Below are positions 1 to 62,350 of a stretch of DNA of 62,350 bases, piece by piece. The stretch is from a virus. The stretch covers positions 1 through 62,350 of IMG/VR virus record IMGVR_UViG_3300035190_001508; one strand, written 5' to 3'. Position numbers and translations under genes: made by a program. The number at the start of each line of letters is the position of its first letter. The stretch's first letter is position 1. The notes beneath the pieces are model-generated. The model did not search any database and had not been told where the DNA came from. It saw nothing but the letters and a program-made list of their open reading frames with translations.

Positions 1-802
1 CGGAGATCGTGTAGCTATTGGCGCTTATCAAAACGACGGCAACGGTTCTAATTCAGGTCATGTCCGTGTGTACAGCTGGAACGGCACTGCTTGGACTCAG
101 TTAGGCTTAGATATCGACGGCGAAGCCGCTAGCGACCGAAGTGGCTACCGCGTAAGCATGAACGCCGCCGGAGATCGTGTAGCTATTGGCGCTTATCAAA
201 ACGACGGCAACGGTTCTGATTCAGGTCATGTCCGTGTGTACAGCTGGAACGGCACTGCTTGGACTCAGTTAGGCTTAGATATCGACGGCGAAGCCGCTAG
301 CGACTGGAGTGGCTACAGCGTAAGCATGAACGCCGCCGGAGATCGTGTAACTATTGGCGCTATTCAAAACGACGGCAACGGTTCTGATTCAGGTCATGTA
401 CAGGTATATAGTTGGGATGGCTCTGCTTGGACACAGTTAGGCTTAGATATCGACGGCGAAGCCACTTTCGACCTAACTGGCTGGAGCGTAAGCATGAACG
501 CAGCTGGAGATCGTGTAGCTGTTGGCGCTATTGGAAACGACGGCAACGGTTCTAATTCAGGTCATGTCCGTGTGTACAGCTGGAACGGCACTGCTTGGAC
601 TCAGTTAGGCTTAGATATCGACGGCGAAGCTATTGGCGACCAAAGTGGTGTTAGCGTAAGCATGAACGCCGCCGGAGATCGTGTAGCTATTGGCGCTACT
701 CTAAACGACGGCAACGGTCCTGATTCAGGTCATGTCCGTGTGTACGCCGCTGGTTCCCCTGCTCGTATTTCTTGTCCTGTTACACTTTATAAATCTGTCT
801 AA
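1..802 (+). CDS. Tail fibre/spike protein with FG-GAP-like repeats, C-terminal part (5' truncated by window)
   Basis: The reading frame is open from base 2, so the true start lies before the window. The visible part is a tandem array of a 56-residue (168 bp) repeat with the pattern GDRVAIGA..NDGNGS.SGHVRVYSWNGTAWTQLG, resembling FG-GAP/beta-propeller blades found in phage fibres and adhesins. Nearly five repeats are visible, followed by a short tail ending YKSV. It is followed after 5 bp by the next virion gene. Because the right end of the window also stops inside a repetitive fibre gene, this may be the C-terminal half of the same gene, broken by assembly. A role in host recognition is inferred from family resemblance and position. 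Confidence 0.75.
   Translation, partial: GDRVAIGAYQNDGNGSNSGHVRVYSWNGTAWTQLGLDIDGEAASDRSGYRVSMNAAGDRVAIGAYQNDGNGSDSGHVRVYSWNGTAWTQLGLDIDGEAASDWSGYSVSMNAAGDRVTIGAIQNDGNGSDSGHVQVYSWDGSAWTQLGLDIDGEATFDLTGWSVSMNAAGDRVAVGAIGNDGNGSNSGHVRVYSWNGTAWTQLGLDIDGEAIGDQSGVSVSMNAAGDRVAIGATLNDGNGPDSGHVRVYAAGSPARISCPVTLYKSV
2..745 (+). repeat. 168-bp tandem coding repeats (56 aa units)
   Basis: The unit starting GGAGATCGTGTA recurs at about 2, 170 and 338, and then with more divergence through about 740. Adjacent units are nearly identical over long stretches, which suggests recent expansion and is the likely reason the assembly starts here. Confidence 0.85.
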
Positions 803-807
803 TTCTA

Positions 808-1392
808 ATGGCCACACTCGACGACATTAACACCCTGCCCGAAGCCAGATTCCTTACTCTGGACGACAAAATGGCTATTGCCGAGCAGGATGACCGTCGT
901 TCGCCAAAGCGTATTAGTGTGGGCCAGCTTACAACTCTTATGGAGTTGGGCAATCCCGCCAGAGGTCAGGTCAGTGTGCAGAATAACACCACCGAAACCA
1001 ACATTATTACACAAAACGAATTTGTCGAAGCGGGCCTTAACGGAACGCTAGACACCAGCACCGTTGTAAACTTCACGGCCCTTGCCGACGGCAGGATCGG
1101 ATTGCGCTACACTGGCTCTGACAACAGGATCTTTTTGTGCTACGGAAGCTATGATGGTACCGCTGGAAATAACCAAATGCTTGCCATCCGTTTGGCTAAG
1201 AACGGTGTCTCTATTCCAGAGACTGAGTGCCGCGCATTCACCGCCAGCAACTCTCAGGAAGCTAAACTAGTTTGTTCGTGGATGATTGAGTTAGCCACTA
1301 ACGACACCCTTTCTATTGTTTTGACCAACGCCAGCAATACCCATGACATTTTAATTAAACGCGGCAGAGTTGTCGCAAACGCTATTTCCTAA
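808..1392 (+). CDS. Fibre-associated virion protein, 194 aa
   Basis: The N-terminal 50 residues (MATLDDINTLPEARFLTLDD, ending ISVGQLTTLMEL) resemble the 57-aa protein encoded at 59544-59717, so this segment is probably a shared virion attachment or trimerisation module. The remaining 140 residues are predicted beta-rich (NFTALADGRIGLRYTGSD), as expected of a small jelly-roll fibre tip, but I cannot assign a family. The stop overlaps the ATG of the next gene (TAATG), so the two are translationally coupled. A structural role is inferred from position among fibre genes. Confidence 0.6.
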   Translation: MATLDDINTLPEARFLTLDDKMAIAEQDDRRSPKRISVGQLTTLMELGNPARGQVSVQNNTTETNIITQNEFVEAGLNGTLDTSTVVNFTALADGRIGLRYTGSDNRIFLCYGSYDGTAGNNQMLAIRLAKNGVSIPETECRAFTASNSQEAKLVCSWMIELATNDTLSIVLTNASNTHDILIKRGRVVANAIS

Positions 1393-1769
1393 TGCTAGCC
1401 GCAAATTACGACATTACCATTGATCGCGCAGCTGAGTACAGCTTCGTTCTGACCCTACAGAACCAGCTTGGGCAGGCCGTTGACTTGGACCCGCCATCCG
1501 CGGACCCCTATGCTTTCTACGCGGACATCCGCGAAACAGCCACTAAAAAAGAAATTGTATCTTTTGCAGCGGATATTATTAATGGCGGCGACAACGGTCA
1601 GGTTTCTTTTAAGCTTTCCGAAGCCAGCACCTTGCAGCTTAGACCATCCACCAGCTACGAGTACGACATCTTCATGCAGCGCGGCGGCGTTATGGAACGC
1701 TTACTGTACGGCTCCGTTACGGTCCGCGCTAACATTACAAAAGGAGCACCAGTAGACCCAATTCTTTAA
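1392..1769 (+). CDS. Fibre adaptor/baseplate-like protein, 125 aa (paralogue of 61574-61915)
   Basis: The protein begins MLAANYDITIDRAAEYSFVL, has a YADIRE motif near the middle and ends near LLYGSVTVRANIT. The product of 61574-61915 shows the same layout (AANYNLSI, YIAEIRE, LLYGTVNAVSNIS), so the two are paralogues. Each lies directly before a large fibre gene, which suggests an adaptor that joins a fibre to the virion. Its length and beta-rich pattern resemble N-terminal domains of baseplate upper proteins (BppU type), but I hold that only loosely. Confidence 0.6.
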   Translation: MLAANYDITIDRAAEYSFVLTLQNQLGQAVDLDPPSADPYAFYADIRETATKKEIVSFAADIINGGDNGQVSFKLSEASTLQLRPSTSYEYDIFMQRGGVMERLLYGSVTVRANITKGAPVDPIL

Positions 1770-1773
1770 GACC

Positions 1774-4023
1774 ATGCCATCCGACACCTACACACTTATT
1801 ATTTCAGACGCTGGCGTTAGCATTCCGTCAACGCACGCTAGCGCGCACCTTACCGGGGGCACCGACGCAATTCCAGTAGCGACCACCACTACTAGCGGAC
1901 TTATGAGCGCGGCAATGGTGACGGAACACGTTGCTAACAACCTTAAGACTTCTAATGCTACACACACCGGCGACGTAGTGGACACGGCGGGCTCCTTAAA
2001 GGTTACCGGCATTAACAGCGTAAAGCTTGCGGATCTGCCAACTGGAATCCTTAAGGTAACAACCGGCACAGGCGCGGTTGGTATTGCCGGCTCTGGCGAT
2101 TTCCCGACACTTAACCAAAACACAACCGGCCGGGCCGCTGTTGCCACGCTTGCCGACACAGCTACCGTGGCTCTTACCGCTAATACAGCCACAACAGCCA
2201 CTACCGCTACTAATGCCACCAACGCCATTAACGCCACCAACGCCGTTAACGCCACCAACGCCGTTAACGCACAGACGGCAGTTACCGCCACAAGCGCTAC
2301 TACCGCAACTACAGCCACGTCGGCCGGTACAGCAACCACGGCTACCTCCGCAACCACAGCTGGCACTGCTACTAATCTTGCGAACGGCGCTCTGGGTTCT
2401 GTCCCCTACCAGTCAGCTATTGGAGAAACCGCTATGCTGCCGTATGGTTCCGCTGGTCAGGTCCTTACGTCTAATGGACAAGCCGCACCAAGCTGGGCCC
2501 CGGTGGCTCTTTCGTCCGGCACTGTTGTTGGCGTTAGTAATGGTGGAACCGGTAAGACCAGCCTTACCGGTATTCTAGTTGGAAACGGCACAAGCCCTAT
2601 TGATACAGTTGCTGCACCCGATAGCGAAATTGTCGGCATTAGTGACACACAAACTTTGACCAATAAAACGCTTAGCTCCAACACGCAGTACCAGAGCGCT
2701 ATTAGCGTTGCCAACGGCGGCACCGGACAACAAACTTTTACGGCTGGTATTCTTACGGCTAACGGCACCAATTCGTTTTTAACCATTACCAAGCCAGACG
2801 GGGCTTTGGTTGGGTCAACGGATTCTCAGACCTTGGACAACAAGGCATTCGGCACCGGCACACAACTTGGGACACCAATAAGTGGTAACTTACTTAACTG
2901 TACTAACTTACCGCTTACTGATGGTGACGGTGTTAGTGGCATTCTTCCTGTTGCTAATGGTGGCACAGGTCAGTCTTCATTTTCTGAAGGTATTCTAAAA
3001 GTTAATAGCTCAGGTGCCATTATATCGACACCTTCTGCCGGTGACCTTGTTACTACAGACGGAACCCAAACAATTATTAATAAAACATTTGGTGCAAACA
3101 CAAACCTCGGGGCACCTACTGCCGGTGATTTAACAAATTGTACGAACGTACAACTTGATACCGGTGTGGAGGGCGTCCTCCCCGCCGCAAACGGTGGAAC
3201 CGATCAAGGCAGTTACACAGCAGGAGATATTTTATTTGCAGATTCTACAGATAGTTTATCCAAGCTATCAACTATTGCTGGTGACAATGTCTTGCTCAGC
3301 AGTGGAGTGGGTATTGGACCAACTTATGGAAAAGTCGGACTTACTACTCATGTTTCTGGTATTCTTCCAATTGAAAACGGCGGTACCGGTAATACTACTG
3401 GTTCGGTGAACGCTGAAGACATTACAGGTATTCTTCCCGTATCTAAGGGTGGCACTGGCATGGCTAGCCTTACTGGTTATGTTTATGGCAATGGTGTGGG
3501 AGCAATGACAGCGAGCGCAACTATCCCAATGACCGTTCTCACCGGTGCATCTCGTGGTATTAATTATTCGGCTGGTTCCTCAAATACAATAAGCAGTACC
3601 ACACAAAATTCTTGGCACCCAGTTAACCCACAAGGTACTCTTTCAAACGACGTAGGGATGAGTCTCGGTAGTTCTAATAGGTTTTCATTAAAAAACACAT
3701 CTGGCTCAACTAGAACATATATTGTTGAAGCAAGAGCCCGGGTGTACGCTGCCGCAGCACCTCCAGCTGCGACATATTTTGGTATGCGACTCTATACGGG
3801 ATTTGAGAATGGATCTTGGGCTGTTGTTTCTGAATCCGATACTGTGGCGGATAGGTCAGCTACAAGTTTGGGCGACTTGCGTGTGTTATCGACTTCTTGT
3901 ATAGTTGAATTAAGTGTTAACGAAGAAGTGGCCATCTACATAAGTCAGTACGCAATTAGCGGTACTCATACTTTAAGTATAGCATCAAGTAATCATTATT
4001 TAAGCGCAATCGCTATTATCTAA
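1774..4023 (+). CDS. Long tail fibre protein, 749 aa
   Basis: The N-terminal part contains LTGGTDAIP, typical of phage fibre shafts. Residues of about 110-205 are a low-complexity stretch of Ala/Thr/Asn (TATTATNATNAINATNAV). The middle has repeated VANGGTG motifs spaced 30-60 residues apart (SVANGGTGQQ, PVANGGTGQS, PIENGGTGN, PVSKGGTGMA), as in T4-type and lambdoid fibres. The last 150 residues are a beta-rich tip. Base composition becomes more AT-rich after about 2880, so the 3' half may have a different origin. Fibre function is well supported; the receptor is unknown. Confidence 0.8.
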   Translation: MPSDTYTLIISDAGVSIPSTHASAHLTGGTDAIPVATTTTSGLMSAAMVTEHVANNLKTSNATHTGDVVDTAGSLKVTGINSVKLADLPTGILKVTTGTGAVGIAGSGDFPTLNQNTTGRAAVATLADTATVALTANTATTATTATNATNAINATNAVNATNAVNAQTAVTATSATTATTATSAGTATTATSATTAGTATNLANGALGSVPYQSAIGETAMLPYGSAGQVLTSNGQAAPSWAPVALSSGTVVGVSNGGTGKTSLTGILVGNGTSPIDTVAAPDSEIVGISDTQTLTNKTLSSNTQYQSAISVANGGTGQQTFTAGILTANGTNSFLTITKPDGALVGSTDSQTLDNKAFGTGTQLGTPISGNLLNCTNLPLTDGDGVSGILPVANGGTGQSSFSEGILKVNSSGAIISTPSAGDLVTTDGTQTIINKTFGANTNLGAPTAGDLTNCTNVQLDTGVEGVLPAANGGTDQGSYTAGDILFADSTDSLSKLSTIAGDNVLLSSGVGIGPTYGKVGLTTHVSGILPIENGGTGNTTGSVNAEDITGILPVSKGGTGMASLTGYVYGNGVGAMTASATIPMTVLTGASRGINYSAGSSNTISSTTQNSWHPVNPQGTLSNDVGMSLGSSNRFSLKNTSGSTRTYIVEARARVYAAAAPPAATYFGMRLYTGFENGSWAVVSESDTVADRSATSLGDLRVLSTSCIVELSVNEEVAIYISQYAISGTHTLSIASSNHYLSAIAII

Positions 4024-4024
4024 T

Positions 4025-7006
4025 ATGGCAATCTCTCAGTTACCGCAAGCCCCATATCGCCAAGACCGTAAGCTGTTTCCAACACCAGTTGTTGGGGACG
4101 TGCTATTCAGTCAGGTAAAGGACTGCACCCGCATCGAGATTCCTGAATACGGAACCCCGCATCCCGACACAAAAAAGTGGCCGGACCACAAGCTGGTCTT
4201 CGTAAAGCCGGTAGACATTGAACGCGACGGGATCTTTGAGTTCTTCTACGCAGCAGACCGCGATAACCAAGACCAGTACAACTTTACGTACTCGCAAGGC
4301 GAGCTAGTCCTTACCAGAACCTACATTGTTTCTAGGGGTTCTTTGGAGGACTTTGTAGAACCAAAGCTCGGGCAGGACGACCCGGCTTTTCCAGAGTACA
4401 AGTTTGCTACCCAGCAAGTCCAGCGCGTCGAAGACAAGGAGCTTGATTCTTTGTACGTGGCCGTTCAGCGTTTCTATGCGAAGCACAACACCACGTTCGC
4501 TGTAGATACCGAAACCAAGACCGGCTACAAAATTCGTAGGGTAAGTACTCTTAACAAAGAACTGTCCGAGTCAGGCAACAGCAGCAGTAGTTTTGACGAA
4601 AAGGGCTGGACCAACCGCCAAGAGACCGTACAAATTACCGGCGGGACAACCCTGACCACCATTGACCAGAAGCCTTTTGTTAAGGTCCAAAGCGACACCA
4701 CAATTAGCGGCACGCCGGTGGTCCCCGAGACCGGAACCGGAAGCAGCCGCTTAATCTACGACAACGGTGAGACCAAGGTCTACGAGAACATAAACGACAC
4801 AAGCACCCCCAAGACTGGACCCGCTGGTGTGGAGAAAGAGTCGCGCCCATACGTATTGCTTACCACCGATAAAAGCTTTAGCACAACAAGCGACATAACC
4901 GGCCCAACCGGCTCGTCGCAAGTGGTTTTTAACGACGGTGAAACCACCGTGTACGAGGTAAACAATATTTCCGCTATTGCGCGTCCACAAAAGGTCGGTG
5001 ATGAGAAGGAGGAACGCCCGTACGCTAGCCTTAATACATCTAAGCGTTACTCTACAAACGGTGATGTAGCGACCAAAACAGGATCGTCCAATATTGTTTG
5101 GACCGACGGCACCACTACAATTTACGAGGTAAACGAAATAACTGCCAGCCCAAAGGCTGCCAGCGTTGGTGAGGAAAAAGAAGAGCGCCCGTACGCGCGC
5201 CTTACAACAGCAAAGCGTTATGCTACCAGCGGTACAGTTAACACCGGCACCGGCTCGTCCAATGTTGTTTGGACAGACGGTAACCTTACAATTTATGAGG
5301 TAAACGAAGTAACTGCTACTGCAAAGGCTGCCAGCGTTGGTGAGGAAAAAGAAGAGCGTCCGTACGCGCGCCTTACAACCGCAAAGCGTTACGCTACCAG
5401 CAGTACAGTTAATACCAACACCGGATCGTCCAACGTTGTTTGGACAGACGGAATTACTACAATTTATGAGGTAAGTGAAATAACTGCTAACCCAAAGGCT
5501 ACTAGTGTTGGGCAGGAAAAAGAAGAGCGCCCGTACGCACGCCTTACAACAGAAAAGCGTTATGCTACCAGCGGTACAGTTACTACCGGCACCGGCTCGT
5601 CTAATGTCGTTTGGACAGACGGCGCTACCACAATTTATGAAGTAAACGAAATAACCGCTAACGCAAAAGCTGCTACTGTCGGTGAAGAAAAAGAAGAGCG
5701 CCCGTACGCTAGTTTAAGAACAGCAAAGCGTTATTCTACCAGCAGTTCGGTTGGCACTAAAACCGGCTCTTCCAATGTTGTTTGGACTGACGGCGTTACC
5801 ACAATTTATGAAATAAATGAAATAACCGCTGTCGCCAAATTTTCTCAGGCCGGAGAAGAGAAAGAAGAACGCCCGTACGCTACCCTTACTACTCGCAAAA
5901 AATACTCAAGTTCTCCTACGGTTGGGTCTAAGACCGGCTCCTCCAACGCAGTTTGGACAGACGGTAGTCTTACAATTTATGAGGTAAATGAAATAACTGC
6001 TAGTGCGAAATCAAACAATGTTGGAGAAGAAAAAGAAGTACGTCCTTACGTAACTCTTACAACTAAAAAACGTTACTCAACTAGCGGCAATATTAGTACT
6101 AAAACAGGTTCGTCCAATGTTGTTTGGACCGACGGTACTACCACAATTTACGAAGTAAATGAAATTACACCACAAGTTCAAACTGGCGATCCCGGTTTTG
6201 AACTTAGAACCGAGCCATGGGGTAGTTACAGACTTAACAAAAAATATGTTACAGCACCAAATACTGCCCAAAGTAAAGTCGGCGGGGCTACTCTTATATA
6301 TACTGACGGTAACGTAAAAGTTTACGAAGAAACAACTACGGAAATAGTTAAACTTAATTCTGAAAAATATACATCAGCCAAGTCTTTGCGTGATGGCCCA
6401 TATATTGAAGAGACTCAAACTTCATACGTGCAGGCTAGTTCGGGCGCTAGCATAAGTTCAGGTAACGATTACTACACGGTAACCGAAGTATTTAATGACG
6501 GGGACCAGAAAGTATTTAAATTAGACGAGTTAAAATTAACGAACAACCCACTAGAATGGGACGAAATTATTAACTACGAATGGCCAACTGTGCTTACAGA
6601 TATTGATTTAAAAGGGTGGAAATCGAGAGCTACTGGAGAGTATGTTTACTACCCACGTTATTACTTTAAACAAGGGTTTAGCGGGCCTCAGAAAGCAACA
6701 AAAAAACGCTATTGGCAAAAAGCTAAACCAATTGTAGTGGCCCCGCCTAAACTAATTCCTGAAGGAGTATCGTTTCGCAGTCCGTTATTTACTGTTGAAG
6801 TTCCCCCTTGCCTCCATGCAGAGTTTACTCTTAACTCAAATAATTCCACTACAGACCCGGAGTGGGAGTACACACTAGACAGCAAGACTTTTAAAGCGAC
6901 AACTCCACCAGACTGGCCAGCTGAGATTAAGTGGGTAGAGTCAGAGCCACACAAAGGCGGTTACATTGTTACCGAAACAACAATTAAAAAACCAGAAATT
7001 AAATGA
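4025..7006 (+). CDS. Repeat-containing virion/tail fibre protein, 993 aa
   Basis: The first 220 residues are unique and rich in charged and aromatic residues. The centre holds eight clear copies and one degenerate copy of a 57-residue unit (KEERPYARLTTAKRYATSG then SSNVVWTDG then TIYEVNEIT). The C-terminal 200 residues are unique again, with a Pro/Trp-rich end. The array suggests an extended beta-rich stalk. It lies between a fibre gene and two more structural-looking genes; its stop overlaps the next start (ATGA). No family is recognised outside this description. Confidence 0.65.
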   Translation: MAISQLPQAPYRQDRKLFPTPVVGDVLFSQVKDCTRIEIPEYGTPHPDTKKWPDHKLVFVKPVDIERDGIFEFFYAADRDNQDQYNFTYSQGELVLTRTYIVSRGSLEDFVEPKLGQDDPAFPEYKFATQQVQRVEDKELDSLYVAVQRFYAKHNTTFAVDTETKTGYKIRRVSTLNKELSESGNSSSSFDEKGWTNRQETVQITGGTTLTTIDQKPFVKVQSDTTISGTPVVPETGTGSSRLIYDNGETKVYENINDTSTPKTGPAGVEKESRPYVLLTTDKSFSTTSDITGPTGSSQVVFNDGETTVYEVNNISAIARPQKVGDEKEERPYASLNTSKRYSTNGDVATKTGSSNIVWTDGTTTIYEVNEITASPKAASVGEEKEERPYARLTTAKRYATSGTVNTGTGSSNVVWTDGNLTIYEVNEVTATAKAASVGEEKEERPYARLTTAKRYATSSTVNTNTGSSNVVWTDGITTIYEVSEITANPKATSVGQEKEERPYARLTTEKRYATSGTVTTGTGSSNVVWTDGATTIYEVNEITANAKAATVGEEKEERPYASLRTAKRYSTSSSVGTKTGSSNVVWTDGVTTIYEINEITAVAKFSQAGEEKEERPYATLTTRKKYSSSPTVGSKTGSSNAVWTDGSLTIYEVNEITASAKSNNVGEEKEVRPYVTLTTKKRYSTSGNISTKTGSSNVVWTDGTTTIYEVNEITPQVQTGDPGFELRTEPWGSYRLNKKYVTAPNTAQSKVGGATLIYTDGNVKVYEETTTEIVKLNSEKYTSAKSLRDGPYIEETQTSYVQASSGASISSGNDYYTVTEVFNDGDQKVFKLDELKLTNNPLEWDEIINYEWPTVLTDIDLKGWKSRATGEYVYYPRYYFKQGFSGPQKATKKRYWQKAKPIVVAPPKLIPEGVSFRSPLFTVEVPPCLHAEFTLNSNNSTTDPEWEYTLDSKTFKATTPPDWPAEIKWVESEPHKGGYIVTETTIKKPEIK
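4832..6180 (+). repeat. 171-bp tandem coding repeats (57 aa units)
   Basis: The conserved GTACGC of the ERPYA motif recurs at 5191, 5362 and 5533, exactly 171 bp apart, and continues in more diverged copies on both sides. The central units are the most alike, which points to array growth by slippage or recombination in the middle. Confidence 0.85.
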
Positions 7007-7494
7007 GCGAACTCAACAACATACGACCAATACCTAGCCGTTTATTTACTCCTTCTTTTGTTAGTGGGCAGAAAAATGTGGCTCCAATTAGTAACGCGTG
7101 GGTTCCAAAGTTTTCGTTTAGGGACGCTGCTATAGATGTAACTTTTGGGGCCGGTGTAGTAAATGGATTTTTACCGACAAACTGGAACGATAAGTTTTCA
7201 ATCCCAATGTCCAGCGAGCGTTATGTTAAACTTGAGGTCGGGGCGACTATTAATGGTCTCAATAGCGTTAAGTTACTCGTAGAAAATACGCCAACAACTA
7301 TTAATGAGTTTAGAAAAGATTACCCGCCCATTAAATTTAAATTTATTTTAGGAATCCTTAAAGGTAAAAATTATGCTATGACCTTTAACGCCCCAATAAC
7401 TGTAACACCAATCGAAGCTTTTAGAGAACCAATAAAAGAACCGAAACCGGGTGAACAGCCGTTTAGCAGGTACTGGCATTGGTCTATTAGTTAA
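7003..7494 (+). CDS. Hypothetical virion-region protein, 163 aa
   Basis: The start overlaps the previous stop (ATGA), indicating translational coupling. The sequence is soluble and mixed alpha/beta, with FTPSFVSGQKNVAP near the N-terminus and a charged Pro-rich C-terminus. The gene is AT-rich compared with those before 6000, as is the next gene. I recognise no family; its position within the fibre block suggests a structural or chaperone role. Confidence 0.55.
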   Translation: MSELNNIRPIPSRLFTPSFVSGQKNVAPISNAWVPKFSFRDAAIDVTFGAGVVNGFLPTNWNDKFSIPMSSERYVKLEVGATINGLNSVKLLVENTPTTINEFRKDYPPIKFKFILGILKGKNYAMTFNAPITVTPIEAFREPIKEPKPGEQPFSRYWHWSIS

Positions 7495-7498
7495 TTAT

Positions 7499-9829
7499 AT
7501 GGCTGTTAATTATGTCACAGCCGAGTCAAATGCTGGTGTTTTTAATCCAGTATTTTCTTCAATATCTGTTACTGGTACCTATACAAGTACAAGAACGGGG
7601 GCTAGTGGTCTGACAAGATCAGGAAGGGATACCCATTCGGAGAGCACTGGTTTCACCAACAATGTAGCTAGTTCTCAAACCTCGAAATACGGCGTGACAT
7701 ACGCCGGTAATTTCGTTACCAGAGATTCTGCTAACACCACCAAAACAGGACTTTCCGCAACGACTGTAACAGGCGAAGGTCGTTTTAGTTATATGCGTAG
7801 TGGTTCTGTGGGCAAAGGTCAATATGATGACTCGCCTGAACAGTCTACTACGTATGAGCCACATGGAATTTCGTATTCTCTTAAAAATACAACTATAGCC
7901 TACAACTATAATAAGCTAAAAGACACTACAGTTAGTTACGATATAAACTATCCAAAAACAAGTTTTTCAACAGAAACTTCAGTTAGTTTTAGTAACACAA
8001 CTGCAGTCGTAGCCCTGCCGTATAATAAAGTTATATTAACCATAAGTTCTAAGTTTACTGCAAGTAAAACTTCTACAGTAAATACATTTTACAGTTCTTC
8101 ATATAGACGTAAAACTTATGACGGTGGTACCGATGGTACGCTAAATGGTGTAGAGGCAAAATCAGAAAAAAATAATAAATTTGAAGATTATTATTTTAAA
8201 GATGTAGTTTTTAAGACCAACAGTATTGGTTTTTATCCAGCACAACTGTGGGTTTATAAAAACGGAACTGGAGTTATTTCTGATTGCTTTAGTCAAGTAA
8301 AAGCTGGTAATTATACACTACAACTACCCCGCGTTAGTTCTAGTAGAAATTATGATGTAATAACGTATACAGATCCAGAAGGCACTTCAAATGAGTACGA
8401 TAAATCTGTTTCTTCTATCCAAGACTTTAAGCTGAATAATAAAATTGTTACCTATGATGGTTACATGTTTGCTACTTATTCAACTTTAACTGAAACTGGC
8501 CAAATAGGATTGGGCCCCGCCCCCGGCATACTTACCGCAATAAATGGAAATGTTGTTGAAGATATTCAGACTTCTATAAATGACGTAATTTATTACGAAG
8601 TTTCCATTTTATCTAAAATAGATGAATCATATTCATACTCTTATAGTTTGGGCACGACAACAAATGCAAGAACATTTGATTACCTTTACACAACAAAAGC
8701 TTATTCGTTTCCTCAAGTATTTTCAAAAACGGTAAACTCAAAAATAGAAAAGCCGTGGGTTTTGGCTATACAAACTTCTAGTAGCGACGAAGCAAATTGG
8801 ACAATTTATGGGGGTGGTGGAGAAACGCGAGGGTATGGCGCATCTACAGACTACACAATACGCCAAGGATTTTACACGCTGCCGTATGTAAAACTACTGG
8901 AGGATAACCCAAATTTTCCGTTTGCGTTTACGTGTAAAACATTGCCAGATGGGTTCATAGGATTTGCGGGAACCTTTGACGAAAGTTTTACAACTAAAAA
9001 AGAAGCTTACCGTAGCATTGTTTACCACAAGCAAGGAAATTTAATTTCATTCAAAAACGCTGTTGAGTTTAATTTGTTTGATCTAGAGTCAAAACTATTT
9101 GCACAAATAAGAAAAAATGGCACGGTAATTATACCAAAAACTTACCATGAATTTGAGGACTTTACTGTTAGCGCCGAGCCCCCAAAAAGATTAACAACGT
9201 CAGCAGAATTTAGCGTATACTATTCAACAACAGTTCAAAGCACTAGGAGCACGCGCGTATCAACAAATTCTAAATATAAAGAATACGGTATAACAAAAAC
9301 ACGAGGCAGTGGTTTAGAGTTTACTACTGGGCTAACCTCCACAGAATATACTTATTCTGTATCTGCTTATTCAATAACAAACACTACAAACACTATAGAA
9401 ACTGTTATTACGTATGAGTATAGTGTTACAGACAAAAAAAATAAAGATTATTTTACAACTGGTATTGCAAATACTACTTGTTACGCGTTTACTTACTATG
9501 ACGAGTACGCCCCACTGATGGGACATGCTGTAACTTATGGAATGGTCGGTGGTGTAGGTTTTGGTAACTGCGTCATGGAAGTAGGGCCTATTCTTTTAAA
9601 ATATACCTTGGCTAACGCAGACGGACGAACAGCAAAATCAAAAATTAGTTTTTCTAATGTTTCCAAAAAAAGGTTGTTGACAATTAAAGAAGATCAGTTT
9701 ATGTATTTTGAAGCATTTCCAATATACACAACTCATAAGAAAATTGGTTACTATCCTTACGCCCAAGAAGCCATAGATTTGGGTTATTGGAGCACATGGG
9801 GTGAATACATTAATTATTACGACGAATGA
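7499..9829 (+). CDS. Large Ser/Thr/Tyr-rich virion protein, 776 aa
   Basis: The ATG at 7499 is preferred because the upstream gene ends at 7494; an in-frame start at 7451 would overlap it by 44 bp. The protein is dominated by Ser, Thr, Tyr and Asn with few charged residues (for example YSYSYSLGTTTNARTF), as expected for an extended beta-structured fibre or appendage. No transmembrane segment or signal peptide is evident. The gene is markedly AT-rich relative to its flanks. Its stop overlaps the glycosyltransferase start (ATGA). A modified fibre glycoprotein is an attractive but unproven reading. Confidence 0.6.
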   Translation: MAVNYVTAESNAGVFNPVFSSISVTGTYTSTRTGASGLTRSGRDTHSESTGFTNNVASSQTSKYGVTYAGNFVTRDSANTTKTGLSATTVTGEGRFSYMRSGSVGKGQYDDSPEQSTTYEPHGISYSLKNTTIAYNYNKLKDTTVSYDINYPKTSFSTETSVSFSNTTAVVALPYNKVILTISSKFTASKTSTVNTFYSSSYRRKTYDGGTDGTLNGVEAKSEKNNKFEDYYFKDVVFKTNSIGFYPAQLWVYKNGTGVISDCFSQVKAGNYTLQLPRVSSSRNYDVITYTDPEGTSNEYDKSVSSIQDFKLNNKIVTYDGYMFATYSTLTETGQIGLGPAPGILTAINGNVVEDIQTSINDVIYYEVSILSKIDESYSYSYSLGTTTNARTFDYLYTTKAYSFPQVFSKTVNSKIEKPWVLAIQTSSSDEANWTIYGGGGETRGYGASTDYTIRQGFYTLPYVKLLEDNPNFPFAFTCKTLPDGFIGFAGTFDESFTTKKEAYRSIVYHKQGNLISFKNAVEFNLFDLESKLFAQIRKNGTVIIPKTYHEFEDFTVSAEPPKRLTTSAEFSVYYSTTVQSTRSTRVSTNSKYKEYGITKTRGSGLEFTTGLTSTEYTYSVSAYSITNTTNTIETVITYEYSVTDKKNKDYFTTGIANTTCYAFTYYDEYAPLMGHAVTYGMVGGVGFGNCVMEVGPILLKYTLANADGRTAKSKISFSNVSKKRLLTIKEDQFMYFEAFPIYTTHKKIGYYPYAQEAIDLGYWSTWGEYINYYDE

Positions 9830-10884
9830 AACTAACAATATACACAACAGCAACATCAGGTGGGTACTCACGCGCGCTTGAAACACAAGCTCGCAGAGTT
9901 CTCTCCGCCCTTTATTCTGAAAGAAGAGTCCGTCCAGAGAATATTTTAATTGTGCTTGTTACTGACAAAGAAGAAGAGGTACAAGCCGCTTACCAGACAT
10001 ACACGCAGGGCTTACCAACCGCAACCGTTAAGGTCCTTGCTGACCCCAAATTCGTTAAAGAAGGCAAGAACTACGAGCGCGGGTCCCAACTTCTTATTGC
10101 GCAAATGCGCACCGCGGCCACCAAGGAAGCACTGGCTTGGAACTCTGATTTCTGTTTGTCCTTGGACGGGGACGTGTTACCGCCACACAACGCTATTCGT
10201 TGCATGCTGGACATGCTGGAGTTCGATAACGGCTACTATGGTGTTTCTTTCTGCCCGTATCCGTCACACGGTGGCGGTTCCTTTTTGGGCGGCCGCGGCA
10301 ATATTGAACGCCAAATCTTCCCCGATTACTTTGAGGACGAGAAAGATATTCCCGATAAACTTCTCAAGAAACGTGATTCCTTACGCAAGAAACTTGAGTC
10401 CCTAAAGAAACCAGACGAGGCTTTAGTTAAGGATCTCCGCGCGGTTGAAAAGGAAATCGAACAGGTGCCGCCTAAAATGAATGTGTTTGAAGCTAACTCC
10501 AAGAAGTGGCGCAGGCGCGGCTGGTTCGATATGGCATACCCCGCTATTGGCAAGGGAGCAATTGTTCCGGTTGACTGGACGGGTTTCGGGTGCACACTAA
10601 TGAACCGCGACGCTTTAGCCCTGTGCGACTGGTCCGGCTATGGAGGTCACGGCACCGAGGACCTGTACATTAACTACCACCGCTGGGCTGCAAATAACAT
10701 TCGCATGTGTTGTATTCCGCATTGTCCGTGCGATCACGTGGTACGCAACCCAGACCCAGATAAGCGTTTGGGCGAGTTCGTGCACGTCCGCACGTTCCAC
10801 GATACCGAAGAAGAATATTCTGGACATTTACGGCAGCAGCATGTTGAGTGGTTCGCCCACACACCGGGCGAAAAACTTAAATGA
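9826..10884 (+). CDS. Glycosyltransferase, GT-A fold, 352 aa
   Basis: A DxD-type metal and nucleotide-sugar site is seen at residues 114-116 (SLDGDVLPP). A GYGGHGTEDLYI segment near residue 270 resembles the acceptor/catalytic Gly-x-Glu-Asp region of GT-A enzymes. A charged coiled-coil insertion lies around residues 175-215. The enzyme would transfer a sugar from a nucleotide donor to a protein or glycan. It is coupled by ATGA overlaps to the large virion protein before it and to a sugar epimerase after it, so it may glycosylate a virion appendage or remodel host surface sugar. The substrate is unknown. Confidence 0.7.
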   Translation: MKLTIYTTATSGGYSRALETQARRVLSALYSERRVRPENILIVLVTDKEEEVQAAYQTYTQGLPTATVKVLADPKFVKEGKNYERGSQLLIAQMRTAATKEALAWNSDFCLSLDGDVLPPHNAIRCMLDMLEFDNGYYGVSFCPYPSHGGGSFLGGRGNIERQIFPDYFEDEKDIPDKLLKKRDSLRKKLESLKKPDEALVKDLRAVEKEIEQVPPKMNVFEANSKKWRRRGWFDMAYPAIGKGAIVPVDWTGFGCTLMNRDALALCDWSGYGGHGTEDLYINYHRWAANNIRMCCIPHCPCDHVVRNPDPDKRLGEFVHVRTFHDTEEEYSGHLRQQHVEWFAHTPGEKLK

Positions 10885-11888
10885 AAAAAAACATACTTGT
10901 AACAGGCGGCGCTGGTTTTATTGGCCAGAGCTTTGTAGCACACGTACTAAAGAATACCCCGCACAACGTAGTTGTTCTGGACAGCCTAACATACGCGGCC
11001 GACCAGAACAGGCTGTTTGCGCTGCCAGAATACGACCCAGTCCGTGTACGTTTTTACTGGCACGACCTTCGCGCCCCCATTAACGACACGTTATCTCAGA
11101 GGATCGGGCCGGTAAACTACATTGTAAACATTGCCAGCGAAAGCCACGTTGACCGGTCCATTGCCAATCCGGCGGACTTCTTTATGAACAACTGCGCTTT
11201 GGCTGCAAATATGCTGGAGTACGCAAGGGTGTCCAAACCCGAAGTCTTTGTTCAGGTGTCTACCGACGAAGTGTACGGACCCGCCGAGACCGGCTACGCG
11301 CACCGCGAATGGGACCCGCACGTACCTTCCAACCCGTACGCGGCCAGCAAAAGCGCGCAGGAGTCCTTGGCAATTAGTTACTGGAGAACGTTTGGAGTTC
11401 CGGTGGTCATTACCAATACCATGAACAACTTTGGTGAGCACCAACACCCCGAGAAGTTTATACCGCTTTGCGTAAACCGTATTTTAAAAAGTGACGAAAT
11501 TACTATCCACGGCGGCTTTGATGAACAAGGTGAGTTTGTTTCGGGCTCCCGTTTTTGGTTGCACGCGGACAACCACGCTAGTGCTTTGTTGTATATTCTG
11601 CAGAACTTGCCACCCAACACGTACCCCAAGCACGGCAGACCAAGCCGATGGAACGTAGTCGGGGACACCGAGCTGTCGAATCTGGAAATTGTAAACCGTA
11701 TTTCCAGCATTCTAGGAACCCCTGCCAGCCACAAGCTAGTTGACTTTCACTCGTCTAGGCCCGGCCATGATCTGCGTTATGGCCTAGACGGCACGCTTTT
11801 GCAGGCTGCCGGATGGGTCCCGCCAGTTAATTTTGAGGATAGCTTTGCGGATACTGTCCACAAAATAGCTAAACGCTTGACTTTATAG
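10881..11888 (+). CDS. NAD-dependent sugar epimerase/dehydratase (RmlB-like SDR), 335 aa
   Basis: The N-terminal Rossmann motif TGGAGFIG (residues 8-15) binds NAD(P). STDEVYG and NPYAASK carry the Thr/Asp/Glu and Tyr-x-x-x-Lys residues of extended SDR nucleotide-sugar dehydratases such as dTDP-glucose 4,6-dehydratase. The length is normal for the family. Its start overlaps the stop of the glycosyltransferase gene, so the two probably make and transfer one modified sugar. Whether the substrate is dTDP-, UDP- or GDP-linked cannot be read from the sequence. Confidence 0.8.
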   Translation: MKKNILVTGGAGFIGQSFVAHVLKNTPHNVVVLDSLTYAADQNRLFALPEYDPVRVRFYWHDLRAPINDTLSQRIGPVNYIVNIASESHVDRSIANPADFFMNNCALAANMLEYARVSKPEVFVQVSTDEVYGPAETGYAHREWDPHVPSNPYAASKSAQESLAISYWRTFGVPVVITNTMNNFGEHQHPEKFIPLCVNRILKSDEITIHGGFDEQGEFVSGSRFWLHADNHASALLYILQNLPPNTYPKHGRPSRWNVVGDTELSNLEIVNRISSILGTPASHKLVDFHSSRPGHDLRYGLDGTLLQAAGWVPPVNFEDSFADTVHKIAKRLTL

Positions 11889-11910
11889 CCTGTAAATTGT
11901 AATTTCGGGC

Positions 11911-12255
11911 ATGTCATTTAACAAGTCCCCGCAGAACCTTATTCCCGGCTGGGTAGCTCAAGGCTCCAGTTACGTGGTTCCTGCATCTTTTTTGCAGGAT
12001 CTTACAAAGGATCAAGCAGACCCAAGCGCGGGCGATTCACGTGCAATTATTTATGCGTTTCTTGAAGGGTTCTATCGCTGGTACAACAGCTTGGACCAAG
12101 ATAATCGTCCAACCAAGCTCGAAGTAGGCCGGTCCTCGTATGTAGACGATAGAACAAACACTATTTCGCGGTCCTACTCGTTTACCGTAGAAACATCTTT
12201 AGCCGCGCTTAGCGTAACAGACGAGCAACCACAAGCCTCCTCAGATGAAGACTAA
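11911..12255 (+). CDS. Hypothetical virion-module protein, 114 aa
   Basis: The sequence is soluble, with a Trp/Tyr-rich centre (AFLEGFYRWYNSLD) and an acidic C-terminus ending SSDED. The next gene starts inside its last four codons. It belongs to the three-gene cluster that closes the structural block and ends in a connector-like gene; a head-tail joining role is possible. No family is recognised. Confidence 0.55.
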   Translation: MSFNKSPQNLIPGWVAQGSSYVVPASFLQDLTKDQADPSAGDSRAIIYAFLEGFYRWYNSLDQDNRPTKLEVGRSSYVDDRTNTISRSYSFTVETSLAALSVTDEQPQASSDED

Positions 12256-12373
12256 AACCAAAAAACAAGTAGCGTATTTGCTCAGCAAAGTTAGCCCTCT
12301 TAGCGACAAGCAGCAAGGCAAGCTTAAGAAAGAGCTGCACTCGGGCGACGTTAAAGTTAAGTCCAAGAAGTAA
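12245..12373 (+). CDS. Small basic protein, 42 aa
   Basis: The ATG at 12245 overlaps the end of the previous gene by 11 bp and the TAA overlaps the next ATG (TAATG), which is strong positional support. The product is highly basic (MKTKTKKQVAYLLSKVSPLS, then many Lys), with no transmembrane segment. The Lys content would suit DNA binding or a virion accessory role. The function is unknown. Confidence 0.6.
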   Translation: MKTKTKKQVAYLLSKVSPLSDKQQGKLKKELHSGDVKVKSKK

Positions 12374-13296
12374 TGCACGCTACCACACTAGGTCAACTTA
12401 ACGCTCAGCTCAGCGGCTACGTAGCCCCGGGCCAAAGCTTCGCGCCCAGCCTGAACCAAGCTCTTGAAGCTATTTACGGCATGGGTACGTGGCGGGACCT
12501 TACAATCGAGGGGACATTTAAGTGCGGCGGCGGTTACTTTAGTCTGCCTGACCAAGCCGAGAACGTTCTTTTTGCGGTGGTTGACAACCAGCCGGCCCGT
12601 GTCCGCAGCCTGTGGCAGGACTACCGTACCGTCGGCATGTCGGGCGACACGCTTCTAAACTACGGTCTAATTGACGACGGGTTCCGGCCGGTCCAGACCG
12701 ACCTACCTACGGCAGGCGTCACCGACCTTTTCGTGGCACCCGCAGCAGACGCTATTGGCAACGTTGCGTTTAGTGCCGTTAACGGCGAGCAGATCCGTCT
12801 GGTCGGCTACGGCGAGTCAAATTATTTGTTGGCCCAAACCGATGGCACCTCGCTTGAGTTTCCAGAAACAGTTACCGGCATCCATGAGTTCCAGTACAGC
12901 GGCCTAATTAACCGCTACGACATCCGCATAATCGCTAACGACCCCAGCACAACCATTGCGACTGTGGGCCCCGGCGACGGTGTTGCACGTTTTAGGCGCT
13001 ACCGAGTACCGCAAGCTACGCCGCAAAGCTTTGTACACGTGCTGTGCAAGCGTCGCTTTATTCCGGTACAGAACGACAACGACGCAATTTACATTAGCAA
13101 TATCCCAGCGCTTAAACACGCGTTGCTGGCCGTACTGGCCGAGGACAACGCGGACCTCGAGCGTTCGGAAATTCATTGGGGCAAGTGCCGCCAAATTCTG
13201 GACGAGCAGCTCGACCAGTACCGCGGCCCAGCAAGACCTTCGTTGGACCTGCAGCTTGCCGGTGACGGTATTATTGGGGTTAGCAACTTCATGTAA
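12373..13296 (+). CDS. Putative tail tube/connector protein, 307 aa
   Basis: The start overlaps the preceding stop. The N-terminal region (TTLGQLNAQL, then ALEAIYGMGTWRDL) resembles podovirus tail tubular/connector subunits, in which two N-terminal helices precede a beta-rich core. The C-terminal helix (LLAVLAEDNADLERSEIHWGKCRQILDEQL) is also typical of head-tail ring proteins. It is the last plus-strand gene before the replication genes, which are read in the opposite direction. The assignment rests on pattern and position only. Confidence 0.5.
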   Translation: MHATTLGQLNAQLSGYVAPGQSFAPSLNQALEAIYGMGTWRDLTIEGTFKCGGGYFSLPDQAENVLFAVVDNQPARVRSLWQDYRTVGMSGDTLLNYGLIDDGFRPVQTDLPTAGVTDLFVAPAADAIGNVAFSAVNGEQIRLVGYGESNYLLAQTDGTSLEFPETVTGIHEFQYSGLINRYDIRIIANDPSTTIATVGPGDGVARFRRYRVPQATPQSFVHVLCKRRFIPVQNDNDAIYISNIPALKHALLAVLAEDNADLERSEIHWGKCRQILDEQLDQYRGPARPSLDLQLAGDGIIGVSNFM

Positions 13297-13301
13297 ATTA
13301 T

Positions 13302-13550
13302 TTACATGACGACCTGACGGACCGCTTCCCACAGCGCGTAATACGTTGACTCAGGTTCGTCCATGTCGAACTCTTTATTAATTATTGTGCTGCACTCGTT
13401 GCACCACTGGGACACGTGTAAGGGCTTTAGTGGGTGCAACGCACCCACCATATCGACGTCAACGTCCGCTCCAACAAGCTGTTGTCCTTCGTAAACAGGA
13501 GCAACCTCTACCCACAGTTGCCCTTTCTCGGTCTTAAGTCCGAACCTCAT
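13302..13550 (-). CDS. Hypothetical protein, 82 aa, coupled to primase-helicase
   Basis: The ATG at 13550 overlaps the stop of the primase-helicase gene (ATGA), which decides the start. The protein contains a CNEC pair and an acidic C-terminal half. It is the last gene of the minus-strand replication block, and its end lies 5 bp from the end of the convergent connector gene with no obvious terminator hairpin between them. The function is not recognised. Confidence 0.6.
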   Translation of the reverse strand: MRFGLKTEKGQLWVEVAPVYEGQQLVGADVDVDMVGALHPLKPLHVSQWCNECSTIINKEFDMDEPESTYYALWEAVRQVVM

Positions 13551-15685
13551 TCGTGTTTGTTGTTTATGGATATTGTCCAAATCCGACCACTGCCCGTGCT
13601 AATGCTTGTTATGGTGCGCAGGCTTGGGTTGGCCTTGGAGTACTCCTCGGCGCTACTAAGGTCGCGCTGCAAACGCATTGGGTCCTTAAGAAGCGGGAAC
13701 GTCCTGAGCTCCTCGACCTTGTTCATTTCAACCAGTAGCTCGGTTGTTGTGCCGGTCCAATGGTCCATGCGCGGGTTGGATTCCTTAAAGTATTTTAAGA
13801 AAATATCTAGCAGTTCTGTGGACCCTTGTCTGGTACTGCTGTCGCGTGCGCTGTTTTCGATTAGTGGGTGGAAATAACTGCGCACCCCGTAGCGTGCGTT
13901 TCCTACCACACCAATGCTTGGATCGTACTCCAGCAACCACTTGGCAAAATGAGGCAGCTCCTTGCGGATTAACGCCTCTTGCTTGTCGTTGGCCATGAAC
14001 TCGTGCCTTGCGGCGTCGCCAATTCTAAACGCCATTAGCTTGTCGCGGTTGCTGCTCTCCAAGTTGGGGATCATGCTAAGACTGTTCGGGTCTTCGTTCA
14101 GTGTAATAATAATACGACCAAACCATGGAATACTAACGCGGTCCGCATACTTGGCCTCCACGGCAACCCTTGGGTTAGCTACAAGACGCTTAAGCATTTC
14201 CACGAACTTGCGGTGGTCCGCAAAGTTGGTAGCGCTAACGGTATCGTCCACTGCCCATACCGGAGCTTCGCTTAGGCTCTTGTTGAAGCTTGTCTTAGCG
14301 CTAAGGAACTCACTGGCGTCTTCTGCCCCGCCCATAAGCTCGCCCATAATAAACTGGCTAAGCAGGGTTTTGCCTCGGCCCGCCACCCCAACAATAATTA
14401 CGGCGTGTCCGCTAAGCTGCTGCTTGTAATAGCTGGCCTTGTACGCACGGCTAAGCCACGCGTACCAGAAGTCCAACGGCATTGAGCCGAGCTCGTCGGC
14501 CACAGGGTCAAAAAGTCTGCTAAAGAAATCATGCAGCCACGGCCAGTGAATCGGGTCTCCAGAATCTGCAGGCGTAATGGCTTTACAGCGGCTGGTGTTC
14601 ACGTACCTGCGTCCGTCGCTATCCAATACAATCTTATCTGACCTGAATACAAACGGCCCAGCGCCATCCACGCGGTTGTTAGTAATAATGTAGTGTAGCG
14701 CGCTTTCTACGTCGGACACCTTTTGGCCCTTTTTCTTGTCGCAACTAAATCCTGCCATTTTTAGATGCAGAATAACGTTGTCACGAATATTGCGGACCGG
14801 ACCCTGCGGACCAAAGATCCAGAAGTCTCTGCCGTCGTACCAAATATCGCTAACTCCGTCCACAAGACGGCGGGTCTCGTACTGCTGAATGAACTCGTTG
14901 CCAAAGATTTCGCGCCAGCTAATGAACGGCGCTCCTGCTCGGTCACTGTAGCACAGCATTCCTTCCTGCTTTACCACGGCCCCGTCACGGTCAATTCCAT
15001 CCTGAATCCAGAATAGTGGACCACGCGCCCCTTCAACAAAGTCGCCTTTCCAACGGCTAGGGAATCTCTTTTCAAGCTCCGTGGCTACGGATTCAAGAGG
15101 CACGTTCACGTCGGTCACGGTGGTCTTGCCGAGGCCAGTTTTAAACACGGCCGTAAGAACATCGTCCGCGCCAAGCCCACCACCAAGTGAAACCCACTTG
15201 GTGCCAATATCGAAGTACTGGGAAGGATTGACGCTGGTCTTATCGTAGCCCGCGTACAGCTTGGTGCACTGGACAGTCTTTGCCAGCTGCTCAAGAACCC
15301 CACCAGCGGTGTGCTCGTTTACAAGCGCTGGGTTGGCTAGCTCCCAAACTAATCGCAAGTGCCCGCTCCACGTGGACACAGCCCATGTAGGTTTAGGGCT
15401 ACCCTTGCACCGTTTCTCAAGATCGGCCTCTAAGGTGTCCCAGTTTACAGGCGCGTCGTAGTCCAGAACCAGCGCGTGAATTTTGCAGGCTGGGTTATCT
15501 GCGGTAATCCGCTCTGCTGGGTTAAGACCCTCGACGCCGGTAATAAACGCGTGCTGAGTGTTGGGGCTAGCGCACCACACGCGGAACGCGCTTTTGCTCG
15601 AGAACGTGGGGTAGTTCGGCTTGTAGGTATTTGGGTCGATCTGAAATGCCGCGTTTGAACGTAGGTTGTTTACTGCAAAGTACAT
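13547..15685 (-). CDS. Primase-SF3 helicase (D5-like), 712 aa
   Basis: The N-terminal half looks like an archaeo-eukaryotic primase/PrimPol domain: ALVLDYD (D75, D77) and SGHLRLVWE (H109) match the metal-binding Asp pair and the conserved His. The C-terminal half is an SF3 helicase, with Walker A GVAGRGKT (433-440), Walker B around VWAVDD (476-481) and motif C RIIITLNED (about 524-532). The protein would open and prime the replication fork. It lies 2 bp downstream of the DNA polymerase gene and is probably in one transcript with it. The product length fits phage primase-helicases. Confidence 0.85.
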   Translation of the reverse strand: MYFAVNNLRSNAAFQIDPNTYKPNYPTFSSKSAFRVWCASPNTQHAFITGVEGLNPAERITADNPACKIHALVLDYDAPVNWDTLEADLEKRCKGSPKPTWAVSTWSGHLRLVWELANPALVNEHTAGGVLEQLAKTVQCTKLYAGYDKTSVNPSQYFDIGTKWVSLGGGLGADDVLTAVFKTGLGKTTVTDVNVPLESVATELEKRFPSRWKGDFVEGARGPLFWIQDGIDRDGAVVKQEGMLCYSDRAGAPFISWREIFGNEFIQQYETRRLVDGVSDIWYDGRDFWIFGPQGPVRNIRDNVILHLKMAGFSCDKKKGQKVSDVESALHYIITNNRVDGAGPFVFRSDKIVLDSDGRRYVNTSRCKAITPADSGDPIHWPWLHDFFSRLFDPVADELGSMPLDFWYAWLSRAYKASYYKQQLSGHAVIIVGVAGRGKTLLSQFIMGELMGGAEDASEFLSAKTSFNKSLSEAPVWAVDDTVSATNFADHRKFVEMLKRLVANPRVAVEAKYADRVSIPWFGRIIITLNEDPNSLSMIPNLESSNRDKLMAFRIGDAARHEFMANDKQEALIRKELPHFAKWLLEYDPSIGVVGNARYGVRSYFHPLIENSARDSSTRQGSTELLDIFLKYFKESNPRMDHWTGTTTELLVEMNKVEELRTFPLLKDPMRLQRDLSSAEEYSKANPSLRTITSISTGSGRIWTISINNKHE

Positions 15686-15687
15686 AT

Positions 15688-17430
15688 TTATTTTGTATAG
15701 ATTTTGGAGATTGCGCCTTCTGCGCTAAGAGGGATGTCTGGAATCCACGATGGTGGTGTGCTCATAATTTTTACGACCTCGTCCAGCGTGCGCTGTGCTT
15801 CGGTCTCTGCGCATTCAATAATTACTTCGTCGTGCACATGCAAGATTATTTTGTGCCCAGCATTTTCAATGTTCGTAAGCTGTTGGCAGAAAATATCCCG
15901 CGCCAAGCTCTGACTGCAGTTTTCTGTAATCATGCCGTACCACGGGCGAATAACCATTGGCTTGCCGTTACGGACTAGGGTGCACGTAAGTGAGTCCGTA
16001 CCGCGTGCTACGTTTCTGTACACAATAGCGTTGCCGCTCGGCAACTCGATTCTGTACTCCTCGCTGTCAGCGGTTAGCTTTAGTTGTCTGTTGTATTTCT
16101 TCCACAACTTTATGACCTTGCTCATTTTTTTCTGGTACAGGGCCACACTACGCTCGGCGTCTTCCAGCGAGCACTTCATAATCATGGCGTACTTCTTTGC
16201 GCTGGCTCCGTATCCGCAGCCCAGCACCATTCCCTTAACGGTCTGGCGAAGCTGCTTATCGTTCTCGCGCAGTGAGCCATTTGCTGGGTCCCACAAACCG
16301 AAACGAACCGCGAACGCTTCATAAATGTCGTCGCTCTTGCGGATCTCTTCCAGTGTCTCTTGGTCTTCGGCGAGCCAGCAAAGTGTGCGAACCTCGATTT
16401 GGCTAAGGTCAACCACTACCAATGTATTGCCCGGCGCGGCTTCGATTTGGCTCCTGAGGTCCACGCCAAACATTTCTCCGCGCGGCAGGTTCTGCAGGTT
16501 TAGGTTTCCACCGCTACCGCTGAACCGCTTGGTGTGTGCTCCGCAGTACATTAGACCGCCGTAGTAGCGGCCGTCATAGGTTCCACGCTCAAAGCTTTCT
16601 ACTTTCTTTAGGAGCGAGTTAATACGTCTCCAGTTACGCACCGCGTAAACCCACGGGAACTTATCGGCGTGCTCGTCCATCCACTTCTCGCAGTCTTCGT
16701 CAGCCATGGCCCAGCTAAGTGGTGGTGTAATGCCGGCTGCCCTGCACGCTTTGTTCGCTTCTTTGCGGCTAAGCAACGCCCCGCAGTCTCTCCACGGAAT
16801 GCTTTGCTCGGCTTCCCACAGGGCCTGACGGAGAATGACTGCGTTAGCGTCGATTTTGCTCTCGTTAACGGGGATACCGCGCCAGCAAATAATGCGTGTG
16901 TGGGTGCTGTACCAGCGTTCAAAGTCTGGCCATTTTTCTTGCAAGGCGTTCCAAAGCTTAAGGCACCAGCGGCTGTCGTCCAGCGCGTACTCGGTTACCT
17001 CTTTCTTAAATTCTGGGTCCATGGACTTCCAGTCCAAGCCCTTCATGTTGTCGCGTGTCCCCTTGCTAATGTCGTGCTGGAACACACTCTTAACGGCTTC
17101 CTTAAGGCTCCGTGGAATGCCGCAATACGCCGCCATGTCCGCGGTGCATAACCACTCGGCGTACTTTACTTCTGGCCACCAGCCTTGCCCAATCCCATAA
17201 ATGTACAGGGTTTGGTCGAAGAAAGCATTGTGGCTTAGGACACGTTGTCCTTCAAGTATGGACCAGTCAAAATCTTCTGGGTGTCCGCAAAACTCGTAGC
17301 CCGAGTCAGACACAACTGATACCATGTAGGCATCAAATTTAGGATGTGCAAAATAACCGCGAGGGCCATAAGTTCTAATAGAGCATTCCTTGTCGTAGTA
17401 TGTTTCAAAGTCCAGTGCGTATGTAGTCAT
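15688..17430 (-). CDS. Family A DNA polymerase with 3'-5' exonuclease, 580 aa
   Basis: The exonuclease domain has DFET (D7, E9), SHNAFFD (D72) and YALDDSRWC (D151/D152), giving the DEDD set. The polymerase domain shows motif A VVVDLSQIEVR (D341), motif B RQTVKGMVLGCGYG (R395, K399, Y407) and motif C HVHDEV near residue 536. The enzyme is short for Pol I and has no 5' nuclease domain, as is usual for phage replicases. A strong hairpin with a T-run sits just upstream of the ATG, suggesting that polymerase transcription is attenuated or starts anew there. Confidence 0.95.
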   Translation of the reverse strand: MTTYALDFETYYDKECSIRTYGPRGYFAHPKFDAYMVSVVSDSGYEFCGHPEDFDWSILEGQRVLSHNAFFDQTLYIYGIGQGWWPEVKYAEWLCTADMAAYCGIPRSLKEAVKSVFQHDISKGTRDNMKGLDWKSMDPEFKKEVTEYALDDSRWCLKLWNALQEKWPDFERWYSTHTRIICWRGIPVNESKIDANAVILRQALWEAEQSIPWRDCGALLSRKEANKACRAAGITPPLSWAMADEDCEKWMDEHADKFPWVYAVRNWRRINSLLKKVESFERGTYDGRYYGGLMYCGAHTKRFSGSGGNLNLQNLPRGEMFGVDLRSQIEAAPGNTLVVVDLSQIEVRTLCWLAEDQETLEEIRKSDDIYEAFAVRFGLWDPANGSLRENDKQLRQTVKGMVLGCGYGASAKKYAMIMKCSLEDAERSVALYQKKMSKVIKLWKKYNRQLKLTADSEEYRIELPSGNAIVYRNVARGTDSLTCTLVRNGKPMVIRPWYGMITENCSQSLARDIFCQQLTNIENAGHKIILHVHDEVIIECAETEAQRTLDEVVKIMSTPPSWIPDIPLSAEGAISKIYTK

Positions 17431-17432
17431 AT

Positions 17433-17477
17433 TAAAAAAGGTTAGGCTGCACGCGCCAGTTAGTAGCGCGTGCAGCC
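17433..17477 (-). terminator. Rho-independent terminator/attenuator before the polymerase gene
   Basis: On the minus strand a perfect 12-bp stem (GGCTGCACGCGC with GCGCGTGCAGCC, 9-nt loop) is followed within 6 nt by six T residues. It ends 2 bp before the polymerase ATG at 17430 and follows the 73-aa gene. Because all genes on both sides run the same way, it should reduce read-through into the polymerase and primase genes rather than end the operon. Confidence 0.7.
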
Positions 17478-17495
17478 GGTTAGGCCATCCAACTA

Positions 17496-17717
17496 TTATT
17501 CTTCAAGCTCGAACTCGAGCTGTTCTTCTGGTGTTGGGATGGAGCGCAAACGATCCATTTCGTTTTCGATTGCCTGACGGACCGTTTTAAGGCCGTCCAG
17601 CTGGACCATAAGCTTTGTAATGTTGGCGCTCAGCTCTTCAATAACAGACTTAATGCTGTTGCTTTCACGGCTGAGGTGGGTCAACGGATTTTCCGCTACA
17701 GTAATTTTAGTGTCCAT
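17496..17717 (-). CDS. Coiled-coil protein, 73 aa
   Basis: The sequence is almost entirely heptad-patterned (SVIEELSANITKLMVQLDGL) and ends in an acidic tail EEQLEFELEE. The start overlaps the stop of the 228-aa gene (TAATG). An AGGAGG-like stretch lies upstream, one of the few Shine-Dalgarno-like sites in the window. An oligomerising partner of the neighbouring replication proteins is possible; no family is recognised. Confidence 0.65.
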   Translation of the reverse strand: MDTKITVAENPLTHLSRESNSIKSVIEELSANITKLMVQLDGLKTVRQAIENEMDRLRSIPTPEEQLEFELEE

Positions 17718-18403
17718 TAGGCGGCACCTCCTGTAACTAGACGGTTAATAAATGCCAGAACAGGTTCCGCGGACTTGTTAATGCTGCGCCCAAGGACCGG
17801 CACGTACCAGCTGTACTTGCCGCGCTCAATAAGCATAGCGCTAAGATTCCAAACCTGCTCGTGGAGTTTCACGTCGGGGTTGCCGACATGGAAACTGTTA
17901 ATAATCTTAAACGTATGGTCGTACGCAAAGCTTTGCACGGTAAGCCGCACAAGCTGATACGGGACCTCGTTAAGAAGGAACGGGAACAACTCGGAGGCTT
18001 CCTCTTCGTCGAGTCCGTTAATCTCTGGGATGTGCGGAAGAAGCAGCGTAATATCTGCGCGCGGCACGATTTCACGATCTGTTTCCCTGCGGAGTTCTTC
18101 CAACTGCTCCAGCGAGTATGCAATCCGCGGTTGGATGTCACCATCGTACGGAACCTTTTCGGTCCAGCTTTTGTGGATCGAGACAACGTTAACGGGGATT
18201 TTCTTCCCAGCAGGAACAATTGCTACACGGCGGTCCATAACCAAATCGCCGGGATTACCCTCGATTTCGCTCATTTTATGGATACAATTAAGTCGAGGAA
18301 TATGGAAGTCCTCGGCGTTGAAGCCAGCATTAAAGCTTGGCGCTTGCACAATACTTGCCGACGGGGCGGCTACTACGGTTTCTGTTTCTGTATTCTTACT
18401 CAT
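17717..18403 (-). CDS. Hypothetical replication-module protein, 228 aa
   Basis: A disordered N-terminus is followed by a compact domain with EGNPGDLVMDRRVAIVPAGK and a C-terminal GKYSWYVPVLGRS. It lies between a PD-(D/E)XK exonuclease and a small coiled-coil gene, and next to the polymerase. Phages often encode a single-strand DNA-binding or annealing partner in this position, so that role is plausible but not shown by any motif I can name. Confidence 0.55.
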   Translation of the reverse strand: MSKNTETETVVAAPSASIVQAPSFNAGFNAEDFHIPRLNCIHKMSEIEGNPGDLVMDRRVAIVPAGKKIPVNVVSIHKSWTEKVPYDGDIQPRIAYSLEQLEELRRETDREIVPRADITLLLPHIPEINGLDEEEASELFPFLLNEVPYQLVRLTVQSFAYDHTFKIINSFHVGNPDVKLHEQVWNLSAMLIERGKYSWYVPVLGRSINKSAEPVLAFINRLVTGGAA

Positions 18404-18470
18404 AACTCTGTTTTCTTGTTGCCGCTATTGCTATTTGACTGGCTGCAATTGCGGCGGTACTTGCCTTCAT
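18396..18470 (-). CDS. Possible 24-aa Ala-rich peptide
   Basis: An ATG 4 nt after the exonuclease stop opens a short frame (MKASTAAIAASQIAIAATRK) whose stop overlaps the ATG of the 228-aa gene (ATGAGTAA). It fills the gap between the two genes with the same overlap style used elsewhere. The peptide is weakly hydrophobic. It may be a translational-coupling leader rather than a functional protein. Confidence 0.4.
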   Translation of the reverse strand: MKASTAAIAASQIAIAATRKQSYE

Positions 18471-18473
18471 TTG

Positions 18474-19616
18474 TTATTCTTGGGTCAGGGTAAACCTTTC
18501 GGCACCCTTATCCAAAATTCTTTCGGACTGTAAGCCGTCCTCAAAATCACGGGCCCACGCTGTTTTCTTGCCCTTGGGGGCTTTACCGGCATAGTGGTCT
18601 CGGATCTTGGCTAGTGGCACATCGCTTAGTTCGATAATATCGAAAGCAGACAAACCACGTGCAGAGGCATAATCAAGAAAGCCCGCCTTGTCCACAATAA
18701 TCTTTCGGGAACCTAAACTTTTTAGGCGGAGCCCCGGCAGCTCGTGTCCTTGCTTGGCCATTTCCACGGCTCTGTACCGGATTCCCTCGGCCCACTTCTC
18801 CACGATTGTGGCTACTGTATACATGCGAGCTAACACCTCGGGGTCCTCGATGTCCTTGCCGGCAATACTACCGCTGGGTACAAGGTCTGGGCTATAGCGC
18901 TTTGCGACCTCTTGCGCGGTGTGTCCCAGCGCGGGGCATCTGTCCTTGTGCATGCAGTACTGGCAGCTGTTGCTAATGCTGAGCAGGCTCCATTCTGGCA
19001 CTCCTCCAAAGGACCACTGCGGTCTAACACGGGTGGCCTGCTGAATGGCGGCGCTAAGTTTTTCTACGTACTCAAAAAGTCTCTCGCGGGAATACTCGCC
19101 GACCAGCAGCTCGTTGCGTTGCGGCAAACTAAAGCTGGCGAAAATAGTGTCCACCTCGGGGAACAATTGGAACACGCCAACGGCGTACGCAGTGCTCTGC
19201 CAGTTTTCCGGCGGGGCGTCCACTTTACCAATGCCGGTCTTGTGATCGTGCAGAACAGCGCAAGATCCAGCGACCGCCACAATGTCTGCGGTGCCAAACG
19301 TTTCGCACTCGTTTAGTTTAATGTCTAGTCGTATTTCCTGATGGATTACCGGCTCGACGCTTGTGTGGTTGCGCAGAAACTCAATTGCTCCGTCCATGTC
19401 CACAATTAGCTTTTCATAAATGCCAAGCTCCTTTTCGTCGTGCAGCGCGCCGGGGTCTCTAACCTCCACGGCCTCGTGAATGCGGGTGCCCATTTCGGCG
19501 GCTGCGTTTGTGCCGCCGCGGCTTTCCCAGCCGGGGCAATTGTTAATGTGCTTTAGGCTGCTCGGTCCGAACTCTGCGTGCGGACGCGCACTGTGGTCTA
19601 CATCTTTATTTTCCAT
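18474..19616 (-). CDS. PD-(D/E)XK (RecB/Cas4-like, DUF2800-type) nuclease, 380 aa
   Basis: The start at 19616 is chosen because it overlaps the previous stop by 11 bp; an in-frame non-ATG start lies 33 bp upstream. Motifs follow the family order: a Cys-containing FGPSSLKHINNCPGW opening, GTRIHEAVE, GTADIVAVAG (catalytic Asp), VLHDHKTG (Asp and Lys) and NWQSTAYA. A cluster SCQYCMHKDRCP may bind iron-sulphur or zinc, as in Cas4/AddB-like nucleases. The likely role is exonuclease in recombination-dependent replication or host DNA breakdown. Confidence 0.8.
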   Translation of the reverse strand: MENKDVDHSARPHAEFGPSSLKHINNCPGWESRGGTNAAAEMGTRIHEAVEVRDPGALHDEKELGIYEKLIVDMDGAIEFLRNHTSVEPVIHQEIRLDIKLNECETFGTADIVAVAGSCAVLHDHKTGIGKVDAPPENWQSTAYAVGVFQLFPEVDTIFASFSLPQRNELLVGEYSRERLFEYVEKLSAAIQQATRVRPQWSFGGVPEWSLLSISNSCQYCMHKDRCPALGHTAQEVAKRYSPDLVPSGSIAGKDIEDPEVLARMYTVATIVEKWAEGIRYRAVEMAKQGHELPGLRLKSLGSRKIIVDKAGFLDYASARGLSAFDIIELSDVPLAKIRDHYAGKAPKGKKTAWARDFEDGLQSERILDKGAERFTLTQE

Positions 19617-19824
19617 AGGGATTAATGTGGGGGTTGTTTGACTGGTCAAGATCGGCCAGCAGATGTTGCTTAATACAACTTAAAGAATTTAGCAATTCTT
19701 TTATTTGAGAAGTTATTTCCGATTCCGGCCCGCTGTGTTTAGCGCAGGTTTTGTGCATTTGCTTTAGGGATGCGTTTGCGGTGTTGAGTAGTTGAGCTAG
19801 CTTTTGGTGCGGTTGAAGTTTCAT
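19606..19824 (-). CDS. Small helical protein, 72 aa
   Basis: The first ATG in frame is at 19824; a TTG two codons earlier is less likely. The protein is helical and polar (KLAQLLNTANASLKQMHKTC). Its end overlaps the nuclease start through ATGGAAAATAA, the same 11-nt junction seen between the two lysis genes at 60991. The function is not recognised. Confidence 0.6.
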   Translation of the reverse strand: MKLQPHQKLAQLLNTANASLKQMHKTCAKHSGPESEITSQIKELLNSLSCIKQHLLADLDQSNNPHINPYGK

Positions 19825-19849
19825 GGACAAGAGTTAATTCTTATCCTAG

Positions 19850-21178
19850 TTAGGACGCTTCGTCAAGTCGCGTGTACTCAACACCGTGCAGCGTTTGCAA
19901 ATTCTCACACTTTTTGTTAATTATGTTGACAACGCCTTCTTCCACGGTGCCCGCCGCAACAACGACCAACTGCAGTGAATCCGACTTGGCGCCGTTGCGG
20001 TGCGTGCGGCCCAACACCTGCAGGTGGCTTTTGGCGTTAAAGGTTGGGCTAATTAGTGTAACGCGTTGCCTGTTTCCGTTAACGTCGTGCAGGCTAAGAC
20101 CGGTGCCCCCGGCCTCAATATTCACAACCAGAATCTGATCGGTGTCGTTCTGGAAGTTGTCAACCAGCTCCTGTCTCTGGGCTCCTGTTTGACCACCCTG
20201 AACAACCCCGCACTTAAGTTCTTGCGCTAACTTTTCGGCTGTCTCTCTAAAGTTTACAAACAGAACCACCGCCATATTCTGGTCCACGTAGTCTTGCGCT
20301 AGTTGGATTAGGTTGGGCACCTTATTGAACTCGGCCTCCTGCCTTGCGCGCAGCAGCCTTACAATAAATGGCTCGTCGTACTGTTCTTCTTCCTCGACGC
20401 TTGAGTCCAGAATGTAGTTCTCCAAGGCCGACTCGCTAATCTTGTTCTTTGAATAAAAGTCCTTGTTACAGGATACAGGAAGCATGTGCACGTGGTTCTG
20501 TTTAAAGCTATCCGGGAAATCGTTTATGGATAGCCTGTACGCCACGCCCTTGGTCCCGTAGAGTTGCGCGTTAAGATCCTTTAGTTTTGATTTGTCCCGC
20601 AGGTACCAGCTCCCCCAAGTGTCTTGGTTGCACCCAACCGTGTACATCCAGCTAACCCAACCCCGCAACGGAGCCTGTGCCGCGTTAAGGCTGTGTAGGT
20701 TAACCGCGAAACCCAACGCCCGCATTTCGGTCGGGTCCTCACAAGCGGTTGCGCTAAGCAAGTGCAGTTTGTACTTTTGTTGGGCCGCACTAATTAAGAG
20801 CTGAGCGTTTTGGGAATAAGCGCCCTTGCACTTGTGGACCTCGTCAAAAATAATTAAGGTGTCCGAAGGAAGCGCCCACCGCATAATTTTCTTACCGGCC
20901 TTTTTTAAATGCGCTGTGTTGCCGGTACGCAAAGACTCGTAGTTAAGGACGAATACCGGCTCTATGCCGTGCTCCGCAAACTCGCGTTTCCAACTAACAA
21001 TAACGGATTTCGGACAGACAACCGCGACCGGCACACCGAGCTCCATGGCCAAGCTAACGCTTACCACGGTCTTGCCGGTACCAACCATGCTGGTGTCCAA
21101 GCTGTTTAGGCCCCGTTTCCGGTGCACATTAACAAAAAAATCTTTAGCCCTTTGCTGGGCGGGGAACAATGTTTTCAT
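19850..21178 (-). CDS. SF2 (SNF2/DEAD-like) DNA helicase/ATPase, 442 aa
   Basis: Walker A is MVGTGKT (residues 31-37), motif II DEVH (112-115), motif III SAT (142-144), and motif VI QVLGRTHRNG lies near residue 400. SNF2-like features include VVNIEAGGTGLSLHD, the motif V region. The length is near a minimal two-RecA-domain motor without extra domains. It would unwind or translocate on DNA during replication or recombination. The next gene downstream is the 72-aa protein, and the gene before it is coupled by ATGA. Confidence 0.9.
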   Translation of the reverse strand: MKTLFPAQQRAKDFFVNVHRKRGLNSLDTSMVGTGKTVVSVSLAMELGVPVAVVCPKSVIVSWKREFAEHGIEPVFVLNYESLRTGNTAHLKKAGKKIMRWALPSDTLIIFDEVHKCKGAYSQNAQLLISAAQQKYKLHLLSATACEDPTEMRALGFAVNLHSLNAAQAPLRGWVSWMYTVGCNQDTWGSWYLRDKSKLKDLNAQLYGTKGVAYRLSINDFPDSFKQNHVHMLPVSCNKDFYSKNKISESALENYILDSSVEEEEQYDEPFIVRLLRARQEAEFNKVPNLIQLAQDYVDQNMAVVLFVNFRETAEKLAQELKCGVVQGGQTGAQRQELVDNFQNDTDQILVVNIEAGGTGLSLHDVNGNRQRVTLISPTFNAKSHLQVLGRTHRNGAKSDSLQLVVVAAGTVEEGVVNIINKKCENLQTLHGVEYTRLDEAS

Positions 21179-21465
21179 GCTTGCGTGTACAAAATAATCC
21201 CGGAATACTCAAAGCCATTACTGTCCACGTGATACGTCTCGTGACAGATTCTGGTAATTTCGTATTTAGTTTTTGGTATTACGCTTCCCACAGCAATACA
21301 AGGTCCGCCAGCTGGGTCTACAAACGCGAGGTCTTTGCAATCCTCTGAGGCATAAGCGGCGCGGTACGACAGCTCGTCGTCAAAACGAACAATCCATTTA
21401 CCGGGCTCTTCGAGCCTTGCGAACGTTACGTTGTCTCCTATCCGGTTCTTGTATATTATTTTCAT
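21175..21465 (-). CDS. Small protein with GGPxIxVG motif, 96 aa
   Basis: The ATG at 21465 is chosen over a non-ATG start five codons upstream. The stop overlaps the helicase start (ATGA). The sequence FVDPAGGPCIAVGSV closely matches FFEPTGGPRISVGAN in the protein at 23613-23897, so the two are diverged paralogues with a small beta-rich fold. The 5' third overlaps the resolvase gene by 68 bp, which is unusually long for this genome. The function is unknown. Confidence 0.6.
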   Translation of the reverse strand: MKIIYKNRIGDNVTFARLEEPGKWIVRFDDELSYRAAYASEDCKDLAFVDPAGGPCIAVGSVIPKTKYEITRICHETYHVDSNGFEYSGIILYTQA

Positions 21466-21940
21466 TTGCGTATTTAGCAATTAAAGCTGCGTCTACAATG
21501 CCATCGTGTGGTACTTTACTTTTTCCAACACACCAGTTTTGCGTGGGCCAGAACGAACTTGCTTTACTCAATGCGTAGGCTTTTGTCAAGCCCTTGGGTA
21601 TTTTTTCACCTAACATATTTTTGTGCCAAGACGGGACCTGCACACGCACAAACGGTATATCCGCAGCGCTGCAGACCCCCATTAACTTGCCAAAGCTTAT
21701 GGCCATGCTGCGCATACTTTGCAGGGTAGCCGCGTAATGCAGTGGTTCTTCTATTGCCACCAAGGGTTCTTTCCAAACCTTTAGCCACTTAAGAAGAGCC
21801 ACTGGATCTATTTCTCGACGATCTGCAAACCGTATATTTGGCATTGGTAAAATATCTAGAACGCGGCCGCTGGCTGCGTCTAGTGCGCAGCAGCCCCCGT
21901 CCAAACCGTTATCAATACCAATTATGTTTTTGTGTGACAC
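21398..21940 (-). CDS. RuvC-like Holliday junction resolvase, 180 aa
   Basis: The RNase H-like core shows IIGIDNGLDGG (D10), VAIEEP (E64/E65) and HDGIVDAALIAKY (D146, D150), matching the four acidic catalytic residues of RuvC-type resolvases. A QSMRSMAISFGKLMG helix follows strand 4, as in the family. A basic tail (RRQRNVRKARRAR) may bind DNA. The start is GTG, placed 6 nt after a promoter -10 sequence, so the transcript is probably leaderless. The enzyme would resolve branched DNA before packaging. Confidence 0.85.
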   Translation of the reverse strand: MSHKNIIGIDNGLDGGCCALDAASGRVLDILPMPNIRFADRREIDPVALLKWLKVWKEPLVAIEEPLHYAATLQSMRSMAISFGKLMGVCSAADIPFVRVQVPSWHKNMLGEKIPKGLTKAYALSKASSFWPTQNWCVGKSKVPHDGIVDAALIAKYANENNIQEPDRRQRNVRKARRAR

Positions 21941-21946
21941 CCATAC

Positions 21947-21976
21947 AACTTACTGTAAATAAGTTGCAATTGTCAA
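21947..21976 (-). promoter_or_regulatory. Sigma70-like promoter for resolvase (leaderless)
   Basis: The minus strand reads TTGACA, 18 bp, TAAGTT, then 6 nt and the GTG start at 21940. The expected transcription start falls on or next to the start codon. The same layout is seen before the portal gene and the gene at 61574. Confidence 0.5.
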
Positions 21977-22179
21977 GCACACTTAACAGTTTTGCGGGGC
22001 GTTACCGTGACCGGCTGGACCGTGGATCTTTTGATTCTTACGCCGGTTAAACGTGCCGCGAGCGCTTGTGCGTGCTCGGGGCTAGGAGCAATAATAGCGT
22101 AGTCCCTGTAGTTTGAGTCTGTGAACGCTACTGCGTGCCAGTGTAGCTTTCCTGATTTGTTTATTGGTTCATTTGTCAT
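21973..22179 (-). CDS. Hypothetical protein, 68 aa
   Basis: A short soluble protein with HWHAVAFTDSNYRDYAII at its centre and a basic, Thr/Val-rich C-terminus ending KTVKCA. The start overlaps the end of the upstream 58-aa gene. It resembles small phage proteins of the replication region only in size. No function is assigned. Confidence 0.55.
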   Translation of the reverse strand: MTNEPINKSGKLHWHAVAFTDSNYRDYAIIAPSPEHAQALAARLTGVRIKRSTVQPVTVTPRKTVKCA

Positions 22180-22345
22180 CTTTAATCTGTTGTAAGAGTT
22201 CGTTAATTGCTACCTGCAGAAGGTCGATTTCTTCTGTTAATCGCTTTGTGCTGCCCAGTTTTTCTTCTTTTGCGCGCTTAAAATAAGCTTCTTTAAGCGC
22301 GACTAGAATTAAGTTCTGTGCCGTTAGTTTCGGTGTACTACCCAT
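22169..22345 (-). CDS. Coiled-coil protein, 58 aa
   Basis: The ATG at 22345 lies in the ATGGGTAG overlap with the previous stop and is preferred over an upstream in-frame start. The product is Lys/Glu-rich and helical (YFKRAKEEKLGSTKRLTEEI), consistent with a coiled coil. The function is unknown. Confidence 0.55.
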   Translation of the reverse strand: MGSTPKLTAQNLILVALKEAYFKRAKEEKLGSTKRLTEEIDLLQVAINELLQQIKDDK

Positions 22346-22535
22346 TACGGGACTCCTTCCATGTGGCAAGCGCTTTGGCCGCTTGTTCAGCGTCCGGCGA
22401 TACGACCCACGCACTTAAAGTGGAAAGCAACGCGTCCGCTAATTGGTCCGCGAGCGTATGTTCTTTTTCGTACAGCTGTAGTGCTTCCCGTTTGTCGGCA
22501 AGGATCTTTTCAATGGCGTCGTCAACAATACTCAT
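22338..22535 (-). CDS. Helical protein, 65 aa
   Basis: The protein is short, acidic and helix-rich (MSIVDDAIEKILADKREALQ). It is tightly packed between neighbours: 5 bp after the zinc-finger gene and overlapping the next gene by 8 bp. No family is recognised. Confidence 0.55.
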   Translation of the reverse strand: MSIVDDAIEKILADKREALQLYEKEHTLADQLADALLSTLSAWVVSPDAEQAAKALATWKESRNG

Positions 22536-22540
22536 TTGGT

Positions 22541-22723
22541 TTATTTGGAATGGTAGTATTTAAGAAACTTCGGCAGTACTGGCAGGATACGCTCGACTGT
22601 CCACATGTCGCTCTGACACGGCGGGCAGATGGGGTCCATCATTCGTTGTTCCGGCTTGTTGCCACGGCGTCCCTTTGTACCACAAATGATACAGGTATAC
22701 TTTCTAGAAGGGAGCGTCGTCAT
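22541..22723 (-). CDS. Small zinc-ribbon protein, 60 aa
   Basis: Two CxxC pairs (CIICG and CPPC) about 20 residues apart form a likely zinc ribbon. The C-terminal third is a hydrophobic/aromatic helix (ILPVLPKFLKYYHSK). It may bind nucleic acid or a host protein. The start is directly at the end of the 85-aa gene. Confidence 0.6.
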   Translation of the reverse strand: MTTLPSRKYTCIICGTKGRRGNKPEQRMMDPICPPCQSDMWTVERILPVLPKFLKYYHSK

Positions 22724-22981
22724 TTAATTGTAGTTTTCTTCTCTGAAAAGTTCTTTGAAGTCGCGCACTGCTTCGCCTTTGTGGTGCACGAACAGGTCGT
22801 TGTACAAGCGGATAAGCAGACCTTTGTACTGGTCACGCTCGCGCATAACTTCAACAAATCGTGTGTCAGCCTCAATAGACATTTGATGCCATTTGGCACT
22901 TTCCTCACGCGCCTCATCCCGTTCGCGCTCAAGTGCGTCCAGATCAAAGCCGCTAATTACTATATCGTGTGTCCTGCCCAT
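22724..22981 (-). CDS. Coiled-coil protein, 85 aa
   Basis: Most of the sequence has heptad character (LDALERERDEAREESAKWHQ). It ends with an acidic KELFREENYN tail. It is separated from the upstream gene by 1 bp. The function is unknown. Confidence 0.6.
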   Translation of the reverse strand: MGRTHDIVISGFDLDALERERDEAREESAKWHQMSIEADTRFVEVMRERDQYKGLLIRLYNDLFVHHKGEAVRDFKELFREENYN

Positions 22982-22982
22982 A

Positions 22983-23351
22983 TTATTCTTCGTTAAATTT
23001 TTCTTTCATCCTGTTGGCCGCAATCTTGTAGACCTCAAAGAAATCTTTGCGGTCGTCTTCTGACAAGCTCAAAATACGCTCGCCCACACTTTTCAGATCA
23101 GTGATGCATTCATCGGTGTCGTATGTGACGTAAGCAATAACCATGCACGACTCTTCGCTATTAAAAGCAGATACACTTATGGTGCAGTTGAGCTTGCTAA
23201 TGCGAGCGTTGTCGTCAACATACTCCCACCCATTAGCAAGATAGTCATTCAGTTGGCCGTAATAGCGGTTTGTGTAGTACTGTACAATGCTGAGTGTACA
23301 ATTTGCATTCTCTGATGGTCGTGCTCCTATGTTGTTGACTCTTATTTTCAT
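22983..23351 (-). CDS. Hypothetical protein, 122 aa
   Basis: The N-terminal half is beta-rich (ARISKLNCTISVSAFNSEES), and the C-terminal part is a charged helix (DDRKDFFEVYKIAANRMKEK). There is no membrane segment or recognised motif. It lies after the tRNA and the tiny membrane peptide in the same direction. Confidence 0.55.
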   Translation of the reverse strand: MKIRVNNIGARPSENANCTLSIVQYYTNRYYGQLNDYLANGWEYVDDNARISKLNCTISVSAFNSEESCMVIAYVTYDTDECITDLKSVGERILSLSEDDRKDFFEVYKIAANRMKEKFNEE

Positions 23352-23365
23352 AATATGGAGATTGG

Positions 23366-23434
23366 TTACTCTATTAAGCTGACTAAGACCAATAGTACGG
23401 CGATCAAAATAAGCCTTTGTGTTAGATCGTCCAT
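23366..23434 (-). CDS. Possible 22-aa transmembrane peptide
   Basis: The frame encodes MDDLTQRLILIAVLLVLVSL followed by Ile-Glu and stop: a charged start and one hydrophobic helix. It fills the otherwise empty space between the tRNA region and the 122-aa gene and resembles the small membrane peptides at 45305, 44560 and 48427. Expression is not proven. Confidence 0.4.
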   Translation of the reverse strand: MDDLTQRLILIAVLLVLVSLIE

Positions 23435-23471
23435 GTCGTCTTTAGTGTCGGTTTAGGGTTTGGTTTCCAGC

Positions 23472-23519
23472 GTAATGCGTCATATATGGCTAGTTAAGCG
23501 GTGTAATGCGTCATGTATG
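23472..23519 (-). repeat. Direct repeat pair next to the tRNA
   Basis: A 17-bp sequence GTAATGCGTCATRTATG occurs at 23472-23488 and 23503-23519. The second copy, with the following ATGATGCGTTA, also forms a hairpin with two G-T pairs. It lies just 3' of the tRNA on the transcribed strand, so it may be a processing or regulatory site. Confidence 0.6.
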
Positions 23520-23529
23520 ATGCGTTAAA

Positions 23530-23600
23530 AGCCCCATGAAAGAATCGAACTTTCGTCAGAAGATTACAAATCTACCGTTTTACCATTAAACTAATGGGGC
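23530..23600 (-). tRNA. tRNA-Thr (anticodon UGU)
   Basis: The minus strand folds as a cloverleaf. The acceptor stem is GCCCCAT with ATGGGGC, the D arm is GTTT/AAAC and the T arm is GAAAG/CTTTC with loop TTCGATT. The anticodon stem has one T-T mismatch, and its loop TTTGTAA gives the anticodon TGT, which reads ACA. The discriminator base is T and CCA is not encoded. It is the only tRNA I find; it may support the Thr-rich fibre genes, though that is inference. Confidence 0.9.
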
Positions 23601-23612
23601 GAAAACTACGGC

Positions 23613-23897
23613 TTAGGATTCTTGCGGCTCCTCGGTTTTGACCACAATAATATCTTTGCCAGCGCCAATGTAGTTAATGACTAGGCTCGGAAAGCTTTCG
23701 TCAAACTCCTGCAGATTTGCGCCAACGCTAATACGGGGTCCGCCGGTGGGCTCGAAGAACTCACATTCGTTGGACTCCGTGTTAACGCCGTACTGGTACG
23801 AACCGGATTCAATGGTCGCAACAAAAATATTTTTGTCGCCTTCAATTTTGCTAAGCGTAACGCTTGGCCCGTTGCTGTTTTTAATGGTGTATTCCAT
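23613..23897 (-). CDS. Small protein with GGPxIxVG motif, 94 aa
   Basis: The protein is beta-rich and acidic. FFEPTGGPRISVGAN aligns with FVDPAGGPCIAVGSV of the protein at 21175-21465, in the same relative position, so these are paralogues. It starts the tRNA-proximal end of a small-gene run. The function is unknown. Confidence 0.6.
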   Translation of the reverse strand: MEYTIKNSNGPSVTLSKIEGDKNIFVATIESGSYQYGVNTESNECEFFEPTGGPRISVGANLQEFDESFPSLVINYIGAGKDIIVVKTEEPQES

Positions 23898-23918
23898 AAT
23901 GTTTGTTTTGTTGTTTTG

Positions 23919-24116
23919 TCAGATGCTATTGTCCTCCAAAAATTCTCGCTTGAACATAGACTCAGTAATGTCTGGGTGCCACGCCATATACGTCATCATG
24001 GTCCGAAATACAGTAACTAAGTTCTCCAACGGCTGGTCCCGCGGCAGCGAGAACTCCAGCTTGCTTCCTTCGTGGGGGATCTCCACAGTGATCTTCATTT
24101 GTCGGTCGCGGTTCAT
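23919..24116 (-). CDS. Hypothetical protein, 65 aa
   Basis: The start is taken at 24116 because its ATGA overlaps the stop of the DUF5664-like gene; an internal Met six codons later is the alternative. The sequence includes KITVEIPHEGSKLEFSLPRD and a C-terminal helix. No function is recognised. Confidence 0.55.
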   Translation of the reverse strand: MNRDRQMKITVEIPHEGSKLEFSLPRDQPLENLVTVFRTMMTYMAWHPDITESMFKREFLEDNSI

Positions 24117-24805
24117 GAGTTGTACGGGTCTTGATGTTTGAGGTCACAGTCTTCACAGATCCAGCCGTACAGCCAGTGGTAGCTGTAGCCGCGCCCGCAA
24201 GTACATTCTTCTTTAAGGTAGCAATTTGCGACCTTAGATTGAGGTTCCGGTTTGGAATCACAAGTTTCTTTAAGATCACAATTTGTGATGAGTTTGCGGC
24301 GGTAGGTTCCTTCGTTTACTTCTTGTTTGACCCAACGGGGAATATAAAGCGTCATCCAGTCTCCAAAGCCAACATAGACTTCGTCGCCGTCCTGTAGGGT
24401 TTCTCCGCTTTTCAAAATGCGGTACTCCTCTTGGTCCTTCTTAAGTTCAGAAAGCAGCTCGTGCAGTTTGTCGTACGACTTAACCTTGCTTCTGTCATCC
24501 TGTAGCTTGCCGCAGTACTCAGCGTCCAGCAGAATATTACAGCAGCACGCTACGTGCGCAATATGACTGATGCCGGATTCAGGGTCCAAGTCCTCGCCGT
24601 CACGCCACGCGTTAAGGTGTCGCAGGATTGCGTTGACGTAGGTACTAGCGCACACGCCGGTCTTACGCCAGTTGTGCGATCCGTACTTTTCCGAACCAAG
24701 CTTGTGCACCCACGCGGTCTGCTCCATGGCGTACGGTGGGATTAAACCAAGCGGAGTTTTAGTTGCGCCAACTGCGCCTTTGGGGTCGTTGTATTGTGTT
24801 TGCAT
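24113..24805 (-). CDS. DUF5664-like protein (dATP/dGTP diphosphohydrolase N-terminal type) with Cys-rich tail, 230 aa
   Basis: Residues of about 15-95 match the DUF5664 pattern: TKTPLGLIPPYAM, KYGSHNWRKTG, YVNAILRHLNAWRDGED and SGISHIAHVACCCNILLDAE, a helical His/Asp/Glu set. This domain is associated with phage nucleotide metabolism. The C-terminal part adds CTCGRGYSYHW and WICEDC, a probable zinc knuckle. I see no PurZ-like gene, so no modified-base pathway is claimed. It couples to the next gene through ATGA. Confidence 0.7.
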   Translation of the reverse strand: MQTQYNDPKGAVGATKTPLGLIPPYAMEQTAWVHKLGSEKYGSHNWRKTGVCASTYVNAILRHLNAWRDGEDLDPESGISHIAHVACCCNILLDAEYCGKLQDDRSKVKSYDKLHELLSELKKDQEEYRILKSGETLQDGDEVYVGFGDWMTLYIPRWVKQEVNEGTYRRKLITNCDLKETCDSKPEPQSKVANCYLKEECTCGRGYSYHWLYGWICEDCDLKHQDPYNS

Positions 24806-24811
24806 TGAATT

Positions 24812-25036
24812 TTAGTTAGTGAACACTAAAGAGTTAAACTGTAAAGACCATAAGTTGTCGCCTTCGTGGGTAGCCCGCAAAACCAACTCGCCTGTATCTG
24901 GGTGTGTTAGCATTTGAGTTACGCGTTTATTTTTAATTGGTGCTGTTGGCTCCGCGCCAATAGATTCCATTAGACTAACGAAGTCTTCGTTGGTGGCTAG
25001 CCTAGTCTGACAGTTGTTTATTGTTTTGGTCTTCAT
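24812..25036 (-). CDS. Hypothetical protein, 74 aa
   Basis: The protein has a polar N-terminus and a beta-rich C-terminal half (TGELVLRATHEGDNLWSLQF). It overlaps the upstream gene by 35 bp, longer than usual here, so a later start is possible, although no internal ATG near the end of the overlap is convincing. No function is recognised. Confidence 0.5.
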   Translation of the reverse strand: MKTKTINNCQTRLATNEDFVSLMESIGAEPTAPIKNKRVTQMLTHPDTGELVLRATHEGDNLWSLQFNSLVFTN

Positions 25037-25238
25037 ATTTTAGTTGTTCTATTTTTTGTTTGTACTCTGCTGCCCTATCAAATTGTCCTTCTTCCACTGC
25101 TTGGTCGTGGATCTTTAAGAGCTCACTGTACGTAGGCTCTTTTTGCTTCCTAAAAATAAAGTCGAAGTTATCTCTAAATGTTTCGCCCTCCACGCGACGT
25201 GGTAGGTCTCCTTTTCCTGCTCCGGTTCCAAAGCTCAT
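25002..25238 (-). CDS. Small phage protein with GKGDxPR motif, 78 aa
   Basis: The N-terminus MSFGTGAGKGDLPRRVEGE is typical of small phage proteins seen near nucleotide-metabolism genes. The remainder is helical (ELLKIHDQAVEEGQFDRAAE). It is preceded by 124 bp with a palindrome and no gene. The function is unknown. Confidence 0.6.
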   Translation of the reverse strand: MSFGTGAGKGDLPRRVEGETFRDNFDFIFRKQKEPTYSELLKIHDQAVEEGQFDRAAEYKQKIEQLKYEDQNNKQLSD

Positions 25239-25342
25239 GGGTGGTACTTATTACGCAACCGCCAGTTTGGCAAGAAAAAAATTTTAACGGTGTTCCCGCT
25301 AAGGAATAATTAGGTAGCGCCGGCCGTTATTTGTGCAAACTA

Positions 25343-25356
25343 TTCCCGAACGGGAA
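25343..25356. promoter_or_regulatory. Perfect 14-bp palindrome in a 124-bp gap
   Basis: TTCCCGAACGGGAA is a perfect palindrome in the spacer between the genes ending at 25363 and starting at 25238. It may be a repressor operator or a small hairpin. A related AGCGGGAAC/GTTCCC pair lies nearby. Nothing else is seen in the spacer. Confidence 0.4.
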
Positions 25357-25362
25357 CCGTGT

Positions 25363-25659
25363 TTACCACAGGTGTTTGCACGCCCAGTACCGCGCGGTAG
25401 TCTTGTCCTTGGCGGACTGGCAGTTGTGCCGGGCCCGGAAATTAGAACGCCGCTTTGGGTCCTTGTGCTGAGTGAAGTCTTGGTAACCCCGCGCACCAAA
25501 CGAAACCTTTCGGACCTTGTCGCCCTGCTTGCCCAGCACCACAAACTTTTTCTCGGAGTCCTGCGGCGCGCGCTTGGGTTTATTAAAGCCAGCGAACAGC
25601 TCGCCGCGGAACTGAATCTTCCCGGACGGTAGTCTTTTAAAGTGCTTGGGCGTTGGCAT
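25363..25659 (-). CDS. DUF5754-like phage protein, 98 aa
   Basis: The ATG at 25659 is preferred because it leaves an 10-bp gap after the terminase small subunit gene. The C-terminal half (SFGARGYQDFTQHKDPKRRS, then CQSAKDKTTARYWACKHLW) is the signature of a conserved small basic family found in phages and large DNA viruses. It is rich in Lys/Arg and probably binds nucleic acid; the family has no established function. Confidence 0.7.
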   Translation of the reverse strand: MPTPKHFKRLPSGKIQFRGELFAGFNKPKRAPQDSEKKFVVLGKQGDKVRKVSFGARGYQDFTQHKDPKRRSNFRARHNCQSAKDKTTARYWACKHLW

Positions 25660-25669
25660 GGCTACAATA

Positions 25670-26266
25670 TTACTCGGCAGCGTCGTCCTCGTCAAGCAAC
25701 TCTGCTTCGACCGTAACCTGCTCAGACTTAACGCCTTTTGTCAGAACATTAAGGTTAATTGCCAGACCACCTCCGGCGGCACCCTTGGCGTTTAGGCCCA
25801 TGTTGGTCCTAAGGATTTCGTTAAGCGTGGCCAAGTCCCGCATGTTCTTAACGGCCGGGGGCATTGCCGCGGTGGTCTTTAGGATATTAAGCCCCAGCGC
25901 AACCATAATGGCTTGGTACCGGTCGGCCGTGTCTCCGGGCCTTTGCAGCGCCGTTTCAATTGCGGCCATGACCTGCTCGGCGTTCATTAGTCTTTCGGTC
26001 GGCGTAAGCACTTCTTCCACGGTCGGGGGCGGAGCGGCACCGGTTTCCGGCTCGTCCACTACCTGACCCAGCGCACCGCCGTGCGTTACACCGTTCTGCT
26101 TGACCCAACGGCGAACCGTGGTTGCGTCCACGCCAATGTTCCGGGCGATGTCCGGGACCGCGTGTCCTTGCGCGTATAGGGTTAGAGCCTTTTGACGCAC
26201 AATTGGGGGCTGCACGCGGCCCTTACTGGGATTGCTACTGAGCTTTGGATCTTCTTTGGCCTTCAT
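25670..26266 (-). CDS. terS: Terminase small subunit, 198 aa
   Basis: The N-terminal helix-turn-helix (QKALTLYAQGHAVPDIARNI, then DATTVRRWVKQ) would bind the packaging site. A Pro-rich linker and an Ala-rich helical region for oligomerisation follow, and the C-terminus is acidic (LLDEDDAAE), as expected for contact with the large subunit. It is divergent from the large subunit gene, which starts 277 bp away on the other strand with one small gene between. Confidence 0.75.
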   Translation of the reverse strand: MKAKEDPKLSSNPSKGRVQPPIVRQKALTLYAQGHAVPDIARNIGVDATTVRRWVKQNGVTHGGALGQVVDEPETGAAPPPTVEEVLTPTERLMNAEQVMAAIETALQRPGDTADRYQAIMVALGLNILKTTAAMPPAVKNMRDLATLNEILRTNMGLNAKGAAGGGLAINLNVLTKGVKSEQVTVEAELLDEDDAAE

Positions 26267-26287
26267 AATATTTGCGGCGTAATGGTT

Positions 26288-26479
26288 CTACGCGAGCGGG
26301 TCGTAGCCCTCGAACACGTACGCGTAAGCGTGGTCCTCGAGCTGCGGGGGAATACTTATGCGCGTGACCAGCCGGTCAAACAAAACCTCAGCCCTATTCG
26401 GAAATTCAACGGCGAGCTCCCTGAGCTCATCGTATTCGCTTTGGTTTTCCACAAGATGTTCAATAAACTGCGTTTCCAC
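26288..26479 (-). CDS. Small acidic protein, 63 aa
   Basis: The start is a GTG (GTGGAAACG), directly 6 nt after TAATCA, so the mRNA may be leaderless. The protein is acidic and helical (NQSEYDELRELAVEFPNRAE). It is the first gene of the minus-strand replication block and could be an early regulator; no motif supports a specific role. Confidence 0.5.
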   Translation of the reverse strand: METQFIEHLVENQSEYDELRELAVEFPNRAEVLFDRLVTRISIPPQLEDHAYAYVFEGYDPLA

Positions 26480-26542
26480 AACGCATGATTACAAACACAA
26501 ATTACTTGCATTTGCAAGAAATATTTGCTTTGTTCTTTGCAG
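26480..26542. promoter_or_regulatory. Divergent promoter region with palindrome
   Basis: This 63-bp spacer separates the minus-strand replication genes from the plus-strand packaging genes. It contains the perfect palindrome CTTGCATTTGCAAG at 26505-26518. On the plus strand TTGCAT, 17 bp and TTTGTT lead to the terminase ATG after 8 nt. On the minus strand TAATCA lies 6 nt before the GTG at 26479. An operator that controls both directions is inferred. Confidence 0.45.
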
Positions 26543-28321
26543 ATGGCCAAGTCACACAAGTATGATGCGTTGCTTTTGCCCGACGGAAGTTGGGACGTGG
26601 CAGGCATTACAGTAACCCCGTGCAACGAACTCAGTGCGCTTTTGTATGCGTTTGCCGAGCACACGGTTCCCGCGGCTAGAGAGTATATATTCTGGAGTAT
26701 TGCGGACATTCTGTGGAACGGTTCCGAACGACCGCAGCCGTTGTTTGCCAAGCACCCTTGGGCCGAACAAATGATTCACGCGGCCAGCCGCGAAAAGTAC
26801 TTGGCCATTGGCGGCGCGGCGTCCAGCGGAAAATCCTACACAATGGCTGGCTGGGCAATTGTTAACTGGCTCGCGGCACCGGACAGAACCCTGATTCTTG
26901 TAACCAGTACCACGCTTAGGGAAGCGCGCAAGCGGATCTGGGGCGCGGTTATTACCTTGCTGACCTCGGTTCCGGGACTCCCAATCAAGATTCGGGATTC
27001 AATTGGTGCCGCGAACTACATTGACGCGAACGGGGTAATTTATGACAGGGCCGGGCTAAGCCTTATTGCCGCGGAAAAGAGCAGGACCCGCGAGGCTACC
27101 GGCAAGCTAATCGGTATTAAGCAAGAGCGCATTATGTTGGTAGCCGACGAGCTTAGCGAGCTTAGCCACAGTATTATTCAGACAAGCCTTAGTAACCTTA
27201 GCAGTAACCCCAACTTGCGCGTGGTCGCCATGAGCAACCCGTGCAGTAGGTTCGACGCGTTCGGTGACTGGTCCGAGCCGCACAAGGGTTGGGACTCAAT
27301 TGTACCCGAAATAGAGTACAGCTGGCGTACAAAGTACAACGGTCTTTACCTGCGGTTCGACGCCGAGCAGAGCCCGAACATTCTGGCCGGAGAAGAGATT
27401 TACCCATGGCTGCCGACCCAGCAGCGAATGGACGAGGCCAAGGCGAACTTGGGAGAAAACAGCCGCGGCTTTATGCGAATGTACCGCGCGGTGTTCTTTG
27501 ACAGCGACGAGGCCGAGGGGGTGTACGGTGAGAACGAGCTAATGCGGGGCGGCGCGCTGCAAAAGACCACGCTGCGGGACTCCATTAAAATGGCCGCTTT
27601 GGACCCCGCGTTTACCAACGGTGGAGACCGGACCATGCTACGGTTTGGTGAGCTGGGCTACGACGAGCGCGGTCAGTACGTTCTGCAGTTTCTAGACTCC
27701 ATACTGTTGCACGAGGACGAGACCAACAAGGCGGTCCCGCGCACGCACCAGATTGTTAAGCAGTTAAAAACGGTGTGCCAGCAGCGCAACGTGCTGCCGG
27801 AAAACGTGGCTATTGACGCGACCGGTGCCGGTGCCCCGTTCTGCGATGTGGTGGCCAGCGAGTGGAGCCCGGAAGTTTTGCGGGTAGTTTTTGCGGGCAA
27901 GGCCACGGACCGCCGGGTCAGCATGAGCAACGCCACCAGCTGCTACGATTTGTACGGGAACCGCGTTACAGAAATCTGGTTTGCCGGTAAGGAACTGGTT
28001 CGGTGCGGACAGTTGCGCGGCGTGGACGCGGAGCTGGCAAAAGAAATGACCGCGCGCCAGTACGAAACAATTAAGGGCGGTGAAGGTCTGCGCATGCGGG
28101 TCGAGAGCAAGCCGGACTTCCGCAAGCGCACCGGATACTCGCCGGACAACGCGGACGCTGCGTTCTTGTTGGTTGACTTGGCTCGGAACAGGCACGGCCT
28201 AATTGCTTTGGACATACCCCAAAACACGCAGGACGGTCAGCAATCCAGACCAAACTTGAACTTTAAGGACCTGCAAATCGAAGCGCGCACCGCGCACAGC
28301 ATGCTGCTTGACTTTACTTAA
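26543..28321 (+). CDS. terL: Terminase large subunit, 592 aa
   Basis: The start at 26543 (MAKSHKYD) is used because the reading frame upstream lacks an ATG. The ATPase domain has Walker A GGAASSGKS (90-98) and Walker B IMLVADE (197-203). The RNase H-like nuclease domain has ALDPAF (D354), AIDATGAG (D425) and SPDNADA near residue 555. The protein translocates and cuts DNA at the portal. The length is normal. It heads the plus-strand block that leads to the giant protein. Confidence 0.92.
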   Translation: MAKSHKYDALLLPDGSWDVAGITVTPCNELSALLYAFAEHTVPAAREYIFWSIADILWNGSERPQPLFAKHPWAEQMIHAASREKYLAIGGAASSGKSYTMAGWAIVNWLAAPDRTLILVTSTTLREARKRIWGAVITLLTSVPGLPIKIRDSIGAANYIDANGVIYDRAGLSLIAAEKSRTREATGKLIGIKQERIMLVADELSELSHSIIQTSLSNLSSNPNLRVVAMSNPCSRFDAFGDWSEPHKGWDSIVPEIEYSWRTKYNGLYLRFDAEQSPNILAGEEIYPWLPTQQRMDEAKANLGENSRGFMRMYRAVFFDSDEAEGVYGENELMRGGALQKTTLRDSIKMAALDPAFTNGGDRTMLRFGELGYDERGQYVLQFLDSILLHEDETNKAVPRTHQIVKQLKTVCQQRNVLPENVAIDATGAGAPFCDVVASEWSPEVLRVVFAGKATDRRVSMSNATSCYDLYGNRVTEIWFAGKELVRCGQLRGVDAELAKEMTARQYETIKGGEGLRMRVESKPDFRKRTGYSPDNADAAFLLVDLARNRHGLIALDIPQNTQDGQQSRPNLNFKDLQIEARTAHSMLLDFT

Positions 28322-28335
28322 CTTATTTTTTTTAC

Positions 28336-28364
28336 TTGCCTAGTTACCGTTAATTTACTACATT
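28336..28364 (+). promoter_or_regulatory. Possible promoter before internal virion genes
   Basis: TTGCCT, 17 bp and TACATT lie in the 50-bp gap after the terminase gene, with the ATG at 28372 seven nt after the -10. The position matches the leaderless pattern; the -35 is weak. Confidence 0.35.
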
Positions 28365-28371
28365 TCGCATT

Positions 28372-28941
28372 ATGTCTTTAAGAACAGGTAGCCTAAGCGA
28401 CCCAGCCAGACCCGTTGCACCCGAAAGCGCAAGGCTGCTGCGCGAGGCTCGGCGCGCCCGCCGTATGGGCTACAGAGACGTGGCCAACAAGTTAGCCGAG
28501 GCTAGTTTTATTCAGAAGGGCACCGAACCAAGCATTGGCCGGTCCGAGGACCGCAACGCTATGGCCGACATTAGGGAAGCCGCGGCCGAGGCTGAGGTGC
28601 AGGCCGCTCAAGACGCCGAAGCACAACAACGTGCTGGGCGTAAAACTTTTGCTAGCGGAATTAAAGAAGCCGCCGAAGAACAAGGCGGGGACGACGCTTA
28701 CAACTGGGCCAGACAAGAGGCCCCCAAGTACGGGGTTACTGCTGGCGCGTTAGCTAATTTCTTTGAGCGCAACAAGATTAAGTACAAACGAACAGCCGAA
28801 ACTCCTGTTACTGTTGTTACAGGCGAAATGAAACGAGCCATTGACTTGCCCGGCGGGAGAACTACCGGAGTGCAAGGCGCTAGCGGCACACAAGGCGCGA
28901 CCGGTGGTCTTGCAAGAAAAGATAAAAAATCACAGTCATGA
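28372..28941 (+). CDS. Putative internal virion protein, 189 aa
   Basis: The protein is helical, Ala/Arg/Glu-rich (LLREARRARRMGYRDVANKL), with a C-terminal collagen-like run TTGVQGASGTQGATGG. It is the first of three proteins of similar low-complexity character in front of the giant gene, all coupled by overlaps. In podoviruses this position encodes scaffold or ejection proteins, so I infer a minor virion or ejection role. Confidence 0.5.
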   Translation: MSLRTGSLSDPARPVAPESARLLREARRARRMGYRDVANKLAEASFIQKGTEPSIGRSEDRNAMADIREAAAEAEVQAAQDAEAQQRAGRKTFASGIKEAAEEQGGDDAYNWARQEAPKYGVTAGALANFFERNKIKYKRTAETPVTVVTGEMKRAIDLPGGRTTGVQGASGTQGATGGLARKDKKSQS

Positions 28942-30008
28942 CAGACGAAGAGAAGAAGAAACTGGGATTGACGGGGCAACAACCGTCAAGGAATCAGATA
29001 GTAGCCCCGAATACTCAAGCGCCGGCAGTCCCGGCCGCGCCAGCACAACCGGCGGCTCCGGCCCCGGCGACACAATCGGCGGCTCCGGCCGCGGCTACTA
29101 ACGATAGGTACAGAACGGGTGTAGCGACCCGCGGCGAGGGAGGTGTTTCTTTAGAAGATCAAGCTAAGAGCATGGAAGGATACGAACTTATTGGCTTTAA
29201 AGGCAATAAGCCGCTCTACGAAAAAGCTGATAGTCTCTACTCGAGCCAAGTTAAAAAACTTACACCGGAACCAGCGGCCCCGACAGCACAAACCGCGCAG
29301 ATTAACTCTACACTAGACCAAGCCAAAAATGACTACAACACAGGCGGAGGTGGTAATGTTATGCTGGCGGGGCAAGACAAAACTCTTAAACCTCCTACGT
29401 CTAATATTACGTTTGGAAATAATCCAAATAATGTTTTGGCTCCTCCTGCTGGCTTGATCCCGCCAGAACCGCTCGGATTTAATAAACCCGCGGCGGCAAT
29501 GCCGGCCGCTGCTCCTTCAGTAGAAGCGTTGCGCGAGCAGTACCAAAAGGACGCTACCGCGGCTAGACAGGAAATCGAGCAAAAGTACAAACAGCCAGAG
29601 CAGCCAAAGTACTTTAGCAAAGAGTACGCAAATCAGTTTACGGCCGCGCAAGAAGCTGCTAACCAGCGAGCCAAAGAACGTATTGCGTACGGTGGCCAGC
29701 CTGTGCGGGACACCTCGAACAGCATGGCTTTCGCAAACAAAGCTGCGGCCGCTATGCGTGCGGAAGCGGCTAGACCAGAACTGGCGACCAAGGAGGACAT
29801 CGAAACGTCCGGTCTCGACAAAGCCACCCAACAACGACTTAGGTTTGGTGTTGGGGAAAACGGAGAAAGCGTTAGCGTAACTCCAGACTATTTAAAAAAC
29901 TATATGGCCAGCAAGGGAATTACCAAAAGGCCCGGCCCAAACTTTAATAACCCATTTTCGGGGGCCAGCAAGCCAAGTAATCGGCTCTACCGCAGGCCCG
30001 GACTCTAA
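28938..30008 (+). CDS. Putative internal virion protein, Pro/Ala-rich, 356 aa
   Basis: The start overlaps the previous stop (ATGA) and the stop overlaps the next start (TAATG). Residues of about 25-55 are almost only Pro, Ala, Gln and Thr, followed by a possible small folded segment SMEGYELIGFKGNKPLYEKA. A Gln/Ala-rich helix follows (EALREQYQKDATAARQEIEQ). A disordered, ejectable internal virion component is likely. Confidence 0.5.
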   Translation: MTDEEKKKLGLTGQQPSRNQIVAPNTQAPAVPAAPAQPAAPAPATQSAAPAAATNDRYRTGVATRGEGGVSLEDQAKSMEGYELIGFKGNKPLYEKADSLYSSQVKKLTPEPAAPTAQTAQINSTLDQAKNDYNTGGGGNVMLAGQDKTLKPPTSNITFGNNPNNVLAPPAGLIPPEPLGFNKPAAAMPAAAPSVEALREQYQKDATAARQEIEQKYKQPEQPKYFSKEYANQFTAAQEAANQRAKERIAYGGQPVRDTSNSMAFANKAAAAMRAEAARPELATKEDIETSGLDKATQQRLRFGVGENGESVSVTPDYLKNYMASKGITKRPGPNFNNPFSGASKPSNRLYRRPGL

Positions 30009-31060
30009 TGGCTGAACAAAACATACCCTCTTTTGCGGTTGACTCGGATATTACTCCGTTGCAGGGCCGTTACTTTCAGTACGCCAAGACCGGCATTACT
30101 GACCCGCGAGTTCGTGCGCAAGCGTACGGGCTAATTAAACAGACGTTCGGCGGCATTCAACAGGCCCGGGACATTCAGCGTGCTAGACAGCAAGAGGAAG
30201 AGGATCGCGCCCTGAACATGGACGTCAAACGCGCGCAGCTCGAAGAGGGTAGGCTCCAGCTTAGCATGGCCCGTGATAAGTTCCGCAGGCAGCAAGAAGC
30301 CGCGGCCACGGGGTCAACGTTCTACAGCCAACTAGACGCCGTTAAGAACGACACAAACCTTACCCCGCCGCAGCGCGCTAGCAAGTTGTACGAGGTTGCC
30401 GCAAATAACGCGGACTTCTTAACGGATAACGAGGTTGCGACTAACCGTTTTAATTCTACAATTAATTCGGTAAAAGCTTTGGAGACGCCCAAAGACACGA
30501 ACCGCATTACAGAAATGGATAAGGTACGGCGCGCTGTGGAAAGCGGGGCGAGCCCTGACGCGTTGGTTGAGATGGGTTTGGGCAACTACGCAAACTCAAA
30601 ATTTGTAGAGGATATACGCTCCAAAAAGGCAAAAGAAGAAGAGACTAAACAACTTGAGATTCAATCCAAGCGCAGGACAATGGTTAACGATACCGTTAAA
30701 CCGTACGAAAGCGCCCTAGAAACCCTTAAGGACGCTACAAAATTAATGGGGGAAGCCGCGCCCTCAACGGCTAACGTTGACTGGCAGGGCATTGACGACA
30801 TGCTGTTAGGCTTGGACAGCCTTGGTTTGGTTGACGAAGATTCTAAAAAAGAACTCCAAGAGCGGGGCGTAAGAGCCTTTAACCCAGACGCCACGTTGCC
30901 AAAAGCAAATACTCCGCAAGAAATCGTTGACAAGAATAAAAAGGCGCTACGAGCAATTAAGGACGTAATCCGCAAGGCCGGAACCCCGGCCCAAAGTAGC
31001 GCGGCCTCGGCTGCTAAGCCCGCGGGAGACATTAACTACGATAGTTTAATAGGCGACTAA
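30008..31060 (+). CDS. Putative internal virion protein, coiled-coil, 350 aa
   Basis: The N-terminus is globular. Residues of about 55-100 form a strongly charged coiled coil (QQARDIQRARQQEEEDRALN). The remainder is helical, with an Ala/Ser-rich linker before a conserved-looking end (INYDSLIGD). It resembles podovirus internal core proteins in composition and position directly upstream of the giant gene. No catalytic motif is seen. Confidence 0.5.
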   Translation: MAEQNIPSFAVDSDITPLQGRYFQYAKTGITDPRVRAQAYGLIKQTFGGIQQARDIQRARQQEEEDRALNMDVKRAQLEEGRLQLSMARDKFRRQQEAAATGSTFYSQLDAVKNDTNLTPPQRASKLYEVAANNADFLTDNEVATNRFNSTINSVKALETPKDTNRITEMDKVRRAVESGASPDALVEMGLGNYANSKFVEDIRSKKAKEEETKQLEIQSKRRTMVNDTVKPYESALETLKDATKLMGEAAPSTANVDWQGIDDMLLGLDSLGLVDEDSKKELQERGVRAFNPDATLPKANTPQEIVDKNKKALRAIKDVIRKAGTPAQSSAASAAKPAGDINYDSLIGD

Positions 31061-31073
31061 ACTAACTTTATTC

Positions 31074-31103
31074 TTGACGTGCGGCGCGCACACATAGTAG
31101 TGT
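31074..31103 (+). promoter_or_regulatory. Possible promoter of the giant gene
   Basis: TTGACG at 31074-31079 and TAGTGT at 31098-31103, 18 bp apart, lie in the only gap of this block. The ATG at 31117 follows after 13 nt. There is no Shine-Dalgarno sequence. Confidence 0.35.
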
Positions 31104-31116
31104 GTGTACCTACGCT

Positions 31117-34100
31117 ATGCCGCAGATTACCAAAGACCCTCTGGGAAACGATGTTGAAGTTCTTAGTTTGACCGAATGGTCAGGCAAAAATCAAAAAGAA
31201 CTCAGTGAAAACACGCTTAACCAGTACGCTGGGTACGCAACCGGACAACTTCTGCGGGCCGGTAAAAGCCCAGACGAGTTTCAAAATAATCTTTATAGCG
31301 GGCTGTTCCGAAAAGGTGTGCAGGAAGGGGTCTTCCAGCCACAGGACGAAGAGCAAACAAAACAATTGTTTGAAAACTTTGCGAACAAACCCTTTGTAGA
31401 CGAAGCAACCGACCTCGACTTGGTTAGCAAAAGTTTACTTAACGTAGACTCCGAGCAAGCAGCACGTGCCGCGGACGTTTACCAGCGTCTGCAGAGCGGA
31501 CAGCAGGACCCCAACCTAGACACGGATCTAGCGGACGTCCGTGCCAACGTTGCTACCGTTGACAAAGTTCAACAGGCCCGTATTGATTTTGCAAAGGAGC
31601 GCGGGCTTGCGTTCATTGACTACCCGACCGGTGAGCCCGGACGCAGAGACGTCTGGATTAACACTCAAGCGTCCCCGGACCGCAAGTCCGTATACGATAC
31701 GCTTGACTTGGCTCAGGGTATTGTGGACCCGCGTTCTGCAATGCTAGCCGAGGAGTACCTTAAGACGGACCCCGGCCGCAAGGTTAACAGAGCCGAGCAA
31801 AAAATAAACGGGGAGCTGCAGAACTTATTTCAAAGTAGCCCTTCTGAAATCATTAAAAAGAATTTTGGAACCGCCATTGAATGGGGCTCCGAAGCCGCCG
31901 AGGACAAAGGCGTTAGCGACGATGTATTGAAGAAGGCCCCAACCGACGTGGTCATGACGCCGACCGAAGACGTGCAGGTATCTATTGCACCTTTCGGTAT
32001 GGGTGGCGGGCCAATCTACACAAGCAAAAGCGGAGGCGTGCCTGCTAAAAAAGTAGATAGCAACCGCATAGCTGACGCGGTTATTAAAAATACCTACGAG
32101 CGTCTAAAGCAAGAAGAGCCGAACAACCCATTAATAACAGACTATACAGAAGAGCAGTTCCTAAATGCTGCCAAAGACTTTGTTATCCAAAGGCTGAACA
32201 CCGACACCAACCAAGACGACCCAACCAAAAATTTTGTTAGTCTTTCGGACGGTTCGCGCGTGCCACTAGGAAGCGCTAGTTTGTTGCCGAAAGAAAGATT
32301 CAACGCGGCCATGAATAGTCTTGGCTTCGATGAAAGCGAAATGGCGGTAGCAAGGGCGACACGCACGGGTTGGATTGCTGCGAACATCGACGACATCGAC
32401 CAAACGCTATATGATTTTGATGGCGATAAGTACATGGACTTTGCTCAGAAGAACAGAGAACAGTACGATAACGACCGAACCAAAATAGCAGAGGCTTACA
32501 TCGACAGCATGGAGCCAAGCGTTTGGAAAACTTTTTCAGCAAAAGCCAAAGGCGTTGCTCGGTCTGTTTGGAACGCAAGCTATGACTTTGGTTCGACAGT
32601 TGGACTCGGTGTGGCTAAGGCCACTAACTGGGAGTTCGCTGAGCAAGCGTACAAGGACTCCCTAATTGCGTCAGCGGAAAACGAAAGAAGGCGCGGAATG
32701 TTTGTCGGCATGTACGGCGGGGACATGGGTATGGGCTACACAATCGTGTCGCAAGCGGCCCCTCTTCTTACCGACATTCTAATCACCAAGGGCGCTACTG
32801 GCCTTGCAAAGAAAGCCGCCAAGCCTCTAGTCACCACGGGTATTCGTAAAACCGAAGACTTGTTTGGGCTGTCCGCTAAATCGTTTATTAGGAATAGCCT
32901 GTCCGACGAAACCAAAGGCATTGCCGGAAAGTACTTGGCGAGCTTTACAATCGAGGGCGCAGAAAAAAGTCCGGGCCAATTGCTGCGCGCCGTGCGTCGT
33001 GATCTCGAAAAACAATTTGTTGCGGGCACTGCAACGGCCACGCAGATTGGGACCAGCTTTACGCGCAGCGCGCAGAACGCTTGGACCAACACCACCTTGC
33101 GAATGAGCAAGGAAACAAACGAAGACGGAACCCGCAAGTATACGGACGAGCAAATTAACGACACCGCAACCACAAGCGCTTTGTACAGCGGACTTACCAC
33201 CGCGCTTGTTGAGCGTGGTTTTGGAAAGGTCTTCGGGGAGGGTGCTGATATTACAACTGTTGGCAACGCCAATATTCGTCAGCTTAAAGCGTACAGTAAA
33301 CGCCTTGGTGGTGCACTGGAGCGCGGAGGTTTCGGGGGTACCGAACTTTACGACACGTTCAAACAGGTTAGTAAAGAGATTGTTCAAGAAGGCTGGGGCA
33401 AAGCCGCGGTACAAATACCGGGTGAAGCGCTCGAAGAGTTCACCGACGAGTTCGCGCAAAACGTTATTCAGAGTCTTCTTGGAGACGACACTATTACAAT
33501 TAAACAAGCGTTTACGCAGGCCATGCAAGCGGCTGTGGTGGGCGGTGTGTACGGTGGTGCTCTTGGTTCGACTAACAAGATCGGGCTATTCAAGGAAGAC
33601 GTCGCACGCGACATCGCAACAGGTACCGCACAAGGTATTCAGCGCGATATAATGGACCGCACAATTGCCAAGCTCAGGGAGTCCGGCAATGCCGATCAGA
33701 CAATCGCAGCTCTGCAGGACCGCATGCGTGTTTCACAGCGCAGGGATAGCCCGATTAGCGAGAGCATCCCAGAACGCGCGGTTAAGGAAACAATTATTGA
33801 CGAACTTGATTCACTTAGTGAAGAACCATTTGACGTTCCAACACCGCCAGCAGCTCCAGAAGCTCCTCCCGCAAACACTGTTGTTACACGGCTAGCAACG
33901 AATAAAGCTAAAGAGCTAGGTGTTAGCGAAGAAGAACTCAAGACAATCCAACCTAGCGGACTTAAAAAAGGCGTGCCGCAAGTCACGCGGAACGACGTGA
34001 TTGCTTTTGTGAATCGCCGCACAGAGCAAATGGGAATTGACCTTAGTAGATTTCTGCCGGGGCCAAACATTACAGCACCTGAAGGCGGCCTGCAACTTAT

Positions 34101-37100
34101 TGGGGCGGACGCATTCGAGGACGCAGAAAACCGTACGTTTGACGATCTTAAAAATAGAGTGGTCGTTATTGATGGGTTGCGCGGACGTGTCCGCATCGAG
34201 GACGAGGGAGTTATTCTGGACCCAGAAGACGGGTCTACGCCGCTCGAACTTACCCCGAACAAAGACCTACCGATCAAAGACTTTGAAGGATTTGACACAC
34301 TGCTACAGGAACGCGCCACGGTAAGTCCACGCAGGCAGCCGCGTGAGGTTTCAGACGTTACTGAAGACGGAAAGATTCTTTACGGTGATACCGAGTACGA
34401 TCTTCCAGAAAGGCCGCTAGTTGCTAATCTTAAGAAGGACGCCGAAGGTAACATTGAGTCCATGCACATGCGTGTATTCAATAGCAAGGGCCTTGCAACT
34501 TGGGTCTACGTTGCCGGAGATAACGTGCCGAAGGTTGAAACGTCTTACCGCGTCCGCGGGCCAGAAGCCGTTGTAACGTTTAACGGCGCTGTTGAAAACG
34601 CTGTTAAGGAAACCGTCCGACGCAACGTTTCGGTTGACGAATATAAGACCAAGCAAAGCAAGCAGCGCCGCAAACAAAAGAGGGCCGCCAATAACGCGCC
34701 GTTTGTTAGCGACCAAGGGCAACGCGCTATTGAGGACGCTCCAGATTTCAGAGCAACGCGCATGGGTCAGCCGGATACGCCGCGCCAGTTAATCGACGAG
34801 ATCCGCACAGTCGCCGCACAAATGGGACTCGACCCGAAAGTATTTACAAACGACTCGGAGCTGTTCATAATGATTGCTCCAGAGATTGCTGCGGGGCTCG
34901 ACCTAGAATCATTTAGCCCGCAACAAAGAGCCCGGGCCGTGCAGAACTTACAACGCAACGGCAACAACCCAGAAACAATTCTTGAGTATCTGGTTAGCCA
35001 AGAAGCGCAGCCTCTTGCGGAGCGCGTTGCCCGTTCAAACCAGATTGCCGCATTGCGTGCGCGCAATAACAATCAGATTAAAAAGCACGGCATTAAACCG
35101 GGCGCTGACATTAAGACGGTCCTAGAGAATATTGCTAGGTCCGCAGAGAACAAAGAGCACAGGCAAGCGGCCAAGGAACTCCTGAAACTAGGGGCTGATA
35201 CGGTTCCCGTTGCAATTACTACTTTGCCGAACAACTTGGAAACAGCCGGTGCTTACTTGCCGGAAAGTAACGCGGTAATTATTAACCTCGCCAGCGACAA
35301 CAGCGAGGGTGCTATGGGCGCGTTGCTCCACGAGCTTGGTCACGCGGTTACCGACCGAGTTCTTACAGCTCCACAAAACGATTTTGAGTTGCAGCTACGT
35401 GATAGGATACTCGGGCTGCGCGCCGAGTACGCGCAAAGAGCTGCCGAGATTCACGGCGATAATATACCGCCGGATCTTCGTTATGCTTTGGAAGGACGAA
35501 TGAGCGTTACTGAACCGTTTAGCGATCTTAACGGCGCGCGTGAAATGGTTGCGCACTTTTACGGATCAAAAACATTCAGGGACCACTTGGTGCGTCTTAG
35601 CAACAAGGGCGAGCGCAACCTTGTGCAAAAGTTCATTGACCTTATTGCGAGTCTGTTTAGTGGGCAACCAACAGCGTCTAAACAATACCGCGACTTGGCC
35701 AATGCAATTACGGATCTCTCGAAAGCAAACCAAAACTTGGGGGCTAACCCGTACGGAAGAACTGCCGCGCAAGTGGCGGCTAGCCGCGCTGGAGTTAACC
35801 ACCAGAACAGGGTTGGCCAATTGTTCGGGGTGCCAAACCCCCACTCGCGCGACGACCTCGAATGGATTCTGCACCAAGTGCAAACGCTTAGGTACTCGGA
35901 CCTTAGCAACGAAGAGATTAACGAGCTCGTTAAGTCACAGAGGTTCGGCATGCTGACCGGAGAGAACCCCAACGACACTGAGTTCTCAGAAACAGAAAAC
36001 CTGCAGTTCAACAAGAACGCGGTTCGCTGGCTGCGCGATAACGGGTATCCTGTAATTCCAATTGTTGGCAAGTACAACCGCGGAGAGAACAGCTTCCTTG
36101 TTGTGGGACTTACCGACCAAGACGCTATTGACGCGGCACAAGAACTAAATCAGGACTCGGTTGTTACCAATACCGGAATGTATTTTAGGACCGGCATGGT
36201 TAGCCCGCGTGTTGGTGAAGTAACCGACGAACCAATCGGGAAAGAAGACAATTACTTTAGCGCGCTGCTGGACACCAACGGCAACGTTACAACAATCCGG
36301 GTTGAGTATGACTTGGACACGACTCTGGATTCTGGAATCAGATACAGTAAGCAGGATCAGCAAGCCGCACCAACAACACAGATTGCAAAGAGCTTGGCCG
36401 CACAAGGCGAGTTCCAAGTTGTCGAGGACCGCGAGTCAGACAAAGCAATTAGTTTTGCAGGCGGTAGACTTGTAGTTAACCCAGCACTAACAGAACAACG
36501 TTACCAAGGCTATGACGAAGAAGACGCCGCGGATTTCCAAGAGCTAGACGTAAGACTTGCTGTAGCTATTGGAATGGCTGACACCACCAGCGGACCAGAA
36601 GTACAACTTGACTTCGAGGAGTTTGGCCTTAGCCCGGACTCGGTCATTGAACAGGCCGCTTACAATACCCTTACCAACTCCGATCTACAGGACCTGCTCC
36701 GAGTTAAAGAGCAAGCGAAACAGTTTGTGGCGTCAGCGTACTACCACATTGCTATTCGCAACGACGGGTCTAACGAGCGTTTGGCCACAGCGCAAAACCA
36801 CATTGCCGACCTGTATAGGTATCTGCTTCGTGACGGTGAGGCAACGAGCGAAACGGTCGAAGGATTCGATCCGCTTGGGGCCGGGCCTGTAACAACGCAG
36901 ATTGCTGAGCGTGCCAAACCGCTGCGGCCTATTGTTAGGTACAGCCGGGCCGCGTCTAATATTAACCCCACCGAAGTTCGCGGACGCACCAAGGCCGGTA
37001 AGGCTGTTGGTACGCGCAACCCAACCTCAGCCAAAGCGACCGAGGACGGAGCGGACTCGAGTAACTTGGTTGACCTTGCGGCGCTTAAGCGCAACCCGCA

Positions 37101-40100
37101 AGCGTACCGCAAGAACGCGCTGCTTCTTTTGGAGTACCCAATTGTTGCACGTGAGTTCCCAGAGCTTGCCAAAGAATACGCAAAAATCCGTGGTGCTGTA
37201 CTTAAAGCGCAGGACAAAGCAAAAGCAAACGGCATTAAGATTAAGGGTGCAAAAGACACAGCAAAGAAAACACTCGCTAATTATCTTGGTGTTAGCAAAG
37301 CAAAGGTGTCCGGCAAAATGCTGGAGGACGCCATTGAAAACCCAGAGTCCGCGTTTGTTACCAAGGAGCAGCCGGGGACTGTTGCCGGGAACAAAGAAGC
37401 AAGGGCGCGCAATAAAGCCTTGGCTACGTTTAACAAGAATCTAGACCAGATTAAAAAGTACGCAGCGGAAGGCGTTGTTCTTGGAACAGACAGCAGCAAG
37501 GCCCTTAAGACGTACACTGACGCGCTCGACAAGATTGCCAAGGACCCCGAACACCCTATTGCCGCGCAAGCAGACGAGATTTACAACACGCTAATCGAGG
37601 TTACCAAGAGCAACCTCCGCAAGCTAATGGATGTTTTCCCGGCCGACATCCGGGAAATTGCAAACCTCTGGTACGACGGAGCCAACATTATTGCGCAACA
37701 GTTTGCCGGCGATAACTACTCTCTCGAGCAAAGCTCCGCGGTTCTTGCGGTGTTTAGCCCGCAGAAGGACTGGTTCCAGAACGTTGAACTAGCCAAACGG
37801 ACCATGGAAATCTGGACCGCGGATCAAGAGTACGGGTGGGACGACGCAATGAGCGCGCGCTGGCTTATGCGCGGCGGCGAGCCGGAGCTCAAAGAGAACA
37901 AGGACGGAACCGTTGGCTACGCCAAAGGCATTAAACCGGACCTCGACGAGAACGGTGAGCACCGCACCGACGCAAACGGCATGCTGTTGTTCCATGGTTG
38001 GGGCAGCGAAAAAGTAAAAGCCAAAAGGCAGCAAGCGTTTGAACGCCTGCAGTCCCTAAAAGGCAAGAAGCTCAAGGACCTTACCCCCGAGCAACAAGCT
38101 TGGTTTATTCGCATGCGCGCTGAGACCAAGTACCCAACAGGCTATCCGATTGTTAGCCCGGACGGACGCTTTGGTGAGTCGAGCAAGAGCACCAATAACA
38201 AGGGTGTTACCAAAGAAATCAAGTTGGCTTGGGGAACCTACGGCAGCATTGGTAAGGCTATTAATATCCTTACGGCTCCGTCGGAGACACAAATGAAAGT
38301 TATTAGCGACGAACTTGGCGACCAGCACAAGGTTCGTAGCTTCTACAATAACATTGTGGACCCGCAGAACAACGACGGCCACGTAACCATGGACACCCAC
38401 GCTATCGCGGCGCTGTTCTGGCAAGCGTTCAGCGGTAACAGCCGCGAGGTCGGGCAGAACTTTGGGACAGCGAACACCGCAACCGATAGCGTTACCGGAG
38501 TTGGTGGTCTTTACCCCGCGTTTGCAGAAGCGTACAGAGCGGTAGCCGCCGAGTACGGAATGCTTCCGCGCCAAGTGCAGAGCATTACTTGGGAAGCCGT
38601 GCGCATGCTGTTCACCGCAAGGTGGAAGAGCAAATCTGAAAACGTTAACGGTGTGCGCGCTAAGTGGGTGCAGTACCAGAACAACGAGATCAGCTTGGAC
38701 CAAGCGCAGAACGCAGTGTTTGCAATGGCGACCAACGGTAAGGACTTGGCAACCGCCGTGGCCAACAGCAACGACGAACAGCTGGGCCTTGGTTTCCCGA
38801 GCTGGGCCGACGTGACCGAGGGTCCTGCACCGGCTGGCATTGCGCTTAGCCGCGCGGCCCGGGTCAGTGAGCCTGTAAGGCTTTCAAAAGAACAACGCAC
38901 AGGTTCTGTAGAACTTATTAGTAGTCTTACAGGTGCTGACCAGAAAACAAGACGCGGTGTTTTTGACGGTCTCGTAAACCTTAGCAACGATGATCTTCTT
39001 TCGGTTACAGAAAGACTTAACAAAAAAACTCTTCGCTGGCTTATTGGGTCGGCAGCAGAGGACCAAAGCAAAGTAGTTTTGCTCAGCACGCTGCGCAGGG
39101 CAGTTCGCAAACAAATCGAAAACGCCCCGCAATACCAGCAAGGAGCCGCGTTGTTCAGAGAAGACGATGTGCGCCGCGTTCCTGTTGATAGGCTAGCCGC
39201 GCGTGTTGCGCTTAGCCGCGCGTTGCCAACCCAACTCGACGCTGACTACCTTGCCGCAGTTAACGCAGGCGATGTAGTGGAGCAACAAAGGCTAGTTGAT
39301 GCAGCTGCGAAAGCAGCTGGCGGAGTAGAAGTATACCATGGTGGAGACCTAGAAGGATCTACTATTGACTTCAAGAAAGCAAAAAGAGGAGCGGTCTCCG
39401 AAAGAAGAGACGGCGCTTTTTATGGGAGCACCAATAAAAAGGTAGCGGAATCTTACCGCGGTGCGACAAATAGAATGTTCTTCTTCTTGCAGAACCCGTT
39501 TGAAATTTCAACGCCGACTAATAGGCCAGCCTCTTGGACCGGTAAAACTGCTGAAATTACCAACGGAAAAAGAGTTGAAAGAAAAACAAGTCTTTCAATT
39601 GGCGAAGCAATTGACCGAGCAAAGCAGAATAATAAAGACGGTGTTGTGTATAGCAACATTGTTGATACCGGCCCAGCAGGAGCTGGCGCTATTGGGGACA
39701 CTGTTGTAATCTTTAATTCTAACCAAGCTAAGTCTGCTGACCCAATTGTCCGCGACGACAACGGCAACGTAATCCCGCTTAGCCAAAGGTTCGACCTAGC
39801 AAAGCCAGACATTCGCTACAGCCGCGCGGGCTTGGACACAGCTCCCAAGGCTTTCCGCGGACGCACGGTCCAGCTTACCCATTGGTCCAAGGCCAGCGGT
39901 ATTAAGCAGACAGACCCAACCGAACACGGCAACGGTGGTGCCGGTAAAGAACTCGAGCGCCGCCGCGAGTACGGTGATATTTACACCCCGCGCACGTACT
40001 TTGGGTACGGCAAGTACCGCCGCGAAACGCAGGTCGGTGTTAACCGCTACAGCATGCTGGTTAACGGTGACTCCTTGTACGACTTGGACCGGGACCCACT

Positions 40101-43100
40101 CGACCTGTACCCCGGACAAGACGAACTGCAAAAGGCAGGCTACGCTAAGTTCGACAACCGCGCCGCCCTTACATTGTTCGAGAAGGCCATTAAGGATGCA
40201 GGATACAAGGGCTACGTCAGCACGTCGTACCAAGCTGGTGTTCTGTTCAACAAGCAGAAGGTCACGAAGGTTAAGGACGGCGACACAAGCTTGCCGCTGG
40301 CCACTTCACCAAGTGTAGCTAAAAGCCTTGCCGCGCTAGTCCCATTAAATGCCGCAGAAGAAAAAGCCGCCAGTAAAGCAATGGCCCGACGCAATTCACC
40401 AGAACTTGCTGTTGCTGCTGTGCGCATGATTGACGGTAATATTACTGTAGATGAGTACGCGGACCTTGTTGAGTTCTTCGACCCGTGGGAAATAAAAGGT
40501 GCTATTGATATTCCTGCGGTGGATAAGATTAAACAATTTATAGATGCCAGCAAAATTAGTAAGGTAGAACTGGATGTTCCTGCTGGAACTATTGTTGAAG
40601 CGCGTATTGATATACCGACATACAATAGATCAACAGCTGCAGGAGATTCCGTATATGCAATTACATTGCATCAACCGGCCGCGGTTAGTGCAACACGTGT
40701 TGCCGCCCCGTTATCATACACCAACATAGCCCGCATTACAGGAGTAACCATGGTTGTTCGTGCTATTAGTGGGAAAGGCGAGGCCCGCGACATTGCCGCA
40801 GGTACTGGCAAGTTCCCGCTTGCAACTGTAAAAGGACGCGTTGCTCCAATCACGGAACTCCCAGCTGATATTAACGACCCAGAAGTTTGGACTGAAGTTG
40901 GGTTTAACCCAGTTCGTAGTAGCGACTTTGTAGACGTGCGTAGCAAGCTGGCTGTGGTCGGTGGCTCCGAAGCTATTATGGTTGGGCCGCGTGTATTCGT
41001 ACGCGATGCACAGTTCACCGAACGTGCTACTGGATACATGACAGATAAGAGCCCGCGCTACAGCAAAGCACTTTACGCTATTGCAAGCCCGGACCCGGAA
41101 AGCTCGTACATGGTTAGCGTGGACGACCTTTACATTAACAACGCGACCGGAGAATGGGACGCCGGGAACGGAGTCATTAGCCGTTTGTTCCGCGCCAGCG
41201 GAGACGTTGATCCGCGCATGTTCGAGGCGTCTAAGTATCAGGAGCGTGGTCTTCGTCTTGCGAAGATTCGTCTTAAGGACATGGCTCAGGCTTTCAAGGC
41301 TGCACTTAAGGCAGAACCAAACGCTGACTTGGACGACGTTAACTTGGCTCTTGGTAGCACCGAGCCAACCGTTAGCTCGGCTCAGCGCAGCGCGGCTGAG
41401 TCCGTAAAGAAAGCACAGATTGACGCAGCAAACGCAGCGTTCGATACCGCACCAGCAAACGCTGCGTACGCGGCCGCAGTACAAGCTGCTCGTGTTAACT
41501 ACACGAGCCACCGCAATAAAGCCAAGTACACCGCGGAAGTGCAACAGGCCCGCGAGGCTCGTAAAAACAGTCCTGAAATGGCAGCACGTGATGCCGCAAT
41601 TGCAGCGGCTGATGCCAAGTACAACGCTGACGTGCAGGCCGCGCGCCGCAATAACTTGGTTGGGCTCCGTGCAGCACAAACACAGGCCCAGCTTAGGCTC
41701 GAGCAAAGCTCACCAGAAACCGCTAAGGCTGTTGCCGAAATGCGTGTGGCTATTGATAGGCTCAGCTCGCAGCTCTCGTCCGAGCTCAAAACAAACGATC
41801 CGCTCCGCGCAATTGTTGACCAGAACATAGGCATCTACCTCACGCGCAGCTACAAGATCCATCAGGAGGAAGGCTACGCCCAGCGCATTCTTGAGGACAG
41901 CGAGTTCGCGCATCAACGTGCTCAGGCTCGTGTGTTCTTCGAAAAAGAATGGGTCCGCGATACGTACGAAAGGTGGAGAGCCGATGTCGCGTACGAACCG
42001 TACACCGACGCTGAGGTTATGGTCCTTGTCCGCGCCGAAGCAAAGGCAAAGGACGTCGGCACACGCGCGCTTAACGATTTTGTTGACAGGCACGGCAACA
42101 CGCCGAAAACATTTAGCAGAGCAATGACCCGGACAGACCTGTCCCGGTTCATGCAAAAGGGCGAAGTGCCAGACGAACTCCGCGCTATTCTCGGTGAGAT
42201 TCAGAACCCGTTTGAGAACGCGTTGCGCACGTACGGAAACCTCGCACAGTTCTTGGGAACACAAAGGCTCCTGAACCAATACGCCAAGCTCGGCTTGGAT
42301 AACGGCTGGCTGGTACCGGCGCAAGATGTAACGGATAACCCAGACAAGTACCGCGGTTATAAGCCTTTGGTAAACACCACAGACACCAAGGGCGGAGACC
42401 CGCTCGCTGAGTACTACGCTGAGCCGGACGTCGTTGAAGCTTTCCAATCTATGTTCGGGCCTCCCGCACCAGCGAACCGCAGCACATCCAAAAAGCTTAT
42501 AGACGGCGTAATTACTACAGCCGCGCGAGCTATTGGCGCTAGCATGGGAATGCTTACGCTTGGTAGTGCTTCGTTCTTCGTTCGCAACATTGTCGGCATT
42601 TTGTCCTTTGTTACCGCGAACGGATTCATCCCGAGCCTGAGCAATATTAACGCTTCAAGACTGACGATTAAACAAATTTACGGCAGCAACTTGGAAGGTC
42701 TGGGCGCGGATATGGTAATGCTCGGTGTGGCCGAGGGCAGTATGGTCTCGCAAACTATGCGGGACTTCATGCGCGGTGCAATTGATGACCCAGAAACCGT
42801 TAGTAACCAGATCGAAGCAACGATCCGGGAGCTTGGAACACCGGCCAGTGCACTTGCCAAAGCCGTTAAGAAGTCCAAGGCCGCGGTCGATTCGTTGGCA
42901 ACACTCAACGACCAGATCGACTTGTTCTACAAGGCAATGTACTTTGCACACGAGGTTGACGTGCAGACCAAGGCGAACAAGCACCGCGCTGTTCCGTACA
43001 CGCAAGACCAGATTAAACAAGAAGCCGCGCGGGTCGTTAGGCTAACTACTCAGGGCCGCGAGCGCGTTGCTCCCATCTTTAAGGAGTTCGGACGCAGTGG

Positions 43101-44238
43101 TCTTGGTATGCTCTTTAACAGTTTCTTTAGGTTCACCGCGGAAATCTACAGGCTCCCCGCCTCGACCATTCAGCTCGGTGTTGCTGAAACCAAGAGCGGT
43201 AATCCGGTTCTTAAGGCGCGCGGTATTAAGAGGCTAGCTGGTCTTGGTGCGGCTTTGTCAATGACGCACGGTGCCGCGGAGATTCTTAAGAGCATGTTCG
43301 GTATCGAAGATGACGAAGAAGAAATGGTGCGTGCTTCGCAACCGCCTTACGGGCGCGACGGTAACCTATTCATTACCGTTGACGAAAAAGAAGGTACGCT
43401 TTCCACGTGGGACCTGACGTACACTAACCCGTTCAGTCCTGTTTCTGACCCCATAGGCCGCAGCTTGCAACACATTGTAAGGGGCGACTGGGAGAAGGTG
43501 CCCGGCACAATATTCAAGGGTCTCGCCGCCAGTTTCCTTAGCCCGCAGATCGCGGTCGAGGCTGTTGGTCAGGCCGTGTACAACCTTGACGATTATGGTA
43601 GGCCGCTGTGGTTGGAGAGCGACCCGTGGACATATAAGGCACAGAAGTTTCTTAAGCATGTCGCGGGTAACGCGTACAAACTTAGGACTCCCGTTCAATT
43701 TTGGAAGGCTTACCAAGCGTATACCAATAGCGGGGTCTACGATAAGGACGCACGATTTGAAAAAACATCTGACCTATTGGTCAGGGAGTTCATGCCTTTC
43801 CGTATCCAAACGCACAAGTTCGAGCAGACCGCGCTTAAGGCTTTCCGTACGGTTAAGAAACAAATGGACGTGGGCCGCGCCGCCCTAAGCGTGTTCAACA
43901 GCTACGAGGATCTCGATCAAACCCGAGTAGACGACGCTTACGAAAGGTACGAAAGAGTTCAGGCTTCGACTAACCAAAAGCTCTACGATTATTCAAATGG
44001 TCTTATGGGTCTGGGGCTTAGCTACTCACAGCTCCAGAAGATCGCGGCCGAGGCCGACATTAGTAAGCGTAGGTTCGAGCAGGCGGTGCGGTACAAGCGC
44101 TTCGAGCGTTACGTGCCTAGCAAAGACGCAATGGAGAACTACAAAAAAATCGGAGGCGATAACAACGGAGCCGCGCGCGTGCTTTATATCAGACAAGCCG
44201 TAAGTTCAAAGCCCCAGTACACACCACTAAACGACTAA
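31117..44238 (+). CDS. Giant polyvalent virion protein with zincin and ADP-ribosyltransferase-like domains, 4373 aa
   Basis: The ATG at 31117 (MPQITKDPLG) is preferred to an in-frame GTG 15 bp upstream. Visible parts in order: an N-terminal helical region with a Gly/Ala-rich hydrophobic stretch near residue 810; a zincin motif HELGH (1405-1409); an undefined helical domain (about 1985-2545) with HVTMDTHAIAALFW; an ART-like domain (about 2740-2877) with YHGGD, GAFYGS and VVIFNSNQ; a second ART-like region (about 2918-3052); an Ala-rich helix (about 3430-3560); and a C-terminal domain with a hydrophobic segment near 3802-3842, resembling LPD38-type domains. IRYSR-like linkers separate domains. 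This matches polyvalent proteins that phages package and inject to block host defences. Injection is inferred. Confidence 0.75.
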   Translation: MPQITKDPLGNDVEVLSLTEWSGKNQKELSENTLNQYAGYATGQLLRAGKSPDEFQNNLYSGLFRKGVQEGVFQPQDEEQTKQLFENFANKPFVDEATDLDLVSKSLLNVDSEQAARAADVYQRLQSGQQDPNLDTDLADVRANVATVDKVQQARIDFAKERGLAFIDYPTGEPGRRDVWINTQASPDRKSVYDTLDLAQGIVDPRSAMLAEEYLKTDPGRKVNRAEQKINGELQNLFQSSPSEIIKKNFGTAIEWGSEAAEDKGVSDDVLKKAPTDVVMTPTEDVQVSIAPFGMGGGPIYTSKSGGVPAKKVDSNRIADAVIKNTYERLKQEEPNNPLITDYTEEQFLNAAKDFVIQRLNTDTNQDDPTKNFVSLSDGSRVPLGSASLLPKERFNAAMNSLGFDESEMAVARATRTGWIAANIDDIDQTLYDFDGDKYMDFAQKNREQYDNDRTKIAEAYIDSMEPSVWKTFSAKAKGVARSVWNASYDFGSTVGLGVAKATNWEFAEQAYKDSLIASAENERRRGMFVGMYGGDMGMGYTIVSQAAPLLTDILITKGATGLAKKAAKPLVTTGIRKTEDLFGLSAKSFIRNSLSDETKGIAGKYLASFTIEGAEKSPGQLLRAVRRDLEKQFVAGTATATQIGTSFTRSAQNAWTNTTLRMSKETNEDGTRKYTDEQINDTATTSALYSGLTTALVERGFGKVFGEGADITTVGNANIRQLKAYSKRLGGALERGGFGGTELYDTFKQVSKEIVQEGWGKAAVQIPGEALEEFTDEFAQNVIQSLLGDDTITIKQAFTQAMQAAVVGGVYGGALGSTNKIGLFKEDVARDIATGTAQGIQRDIMDRTIAKLRESGNADQTIAALQDRMRVSQRRDSPISESIPERAVKETIIDELDSLSEEPFDVPTPPAAPEAPPANTVVTRLATNKAKELGVSEEELKTIQPSGLKKGVPQVTRNDVIAFVNRRTEQMGIDLSRFLPGPNITAPEGGLQLIGADAFEDAENRTFDDLKNRVVVIDGLRGRVRIEDEGVILDPEDGSTPLELTPNKDLPIKDFEGFDTLLQERATVSPRRQPREVSDVTEDGKILYGDTEYDLPERPLVANLKKDAEGNIESMHMRVFNSKGLATWVYVAGDNVPKVETSYRVRGPEAVVTFNGAVENAVKETVRRNVSVDEYKTKQSKQRRKQKRAANNAPFVSDQGQRAIEDAPDFRATRMGQPDTPRQLIDEIRTVAAQMGLDPKVFTNDSELFIMIAPEIAAGLDLESFSPQQRARAVQNLQRNGNNPETILEYLVSQEAQPLAERVARSNQIAALRARNNNQIKKHGIKPGADIKTVLENIARSAENKEHRQAAKELLKLGADTVPVAITTLPNNLETAGAYLPESNAVIINLASDNSEGAMGALLHELGHAVTDRVLTAPQNDFELQLRDRILGLRAEYAQRAAEIHGDNIPPDLRYALEGRMSVTEPFSDLNGAREMVAHFYGSKTFRDHLVRLSNKGERNLVQKFIDLIASLFSGQPTASKQYRDLANAITDLSKANQNLGANPYGRTAAQVAASRAGVNHQNRVGQLFGVPNPHSRDDLEWILHQVQTLRYSDLSNEEINELVKSQRFGMLTGENPNDTEFSETENLQFNKNAVRWLRDNGYPVIPIVGKYNRGENSFLVVGLTDQDAIDAAQELNQDSVVTNTGMYFRTGMVSPRVGEVTDEPIGKEDNYFSALLDTNGNVTTIRVEYDLDTTLDSGIRYSKQDQQAAPTTQIAKSLAAQGEFQVVEDRESDKAISFAGGRLVVNPALTEQRYQGYDEEDAADFQELDVRLAVAIGMADTTSGPEVQLDFEEFGLSPDSVIEQAAYNTLTNSDLQDLLRVKEQAKQFVASAYYHIAIRNDGSNERLATAQNHIADLYRYLLRDGEATSETVEGFDPLGAGPVTTQIAERAKPLRPIVRYSRAASNINPTEVRGRTKAGKAVGTRNPTSAKATEDGADSSNLVDLAALKRNPQAYRKNALLLLEYPIVAREFPELAKEYAKIRGAVLKAQDKAKANGIKIKGAKDTAKKTLANYLGVSKAKVSGKMLEDAIENPESAFVTKEQPGTVAGNKEARARNKALATFNKNLDQIKKYAAEGVVLGTDSSKALKTYTDALDKIAKDPEHPIAAQADEIYNTLIEVTKSNLRKLMDVFPADIREIANLWYDGANIIAQQFAGDNYSLEQSSAVLAVFSPQKDWFQNVELAKRTMEIWTADQEYGWDDAMSARWLMRGGEPELKENKDGTVGYAKGIKPDLDENGEHRTDANGMLLFHGWGSEKVKAKRQQAFERLQSLKGKKLKDLTPEQQAWFIRMRAETKYPTGYPIVSPDGRFGESSKSTNNKGVTKEIKLAWGTYGSIGKAINILTAPSETQMKVISDELGDQHKVRSFYNNIVDPQNNDGHVTMDTHAIAALFWQAFSGNSREVGQNFGTANTATDSVTGVGGLYPAFAEAYRAVAAEYGMLPRQVQSITWEAVRMLFTARWKSKSENVNGVRAKWVQYQNNEISLDQAQNAVFAMATNGKDLATAVANSNDEQLGLGFPSWADVTEGPAPAGIALSRAARVSEPVRLSKEQRTGSVELISSLTGADQKTRRGVFDGLVNLSNDDLLSVTERLNKKTLRWLIGSAAEDQSKVVLLSTLRRAVRKQIENAPQYQQGAALFREDDVRRVPVDRLAARVALSRALPTQLDADYLAAVNAGDVVEQQRLVDAAAKAAGGVEVYHGGDLEGSTIDFKKAKRGAVSERRDGAFYGSTNKKVAESYRGATNRMFFFLQNPFEISTPTNRPASWTGKTAEITNGKRVERKTSLSIGEAIDRAKQNNKDGVVYSNIVDTGPAGAGAIGDTVVIFNSNQAKSADPIVRDDNGNVIPLSQRFDLAKPDIRYSRAGLDTAPKAFRGRTVQLTHWSKASGIKQTDPTEHGNGGAGKELERRREYGDIYTPRTYFGYGKYRRETQVGVNRYSMLVNGDSLYDLDRDPLDLYPGQDELQKAGYAKFDNRAALTLFEKAIKDAGYKGYVSTSYQAGVLFNKQKVTKVKDGDTSLPLATSPSVAKSLAALVPLNAAEEKAASKAMARRNSPELAVAAVRMIDGNITVDEYADLVEFFDPWEIKGAIDIPAVDKIKQFIDASKISKVELDVPAGTIVEARIDIPTYNRSTAAGDSVYAITLHQPAAVSATRVAAPLSYTNIARITGVTMVVRAISGKGEARDIAAGTGKFPLATVKGRVAPITELPADINDPEVWTEVGFNPVRSSDFVDVRSKLAVVGGSEAIMVGPRVFVRDAQFTERATGYMTDKSPRYSKALYAIASPDPESSYMVSVDDLYINNATGEWDAGNGVISRLFRASGDVDPRMFEASKYQERGLRLAKIRLKDMAQAFKAALKAEPNADLDDVNLALGSTEPTVSSAQRSAAESVKKAQIDAANAAFDTAPANAAYAAAVQAARVNYTSHRNKAKYTAEVQQAREARKNSPEMAARDAAIAAADAKYNADVQAARRNNLVGLRAAQTQAQLRLEQSSPETAKAVAEMRVAIDRLSSQLSSELKTNDPLRAIVDQNIGIYLTRSYKIHQEEGYAQRILEDSEFAHQRAQARVFFEKEWVRDTYERWRADVAYEPYTDAEVMVLVRAEAKAKDVGTRALNDFVDRHGNTPKTFSRAMTRTDLSRFMQKGEVPDELRAILGEIQNPFENALRTYGNLAQFLGTQRLLNQYAKLGLDNGWLVPAQDVTDNPDKYRGYKPLVNTTDTKGGDPLAEYYAEPDVVEAFQSMFGPPAPANRSTSKKLIDGVITTAARAIGASMGMLTLGSASFFVRNIVGILSFVTANGFIPSLSNINASRLTIKQIYGSNLEGLGADMVMLGVAEGSMVSQTMRDFMRGAIDDPETVSNQIEATIRELGTPASALAKAVKKSKAAVDSLATLNDQIDLFYKAMYFAHEVDVQTKANKHRAVPYTQDQIKQEAARVVRLTTQGRERVAPIFKEFGRSGLGMLFNSFFRFTAEIYRLPASTIQLGVAETKSGNPVLKARGIKRLAGLGAALSMTHGAAEILKSMFGIEDDEEEMVRASQPPYGRDGNLFITVDEKEGTLSTWDLTYTNPFSPVSDPIGRSLQHIVRGDWEKVPGTIFKGLAASFLSPQIAVEAVGQAVYNLDDYGRPLWLESDPWTYKAQKFLKHVAGNAYKLRTPVQFWKAYQAYTNSGVYDKDARFEKTSDLLVREFMPFRIQTHKFEQTALKAFRTVKKQMDVGRAALSVFNSYEDLDQTRVDDAYERYERVQASTNQKLYDYSNGLMGLGLSYSQLQKIAAEADISKRRFEQAVRYKRFERYVPSKDAMENYKKIGGDNNGAARVLYIRQAVSSKPQYTPLND

Positions 44239-44240
44239 AC

Positions 44241-44286
44241 AAAAAAGCCCCGAGCAACTTAATGCTCGGGGCTTCTTGTTTTTTGG
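44241..44286. terminator. Bidirectional rho-independent terminator
   Basis: A perfect 10-bp GC-rich stem (GCCCCGAGCA with TGCTCGGGGC, 6-nt loop) is flanked by AAAAAA on the left and a T-rich tract on the right, so it can stop both strands. It lies between the convergent ends of the giant gene (44238) and of the small-gene operon (44300). Confidence 0.9.
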
Positions 44287-44299
44287 GGGGAGCTTGGGG

Positions 44300-44563
44300 T
44301 TAGCGGCTTTCAAGGGTGCACTGCAACCAGCTATTCATATCGGAGACAAGGTCCGGCATGTCTGGGTACAGCTTACCAAAAAGCTCATGGAGTTTGTTTG
44401 AAACGTCTGGGTCAACCGCGGCGCTGGCGCTACGGAAGGTACCAAACTTTGACTTATAGAACACGTACAAGAATCCTTGGTCCTTGTGCAGTTCTACGTT
44501 AATCCGGTCGTGGCTGGTCTTGTCGAAAAACAAATGGCTCACGATACAGGTATCACGAATCAT
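44300..44563 (-). CDS. Hypothetical protein, 87 aa (last gene of the ribozyme operon)
   Basis: The start overlaps the stop of the 27-aa membrane peptide (ATGA). The sequence is soluble, with FLYVFYKSKFGTFRS in the middle and a helical acidic end. It is followed by the operon terminator. The function is unknown. Confidence 0.55.
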   Translation of the reverse strand: MIRDTCIVSHLFFDKTSHDRINVELHKDQGFLYVFYKSKFGTFRSASAAVDPDVSNKLHELFGKLYPDMPDLVSDMNSWLQCTLESR

Positions 44564-44643
44564 GGCATTGAGTTAATGATTGAGCAGATGCTGGCGGCGG
44601 TGCCGAAAGCGGCAACGCCCAGTGCAATGTAGAACAAGGTCAT
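44560..44643 (-). CDS. Tiny membrane peptide, 27 aa
   Basis: The ATG at 44643 opens MTLFYIALGVAAFGTAASIC, a single hydrophobic helix. The stop overlaps the next ATG (ATGA), the coupling used throughout this operon. A longer frame upstream in the same phase would overlap the previous gene and is not favoured. An inner-membrane toxin, holin-like or signalling peptide is possible. Confidence 0.5.
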   Translation of the reverse strand: MTLFYIALGVAAFGTAASICSIINSMP

Positions 44644-44648
44644 TAGCT

Positions 44649-44894
44649 TTATGCTGTTTGAACTTGCGGTGCAAAGAAACTTTGCACCACCTTGCGTACG
44701 ATTCCTGAACTCTTGCCGCGGACTTGTGCAAGGAACCCCTTGACTTCGTCTGGGTTGTCCAAGGTCTTGCTGGTCACGCCACTGCGGAGAAGCACTCCGC
44801 CGTGACGAAGCACGCAATAGGTTCCGTTCCGGCTGTTGTCGAGGTCTGCCCGTTGTTGGGCGTTAAGTCTGGCAATGGTATTAATGTTTTGCAT
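44649..44894 (-). CDS. Hypothetical protein, 81 aa
   Basis: The ATG at 44894 overlaps the previous stop, which supports it over an in-frame Met 45 bp upstream. The protein is basic with RNGTYCVLRHGGVLLRSG and a C-terminal amphipathic helix. No family is recognised. Confidence 0.5.
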   Translation of the reverse strand: MQNINTIARLNAQQRADLDNSRNGTYCVLRHGGVLLRSGVTSKTLDNPDEVKGFLAQVRGKSSGIVRKVVQSFFAPQVQTA

Positions 44895-45075
44895 AGTAGT
44901 TGTAGTCTTTACTGGGGTTAGTGGGGGGAGTTGGTACATCGTAGTCGGGTTCCGCCATGTTGTCCATGAAAATAAATTCAGGGTCTTGTATGTGGAGCAG
45001 GTCTACTAGGTGGTCCATGCTGGGAACCTGCTGGAGGTCCCCAGTAATTGTTGTGGTCAGGGTGTTTCCGATCAT
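44881..45075 (-). CDS. Hypothetical protein, 64 aa
   Basis: The protein is acidic, with a helical N-terminal half (MDHLVDLLHIQDPEFIFMDN) and a Pro-rich, disordered C-terminus. It is coupled to the upstream gene by ATGA. The function is unknown. Confidence 0.5.
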   Translation of the reverse strand: MIGNTLTTTITGDLQQVPSMDHLVDLLHIQDPEFIFMDNMAEPDYDVPTPPTNPSKDYNYYAKH

Positions 45076-45308
45076 AGGGTCTCGTTGGTTTCTATTTTAC
45101 CGCTTAAGTACGCGAGTTCCAGTGCTAAATTTAGCGCGTCGTTCCCGCTTATGGCGTGTATGTCTACGCCGAACTTCTGACAGAACGGCATGTTTAGCGG
45201 CTCGGTGTACGCCAGCCAGTTGCGGAGCGTTCGTATTTCTACGGCTCCGTCTGGGCTGTGAACTATTCTAGCCGCCGGATTGGTGGGACTGCTGTAGGTA
45301 ATGTTCAT
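45072..45308 (-). CDS. Hypothetical protein, 78 aa
   Basis: The N-terminal half looks like a small beta hairpin (ARIVHSPDGAVEIRTLRNW), and the C-terminal half is helical (NDALNLALELAYLSGKIE). It is coupled on both sides by ATGA overlaps. No function is recognised. Confidence 0.55.
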   Translation of the reverse strand: MNITYSSPTNPAARIVHSPDGAVEIRTLRNWLAYTEPLNMPFCQKFGVDIHAISGNDALNLALELAYLSGKIETNETL

Positions 45309-45394
45309 AGGAAGTACGGGGGGTTGGTATCGTCTTTGTTACAGAACAGCACTACGAGCAGAACAAGTAGTACAACGAGCAGGCTGGTTATCAT
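45305..45394 (-). CDS. Tiny membrane peptide, 29 aa
   Basis: The frame encodes MITSLLVVLLVLLVVLFCNK followed by an acidic, Pro-rich tail. It is one strong transmembrane helix with the charged tail outside or in the cytoplasm. Start and stop both overlap neighbours as ATGA, which is strong evidence that it is translated. Confidence 0.6.
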   Translation of the reverse strand: MITSLLVVLLVLLVVLFCNKDDTNPPYFL

Positions 45395-45540
45395 GGCTTT
45401 GGTTTTGGTTTGGGGTTTTTCAATAAGAGCAAGTCCCTGCCAACTAACGGGGGCTCCGGCTTGCGGAGCGCTTTGTTCTTGAGCAGGTACTCGTACGCGG
45501 CGCTTTGCGCGGCCAGTCTTTTTGCAGTGTATTCATTCAT
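45391..45540 (-). CDS. Small basic protein, 49 aa
   Basis: The ATG at 45540 overlaps the stop of the 188-aa gene and its own stop overlaps the next ATG. The product starts MNEYTAKRLAAQSAAYEYLL and ends in a KPKPKP tail. A role as partner of the following membrane peptide is possible. Confidence 0.55.
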   Translation of the reverse strand: MNEYTAKRLAAQSAAYEYLLKNKALRKPEPPLVGRDLLLLKNPKPKPKP

Positions 45541-46103
45541 TGTTTTTTGTAGCGGTTGACTTTTTTAGCTTTGAACACCTCAAGGAGTTTGGGGACCTGC
45601 TCCCAGTCCACCGCAAGAATGCAGTGGTCGTGGAGATCAAGGAACGCGCAGTGGTGCACGCCGTTGGTTTGGAGCCAATGGCCGAGCTGGTCGCTGGCCT
45701 CGGAGGCGTTTATGCTGTAGTTCCAAGGCAGGACCACGGACTTGTGGAACCGCGGGAGTTCGGCCTTGACCCGTGCCGGTCGTGTGTCTGTTGCCGGCAG
45801 TACGCGGCAGGTAATTGCGACTAGGTGTGTTATGGTATTTTGCATGTTGTTTTTTGTTTGTTTTTTGGGTGTGTCCCAGACCGCAATGCTAGGCTCCGCA
45901 ACTGGTTGCGGGGCTTGGACTACGGGTTCTGGAGACGAGATTCTGGAGTTGTGAGATTCTAGCGCGTGCTCGGAGCCCGACGCTAGAACTATTCTTCCGG
46001 TTGGGAAGCACTGGTAAACGGAGCTGGTCGCCCGCCCCGTTATGGGGCAGACGCCAGTCTTGGACGATTCGCCAAGGTACACGGCTATTGTTGCTGGCTT
46101 CAT
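45537..46103 (-). CDS. Hypothetical protein, 188 aa
   Basis: The N-terminal part (residues 1-60) resembles a small Cys-containing module (GVCPITGRATSSVYQCFPTG). A Pro/Gln-rich linker follows, and the C-terminal domain starts at a second Met (residue 87), so an internal translation start is possible. CAFLDLHDHCILAVDWEQVP is the best-conserved-looking segment. No family is recognised. Confidence 0.5.
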   Translation of the reverse strand: MKPATIAVYLGESSKTGVCPITGRATSSVYQCFPTGRIVLASGSEHALESHNSRISSPEPVVQAPQPVAEPSIAVWDTPKKQTKNNMQNTITHLVAITCRVLPATDTRPARVKAELPRFHKSVVLPWNYSINASEASDQLGHWLQTNGVHHCAFLDLHDHCILAVDWEQVPKLLEVFKAKKVNRYKKQ

Positions 46104-46106
46104 GAT

Positions 46107-46754
46107 TCACCAAACATTAAGGGCCTTAAGGGTAGCGGCGTCGCGGTCGAGGTAGGACGGCCAAGCGTACTTGGCCAGCTTGTCGATCAGGTCTTTTGCC
46201 GCGCCGTCTGCGAACAGCAGTGCGGTTGGTTGGACCTTCCACGGGTTGGGCTGTAGCCCGTTCCACGCGGCGTTCGCCAGCTCGTCTACATACCTGCTTG
46301 GTGGTTTGGAAAGCAGGCGGCCAGCGTTGCGGCCGTTGGTTGCAAGCGCGCGCCACACAGCGTCGGTTTCCAATTCGTTTAGTCCAGCGCGGTCAGCAAC
46401 AGCCCTGACGATCTGGCCTATGCTGTTGCGGTCGATCCGTTGGGGCTTGGACGGCGGAGGTGCTGGCTCGAGTCCTTCCACTGGAGGTGCTGGTGGGGAG
46501 CTTTCGATGCCAATGCGCACGCGCTCGAGCCCGATTCGCTTTACAACATCGTGCAGGGCCCCGCGCGCTTCGTTCATGGTGTTGCCCTTGGCCACTATGC
46601 GGCCGCAACCAATGCTTGTAATGGACCACCCCTTGCCCGTTACCGAGCGGTGGAGTGCCAAGTTAAGCGGGTGGTCCAAGCGGCTAGCCTTGATCCTGTA
46701 GTAATTGTTGCGGTACGCAACGGGTATTTGTATGTATTCGATTTCTGGTTTCAT
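46107..46754 (-). CDS. Hypothetical two-domain protein, 215 aa
   Basis: The N-terminal region is beta-rich (IQIPVAYRNNYYRIKASRLD). A Pro-rich linker (SSPPAPPVEGLEPAPPPSKP) separates it from a helical C-terminal domain rich in Ala and Trp. It lies in the final, longest segment of the ribozyme-punctuated operon. The function is unknown. Confidence 0.55.
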   Translation of the reverse strand: MKPEIEYIQIPVAYRNNYYRIKASRLDHPLNLALHRSVTGKGWSITSIGCGRIVAKGNTMNEARGALHDVVKRIGLERVRIGIESSPPAPPVEGLEPAPPPSKPQRIDRNSIGQIVRAVADRAGLNELETDAVWRALATNGRNAGRLLSKPPSRYVDELANAAWNGLQPNPWKVQPTALLFADGAAKDLIDKLAKYAWPSYLDRDAATLKALNVW

Positions 46755-46771
46755 GTTTTTGTGTTTGGGGG

Positions 46772-47017
46772 TTAGACAATAAGGTCGATTCCGTTGAGGT
46801 GGAGCGAGCGGAACTTCTGCTCGCCGCGGTCGTCAATGTCCCACGCGTGGACCACCACATACCGGATACCCTTTTTGCTTACGGCTACGCGGTTGACTTG
46901 GTCAACCTTAAAAACACGGACGCCCGTGTTGGTTTGCTGTGAGTCTAGCGCGTTGTAGCGGATCGTGCGACCCGCAAGCGCGCTGACGATTCTTTCAGTG
47001 CTTGCTGTTGTGTTCAT
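46772..47017 (-). CDS. Hypothetical beta-rich protein, 81 aa
   Basis: The ATG at 47017 lies 31 nt after the predicted cleavage site of ribozyme A, which decides the start. The sequence is beta-rich (RVFKVDQVNRVAVSKKGIRY), and the leader lacks a Shine-Dalgarno sequence. The fold suggests a small barrel or OB-like domain, but no motif confirms this. Confidence 0.55.
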   Translation of the reverse strand: MNTTASTERIVSALAGRTIRYNALDSQQTNTGVRVFKVDQVNRVAVSKKGIRYVVVHAWDIDDRGEQKFRSLHLNGIDLIV

Positions 47018-47044
47018 TATTGGTAAGAGCGGATTGGTTGGCTT

Positions 47045-47106
47045 CCGCGACCACCCTTGGGGGGAGAGGGTGGTTTCGGCCCTTGCTACGGGGCCTCGTC
47101 AGGCGG
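47045..47106 (-). ncRNA. Type I hammerhead ribozyme, copy A
   Basis: On the minus strand: stem I CCGC/GCGG; core CTGACGA; stem II GGCCC/GGGCC with an 8-nt loop; GAAA; stem III ACCACCCT/AGGGTGGT; and the cleavage triplet GTC. Cleavage is predicted between 47049 and 47048. It starts immediately after the TAA of the 48-aa gene and leaves a 31-nt leader for the gene at 46772. Its stem III sequence is unlike the other copies but fully paired. Confidence 0.9.
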
Positions 47107-47253
47107 TTAGTCGCGGTAGTCTTCGTACAAGTCTCGAAGCTTGTGTCGCAGTAGTTCAAACTCTAAAGAATCACTATCATCAGTGATTATCTCAAGCAGT
47201 TCTTTTGCAATGCTGTAGATTTCCAGCACGATTTCGTCTTTTGTTTTTTGCAT
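47107..47253 (-). CDS. Small acidic helical protein, 48 aa
   Basis: This gene is bracketed by ribozymes B and A, so it would become a monocistronic mRNA. The ATG lies 29 nt after the ribozyme B cleavage site, and the TAA touches stem I of ribozyme A. The product is helical and acidic (MQKTKDEIVLEIYSIAKELL). The function is unknown. Confidence 0.65.
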   Translation of the reverse strand: MQKTKDEIVLEIYSIAKELLEIITDDSDSLEFELLRHKLRDLYEDYRD

Positions 47254-47278
47254 GTATTTAGTGCGGGTTGGTTGGCTT

Positions 47279-47330
47279 CCGCGACGCCTTCACGGCGTTT
47301 CGGCCCTTGCTACAGGGCCTCGTCAGGCGG
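47279..47330 (-). ncRNA. Type I hammerhead ribozyme, copy B
   Basis: Stem I is CCGC/GCGG, the core CTGACGA, stem II GGCCC/GGGCC and the junction GAAA. Stem III is the short ACGCC/GGCGT with loop GTGAA, and GTC is the cleavage triplet. Cleavage is predicted between 47283 and 47282. The TAA of the 51-aa gene directly precedes it. Confidence 0.9.
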
Positions 47331-47486
47331 TTAGTCGCAGTCGTATTTCCTTTCGAGGTGGTCCTCGTGGCACAGCTCGCAAAGGAGTTTTTGGTTTACC
47401 CTGTAAAAGCGGATTTCGTCCAGCTTAATTTGTTCGAGCGTGTGAACACACCCGCACTCGTTGCATTTGATTTTGTCTGGGTTCAT
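47331..47486 (-). CDS. Small zinc-ribbon protein, 51 aa
   Basis: The ATG at 47486 forms an ATGA overlap with the upstream stop, so the longer in-frame extension is not used. Two CxxC pairs (CNECG and CELC) about 25 residues apart suggest a treble-clef or zinc ribbon. CELCHEDHLERK also recalls HNH-like knuckles, but the protein is too short for a nuclease domain. It may bind nucleic acid or host RNA polymerase. Confidence 0.6.
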   Translation of the reverse strand: MNPDKIKCNECGCVHTLEQIKLDEIRFYRVNQKLLCELCHEDHLERKYDCD

Positions 47487-47773
47487 TGGAATAGGTGGTT
47501 GGTTTGGAGTGTGCGTCGAATAATGCGTCTGGCTCCGGCAGGGGTTGTGTAGCCTTGGCTCCGCGGGCTTACAAACCCGCACTGGTGGAGGTCCGGCACG
47601 CGGGCACCGCGAGCTGGTAGCCCGTAGCGTAGCTGGTCGTCTGGCAGGCCGCCGCAGTAGGGGCTGTAGAGTGCCTCCACGCCGTGGCCGCAGGGGTTCA
47701 TAAGGACAACCCCGAAATAGCCGAAGCTATTCGCGTGGGTACTTACCGATAGCACATAGTAGTCTGGTTTCAT
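47483..47773 (-). CDS. Hypothetical protein, 96 aa
   Basis: The ATG lies 31 nt after the cleavage site of ribozyme C. The sequence has a beta-rich start (YYVLSVSTHANSFGYFGVVL), Cys/Gly-rich loops and a basic C-terminus (ARRIIRRTLQ). The stop overlaps the zinc-ribbon start. No family is recognised. Confidence 0.55.
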   Translation of the reverse strand: MKPDYYVLSVSTHANSFGYFGVVLMNPCGHGVEALYSPYCGGLPDDQLRYGLPARGARVPDLHQCGFVSPRSQGYTTPAGARRIIRRTLQTNHLFQ

Positions 47774-47800
47774 TATTGGTTTGAGCGGATTGGTTGGCTT

Positions 47801-47860
47801 CCGCGACCGCCCGTTTTCACGGGAGGTTTCGGCCCTTGCTACGGGGCCTCGTCAGGCGGG
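47801..47860 (-). ncRNA. Type I hammerhead ribozyme, copy C
   Basis: Stem I is CCGC/GCGG, the core CTGACGA, stem II GGCCC/GGGCC and the junction GAAA. Stem III is ACCTCCCG/CGGGCGGT with a single T-C mismatch and loop TGAAAA. Cleavage is predicted between 47805 and 47804, giving a 31-nt leader. It starts right after the TAA of the 72-aa gene. Confidence 0.9.
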
Positions 47861-48079
47861 TTAGCGCACGAGGAAACTTTCCACATGCTCGAGGGTGGCT
47901 GGGTCCAAGTGCACCACATGGTTCCTGAACTCTGGGCCTAGCTGGTACGCCTTGTGGCGCGCCAGCTCCTGCTGTTCGGCGGTTAGGCCGGAGTCTGTCC
48001 AGCTTGGCGGCAAGCCGCGCGGGTGGACAACAACGCGGGCTCCTTGGCCGCAGTAATCGGTTAGTAGGTATGCTTCCAT
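47861..48079 (-). CDS. Hypothetical protein, 72 aa
   Basis: The protein is soluble and contains CGQGARVVVHPRGLPPSW and a C-terminal HLDPATLEHVESFLVR. It is the last gene of a five-gene segment between ribozymes D and C. The function is unknown. Confidence 0.55.
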   Translation of the reverse strand: MEAYLLTDYCGQGARVVVHPRGLPPSWTDSGLTAEQQELARHKAYQLGPEFRNHVVHLDPATLEHVESFLVR

Positions 48080-48092
48080 ATTTTTTTTGTTT

Positions 48093-48251
48093 CTATTGTT
48101 CGGGTTCGTAGTCTTCGTTGCAGGGATCGGGCGGTAGCGGGTCGTATTCGGGATCGCGCTGGCGGCTAGGCTGGCACGATTCGCAGTTGCTGTCTGGGTC
48201 AGGCCAGTAGCGGCTACCGCACTCGCTACACGCCCATGGTGCTTTGCTCAT
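48093..48251 (-). CDS. Small zinc-finger protein with acidic tail, 52 aa
   Basis: The ATG at 48251 overlaps the upstream stop (ATGA). Two CxxC pairs (CSECG and CESC) are spaced for a zinc ribbon. The C-terminal half is acidic and Pro-rich (DPEYDPLPPDPCNEDYEPEQ), perhaps a DNA mimic or partner-binding tail. Confidence 0.6.
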   Translation of the reverse strand: MSKAPWACSECGSRYWPDPDSNCESCQPSRQRDPEYDPLPPDPCNEDYEPEQ

Positions 48252-48430
48252 TGTTCCTGTTTGGTTTGAGGTGAGTCCCACACGAAATCCTTTTCGTGCG
48301 GGTCGTTTGGCTTAAGGTTCCACCTGTAGTAGGTGCGTGCCCCAACGCGGCACTCAATAAGAGTGTTCGCCTTGGTGTAGTTTGGCGAGGCGTTAATCCA
48401 CTCGCGCAGTGCTTCTTGTATGGTTTTCAT
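48248..48430 (-). CDS. Hypothetical protein, 60 aa
   Basis: The ATG at 48430 overlaps the stop of the 48-aa membrane protein. The helix MKTIQEALREWINASPNYTK is followed by CRVGARTYYRWNLKPNDP, a possible small winged or helix-turn-helix-like unit. The similarity is too weak to call a DNA-binding fold. Confidence 0.55.
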   Translation of the reverse strand: MKTIQEALREWINASPNYTKANTLIECRVGARTYYRWNLKPNDPHEKDFVWDSPQTKQEQ

Positions 48431-48573
48431 GGGACGGGATGGTAGTGGGTTGGCGAGCCTGCGCGGATGCGTAGCTCGAGGTCGCTGGGGCCCCACGCAC
48501 CGCCTTGTATGGCGATGCCTAGGATGATTGCCGCCAAAAGAATAGCGGCTTGGATTATGGTTGCTAGGTTCAT
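48427..48573 (-). CDS. Small membrane protein, 48 aa
   Basis: MNLATIIQAAILLAAIILGI is one transmembrane helix, followed by a polar, Arg/His-containing tail. The stop overlaps the next ATG (ATGA), and the ATG lies 3 nt after the previous stop. The overlap supports translation. Confidence 0.6.
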   Translation of the reverse strand: MNLATIIQAAILLAAIILGIAIQGGAWGPSDLELRIRAGSPTHYHPVP

Positions 48574-48576
48574 GAT

Positions 48577-48897
48577 TCAGGATTCGGTTGTCGGGCAGGG
48601 CTTGCCTTCCCAGTTGTTGTAGTGCTCTTCCGCGGCCGCGTCAATAGCGGGGTGGATTGTGTAGTCCGCCAGTAGCTCCGCGGGTTCGTTTCCAAGCACG
48701 AGGTAGGCGTACTTGTGATGGCCGCCGAAGGTCAGCCACACGCGGCTTTCGTCGGTTGCGTTTACTTCTTCGACGGCCTTGTCAAGGGTATCGCAAGGAA
48801 CCCAGCCGTCGCCGTTGTCCACGGCCGCAATGTGCGCGCCGTGCTTTTGTAGTGTGCAGAGCAGGCTCCGCACGGGAATGGTCCAGTTGTATTTCAT
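48577..48897 (-). CDS. Hypothetical protein, 106 aa
   Basis: The ATG lies 32 nt after the ribozyme D cleavage site. The sequence looks like a small alpha/beta domain (RVWLTFGGHHKYAYLVLGNE) with a helical acidic end. No catalytic motif is seen. Confidence 0.6.
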   Translation of the reverse strand: MKYNWTIPVRSLLCTLQKHGAHIAAVDNGDGWVPCDTLDKAVEEVNATDESRVWLTFGGHHKYAYLVLGNEPAELLADYTIHPAIDAAAEEHYNNWEGKPCPTTES

Positions 48898-48925
48898 TGT
48901 TTTTTTTGGCGGATTGGTTTGGCTT

Positions 48926-48978
48926 CCGCGACGCCTTCACGGCGTTTCGGTCCCTGCCACGGGACCATCATCAGGCGG
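48926..48978 (-). ncRNA. Type I hammerhead ribozyme, copy D
   Basis: Stem I is CCGC/GCGG, the core CTGATGA, then one extra T, stem II GGTCCC/GGGACC, GAAA, stem III ACGCC/GGCGT and GTC. The TGA stop of the 62-aa gene is inside CTGATGA. Stem II differs from copies A-C but is fully paired. Cleavage is predicted between 48930 and 48929. Confidence 0.87.
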
Positions 48979-49159
48979 GGTCTAGGATTTGCAAGCGCTT
49001 TGTCGGCCACAACGAGCCGTTGTCCTTGGCCGTTTCCCAGTAAGCAAAGCCCCTCCACTCTTCGGGGAGGTTCTCCGCCTCGAACTCCTCGTCGGTCAGA
49101 GGGGTAAGGGGGTCGGGAAACGGGTAAGCCTCATAACAATTGTCCAATTTTTTGGTCAT
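48971..49159 (-). CDS. Acidic hypothetical protein, 62 aa
   Basis: The protein is acidic with many aromatic residues (CYEAYPFPDPLTPLTDEEFE). Its stop codon is the TGA of the ribozyme D core, so the last coding bases are part of ribozyme stem I. The function is unknown. Confidence 0.6.
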   Translation of the reverse strand: MTKKLDNCYEAYPFPDPLTPLTDEEFEAENLPEEWRGFAYWETAKDNGSLWPTKRLQILDPA

Positions 49160-49180
49160 TTTTGCTGGGTTGGTTTAGTT

Positions 49181-49396
49181 TTAAACATTGGCTGGGCCGT
49201 GCCACTTGTCCCAGAGGTCCTGTTCGGGGATCTCCTCGAGCGTGTAGTCGCGGCGGCGCGGTGGGCGGTCTCCGAAGGCATCAGCAATGGCCTTTGCTTT
49301 CGTTTCGCCGTGGCCAAGAAGGCAACGGCCAAGGTGAACCCCAGAGGGGCGTGTGACGATCCAGACGAGGCTGGTGGTGTTGTTGTTGTTGGTCAT
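49181..49396 (-). CDS. Hypothetical protein, 71 aa
   Basis: The ATG at 49396 lies 31 nt after the ribozyme E cleavage site, which decides against a longer reading frame through the ribozyme. The sequence starts MTNNNNTTSLVWIVTRPSGV and includes DRPPRRRDYTLEEIPEQDLW. No family is recognised. Confidence 0.6.
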   Translation of the reverse strand: MTNNNNTTSLVWIVTRPSGVHLGRCLLGHGETKAKAIADAFGDRPPRRRDYTLEEIPEQDLWDKWHGPANV

Positions 49397-49423
49397 TATT
49401 TTTTTGGGCGGATTGGTTGGCTT

Positions 49424-49484
49424 CCGCGACCGCACCGCCGAAGCGGTTTGGTTTCGGTCCCTGCCACGGGAACTCATCAGGCGG
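49424..49484 (-). ncRNA. Type I hammerhead ribozyme, copy E
   Basis: Stem I is CCGC/GCGG and the core CTGATGA. Stem II GTTCCC/GGGACC has one T-C mismatch. After GAAA, stem III has ten positions with a 2-by-2 internal loop and a TTCG tetraloop, then GTC. The stop of the upstream gene is the core TGA. Cleavage is predicted between 49428 and 49427. The stem II mismatch may lower activity. Confidence 0.85.
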
Positions 49485-49902
49485 TGCGTAAACGGCGGGC
49501 TAGCTGGCTGGCGGTGCTGGCCGCGGTGAACTCAACCAGCTTGCCGCTAGGACGGCGGGCGGTCCACTCTACAGCGCGGTCGCGCCCGTGCTGACCAGTG
49601 CCCTTCTGGAAGCTTATGGTCCAGTTGGGGAACAGCGCGGACAGCGCGGCGTGTTCGGCCCAGTCTACGGCGTGACCAAGCGCGATGTTCTCGATCCACG
49701 CGTCGGCGGCGCGGTTGGACTTGGAGCAGGCCCAGCGCAGGCCGCTTTGGTAAGCGTGCGCGTTGATCGAAGGGTGCAGGAACCAAGTGGACCGCTGGGC
49801 CGCGCTGTGGACGACTAGGCCGCCACGGCTACGCAGTGCGGAGCACGGGCGGTACGGGTGGTTGGTGGGTTCCTTGCGGCTTTGGTAGGCTGTTTGACTC
49901 AT
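49477..49902 (-). CDS. Hypothetical basic protein, 141 aa
   Basis: The ATG at 49902 overlaps the stop of the 57-aa gene (ATGA). Features are WIENIALGHAVDWAEHAALS and a basic C-terminal half (HGRDRAVEWTARRPSGKLVE). It ends in the core of ribozyme E. There is some resemblance to small nuclease-like alpha/beta domains, but no active site can be named. Confidence 0.55.
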   Translation of the reverse strand: MSQTAYQSRKEPTNHPYRPCSALRSRGGLVVHSAAQRSTWFLHPSINAHAYQSGLRWACSKSNRAADAWIENIALGHAVDWAEHAALSALFPNWTISFQKGTGQHGRDRAVEWTARRPSGKLVEFTAASTASQLARRLRTA

Positions 49903-50072
49903 GGTTGTGGTTGGTTGGATTTGAGGTTGTCCACGATCCGCGCAAGGCGGAGCAGTTCTTCCCGTGCAGAGCACAGGCTTTCGTAGCTAGCTTCTGGGTT
50001 CTGGAGCACCTCGCAGTAAACCTGCACGGCGAACTCCCAAGTGGGAGTTGTGTCGATTGTTTTTGTTTTCAT
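49899..50072 (-). CDS. Helical protein, 57 aa
   Basis: The ATG at 50072 and the ATGA overlap at its end fix the frame. The sequence is helical (FAVQVYCEVLQNPEASYESL) with a C-terminal leucine-rich helix. It fills the gap between two neighbours. The function is unknown. Confidence 0.55.
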   Translation of the reverse strand: MKTKTIDTTPTWEFAVQVYCEVLQNPEASYESLCSAREELLRLARIVDNLKSNQPQP

Positions 50073-50096
50073 TGTATTATTTTTTGTGGTGTTGGT

Positions 50097-50342
50097 TCAT
50101 AGCCAAGGAAGGTACACTCCGCGGTTTTTTTCGATCCGATCAACGGCGTCAGCTTTGGCGTCTTCGATTGTGGGATACTCGAAGCGGTAGCCGTTTATGA
50201 CTAGCCGAACGGGCTCGCTCTCGCGCCAGAGCACACCAACGCCAAAGCGTTGGCCGCATCGCGTGAAACCGCCGAAAGATTGAGAGTATTTCAGCCCGTC
50301 AATCGTGCCAGTTTCTGTTTTCCATTCTATTTCAAGTTTCAT
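50097..50342 (-). CDS. Hypothetical beta-rich protein, 81 aa
   Basis: The ATG lies 30 nt after the ribozyme F cleavage site. The sequence looks like a small beta sheet followed by a helix (YRFEYPTIEDAKADAVDRIE), similar in shape to single-domain KTSC/RepB-like proteins, but I cannot name the family. Confidence 0.6.
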   Translation of the reverse strand: MKLEIEWKTETGTIDGLKYSQSFGGFTRCGQRFGVGVLWRESEPVRLVINGYRFEYPTIEDAKADAVDRIEKNRGVYLPWL

Positions 50343-50368
50343 TATTTTTTGGGCGGATTGGTTGGCTT

Positions 50369-50427
50369 CCGCGACCGCCCGTTTTCACGGGAGGTTTCGG
50401 CCCTTGCCAAGGGCCATCATCAGACGG
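50369..50427 (-). ncRNA. Type I hammerhead ribozyme, copy F
   Basis: Stem I is CCGT/GCGG with one G-T pair. The core is CTGATGA followed by one extra T. Stem II is GGCCC/GGGCC with loop TTGGCAA, then GAAA, stem III as in copy C, and GTC. The stop of the 107-aa gene is the core TGA. Cleavage is predicted between 50373 and 50372. Confidence 0.87.
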
Positions 50428-50743
50428 ACTTCTCGAGGCGGGCCTTGACCCGCGAGGCGTTGTGATCGCCGCAGTACAAGGGCACGCCGTACGGCTTGCC
50501 GTCAGCATCGACTGGCGCGTACCACTCGAGGCTGGCGAACTCCTCCTCGTTGGGGAGGTAGAACAGGCTGACCTGCTCGCTGGCGGCTTCCCATTCGCTG
50601 GAGCCCAGCTTTACACCCATGCCGCTGGGACCGCGGAGGCCCAGCTTGGCGATTGCTTCCCATGGCGAAGGCGCGACGGCCCAGCCCAAGTAGTTGACCG
50701 CCAAGTAGGCGGCCCCAGCATTGTTCACGTATGCTTTTTTCAT
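50420..50743 (-). CDS. Hypothetical protein, 107 aa
   Basis: This gene is bracketed by ribozymes G and F and would be monocistronic after cleavage. The N-terminal part is hydrophobic (AAYLAVNYLGWAVAPSPWEA) and the rest soluble. PYGVPLYCGDHNASRVKARL at the C-terminus has a Cys/His pair. The ATG lies 30 nt after the ribozyme G cleavage site. Confidence 0.6.
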   Translation of the reverse strand: MKKAYVNNAGAAYLAVNYLGWAVAPSPWEAIAKLGLRGPSGMGVKLGSSEWEAASEQVSLFYLPNEEEFASLEWYAPVDADGKPYGVPLYCGDHNASRVKARLEKSV

Positions 50744-50769
50744 ATTTAAAAAGCGGAGGGGTTTGGCTT

Positions 50770-50826
50770 CCGCGACCGCCCGTTTTCACGGGAGGTTTCG
50801 GCCCTTGCCAAGGGCCTCATCAGGCG
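50770..50826 (-). ncRNA. Type I hammerhead ribozyme, copy G
   Basis: Stem I is TTCGC/GCGGA including one G-T pair. The core is CTGATGA, stem II GGCCC/GGGCC with loop TTGGCAA, then GAAA, stem III as in copies C and F, and GTC. No extra base interrupts the core. The stop of the first operon gene is the core TGA. Cleavage is predicted between 50774 and 50773. Confidence 0.92.
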
Positions 50827-51494
50827 AAGTTTGCTTCGAGTTTCCAGAAGTGCTCGATGACCTCCTGCGGCACGCGCTTGCGCTTGCCGTCTTCCCCGTC
50901 GTCGAGGTAGCCGTTGTGCTCCGCGAACGCCAGCGAGCCAGCGAAGTCGCCGTGCGAAATGTCGGCGTACAGCGTATCGCCGTCGCGCTCGAGTTCGAGG
51001 GTGAACCCCTTGAACTTGTGCACCTCTTTTTTCGGCGGTGGCGTCGCCGCGGCAATGAACGCCGCGTCGCTGGCGTCCTTGGCCTTTGCGGCCTCGAATG
51101 CACGGGCGTGTTCGAGGTCTTCCAAGGCGGCAAGCTTGCGGCGTTCGAGCTCCGCTTCGAGTGCTTGCTCGAATGTGACGAACAGGCCGTGGTCGAACGC
51201 GTGGCCTTGCGGGTTCCGGCCGTCCAAGCGGCCGTGGCCAGTGTCGCAGTCGAGGACCGCTATGCTGTCCTGCTTGAGCACCACCGCGAGGTTGTGCGCG
51301 TGCCAGCCGTCCGAAGGGGCAAACCCGACGACCACCAAGGTGGGCTGGGGTTGGCCTTCCCACTCGCCGTTGTGCAGGATGCTGGCGTGGGACTCGAAGC
51401 CCGTTGCGGCGAGTGCTTCGGCGGCAACACCGCGGCTGATCTCTTCACCCGTTGCTTCAACAAGCAACCCAATATTCAATTCGTATTCTTTCAT
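50820..51494 (-). CDS. First gene of the ribozyme operon, hypothetical, 224 aa
   Basis: The ATG at 51494 (MKEYELNIGLLVEATGEE) is used; a TTG 111 bp upstream would place coding over the structured leader. The N-terminal half has a Gly/His/Asp-rich segment (VLDCDTGHGRLDGRNPQGHA), and the middle is a charged helix. The C-terminal 65 residues look like a separate small beta domain (FKGFTLELERDGDTLYADIS). The function is unknown. Confidence 0.6.
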   Translation of the reverse strand: MKEYELNIGLLVEATGEEISRGVAAEALAATGFESHASILHNGEWEGQPQPTLVVVGFAPSDGWHAHNLAVVLKQDSIAVLDCDTGHGRLDGRNPQGHAFDHGLFVTFEQALEAELERRKLAALEDLEHARAFEAAKAKDASDAAFIAAATPPPKKEVHKFKGFTLELERDGDTLYADISHGDFAGSLAFAEHNGYLDDGEDGKRKRVPQEVIEHFWKLEANFA

Positions 51495-51711
51495 GTTTGC
51501 GTGCCCTCTGCATTGCTGGACTTGGGACCAGTACGCGGCGGCCCACACCTTGTGGGCTTGTTCCGCGCAGTTGCATTGCACGCGCCCCACTACTTCGTGG
51601 GGCAATTTCGGGGGCTGGGAAAGAACTAGGTCAGCCGCTCTTGGGTGTACCGCGCTGGTCCGTTAAGACCACCGCGGTTGCCCCGCTGGCAGGCCGTCAG
51701 TTGCTGACGAC
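51495..51711 (-). promoter_or_regulatory. Highly structured 5' leader of the ribozyme operon
   Basis: On the minus strand four hairpins follow one another. CGTCAG/CTGACG lies at 51695-51709. CCGCG-G-TGGTC with GACCA-G-CGCGG lies at 51650-51677: two 5-bp blocks around a G-G mismatch. GCCCCAC/GTGGGGC lies at 51584-51603 and GCCCAC/GTGGGC at 51541-51557. None is followed by a T-run, so they are not simple terminators. A stabilising or ligand-responsive leader is possible. Confidence 0.55.
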
Positions 51712-51717
51712 GAAACC

Positions 51718-51745
51718 AAGGTAGCAAAAGCCTCGAACTTGGCAA
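51718..51745 (-). promoter_or_regulatory. Candidate promoter of the ribozyme operon
   Basis: The minus strand reads TTGCCA, 16 bp, TACCTT, with the expected start near 51711. It is the only reasonable sigma70-like match found upstream of the first gene. Confidence 0.35.
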
Positions 51746-52522
51746 CAACTATTTTTCGCAGGACTTGTCATAAACTACAGAAACCCCTTGTTTTGTAGTG
51801 TATTTCCACCGAAAGATTTTTTCAAAATACTTCCAAAAGTTGTTTCATCTACACCCAAAAACACCATGGTGAGTTGTTTCTTCTACACCAAAAACAGCAA
51901 CTACTACAAGCCTAGTAGACGCACCAAAACAACTACGGCAAGCATAGTAGATAAACTCTGTCTACACGCTACACCACCGCGGTGTAGTGTGCCAAAAGTG
52001 GTACACCAAAACCAGTGTGCTTTTGGTGCACGAAAGTTGTACGGCTTGCAACTTTCCTGCACCCAGAATCCAGAGGCTTGTTGCACAAAGGTTGCAATAA
52101 CAAACCGGATGCAGGATGCAGGATGCAGGAGACCGGATGCAGGGTGACTTGCGGCCGTCATGACCCCAACCCTCGCGGACCTGCAGAAGCCCCAGCGCGG
52201 TGAGCCTGCAAAGCCTCATGAATCCAGCATCCAGAAGCCAGAAACCTGTACTTGTAACAATAATACATAATGCGGAGTCCTAGTGTTTATGCGGGTTCCA
52301 GAGTCATGTTCCACGGGAATGGTGAATCTGCCATGTTCCACGGGCTGAATGTAGGTACAAAGTGCGTACAATGTACATACAGCACCAGCGGGCACGGCGG
52401 GCGGCGGCGGCGGGCGCGTGAACGCGTGGGGGCTACTGGTGGGGGTGTACTTTTTTTTGGGTGACTGAGTGTATATATATCCCCCCATGAGAAAAAATTT
52501 TTTCCTTTAAACGCGGGCAGCT
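51746..52522. other. Gene-free repeat-rich region, candidate origin or control region
   Basis: No credible gene is seen. A 25-bp direct repeat GTTGTTTCWTCTACACC.AAAAACA lies at 51839 and 51873, and further CTACACC/TACACCAAAA copies follow to about 52010. Hairpins include CTACACC/GGTGTAG around 51968-51987 and ACCAAAA/TTTTGGT near 52005-52030. GGATGCAG repeats occur at 52108-52145. AT-rich tracts lie at the right end (TATATATA, and AAAAAATTTTTT near 52492). This arrangement of iterons, dyads and AT-rich DNA between divergent blocks is typical of replication origins. Confidence 0.5.
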
Positions 52523-53143
52523 TTGTGCCACATTAGCGTCAACTTGGACACCGAAGAGAAAATCAAAGCGCACAGGCGAGCGGGTTTTGCACCCGAACTC
52601 AGCAGGGTACTGCAGCCGCACGAGTGGTCAAAACTAAGAGAATGGGTAGAGCGCAACCCAGAAGCGCGGCTGTACAGGAACGAAATCTACAACGGGCGCG
52701 CGTTCTACCAGTACAACCCAAAGAGCAAGTCCGGTATGTTCTGGGCGAGCAAGGAAAAGCTGCTACGGTACAACATAAACAGGAGGGTCGTGTCCCCGAC
52801 CATAAAGACGTTCCAGAACGCGGCCCGTAACGGGTACAACGCGAAGTTTAAACGGTGGGCCGCTAAAAACTTAGACAGCGCGAAAAGGCGAGGCATTCAG
52901 CACAGCCTGTCTATTGGCGAGCTTAAGTGCTTGTTCGAGTCACCGTGCTTCTTTTGCGGGCAAGCGCCGCAGGAGTCCAAAAGCTGGGGCATAGACCGGC
53001 TAAACAACGGGATCGGGTACCACTACGACAACTGCGTGCCGTGCTGCAAGATTTGCAATATAGCGAAGTCAACGCTTGGTTTTGAAGAATTTGTCTCGCA
53101 CGTCGCAAAGATCACAGCAAACATAGGGCACGTAATACCATGA
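52523..53143 (+). CDS. HNH endonuclease, 206 aa
   Basis: The C-terminal domain carries CFFCG, then GIDRLNNGIGYHYDNCVPCC and CKICNIAKSTLGFEEF, a zinc-bound HNH/treble-clef nuclease with D-R-x-x-N in place of the first His. The N-terminal part is basic and helical and probably binds DNA. The start appears to be TTG at 52523; no better in-frame ATG exists. It could be a homing-type nuclease or a packaging-associated HNH enzyme. Confidence 0.75.
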   Translation: MCHISVNLDTEEKIKAHRRAGFAPELSRVLQPHEWSKLREWVERNPEARLYRNEIYNGRAFYQYNPKSKSGMFWASKEKLLRYNINRRVVSPTIKTFQNAARNGYNAKFKRWAAKNLDSAKRRGIQHSLSIGELKCLFESPCFFCGQAPQESKSWGIDRLNNGIGYHYDNCVPCCKICNIAKSTLGFEEFVSHVAKITANIGHVIP

Positions 53144-53436
53144 ACATACCGAAAACAGTTACAATTGGGGGATGCAAGATTAGGATTCAGGTTAAAGAGC
53201 TTGACGAGCTGCACGGGCAGTTTTTGTACGACAAAAAGGTAATTGAACTTGACAAGGCGCTGCTCAAAGATCCCAAGGAACTAAAGGAAACCCTGCGGCA
53301 CGAAATGGTCGAAGCCGCGCTGTTGCTCGCCGGAGTGGGCTGGGGCGAACTCTACGACCAAGAACCGGTGGTGAGGGCCTTGGATAACATATTCTGGCCC
53401 GCTTGGACGAAACTGGAGAAGCGGTTGGGGGTCTAA
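53140..53436 (+). CDS. Small metallopeptidase-like protein, 98 aa
   Basis: TLRHEMVEAALLLAGV contains an HExxE-type motif like those of short phage proteins related to zincin peptidases, followed by a conserved-looking aromatic C-terminal helix (DNIFWPAWTKLEK). It is coupled to the HNH gene by ATGA. Enzyme activity is uncertain because a canonical third ligand is not obvious. Confidence 0.55.
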   Translation: MNIPKTVTIGGCKIRIQVKELDELHGQFLYDKKVIELDKALLKDPKELKETLRHEMVEAALLLAGVGWGELYDQEPVVRALDNIFWPAWTKLEKRLGV

Positions 53437-53507
53437 TTGTACTACGTTTGGTCTACACAAATGCGGTCCTTGGGAGCGCGAAACCGACAGCCGCGGGCCC
53501 TTAAAAT

Positions 53508-53675
53508 AAACTGTCCGCAACGTTCCCTGCAAGGTTGAAATGTATTTCAAACTGCGAAGGGGGGTATGTGGTGGACAGTTTATTTGATGATTTTAACCTA
53601 AAAAACTGTCCACCACGTTACCCCCAAGAGGGTTTAGTAAAAAGAATATATATAAGGGGTCATAGCGGACAGTTT
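53508..53675 (+). promoter_or_regulatory. Four-segment nested dyad, possible attenuator or operator
   Basis: Segments are: 1 AAACTGTCCGC (53508-53518); 2 GTGGTGGACAGTTT within 53560-53581; 3 AAACTGTCCACCAC within 53603-53625; and 4 GCGGACAGTTT (53665-53675). Segments 2 and 3 form a perfect 14-bp stem that extends further with one bulge. Segments 1-4 pair over 11 bp around the same centre, and 1-2 and 3-4 pair over 9 bp. A 16-bp palindrome TTGAAATGTATTTCAA lies at 53535. It precedes the gene at 53718. Confidence 0.6.
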
Positions 53676-53717
53676 CTCCTTGACCCCGCATCCAGCATCG
53701 CGTATGGCTACCCCCGC

Positions 53718-54167
53718 ATGACCCAACACGAACTTCCAAACTATCCGCTCTACTGGTTCGCAACCGATGGCACACCGACCCGCAAGGAGCCGACCAAGCG
53801 CGGTCCGTCCGCTGGTGTCCAAACCTGCACCGAGTATCTTGATTCAAGAGGCAGGATTCATTACAAGCTGCTGGACGCGGCCGGTCGCAGAATGTCTGTC
53901 CTTAAGCACAACTTGGTTACCGCGGTCCAGAGTATTGGCTTTAACGAGCTGCTCTACCCGCTGCCCGGATTCCGCAGCTACTCCGTTAGCATTGACGGCA
54001 CGCCGTTCCGTGTGGAGCAGAACGGCACGGTCCGGCAGCTGTACCCAGACATAGGAGCCCGCCGCGAGCGCTTTGTTCTGTACGACAGCTGGGGCCGACG
54101 CAGACGGCTCAGCAGGCCCTCGTTGCTCCGGTTGGCCGACATCCGATTCCGCTCTGCGGTTCTTTAA
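53718..54167 (+). CDS. NUMOD4-like DNA-binding protein without nuclease domain, 149 aa
   Basis: The ATG at 53718 (MTQHELPNYPLYWF) is preferred over an in-frame TTG upstream because the earlier start would translate the dyad. Two related segments, NYPLYWFATDGTPTRKEP and PGFRSYSVSIDGTPFRVEQN, are each followed by a strand-rich stretch and a basic helix. This resembles duplicated NUMOD4-type modules of HNH homing enzymes. No HNH residues are present, so a DNA-binding regulator is possible. Confidence 0.5.
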   Translation: MTQHELPNYPLYWFATDGTPTRKEPTKRGPSAGVQTCTEYLDSRGRIHYKLLDAAGRRMSVLKHNLVTAVQSIGFNELLYPLPGFRSYSVSIDGTPFRVEQNGTVRQLYPDIGARRERFVLYDSWGRRRRLSRPSLLRLADIRFRSAVL

Positions 54168-54175
54168 TTTTGGTC

Positions 54176-54205
54176 TTGACATTCGTCACCGAAACAGTTT
54201 ATTTT
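54176..54205 (+). promoter_or_regulatory. Sigma70-like promoter for the portal gene (leaderless)
   Basis: TTGACA at 54176-54181, 18 bp, TATTTT at 54200-54205, then 6 nt to the GTG at 54212. The expected transcription start coincides with the start codon. Confidence 0.6.
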
Positions 54206-54211
54206 TGCGCC

Positions 54212-56440
54212 GTGGCATTCGTAAAAAGCAACACGCAGTTCCAGACCGGACTAACCGAACTCGAACTGCTTAACCTAGACGAGCAAGGCAAACCGCCTGT
54301 TGGTAGCCGACTCACTGACGCTAACGCAGCGCAGGGAATCTTTGCTGCTCTTTTGCGCGCTGACGAAAAGTCCAACATTAACCGCAGCCGCATTCAGGCC
54401 ATGTTCGACGGAGCGCCGCCGTACGACCCCGCGGTTCTGCGCAGTACCAACCAAGCGAGCCGGTGCAACCTAAACTTTGGCGAGGCCGGTCGTTTCTTGG
54501 ACTTGGCCAGCAGCGGCTACGTTGACCTTATTGACAGCGTTGAGAACCTAGTTCAGGTCGAGACCACCTACGGTGAGCCCGGCGAGCGCATGCGCAACGA
54601 CGCCATTATTGGTGAAGAGGTTACGCGTACCCTACGCAACTGGCCGGACTTCTACAGCTCGTACCTGCGCTTGGCCAACCAGTTCCTAATGCACGGTGTC
54701 GGCGTAACGTACTTCGAGGACGAACGCGATTTCCGGTTCCGCACGTGCGGCCTTGCTGACTTCCTTATGCCGCGCCAGACAATGGCAAGCGAGCACAGTA
54801 TTGAGGTCTCCGCAGCGCGCCGCTCGTACATGGTCCACGAGCTTTTCCAGTTCATCCAAGACCCAGAGGTCGCTGCACAGCGCGGCTGGAACGTGGAAGA
54901 AGTACGCCGCGTAATTACCACCGCCAGCACGCAGAACATGCCGCGCCAGTTCACGGACTGGGAAGACATCCAGCGCGAGCTTAAGAACAACGACCTCTAC
55001 ACCGGCATCCGCGCGAACGTGGTCAACGTGGTCAACATGTGGGTCCGCGAGTTCGACGGGACCGTTAGCCACTTCATGTTCGCTGAGAACAGCCCGAAGT
55101 CGTTCCTAATGCAGAGGTTTAGCCGGTTCCAGAACCCAGAGCAGGCTTTCCTTTTGTTCACTTATGGCGTTGGCACAAACGGTACGTACCACAGCATCCG
55201 CGGGCTTGGTCACCGTATTTACAACCACATCCAAACAAGCAACCGACTCCAGTGCCAGTTGGTAGACAGCAGCATGCTTAGCTCAAGCATTATGCTTAGC
55301 CCCGAAACGCCACGGGCCCTTAACGACCTTAGCCTTACCTACTATGGTCCGTACTCAGTTCTCCCGCCAAACTTCAAGGTCGTTGAAAAAGGCATCCCCA
55401 ACACGGCCACCACGGTCGGACCAGCATTAGAAAATCTTAGCCGTCAGCTTAACGACAACCTCGACTTCTACAGCAACCGCAACGCTCTTGCCGGTAGCCA
55501 ATACCGCAGCAAAAGTCAGGTGCAGGCCGAGCTCGAGCAAGCGACACGCCTGACAAGCAGCCAGATTAATCAGTTCTACTCTAGCTGGCGCAGGCTTATG
55601 CGCGAGTGCGTTCGCCGCTTGGCCAACGGACCAAAGAGCGACCCAGCCGTGCGCGACTTTTACAAGCGCTGCGCTGCGCGCGGAGTAACCGCTGACATTG
55701 TCCGCAGCATGGATTTCGATAAGACCGCCGCAACACGCGCGGTTGGCAGCGGTAACGCAACAAACAGAAGCGCGGCCCTAATGGATCTTGAACAACTGCT
55801 TCCGCTTCTTGACGAGGTCGGCAAGCGCAACGTTGTTTACGACAGAATAGCAGCAAGAGTAGGATATGAAAACGCAGCAAGATATGTACAAAGCCCAGAA
55901 GAACCTCGCCCGCCCCAAGACGCAAAAGTCGCGGAGCTCGAAAACAACATACTGCAAGGTGGTGCTCCCGTATCCGTCCAGCCCGGAGAGCTTCACGAAA
56001 CGCACCTTAACATTCATTTGCAAAAGCTGGTCGAGCTTAGCGGCGCTGTTGACGCGGGCCAAGCTGACCTTGTGCAAGCCCTTCCTGCGCTCCAAGCCTT
56101 CTCCGAGCACTGCTCCGCTCACCTCGAACAGCTCGCGCAAAACCCCTCGGCAACGGTCATCGTCAAGCAAGCCCAGCAAGTCCTCCAGCAAGCCGGTCAA
56201 AAAATCCTTAACGCCACCCGCGCAGCCCAAAAAGAACAGCTTGCCGCCCAGCAAGGACAAGGCCAAGCCGCGCCGCAAGGCCCAAGCCCGGCCGAACTAA
56301 AAGTAATGGAACAACAAATGAAGCTTGACTTTATTCGCCAAAAAGGCGAACTGGAGTTGCAAATGCGGGCAGCCAAGGCCAGCCAAGAGCAAGCTCTTGC
56401 TGATGCCAAAATGGCTGCACAAATTGCAAACCAACAGTAA
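54212..56440 (+). CDS. Portal protein, 742 aa
   Basis: The GTG at 54212 gives MAFVKSNTQF and follows the promoter directly; a TTG 42 bp upstream lies inside the promoter. The protein has an acidic N-terminal arm, a large alpha/beta core (VGVTYFEDERDFRFRTCGLA) and a C-terminal Gln/Ala-rich helical region, matching long podovirus portals that extend into a barrel. It precedes the scaffold and capsid genes. The portal call rests on size, layout and position, since no short diagnostic motif exists. Confidence 0.75.
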   Translation: MAFVKSNTQFQTGLTELELLNLDEQGKPPVGSRLTDANAAQGIFAALLRADEKSNINRSRIQAMFDGAPPYDPAVLRSTNQASRCNLNFGEAGRFLDLASSGYVDLIDSVENLVQVETTYGEPGERMRNDAIIGEEVTRTLRNWPDFYSSYLRLANQFLMHGVGVTYFEDERDFRFRTCGLADFLMPRQTMASEHSIEVSAARRSYMVHELFQFIQDPEVAAQRGWNVEEVRRVITTASTQNMPRQFTDWEDIQRELKNNDLYTGIRANVVNVVNMWVREFDGTVSHFMFAENSPKSFLMQRFSRFQNPEQAFLLFTYGVGTNGTYHSIRGLGHRIYNHIQTSNRLQCQLVDSSMLSSSIMLSPETPRALNDLSLTYYGPYSVLPPNFKVVEKGIPNTATTVGPALENLSRQLNDNLDFYSNRNALAGSQYRSKSQVQAELEQATRLTSSQINQFYSSWRRLMRECVRRLANGPKSDPAVRDFYKRCAARGVTADIVRSMDFDKTAATRAVGSGNATNRSAALMDLEQLLPLLDEVGKRNVVYDRIAARVGYENAARYVQSPEEPRPPQDAKVAELENNILQGGAPVSVQPGELHETHLNIHLQKLVELSGAVDAGQADLVQALPALQAFSEHCSAHLEQLAQNPSATVIVKQAQQVLQQAGQKILNATRAAQKEQLAAQQGQGQAAPQGPSPAELKVMEQQMKLDFIRQKGELELQMRAAKASQEQALADAKMAAQIANQQ

Positions 56441-56448
56441 ATTAAAAT

Positions 56449-56796
56449 ATGCCAGTTAAAAAAGCAACAAGCCCGGCCAAGAACAAAGGCCGAGCGACCC
56501 AGAAAAATAGTCTAGCAGATTTACCGGTGCCGCTACATAAGTGGTACGCGGACCACAACAACGTGGAGCAATTGCGCGCTGTTGTGGAGAACCCGTGCTT
56601 TAGGGTCGCCTGCGCAATCCTTAGGCAACAGCACAGACCCACCGGGTCTAGCCTTGCCGGTACCGACGACACCATTGCAATTAGACACGCCTACGTTGCC
56701 GGCTTTTACGATTTTGAAGAACACCTTCAGCAGCTAACAGTGCTGCCTGCAGACCGAATTGAAATTCCCGAATGGGACTACGTATCAACACAATGA
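56449..56796 (+). CDS. Head-module protein, 115 aa
   Basis: The N-terminus is basic and Ala/Lys-rich (MPVKKATSPAKNKGRATQKN); the remainder is helical and aromatic with YVAGFYDFEEHL. It lies between the portal and scaffold genes and is coupled to the latter by ATGA. Similar small proteins in other podoviruses are of unknown role. Confidence 0.6.
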   Translation: MPVKKATSPAKNKGRATQKNSLADLPVPLHKWYADHNNVEQLRAVVENPCFRVACAILRQQHRPTGSSLAGTDDTIAIRHAYVAGFYDFEEHLQQLTVLPADRIEIPEWDYVSTQ

Positions 56797-57962
56797 GTGA
56801 ACAAGCACCAACACCGACCGCAGAAGCACCGAGCGCCCCCACCGGTGACTTCTTCAACGCAATCGAGCAGGCTTTTAGCGCTGCCGAAGTGACCACAAAC
56901 GAGCAGGCCCAGCCAGAGCCCGTTGAGTCATCTCCAGAGCCCACGGCTAGCACCGAGGTTCAGGAGCCAGCCACTGCAGATTCTGTCCCCGAGATTAAAG
57001 ACGAGACCGGACCAGAAGCCCCAGCTCTTCCTATTGACGAAAGCTTGGAACCCCAGAGCTTGGACGAGCCAGAAGACGGACTCGCCGGTAAAGCTGGTCG
57101 TCGTTTTAAACAACTTAAGTCCGAGCTAAAGCTAGCCAATACCGAGCTCCAGAACCTTAGACAGGAGCTGCAGCAACGCGAGTCTCGTCTAAGCGAGCTT
57201 TCTGCCGCTAACGAAACAACCGAGCAGTACGAGCAACGTTTGGCCGAGTACGAACAAGCACTCGCAATTACAAAGCTTGAGTCAACAGCAGCTTATCAGG
57301 AGCAGGTCCAAGCCCCTATGGTCCGTCTTGTCGAAGCCGCTGAAGAAATCGCCAAACGTTACGAAATCGACAGTGACGAACTTGTCGAAGCTCTTGCGTA
57401 CAGCGACCGCGAGAAACAAGACGAAGCCTTGGAGGAACTACTGCAGGGCGTAAAAGAGCGCGATAAGCTCGCAATCTACGCAATGGCGGAACAGGTTCCT
57501 TTGTTCGTGGCTCGTAAACAGGAACTTGCCGAGAACGCAGCCGCCGCGCTCGCTGAACTGGAGCAAATGGACCAGCAGAAAGTGCAGGAGCAGCTTGCTT
57601 TGCAGTTGCAGTACCGCCGGGAAGCTGCGGAGCAAGTTCAGAATAAACTCGCAAGCAAGGTTCCGTTCCTTAAGACAATCGAAGGACTCGACTTCAGTAG
57701 TATTGCAAAGCGCGCCGGTGAGACTGACTTTGACGTCTTGGACGTCCATAACAAGGTCTACAGCAAAATGGCCGGCGACATGCTGCCTAAGCTTGTTGTC
57801 GAATTTGCTAGCCTGCGTAATGAACTTGAAGAAGCTCTTGATGAGCTCGAGTCTCTTAAGAAGGCCGAGCCAAAGACCGGCAGCGGAGCAGCAGGACCCA
57901 GCGGACCGGCTAGAACCGCTAGTAACTTCCTAGACGCAGTTAACGCAGCGTTTGGTGGGTAA
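56793..57962 (+). CDS. Scaffolding protein, 389 aa
   Basis: The ATG at 56793 overlaps the previous stop. The protein is acidic, with a Glu/Pro-rich N-terminus, a long coiled coil (about residues 100-180) and helix-rich remainder, as in capsid scaffolds. Motifs at both ends are alike: DFFNAIEQAF near the start and NFLDAVNAAF at the end. A similar DSFMAAIEKAM closes the protein at 59774. These may be capsid-binding helices. It directly precedes the capsid gene and its terminator-promoter region. Confidence 0.75.
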   Translation: MSEQAPTPTAEAPSAPTGDFFNAIEQAFSAAEVTTNEQAQPEPVESSPEPTASTEVQEPATADSVPEIKDETGPEAPALPIDESLEPQSLDEPEDGLAGKAGRRFKQLKSELKLANTELQNLRQELQQRESRLSELSAANETTEQYEQRLAEYEQALAITKLESTAAYQEQVQAPMVRLVEAAEEIAKRYEIDSDELVEALAYSDREKQDEALEELLQGVKERDKLAIYAMAEQVPLFVARKQELAENAAAALAELEQMDQQKVQEQLALQLQYRREAAEQVQNKLASKVPFLKTIEGLDFSSIAKRAGETDFDVLDVHNKVYSKMAGDMLPKLVVEFASLRNELEEALDELESLKKAEPKTGSGAAGPSGPARTASNFLDAVNAAFGG

Positions 57963-57999
57963 TATTTTTGTTGGGTGTATTCATAGTTATATTAAGTTG

Positions 58000-58038
58000 G
58001 TTAAGGCTGCAAATTAAATTTTGCAGCCTTAACTTTTT
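58000..58038 (+). terminator. Rho-independent terminator after scaffold gene
   Basis: A perfect 14-bp stem (GTTAAGGCTGCAAA with TTTGCAGCCTTAAC, 6-nt loop) is followed by C and five T residues. It separates portal-scaffold transcription from a new capsid promoter 4 bp later. Confidence 0.85.
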
Positions 58039-58041
58039 GTA

Positions 58042-58071
58042 TTGACACCCAGTACAAAACAAGCATATATT
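58042..58071 (+). promoter_or_regulatory. Sigma70-like promoter for the major capsid gene
   Basis: TTGACA at 58042-58047, 18 bp, TATATT at 58066-58071. It follows the terminator immediately and gives a leader of about 118 nt, unlike the leaderless promoters elsewhere. Confidence 0.65.
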
Positions 58072-58077
58072 ATTCAC

Positions 58078-58195
58078 GAACATTGCCACACAATCCTTAT
58101 CGACCTGCCAGTGGGTCCCAAATGCTGCGCTACCAAAGGGTTACCGGTTAATGTGAGTCTTCTAAACTAAACTTTAAATCTAAACTCCTACTATT
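58078..58195 (+). promoter_or_regulatory. 5' leader of the capsid mRNA
   Basis: The leader contains GACC/GGTC and nearby complementary segments (CCC/GGG, ACCGGT palindrome) between about 58100 and 58155, followed by an A/T/C-rich unstructured stretch before the ATG. There is no Shine-Dalgarno. It is the longest leader of any structural gene here and may boost capsid translation or stability. Confidence 0.4.
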
Positions 58196-59482
58196 ATGGC
58201 ATTTACAAACGTTGGTACTCTTACCCAAGGTGGTTCCGGTACCGCAGTCATTAACACTATCCTCACCGAGGAAGCAAACCGCATTGGTTCCGACATCCAT
58301 TCCGAAACCTTGCACACAAGCCCATGGATCGACCTCATTAAGAAGTCGGCTTTCCCTAGCGACATGGGTTATCAGTTGAACACAATCATTTATGATCGTG
58401 CCCTCCCAGTCCGCGACATTGATAGCGATGGCGTAACCGGCGACGAAGCAGCCACAGCTGTTGGTCTTGGTTCATGGTCCGGTGTCGGTACCGCTGAATC
58501 CGGCCCCCGTACTGGTTTCCTTGGCGCTCCTTCTGTTAAGGACGTTCTCGGACCGCAAACCGGCAAGGGCTTTGTTGACTTCACTCGTCAGCTCAAGAGC
58601 TTCTCGCTGCAACGCGCCGTCATTGAGTCGCCACGTATTAACATCGAAGACCTTCGCTTCGCGGCTCATCGCCAAGAGCAGCTTCGTGCTATTATGGACC
58701 TTCTTAAGCAATCGACCCGCTTCAGCTGGGAAGAGCGCTACCGCGACGAGTACGACCGCCTTTGCGGCTTCTCGATTAACTGCCTTGCTTCCGGCACTGG
58801 TAACGGCGCAGCCAAGACTGTCGCCACCACCGCGGCTGGGCTGGTTCCAGCTACTGCTAACATCAGTAACAAGGTCCTCGACGGTGTGTACTTCAAGCTG
58901 GTTCGCGCTGGCGCTGGCATCAAAGCTTACGGTCGTGAAAACGGTCGTCCGGTCTTTGGTCTTGTGCTTAGCTCGGAAGCTTCGTACGCGCTGCAGACCG
59001 AAGCTGGTTTCCGCGACGATGTTCGTTACAACAGCGCCAAGGTTAGCGATCTGATCGCCCCGCTCGGTGTTGAAAAAGCGTTCCGTGGCTTCTACCACTT
59101 GGTTGACGACTTGGCACCGCGCTACACGAACGCTGGTTCTGAGTATGTTCGCGTCCCCGCTTACAAGCTCAACACCACCACCGGTGTCATTGAGCCCAAC
59201 GGCGATTACGAAACCGCTGATTATGAAGCCGCTTATGTGCTTCACGAAGAGGTTATGGAAGCGCTTATCCCCGAGCCAATTAGCGGTGTTGCTGGTCTCC
59301 AGTTCAACCCCGTTAACTACAAGGGTGACTTCCGCTGGACCAACATCCCGAACGAAGTTACTAACCCGGACGGTTCCATTGGATTCTTCCGCGGTATCCT
59401 TGCTGCCGCCTCGAAGCCGATCAAGACCAACTTCGGTCACGTGATCATCTTCAACCGCGAAAGCGCAACCCCTGCTGCTTAA
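58196..59482 (+). CDS. Major capsid protein, 428 aa
   Basis: The protein starts MAFTNVGTLTQGGSGTAVIN, much like the portal start. The sequence is mixed alpha/beta and uncharged on average, as expected for an HK97-fold capsid subunit. It includes a long helix (RQEQLRAIMDLLKQSTRFSW) and a Gly/Ala-rich loop region. Its dedicated promoter, long leader and position after the scaffold support the call. Length is typical for a podovirus shell protein. Confidence 0.85.
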   Translation: MAFTNVGTLTQGGSGTAVINTILTEEANRIGSDIHSETLHTSPWIDLIKKSAFPSDMGYQLNTIIYDRALPVRDIDSDGVTGDEAATAVGLGSWSGVGTAESGPRTGFLGAPSVKDVLGPQTGKGFVDFTRQLKSFSLQRAVIESPRINIEDLRFAAHRQEQLRAIMDLLKQSTRFSWEERYRDEYDRLCGFSINCLASGTGNGAAKTVATTAAGLVPATANISNKVLDGVYFKLVRAGAGIKAYGRENGRPVFGLVLSSEASYALQTEAGFRDDVRYNSAKVSDLIAPLGVEKAFRGFYHLVDDLAPRYTNAGSEYVRVPAYKLNTTTGVIEPNGDYETADYEAAYVLHEEVMEALIPEPISGVAGLQFNPVNYKGDFRWTNIPNEVTNPDGSIGFFRGILAAASKPIKTNFGHVIIFNRESATPAA

Positions 59483-59489
59483 TTAACCC

Positions 59490-59526
59490 GCTAGTGGTTC
59501 CGGTCAAATAAACCGGAACCACTAGC
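59490..59526 (+). terminator. Strong hairpin after the capsid gene
   Basis: A perfect 15-bp stem (GCTAGTGGTTCCGGT with ACCGGAACCACTAGC, 7-nt loop) lies 8 nt after the capsid stop. It has no clean T-run, so it may protect the capsid mRNA 3' end and allow partial read-through instead of full termination. Confidence 0.6.
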
Positions 59527-59543
59527 ACCTCCTCTTTAATACT

Positions 59544-59717
59544 ATGCCTACTCTCGACGACGCCCCTATTATTCCTAAAATCACCGGCGCGAACGTTGCC
59601 TCTACAGATCTTATCCAGATCTATGACGTGTCAGCCCAAAAGCCTAAGACCATTACGATTGCCCAACTGATCATTGCGCTTGACGCCCTTGACGGTGGTG
59701 TTCTCGCTGATTCCTAA
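59544..59717 (+). CDS. Small virion attachment module, 57 aa
   Basis: The product (MPTLDDAPIIPKITGANVAS, ending with IAQLIIALDALDGG) matches the N-terminal segment of the protein at 808-1392. It may be a standalone head or fibre decoration module. It lies between two strong hairpins after the capsid gene, so its mRNA may be separately stabilised. Confidence 0.55.
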   Translation: MPTLDDAPIIPKITGANVASTDLIQIYDVSAQKPKTITIAQLIIALDALDGGVLADS

Positions 59718-59728
59718 CCCCCAAACCT

Positions 59729-59758
59729 GCATCCTGCAGCCTTAACCCTGCAGGGTGC
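59729..59758 (+). terminator. Hairpin between small virion genes
   Basis: GCATCCTGCAG and CTGCAGGGTGC form an 11-bp stem with one G-T pair and an 8-nt loop. The downstream tract CTTTCCCC is a weak terminator tail at best; processing or protection is as likely. Confidence 0.45.
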
Positions 59759-59773
59759 TACCCTTTCCCCACC

Positions 59774-60058
59774 ATGCCTATGTACCTACCAATCCCAGAG
59801 GGTCTTGAGATTCCTGAAACCGGAACCTTTGATCTTGTAACCACTTTCGAGAACCGCGAAGGTCAGCTCTACCCGATTGCTGTGGACGGTATTCCGTTCC
59901 CTGAAATGGAAGAGCAACCAGAAGCCGAAGCCGAAACCGAAGCTGAAATGCAGCCGGAAGCCGAGGTTGAAACCACTGCTGAAGTCGAAGGTGCACAGGC
60001 TCCAGATTCTTTCATGGCTGCTATTGAAAAAGCCATGACCAAAAAACAACCACAATAA
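59774..60058 (+). CDS. Acidic virion-associated protein, 94 aa
   Basis: A short globular start (PEGLEIPETGTFDLVTTFEN) is followed by a Glu/Ala repeat region (EAEAETEAEMQPEAEVETTA). The end PDSFMAAIEKAMTKK matches the scaffold motif FFNAIEQAF. This suggests a capsid-binding peptide on a flexible acidic arm. It may be a decoration or secondary scaffold protein. Confidence 0.55.
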   Translation: MPMYLPIPEGLEIPETGTFDLVTTFENREGQLYPIAVDGIPFPEMEEQPEAEAETEAEMQPEAEVETTAEVEGAQAPDSFMAAIEKAMTKKQPQ

Positions 60059-60062
60059 ATCC

Positions 60063-60215
60063 GTGAAAACAACAATCCTAGGTGTCCTGACCATCGTAGC
60101 CACGCTTTCCAACGTCGGCATTCAAATGCTTAACGGCGCAGCGCCTGACTTTATTGGTGCCTTTGCTGCCGTGACCGCAGGAGTTGGCCTTATTAAAGCC
60201 CGCGACAACAAGTAA
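60063..60215 (+). CDS. Small membrane protein, putative holin-like, 50 aa
   Basis: The start is GTG. The product MKTTILGVLTIVATLSNVGI has one or two hydrophobic helices and a basic end (KARDNK). It lies two genes upstream of the amidase, so a holin or antiholin role is plausible, but small membrane proteins are common in this phage. Confidence 0.5.
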   Translation: MKTTILGVLTIVATLSNVGIQMLNGAAPDFIGAFAAVTAGVGLIKARDNK

Positions 60216-60219
60216 ATAA

Positions 60220-60396
60220 ATGACCGCGGAGCACGGAAGGGACCTAGTTCACGGCATTGCCGGTACCGTAGCCCCGGCCTTGGGAGTCATTACCTCGTTT
60301 CAGGAACAACTGGAATGGGGGCTCCGCATGACCTCGCTAAGTATTGGTGTTGCTGTTGGACTGGTTTCCTTGTTCCGTCTGCTTAAGAAACTCTAA
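60220..60396 (+). CDS. Small membrane protein, putative holin, 58 aa
   Basis: The sequence has two hydrophobic segments (GIAGTVAPALGVITSF and SLSIGVAVGLVSLFRLL) and a basic C-terminus KKL, a small holin-like layout. It is directly upstream of the two peptidoglycan hydrolases. The ATG follows the previous stop by 4 nt. Confidence 0.55.
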   Translation: MTAEHGRDLVHGIAGTVAPALGVITSFQEQLEWGLRMTSLSIGVAVGLVSLFRLLKKL

Positions 60397-60440
60397 ATAG
60401 GTCAAACCAGACTTCACCTACAGCACTTAATTCAAACACC

Positions 60441-61001
60441 ATGAGCGTTATTGGTATCTGTATTGGACACAGCAGAGCCGGTGACAGTGGTGCGGTTAAC
60501 ACGAACGGTGTAACCGAGCGCACCTTTAACGGCGAAGTTGGCCACCTTACGGCCGACCTACTGCGCAAAGAAGGCTATACCGTACACGTTGTTGACAAGT
60601 ACAACGGAGGCTCGTATTCCAGCGCGGTTTGCTGGCTGTCAGACCACTTGGCAAAGCTCGGCGTTACCGTAGCAGTAGAGTTGCACTTTAACTCGGCCGG
60701 GCCGTTTGCGGAGGGTCACGAATGGCTCCACTGGTTCCGCAGCACAAAAGGCCAAAAGCTCGCTAGCTGCTTTAATCAGGCTTTCAAGGAAACGTTCCCG
60801 GACGCAAAACCCCGCGGCGTAAAGGCCGCAGACAAAGAGGACCGCGGCAGTTTGTTCCTGCGCATTACTCGTTGCCCCGCCATTATTCTTGAGCCTTTCT
60901 TTGGTTCCAACAAAAAGGAAACCGAGCTCTACGCTCAGAACAAACAAAAGCTTGCGGCGGTATACGCGCGGGCCCTAGACTCTTACTGTAATGGAAAATA
61001 A
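60441..61001 (+). CDS. N-acetylmuramoyl-L-alanine amidase (Amidase_3 type), 186 aa
   Basis: The zinc-binding and catalytic residues of the Amidase_3 fold are visible: H10 in ICIGHS, E26 or E32, H82 in VELHFNS and E151 in IILEPFF. The domain fills the whole protein, with no signal peptide or cell-wall-binding region, so a holin would be needed for release. It cuts the amide bond between MurNAc and the stem peptide. Confidence 0.85.
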   Translation: MSVIGICIGHSRAGDSGAVNTNGVTERTFNGEVGHLTADLLRKEGYTVHVVDKYNGGSYSSAVCWLSDHLAKLGVTVAVELHFNSAGPFAEGHEWLHWFRSTKGQKLASCFNQAFKETFPDAKPRGVKAADKEDRGSLFLRITRCPAIILEPFFGSNKKETELYAQNKQKLAAVYARALDSYCNGK

Positions 61002-61530
61002 AAATCTAGTATCGCAGGTTTTCGAGGTCGTGCGCAAGCACGAGGGTTTTAAGTCAGAGCCGTACTTGGACCACAAAAAGAACTGGACCATTGGTATTGG
61101 TACCCTTATTGGCACCGGTAAAGAAGCTGATCTAAAGGCCAGCCCGTACTACAAGAAGTCCATTAACGAAGAGACCGCTAAGAACATTGCGCTTGGCGAC
61201 ATTAACAAAAAGATTGACTTGTCAAAGCGTTTGCTCGGCCCGGAGAAGTTCGACTCGTTCTCTCCTCGCTTGCAAGCACAGATTGTGCAGGGCGCTTACC
61301 GCGGCGATATTACCGGGTCCCCCAAGACCTTGCAGCTCCTTAAGGAAGGTAATTTCAAGGAGGCTTCTAAGGAGTTCCTTAACAGCGAGGAGTACCGTAA
61401 GTCCAAGCAAGACAAGACCGGGGTCGCCGGGCGCATGGAAGAGATTGCCGCGGCTATAGCCGAGGAAAAGCCCAAGGGTTTTGCTGAGTCTGTAGAGAAA
61501 AGAATCTCGCAGACTAACGTCCTTCCGTAA
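60991..61530 (+). CDS. Lysozyme-like (GH24) endolysin, 179 aa
   Basis: E18, D27 and T33 have exactly the E-8x-D-5x-T spacing of T4-type lysozymes (KHEGFKSEPYLD, then WTIGIGT). It would hydrolyse the glycan backbone. The start overlaps the amidase stop through ATGGAAAATAA. Having both an amidase and a GH24 enzyme in one cassette is unusual; one of them could be virion-borne. Confidence 0.8.
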   Translation: MENKNLVSQVFEVVRKHEGFKSEPYLDHKKNWTIGIGTLIGTGKEADLKASPYYKKSINEETAKNIALGDINKKIDLSKRLLGPEKFDSFSPRLQAQIVQGAYRGDITGSPKTLQLLKEGNFKEASKEFLNSEEYRKSKQDKTGVAGRMEEIAAAIAEEKPKGFAESVEKRISQTNVLP

Positions 61531-61537
61531 ATCGTAG

Positions 61538-61566
61538 TTGACAAAAAGCCCTTAAACTAATATTGT
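61538..61566 (+). promoter_or_regulatory. Sigma70-like promoter (leaderless) for the fibre cassette
   Basis: TTGACA at 61538-61543, 17 bp, TATTGT at 61561-61566, then 7 nt to the GTG at 61574. This is the best consensus match in the window. Confidence 0.65.
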
Positions 61567-61573
61567 AGGGCCT

Positions 61574-61914
61574 GTGAGCGCGGCTAACTACAATCTTTCT
61601 ATTGCCTGCGGGGAAGACTTTTCTTTTACGCTGCGGGTTCTTACTGCTTTTGACGACCCTATTGATTTTAGCGGATCGACCTACATTGCGGAGATCCGCG
61701 AAGAGCACAAAAAGCCTCTTGTAGCGGCCTTTGCTGTTACTATTGTGGGCGCAGCAACCGACGGAACCCTTAAGTTTGCCTTAACAAACGACCAGACGAA
61801 GCTCCTAAGCCCGTCCAAACAGTACAAGTGGGACTTCTTCTGGACTCTGTCCGGGGTAACAACTAAACTCCTTTACGGAACCGTTAATGCCGTAAGTAAC
61901 ATCAGCAACGTATA

Positions 61915-61915
<1 letters not shown>
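61574..61915 (+). CDS. Fibre adaptor protein, 113 aa (paralogue of 1392-1769)
   Basis: The start is GTG directly after the promoter. The motif order AANYNLSI, YIAEIREEHK, LLYGTVNAVSNIS repeats that of the paralogue. The stop overlaps the ATG of the collagen-like fibre gene (TAATG). Each paralogue thus sits before its own fibre, which suggests duplication of an adaptor-fibre cassette. Confidence 0.65.

Positions 61916-62350
<435 letters not shown>

Follow-up and report, generated by a model that had tools for sequence, protein, structure and literature searches.

What is a phage operon doing with a hammerhead ribozyme in seven of its spacers? What hammerheads do in bacteria and phages has been described as an open question (PMC6155905), and the operon analyzed here offers an arrangement regular enough to suggest an answer.

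Seven hammerheads between gene blocks

The window, that is, the whole stretch of DNA that was analyzed, comprises 62,350 nucleotides of the virus record IMGVR_UViG_3300035190_001508, and the operon occupies its minus strand from about 51.6 to 44.24 kb. A first-pass annotation had placed seven type I hammerheads in coding orientation in the minus-strand spacers of this operon, with a tightly held distance of 29-32 nt between each cut and the next ATG. All seven are present, and the same set of distances was recovered:

50763..50830, minus strand: hammerhead 1; CTGA start 50823; predicted cut after 50774, 30 nt before the next ATG; R1 68.7 bits, R2 55.0 bits
50362..50430, minus strand: hammerhead 2; CTGA start 50423; predicted cut after 50373, 30 nt before ATG; extra U before stem II; R1 68.1 bits, R2 51.1 bits
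49417..49487, minus strand: hammerhead 3; CTGA start 49480; predicted cut after 49428, 31 nt before ATG; stem II and III mismatches; R1 60.4 bits, R2 47.5 bits
48919..48981, minus strand: hammerhead 4; CTGA start 48974; predicted cut after 48930, 32 nt before ATG; extra U before stem II; R1 70.9 bits, R2 51.2 bits
47794..47862, minus strand: hammerhead 5; CTGA start 47855; predicted cut after 47805, 31 nt before ATG; R1 80.0 bits, R2 64.7 bits
47272..47333, minus strand: hammerhead 6; CTGA start 47326; predicted cut after 47283, 29 nt before ATG; R1 74.3 bits, R2 64.0 bits
47038..47109, minus strand: hammerhead 7; CTGA start 47102; predicted cut after 47049, 31 nt before ATG; R1 76.6 bits, R2 66.1 bits

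The core CUGANGA ... GAAA ... NUH, with A15.1-U16.1 and the GUC site, is intact in 7/7 copies, the catalytic columns being invariant, and in sequence order an open stem I combined with loop-closed stems II and III gives the type I layout. The stems had been described simply as paired. All three helices do covary, as shown below, but a U.C mismatch interrupts stem II of copy 3 and stem III of copies 1, 2 and 5, and some stem III positions of copy 3 are unpaired. The extra U of copies 2 and 4 lies between CUGAUGA (A9) and stem II.

A chance origin of the motifs can be rejected. The covariance model R2, trained on unrelated phages only, so that no sequence of the window's phage group entered it, recovers exactly the seven hammerheads at 47-66 bits (E 3e-10 to 5e-15), with no further match in the whole window up to E=10. 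The loose pattern CTGANGA..GAAA..GTC matches eight times in the window versus 0.44 expected, the eighth match, at 57340 on the plus strand, being a stray. At gathering score, the Rfam models RF00163, RF00008 and RF03152 report 0/7; the best Rfam scores on the array are 24.6 bits (RAGATH-1-hammerhead) and 18 bits (Hammerhead_3). The first-pass annotation had named such sub-threshold scores as evidence against the ribozymes, and they were indeed obtained, but they are uninformative: the library also gives no above-threshold match in four other phage arrays or in the cultured Salisaeta icosahedral phage 1 (SSIP-1), which infects Salisaeta sp. SP9-1 and has two hammerheads, at 10215-10282 and 10638-10703 of JN880423. 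Because these other arrays fall below threshold too, we do not accept Rfam as the judge of this class; its gathering cut-off is a matter of curation and does not define the hammerhead. We therefore regard it as confirmed that the seven spacers are type I hammerheads, for which self-cleavage is predicted from sequence.

The arrangement is not peculiar to this phage. Its layout recurs in four related phages, with 6-7 hammerheads each, and arrays of 3-16 are found in unrelated phages. A strict-pattern scan of bacterial genomes returned mostly chance single matches, together with one prophage in a Rhizobium MAG that has seven copies. No relatives of the operon DNA were found in INPHARED, where the other arrays give gene-level matches only.

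Comparison across copies shows that structure and position are conserved. The three stems are paired in 95-96% of cells, with 53-60 compensatory cells versus 14-20 after shuffling and at most 19 in slid controls; copies inside one array are related, so the counts of copies given here and below are not independent events. A putative pseudoknot of at least 4 bp between loop II and the stem I region can be drawn in 75/119 copies across phages, versus 19% after exchange of flanks between phages; in the window it would be UGGC/GCCA (4 bp) in copies 1-4 and UAGC/GCCA, with one mismatch (3/4 positions), in copies 5-7. Every copy lies between genes in coding-strand orientation. The upstream stop codon falls within the CUGA core in 35/74 unique copies and 5-10 nt ahead of the core in a further 21/74, and the cut-to-ATG distance is 28-32 nt in all 30 unique copies (30/30) of the window's phage group. 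Aptamer-controlled ribozymes were also considered, and rejected because aptamers are usually attached at stem III, which varies more than any other part.

The ends of the operon

Two further elements delimit the operon:

51500..51582, minus strand: twister-P1-like motif directly before gene 1; predicted cut between C51578 and A51577
44242..44277, minus strand: intrinsic terminator of the operon; 15-pair stem with T tail

The motif at the head has the P1, P2 and P4 helices as well as CCCAAG and GAGGG. It scores 38.1 bits (E=1.1e-5) against RF03160, whose gathering score is 67.2, and homologues scoring 44-45 bits occupy the same place in 4/4 close relatives. Changes on both sides are seen in 10/23 pairs, which none of 500 shuffles matches (0/500). 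Since a C replaces the twister's U before the conserved A at the predicted cut, in 5/5 copies, we call the motif twister-like and do not file it as a member. The region delimited by the first-pass annotation ended at 51711 and thus took in positions 51582-51500, although the motif was not named there; nor did that annotation mention the terminator, the pseudoknot, the shuffling of genes or the hairpin behind the cuts. No minus-strand terminators were found inside the array, the sole strong one being that at the end of the operon.

A predicted hairpin behind the cut

A 5'-terminal hairpin is predicted to be possible just past most cuts, through refolding of the stem I strand on the 3' side:

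50753..50773, minus strand: hairpin 1 (GCGGA..UCCGC)
50353..50372, minus strand: hairpin 2
49408..49427, minus strand: hairpin 3
48909..48929, minus strand: hairpin 4
47785..47804, minus strand: hairpin 5
47263..47282, minus strand: hairpin 6 (4 bp)
47029..47048, minus strand: hairpin 7

The complementarity is found in 75/93 array copies versus 27.8 expected and in 16/26 copies from few-copy records versus 8.9 expected, and consists mostly of one 4-bp helix, GCGG/CCGC. Where stem I differs between copies, the hairpin arm follows in 9/12 cases versus 4.4 expected, which is moderate support only, and covariation past the first 4 bp (at the fifth base) is weak outside the window's phage group. 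Nearest-neighbour energies are -5.4 to -6.8 kcal/mol for the hairpin versus -3.4 to -5.1 for stem I. Partition-function pairing of the 5' end separates hairpins from shuffled leaders weakly (0.87 versus 0.72) because GCGG pairs easily, and the helix-length test is the clearer one.

Gene cassettes and their order

The hammerheads separate eight gene blocks, of which the last runs on ribozyme-free to about 44300:

50820..51494, minus strand: gene 1 (F00, 224 aa); its stop is the UGA of the hammerhead core
50420..50743, minus strand: 107-aa gene
49477..50342, minus strand: three-gene cassette (81, 57 and 141 aa), the last gene belonging to family F01
48971..49397, minus strand: two-gene cassette (71 and 62 aa)
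47861..48897, minus strand: five-gene cassette; F02, F03 and F04 stay together in relatives
47331..47773, minus strand: two-gene cassette (F09, 96 aa, and a 51-aa gene)
47107..47253, minus strand: F13 gene (48 aa), a cassette at differing places in relatives
44300..47017, minus strand: conserved ribozyme-free downstream genes F10, F05, F06, F07, F08 and F11

It had been proposed that one polycistronic RNA self-cleaves, cistron by cistron, into eight defined mRNAs. Self-processing of one such RNA is supported by our analysis, but the eight units are blocks, several of which hold 2-5 genes rather than single cistrons.

Gene adjacency is kept in 18/85 cases across a hammerhead versus 50/67 without one (0/5000 permutations), a test that covers the window's phage group, since a search from the 16-copy phage returned only itself. 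Identical stem III sequences amount to 13/93 within genomes versus 3/273 between genomes, and the F00 cassette is duplicated in one relative. Distant relatives that have F05 (32% identity) contain neither ribozyme within the stretch searched, and the device is therefore dispensable for the downstream gene block. Pfam and PHROGs searches of the cassette proteins returned nothing useful on function. A dATP/dGTP diphosphohydrolase domain suggested a 2-aminoadenine genome; no PurZ was found, and this idea was dropped.

Proposed mechanism and alternatives

The best explanation of these observations, to which we assign a probability of roughly three in four, is that one RNA is processed by itself, during its transcription, into insulated gene cassettes. 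The minus-strand operon would be transcribed as a single RNA, and each hammerhead would fold on leaving the polymerase, stem I pairing the last part of one block with the beginning of the leader that follows. Loop II would pair with the leader just behind stem I, and the cut would then follow after GUC. The upstream mRNA would end 50-60 nt past its stop codon with the stem II-stem III structure and a 2',3'-cyclic phosphate, and the downstream mRNA would start with a 5'-OH. The freed stem I strand could then pair with a complementary arm lying about 15 nt downstream and so form a hairpin at the very 5' end, removing both stem I and the pseudoknot strand, which would make the cut one-way and leave a short unstructured A-rich stretch ahead of the start codon. 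The twister-like head would likewise give gene 1 a defined, structured 5' end. As a result, each gene block would be expressed from the same 5' leader and with a structured 3' end, whatever its neighbours. Because of this RNA-level insulation, together with about 70 bp of similar flanking DNA, blocks could be exchanged by recombination without breaking expression. Counting against this reading are the stem mismatches of several copies, the extra U of two, the 3/4 pseudoknot positions of copies 5-7, the limited covariation of the hairpin arm and the F05 relatives in which neither ribozyme was found.

The hairpin also allows a different reading, in which its arm acts as a brake: by competing with stem I while the RNA is being made, it would limit cutting to a set fraction and yield a controlled mix of polycistronic and processed RNA. 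Only about 10 nt separate completion of the ribozyme from synthesis of the arm, and the hairpin is favoured over stem I by about 0.7-3.4 kcal/mol (nearest-neighbour, pseudoknot ignored). However, stem I forms first and would be held by the putative pseudoknot, a hammerhead that makes loop contacts may take seconds or less to cleave (PMC6155905), and efficient cleavage of tandem natural constructs is reported in PMC3088659; we consider a brake unlikely. It is very improbable that the motifs fold but are catalytically dead and serve only as stabilizing structures at 3' and 5' ends: some stems have mismatches and the Rfam scores are below threshold, but pure stabilizers would not need the catalytic residues and GUC site that are intact in 7/7 copies.

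The order breaks raise the question of whether the hammerheads persist chiefly as DNA repeats for shuffling or gaining cassettes by homologous recombination, RNA cleavage being incidental or secondary. The breaks do fall at the repeats, stem III is homogenized within genomes, and the duplication of the F00 cassette fits as well. On the other hand, it is the RNA structure that is conserved and not the DNA sequence. The stems show covariation whereas loops and lengths are free to change, the catalytic residues do not vary, the putative pseudoknot covaries as well, a different ribozyme fold stands at the operon head, and the copies keep strictly to one orientation and to the gene edges. A repeat that served recombination would require none of these features, and we regard this explanation as quite improbable. 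Mobility of the cassettes over evolutionary time, and consecutive cuts that leave joinable 5'-OH and cyclic-phosphate ends, would also be expected if hammerhead pairs excised RNA that is ligated into circles and moved via reverse transcription, as in plant retrozymes. Yet neither a reverse transcriptase (RVT_1) nor an RtcB ligase was found in the phage record (a host could supply the reverse transcriptase), a release hairpin would oppose religation, and Perreault et al. (PMC3088659) sought spliced or circularized RNA from tandem phage hammerheads and found none, which makes such circles extremely improbable.

Returning to self-processing into insulated cassettes, we tentatively propose, at odds somewhat below even, that phages have independently built operons of RNA-insulated cassettes, in which a hammerhead and a released-strand hairpin give identical 5' ends and insulation permits block exchange; the ribozyme would then be both punctuation of the message and a joint of the modular genome. 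Long arrays, fixed leaders, the release hairpin and a second ribozyme-like head all point to this concrete role of punctuation and insulation. If this is true, ribozyme joints help to explain the shuffling of small accessory genes. The data further indicate a widespread class of phage hammerheads that is overlooked by Rfam thresholds, and cultured SSIP-1, with its two such ribozymes, makes the role testable.

Comparison with known systems

The expression system had been called previously undescribed, a claim that does not stand. Perreault et al. 2011 (PMC3088659) found clustered prophage hammerheads flanking single genes or gene blocks, among them a triple around ardA in Agrobacterium tumefaciens and sets in Azorhizobium caulinodans and Clostridium scindens, and proposed that they cut long phage RNA into operon- or gene-length mRNAs; cleavage occurred in vitro at all sites of three tandem arrangements, one of which self-cleaves in E. 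coli. Like the array described here, those clusters have at least two hammerheads in one orientation around phage genes or short blocks, and pseudoknots of the stem I-stem II region are described for them. That work tested small sets, with three hammerheads in the largest one described in the text, whereas there are seven here and up to 16 in another phage; the 28-32 nt leader, the refolding hairpin, the twister-like head and the order breaks do not feature in the passages of that paper that were consulted. Thus, the idea of processing by clustered hammerheads was already known, and what is new here is the scale of the arrays, the twister-like head, the release hairpin and the cassette shuffling.

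The head of the operon resembles the type P1 twister (RF03160) in its helices, its two sequence motifs and its compensatory changes, but it differs in scoring 38-45 bits, below gathering, in its C for U before the predicted cut, and in being the first element of a hammerhead operon. Plant retrozymes (PMC4918200) share transcripts cut by consecutive hammerheads, a cutting that here is predicted; unlike retrozymes, the operon consists of protein-coding cassettes with type I ribozymes in a phage, and no reverse transcriptase was found. A parallel in design is the synthetic insulator RiboJ, in which a 23-nt hairpin stands behind the sTRSV hammerhead and which increases the amounts of transcript and protein (PMC6206723). 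In both, the downstream product of the hammerhead begins with a hairpin, predicted in the phage case, and the start site comes next (PMC6206723). With RiboJ all downstream genes receive a common 5' end, and insulation of this kind is predicted here from the arrangement of the motifs. Unlike RiboJ, whose sTRSV ribozyme is of type III, the phage hammerheads are natural, of type I and placed in series inside one operon, and one arm of their hairpin would be the stem I strand that cleavage releases. We do not imply common descent; if our reading is correct, phages use in series the architecture that engineers built as RiboJ.

Hammerhead motifs and their confirmation

Seven minus-strand spacers of the window carry CUGANGA, stem II, GAAA, stem III and GUC together with a closing stem I of 4-5 bp, and the next ATG lies 29-32 nt downstream of the predicted cuts (after GUC). 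A loose hammerhead pattern matched the window eight times against 0.44 expected, and seven of these matches are the array copies. The check proposed in the first-pass annotation, a search with Rfam models, reported no hammerhead in the window at the gathering score, and lax settings gave weak matches only. This says little about the window, because the arrays of other phages also fall below the threshold of the same library (best RF00163 match, 28.4 bits vs 34). Two covariance models were made for this analysis: R1, which includes the window copies, and R2, built from unrelated phages and bacterial MAGs only. R2 recovered exactly the seven copies (E values of 3e-10 to 5e-15), with no further match in the window up to E=10. 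Thus, the type I hammerheads of the first-pass annotation are confirmed by an independent model, and the tight cut-to-ATG spacing described in that annotation also holds.

In the R2 alignment, 95% of cells are paired, 10 of 14 pairs show two-sided changes, and there are 60 compensatory cells, as compared with 20 after shuffling and at most 19 with slid partners; the R1 alignment was analysed likewise. Moreover, loop II can form a pseudoknot with the bases directly behind stem I, which covaries across phages (UGGC/GCCA, UGAC/GUCA, UAGC/GCUA, GAGAC/GUCUC) and reaches at least 4 bp in 75 of 119 copies, vs 19% after swapping flanks between phages. Perreault et al. (PMC3088659) already described pseudoknots that link the regions of stem I and stem II.

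The UGA of the CUGA core is itself the upstream stop codon in 35 of 74 unique copies, and in 21 of the 74 that codon lies 5-10 nt ahead of the core. Gene, ribozyme, hairpin and following gene are tightly packed, with zero slack.

Extent of the operon and its genome

The operon extends beyond its earlier description, and has the following ends:

51582-51500 (-): twister-P1-like motif directly 5' of the first gene (Rfam, 38.1 bits, E=1.1e-5)
44277-44242 (-): terminator after the last gene, the sole strong minus-strand one in the terminator scan

The scan found no minus-strand terminator inside the array. The hairpin at 44242-44277 is predicted as a terminator on both strands, and separates the ribozyme operon from a convergent giant gene, one uninterrupted open frame of 4378 aa (31102-44238, +) that takes up about one fifth of the record.

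The head motif occupies the same place in the four related IMG/VR records (44-45 bits). Between the window and these relatives both sides changed in 10 of 23 pairs (0 of 500 shuffles). We call it twister-like because C, not U, precedes the predicted cut in all five copies and none attains the gathering score. Its conserved GAGGG, 9 nt upstream of the ATG of the first gene (51495-51512), could also serve for ribosome binding. Elsewhere the genome lacks such sites: of the 28 genes that were inspected genome-wide in the window, 27 have no Shine-Dalgarno site. A-rich leaders are therefore ordinary for this phage, and the absence of such sites points to a host group that initiates translation without them.

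Blocks between ribozymes hold one to five genes, and the last block is conserved and without ribozymes. Searches of the cassette proteins against protein families gave no informative match for any of them. In a relative (locus L101, 7717-7781), a long, nearly perfect inverted repeat lies upstream of the operon and resembles a strong hairpin or a terminator; its Rfam microRNA match is presumably due to chance.

The viral record of 62,350 bases encodes a terminase large subunit, DNA polymerase A, a primase and an exonuclease. It also carries a GDP-mannose 4,6-dehydratase/epimerase-like gene (10881-11888, +; PF01370, 8.8e-47) and a dATP/dGTP diphosphohydrolase N-terminal domain (24113-24805, -; PF18909, 2.6e-31), the latter known from phages with 2-aminoadenine in place of adenine. 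PurZ (PF00709) was looked for across the record and not found.

A predicted hairpin behind the cut

The predicted 3' products of the window copies begin like GCGGAAGCCAACCAAUCCGC. The stem I strand that cleavage would release is complementary to an arm 10-12 nt further on, and the leaders are predicted to fold into a hairpin. With at least four Watson-Crick pairs and a helix start within 3 bases of the cut as the criterion, this hairpin, whose arm lay outside the search pattern, is present in 75 of 93 array copies, vs 27.8 expected from dinucleotide shuffles. Twelve copies have a stem I other than GCGG, and in 9 of these the arm has changed to match (for example GUAGCG/CGCUAC and CGGGAA/UUCCCG) vs 4.4 expected, which is moderate, not overwhelming, covariation. 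Hairpin and intact ribozyme are mutually exclusive, because the hairpin takes the stem I strand and loops out the pseudoknot strand.

Arrays in other phages

A pattern scan of IMG/VR found 6, 7, 7 and 6 hammerheads in the four records of the group, and arrays of 16, 8, 7, 7, 6, 5, 4, 4 and 3 in unrelated records, each with one orientation per record; the two 7-copy records are the same kind of phage. The patterns fixed GUCGCGG, so that other stem I sequences are under-represented among the phages found. The largest array (L111, also G006; IMGVR_UViG_3300036780_000230, 14000-28000) packs its 16 hammerheads into about 8 kb; behind most of them, ahead of the start codon, lies a CUGCAAUGGAG leader, and an identical or similar leader motif occurs in the unrelated arrays L112, L114 and L116. 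A prophage in a Rhizobium MAG has seven hammerheads and a Christensenellales phage three. Two also occur in a phage that has been cultured, Salisaeta icosahedral phage 1 (JN880423), in consecutive unannotated intergenic gaps (10215-10282 and 10638-10703), each with a 5-6 bp hairpin behind it. The stretch searched contains no ribozymes in two distant relatives that share gene family F05 (32% identity).

Gene order and possible mechanisms

When gene families were compared across the five genomes of the group, adjacency across a hammerhead was retained elsewhere in 18 of 85 comparisons, as against 50 of 67 within a block; permuting the ribozyme flags reproduced this difference in 0 of 5000 trials. 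Cassettes such as those of families F09 and F13 occupy different positions, and one genome has an extra copy of family F00 as a separate cassette. Stem III sequences are identical in 13 of 93 comparisons within a genome vs 3 of 273 between genomes, as would be expected of copying or recombination among repeats.

The best-supported reading is that one transcript is self-processed into uniform-ended blocks, which would insulate the blocks from one another; cleavage, a single transcript and an effect on expression in this operon are what we infer. In the simplest reading of the hairpin, the RNA would be cut first and the hairpin would form afterwards, blocking religation and giving every message a structured 5' end; alternatively, the hairpin may be a brake on cleavage. 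Less probable rivals to self-processing are that the hammerheads are recombination repeats at the DNA level, that they are dead structures, or that the array yields RNA circles.

Comparison with known systems

The suggestion that serial hammerhead use would be a previously undescribed expression system is not upheld: hammerhead clusters in phages have been published, as has the proposal that long phage RNAs are cut into gene-length messages (PMC3088659). The open-access literature searched contained no report of arrays this long, of a twister-like operon head, of the released-strand hairpin or of gene-order breakpoints at ribozymes. The precedent for cleavage here comes from Perreault et al. 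2011, who reported that all sites were cut in vitro in three tandem natural RNAs, and that one hammerhead set self-cleaves in E. coli (PMC3088659). The engineered RiboJ has the same order of hammerhead, hairpin and start site (PMC6206723), a likeness from which we claim no kinship with the phage arrays.

Follow-up and report, generated by a model that had tools for sequence, protein, structure and literature searches.

Clusters of hammerhead ribozymes (HHRs) are known from prophages, where they flank single genes or short gene blocks and where their proposed role is to divide long transcripts into mRNAs of gene length (Perreault, 2011; PMC3088659). Self-cleavage of such prophage clusters, at loci other than the present one, has been seen in vitro and, for one set of three, in E. 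coli; the term "stop codon" is absent from the main text of that study (PMC3088659). A review describes the role of hammerheads in prokaryotes and phages as an open question (PMC6155905). An engineered counterpart exists in RiboJ, an insulator in which an HHR is followed by a hairpin that is left at the 5' end of the mRNA ahead of the ribosome binding site, and which raises transcript abundance about twofold (PMC6206723).

A Perreault-type arrangement is evident in the window analysed here, an IMG/VR record of 62,350 bp, in which seven type I HHRs of ~70-77 nt each lie on the minus strand between short blocks of small genes (Table 1). As in the prophage clusters, several HHRs flank genes or short blocks in phage DNA; in addition, stop codons fall within the ribozyme or next to it, the operon leader holds a twister-like element, the gene blocks appear to be shuffled at the ribozymes, and a 5' hairpin is predicted for each cut. 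The order of ribozyme, hairpin and binding site is shared with RiboJ, whereas the phage array is natural, has up to seven units per operon, is joined to the stop codon of the gene before it, and has a hairpin whose 5' arm doubles as a stem I strand. A search limited to the open literature, and hence no proof of novelty, returned no report of a rule relating HHRs to stop codons, of gene blocks reordered around HHRs, or of hairpins that follow the cut in natural HHRs. We suggest that the operon is a self-processing gene array, in which the HHRs would cut one long transcript into short mRNAs, and we give this reading a probability of roughly 0.6.

The genes for terminase, DNA polymerase, helicase and endolysin in the record indicate a tailed phage. 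Its terminase is 30% identical to that of Pseudomonas phage AF over 31% of the length only, and a DNA search of annotated phages gave no match. The small genes of the minus-strand operon, whose first start codon is at 51,494 and which extends as far as a terminator-like hairpin, matched no Pfam family at its cut-off, and a PHROGs search with three array genes gave a single weak match without a name. Scanning for the post-cleavage motif described below identified four related phages, each with 6-7 HHR copies in one operon. Elsewhere in the record, a single open frame on the plus strand (31102-44238, 4378 aa) converges with the HHR operon and carries a motif of the HELGH type, such as is seen in large polyvalent proteins of phages; a plus-strand ORF with paired CxxC motifs and the look of an HNH-type endonuclease (52523-53143) adjoins the promoter side of the operon; adjacent ORFs at 9826-11888 appear by eye to be glycosyltransferase-like and dTDP-glucose-dehydratase-like; and a lone tRNA gene (Rfam 69 bits) lies on the minus strand at 23530-23600.

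Table 1. Features of the hammerhead operon in the 62,350-bp window.
Feature	Positions	Strand	Details	Basis
Twister-P1-like element	51500-51582	minus	operon leader, just upstream of first ATG (51494)	RF03160
Gene F0 (first gene)	50820-51494	minus	224 aa; stop 50822-50820 is the TGA of HHR G	ORF list
HHR G	50754-50827	minus	core 50817-50823; predicted GUC cleavage between 50774 and 50773	core scan
Post-cleavage hairpin of HHR G	50753-50773	minus	GCGGA...TCCGC	sequence and folding
Gene F15	50420-50743	minus	stop is the TGA of HHR F	ORF list
HHR F	50354-50427	minus	core 50417-50423; predicted cleavage 50373/50372	core scan
Gene F1	49477-49902	minus	141 aa; stop is the TGA of HHR E	ORF list
HHR E	49409-49484	minus	core 49474-49480; predicted cleavage 49428/49427	core scan
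Gene F19	48971-49159	minus	stop is the TGA of HHR D	ORF list
HHR D	48910-48978	minus	core 48968-48974; predicted cleavage 48930/48929	core scan
HHR C	47786-47859	minus	CTGACGA core; upstream stop TAA 47863-47861	
HHR B	47264-47330	minus	CTGACGA core; upstream stop TAA 47333-47331	
HHR A	47030-47106	minus	CTGACGA core; upstream stop TAA 47109-47107	
Genes F7, F4, F5	45537-47017	minus	last block of the array	gene-family comparison
Terminator-like hairpin	44242-44277	minus	strong, likely operon end; 15 bp stem with T tail	

The HHR array spans 47030-50827, wider than the 48971-50826 delimited in the initial annotation. Its copies follow the layout CCGC-CUGANGA-helix II-GAAA-helix III-GUC/GCGG (the slash marks the predicted cut), with helix I open and single stem I changes in F and G; since the closed helices are II and III, they are of type I. 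The core letters, namely CTGA[TC]GA, GAAA and GTC before GCGG, are found in 33/33 copies of the five-phage family. Helices II and III vary with their pairing kept, 95.9% of the model cells being paired compared with 26-45% in slid controls, and two pairs of the model show changes on both sides; the irregularities are one helix II mismatch in E and an extra U after the core in D and F. By itself the CTGATGA 7-mer is not rare (5 observed, 3.0 expected), unlike the post-cleavage motif GTCGCGGAAGCCAA(A)CC, of which 7 were observed against 0.15 expected. No Rfam hammerhead model was matched at its gathering score, an aid rather than a defining property of a ribozyme, and the matches are weak: 24.6 of 56.3 for the RAGATH-1 hammerhead (RF03152) and 18 of 48.5 for type III (RF00008). 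The phage copies share with both the order CUGANGA, helix II, GAAA, helix III, UH, and differ in lying far below gathering and in having helices II and III closed; this phage form may perhaps be missing from the coverage of the Rfam models. A pseudoknot, as a tertiary contact between loop II and the helix I region, is possible in D-G, where loop II (UGGC) could pair with a downstream GCCA, or GCCAA; in A-C the loop reads UAGC, and in the family alignment the variable loop base is not compensated. Within one genome (L058), adjacent HHRs carry an identical helix III variant, three copies in a row on two occasions, and homogenisation among the copies is a likely cause.

The initial annotation had placed the stop codons of the genes upstream of D-G on the TGA inside CTGATGA, and this holds: the four ORFs end at 48971, 49477, 50420 and 50820, on core positions 2-4. 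For A-C it had described a TAA abutting stem I, which is correct for A and B (7 nt before the core) and needs amending for C, where the TAA lies 8 nt before the core with a 1-nt gap. A double stop had also been pointed out, and the next in-frame codon is indeed again TGA in D-G; it appears incidental, merely reflecting N7 = U. As a selected feature the double stop was rejected, N7 identity being unlinked to an in-core stop both in the 33 family copies (Fisher p 0.65) and in 66 copies from other phages (p 1.0).

Across the five phages, the upstream stop lies inside the core in 24 of the 33 copies and 7-10 nt upstream in the other nine, and no gene reads through (0/33); these copies are not independent and represent, by upstream gene family, ~11 distinct in-core junctions and three upstream ones. 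In most copies the invariant CUGA thus provides the stop, and stem I codes for the last two residues. The gene F0 has two different end points, and at both of them a fused HHR provides the stop: the product terminates in ...LEANFA in the phages G000 and G003, and in G001, G002 and G004 the coding DNA stops short at the homologous ...GCGTTCCTTGCCGC, to which the HHR adds ...QPA-stop. For this gene, comparison of the sequences shows the HHR behaving as a portable stop.

A wider scan of viral contigs used a pattern requiring helix II to start with GNCC, which yields a biased sample, followed by a custom HHR finder; after removal of near-duplicates it gave at least 123 type I HHRs outside the family. 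Upstream ORFs were called mechanically as the longest clear frame, and some outliers will therefore be wrong. Among the matches listed, 90 HHRs have a clear upstream gene, and its stop falls at -12 to +1 in 66 of them, compared with 7% at random positions with a clear ORF in the same contigs. The recurrence of an identical layout in other phages argues that the stop overlap is a real design rule. Measured to stem I, 41/90 of these HHRs overlap the stop and 24/90 abut it, compared with one of 49 intrinsic terminators from the same contigs lying that close (Fisher p 1.5e-17); most terminators stay 4-30 nt off, and we conclude that HHRs, in contrast, show no avoidance of the ribosome. Four further viral contigs (L102, L144, L085, L113) have arrays of 4-7 type I HHRs, with differing stem I sequences, indicating that such arrays are widespread in phages. 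A motif scan of bacterial genomes gave 32 pattern matches, of which the custom finder accepted none as a type I HHR.

The overlap could also be a matter of pure compaction: the HHR would sit as near to the end of the gene as coding constraints permit, without any role in regulation, and the core TGA would be used since it is present. This is compatible with a self-processing array, and both can hold. Touching or overlapping genes are common in these contigs, where 187 of 465 gene-gene gaps (~40%) are of 3 nt or less, and genes of one family may or may not have an HHR at their end. Packing therefore seems to account for part of the overlap, perhaps not for all of it, as the share of HHRs that overlap or abut a stop (65/90 among the matches listed) exceeds the share of gene-gene gaps of 3 nt or less. 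Compaction also sits poorly with the junctions of the five phages, where 11 distinct families of upstream genes always use the in-core-stop frame and never another through the core. Pure compaction we regard as somewhat unlikely.

After the predicted cut, the sequence GCGGAAGCC(A)AACCAATCCGC is nearly invariant among the family copies despite varying helices II and III. GCGGA can pair with a UCCGC 10-11 nt further on, and folding predicts the resulting hairpin in 33/33 copies, with a mean of -6.5 kcal/mol. In calculations that leave tertiary contacts out of account, keeping stem I costs stability relative to the unconstrained optimum in every copy, by a mean of 2.4 kcal/mol. On this modelling, the post-cleavage RNA can fold into a hairpin at the expense of stem I, and the balance between the two is a prediction of folding; a hairpin stronger than stem I could also inhibit cleavage. 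A partner-swap test on the at least 123 non-family HHRs found a downstream hairpin of at least 4 bp in 60, compared with 33.3 +/- 4.4 after swapping, and one of at least 5 bp in 17, compared with 6.2 +/- 2.3. Such hairpins occur with other letters, as TATTGC/GCAATA and GTTGC/GCAAC in one phage (L177) and as GTGG/CCAC in L102. At two minus-strand copies of L102 (2572 and 5370), the possible hairpin extends into the ribosome binding site or start codon, and could instead hide them.

A ribosome with a stop codon in its A site shields roughly 10-13 nt downstream. The initial annotation had proposed that a terminating ribosome would cover the core and so delay folding and cleavage; the whole core would be covered for in-core stops, and for stops at -7 to -10 the coverage would reach the 5' strand of stem I as a minimum. 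With this footprint, the ribosome would overlap the ribozyme in all 33 family copies and in most other HHRs, which invites the idea of a translation-gated ribozyme: a ribosome terminating on the in-core stop would open stem I and the core, coupling translation to processing, and cleavage would happen only when it is faster than the first ribosome. That terminators keep off stops and HHRs do not, and that the tail hairpin wins over stem I in every free fold, are in keeping with such gating. Compact spacing yields overlap as well, however, and neither N7 nor the double stop is tied to stop position; when the nucleotides through core +12 are forced to be unpaired, the tail hairpin appears in only 8/33 folds; and an HHR, unlike a terminator, has no deadline and may merely tolerate ribosomes. 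A cleavage delay caused by the ribosome is geometrically plausible, while packing or modular joining explains the overlap equally well, and gating as such we judge unlikely. Its fullest form, a switch in which stem I is displaced and the freed GCGGA is captured by UCCGC so that the ribozyme is locked off, is doubtful indeed; if it were true, genes would be joined or separated according to which of transcription, cleavage and first translation came earlier or later.

The five operons draw on the same gene families, in differing sets and orders. The blocks with an HHR between them are F0, F13, F1, F12, F6, F11-F2-F3, F0', F8-F10, F9 and F7-F4-F5, and neighbours are conserved in 27 of 31 cases within a block and in 23 of 43 across an HHR, in a sample of five phages of which two are close relatives. 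The F8-F4 junction in G004 is altered without an HHR. From these comparisons we infer that the blocks have behaved as cassettes, entering and leaving the operons and changing places, with breakpoints that mostly coincide with hammerheads, and that the repeats probably served as joining points through recombination at the ribozymes. Two distant relatives with an F4 gene (L185, L186; 32% identity in one gene) had no ribozyme that the tools used could find, so that the array does not seem essential to the gene neighbourhood. That the repeats are recombination or packaging elements of incidental hammerhead likeness is highly improbable, for even though block reordering falls mostly at the repeats and adjacent copies of one genome have common stem III variants, every letter of the catalytic core is kept, as are stems I-III and the cleavage triplet, stems II and III vary with their pairing, and the repeats lie on the strand of the genes, always between a stop and a start.

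The reading we favour is thus a self-processing array, with ribozyme positions, stops and blocks that can be read directly from the DNA. A single long minus-strand transcript would start probably upstream of the twister-like element, at ~51.6 kb, and end near 44.24 kb. The leader element is a full-length match to RF03160 (38.1 bits, E 1.2e-5; below the gathering score of 67.2), and the four related phages have one in the identical leader position (44.5-45.1 bits, again below 67.2, E down to 6e-7), so that it is present in 5/5 phages. The twister-like leader element and the seven type I hammerheads would cut the transcript into mRNAs of a few genes each, every hammerhead being fused to the 3' end of the preceding gene and the stop coming from the invariant core CUGA in most family copies, or else being the gene's own within 10 nt. 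With the stop placed in a segment of the ribozyme that does not vary, blocks and hammerheads could be joined in any combination. The cut would fall ~45-65 nt past the stop, leaving the upstream mRNA with its reading frame entire and with helices II and III as a 3' cap; as the stop always precedes the cut, no non-stop mRNA would be produced. The downstream mRNA would begin with GCGGA, which would pair with UCCGC into a 5' hairpin ahead of the start codon. Cleavage in vivo and protection of the mRNAs are what we infer from this layout.

The rule that emerges is an HHR at a stop codon, then, as a statistical excess, a 5' hairpin, then a start codon. If general, it would give HHRs a concrete job as punctuation of both gene end and gene start, and it makes mRNA processing and its coupling to the ribosome testable with simple reporters. 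If true, it would mean that phages have evolved an insulator like RiboJ.
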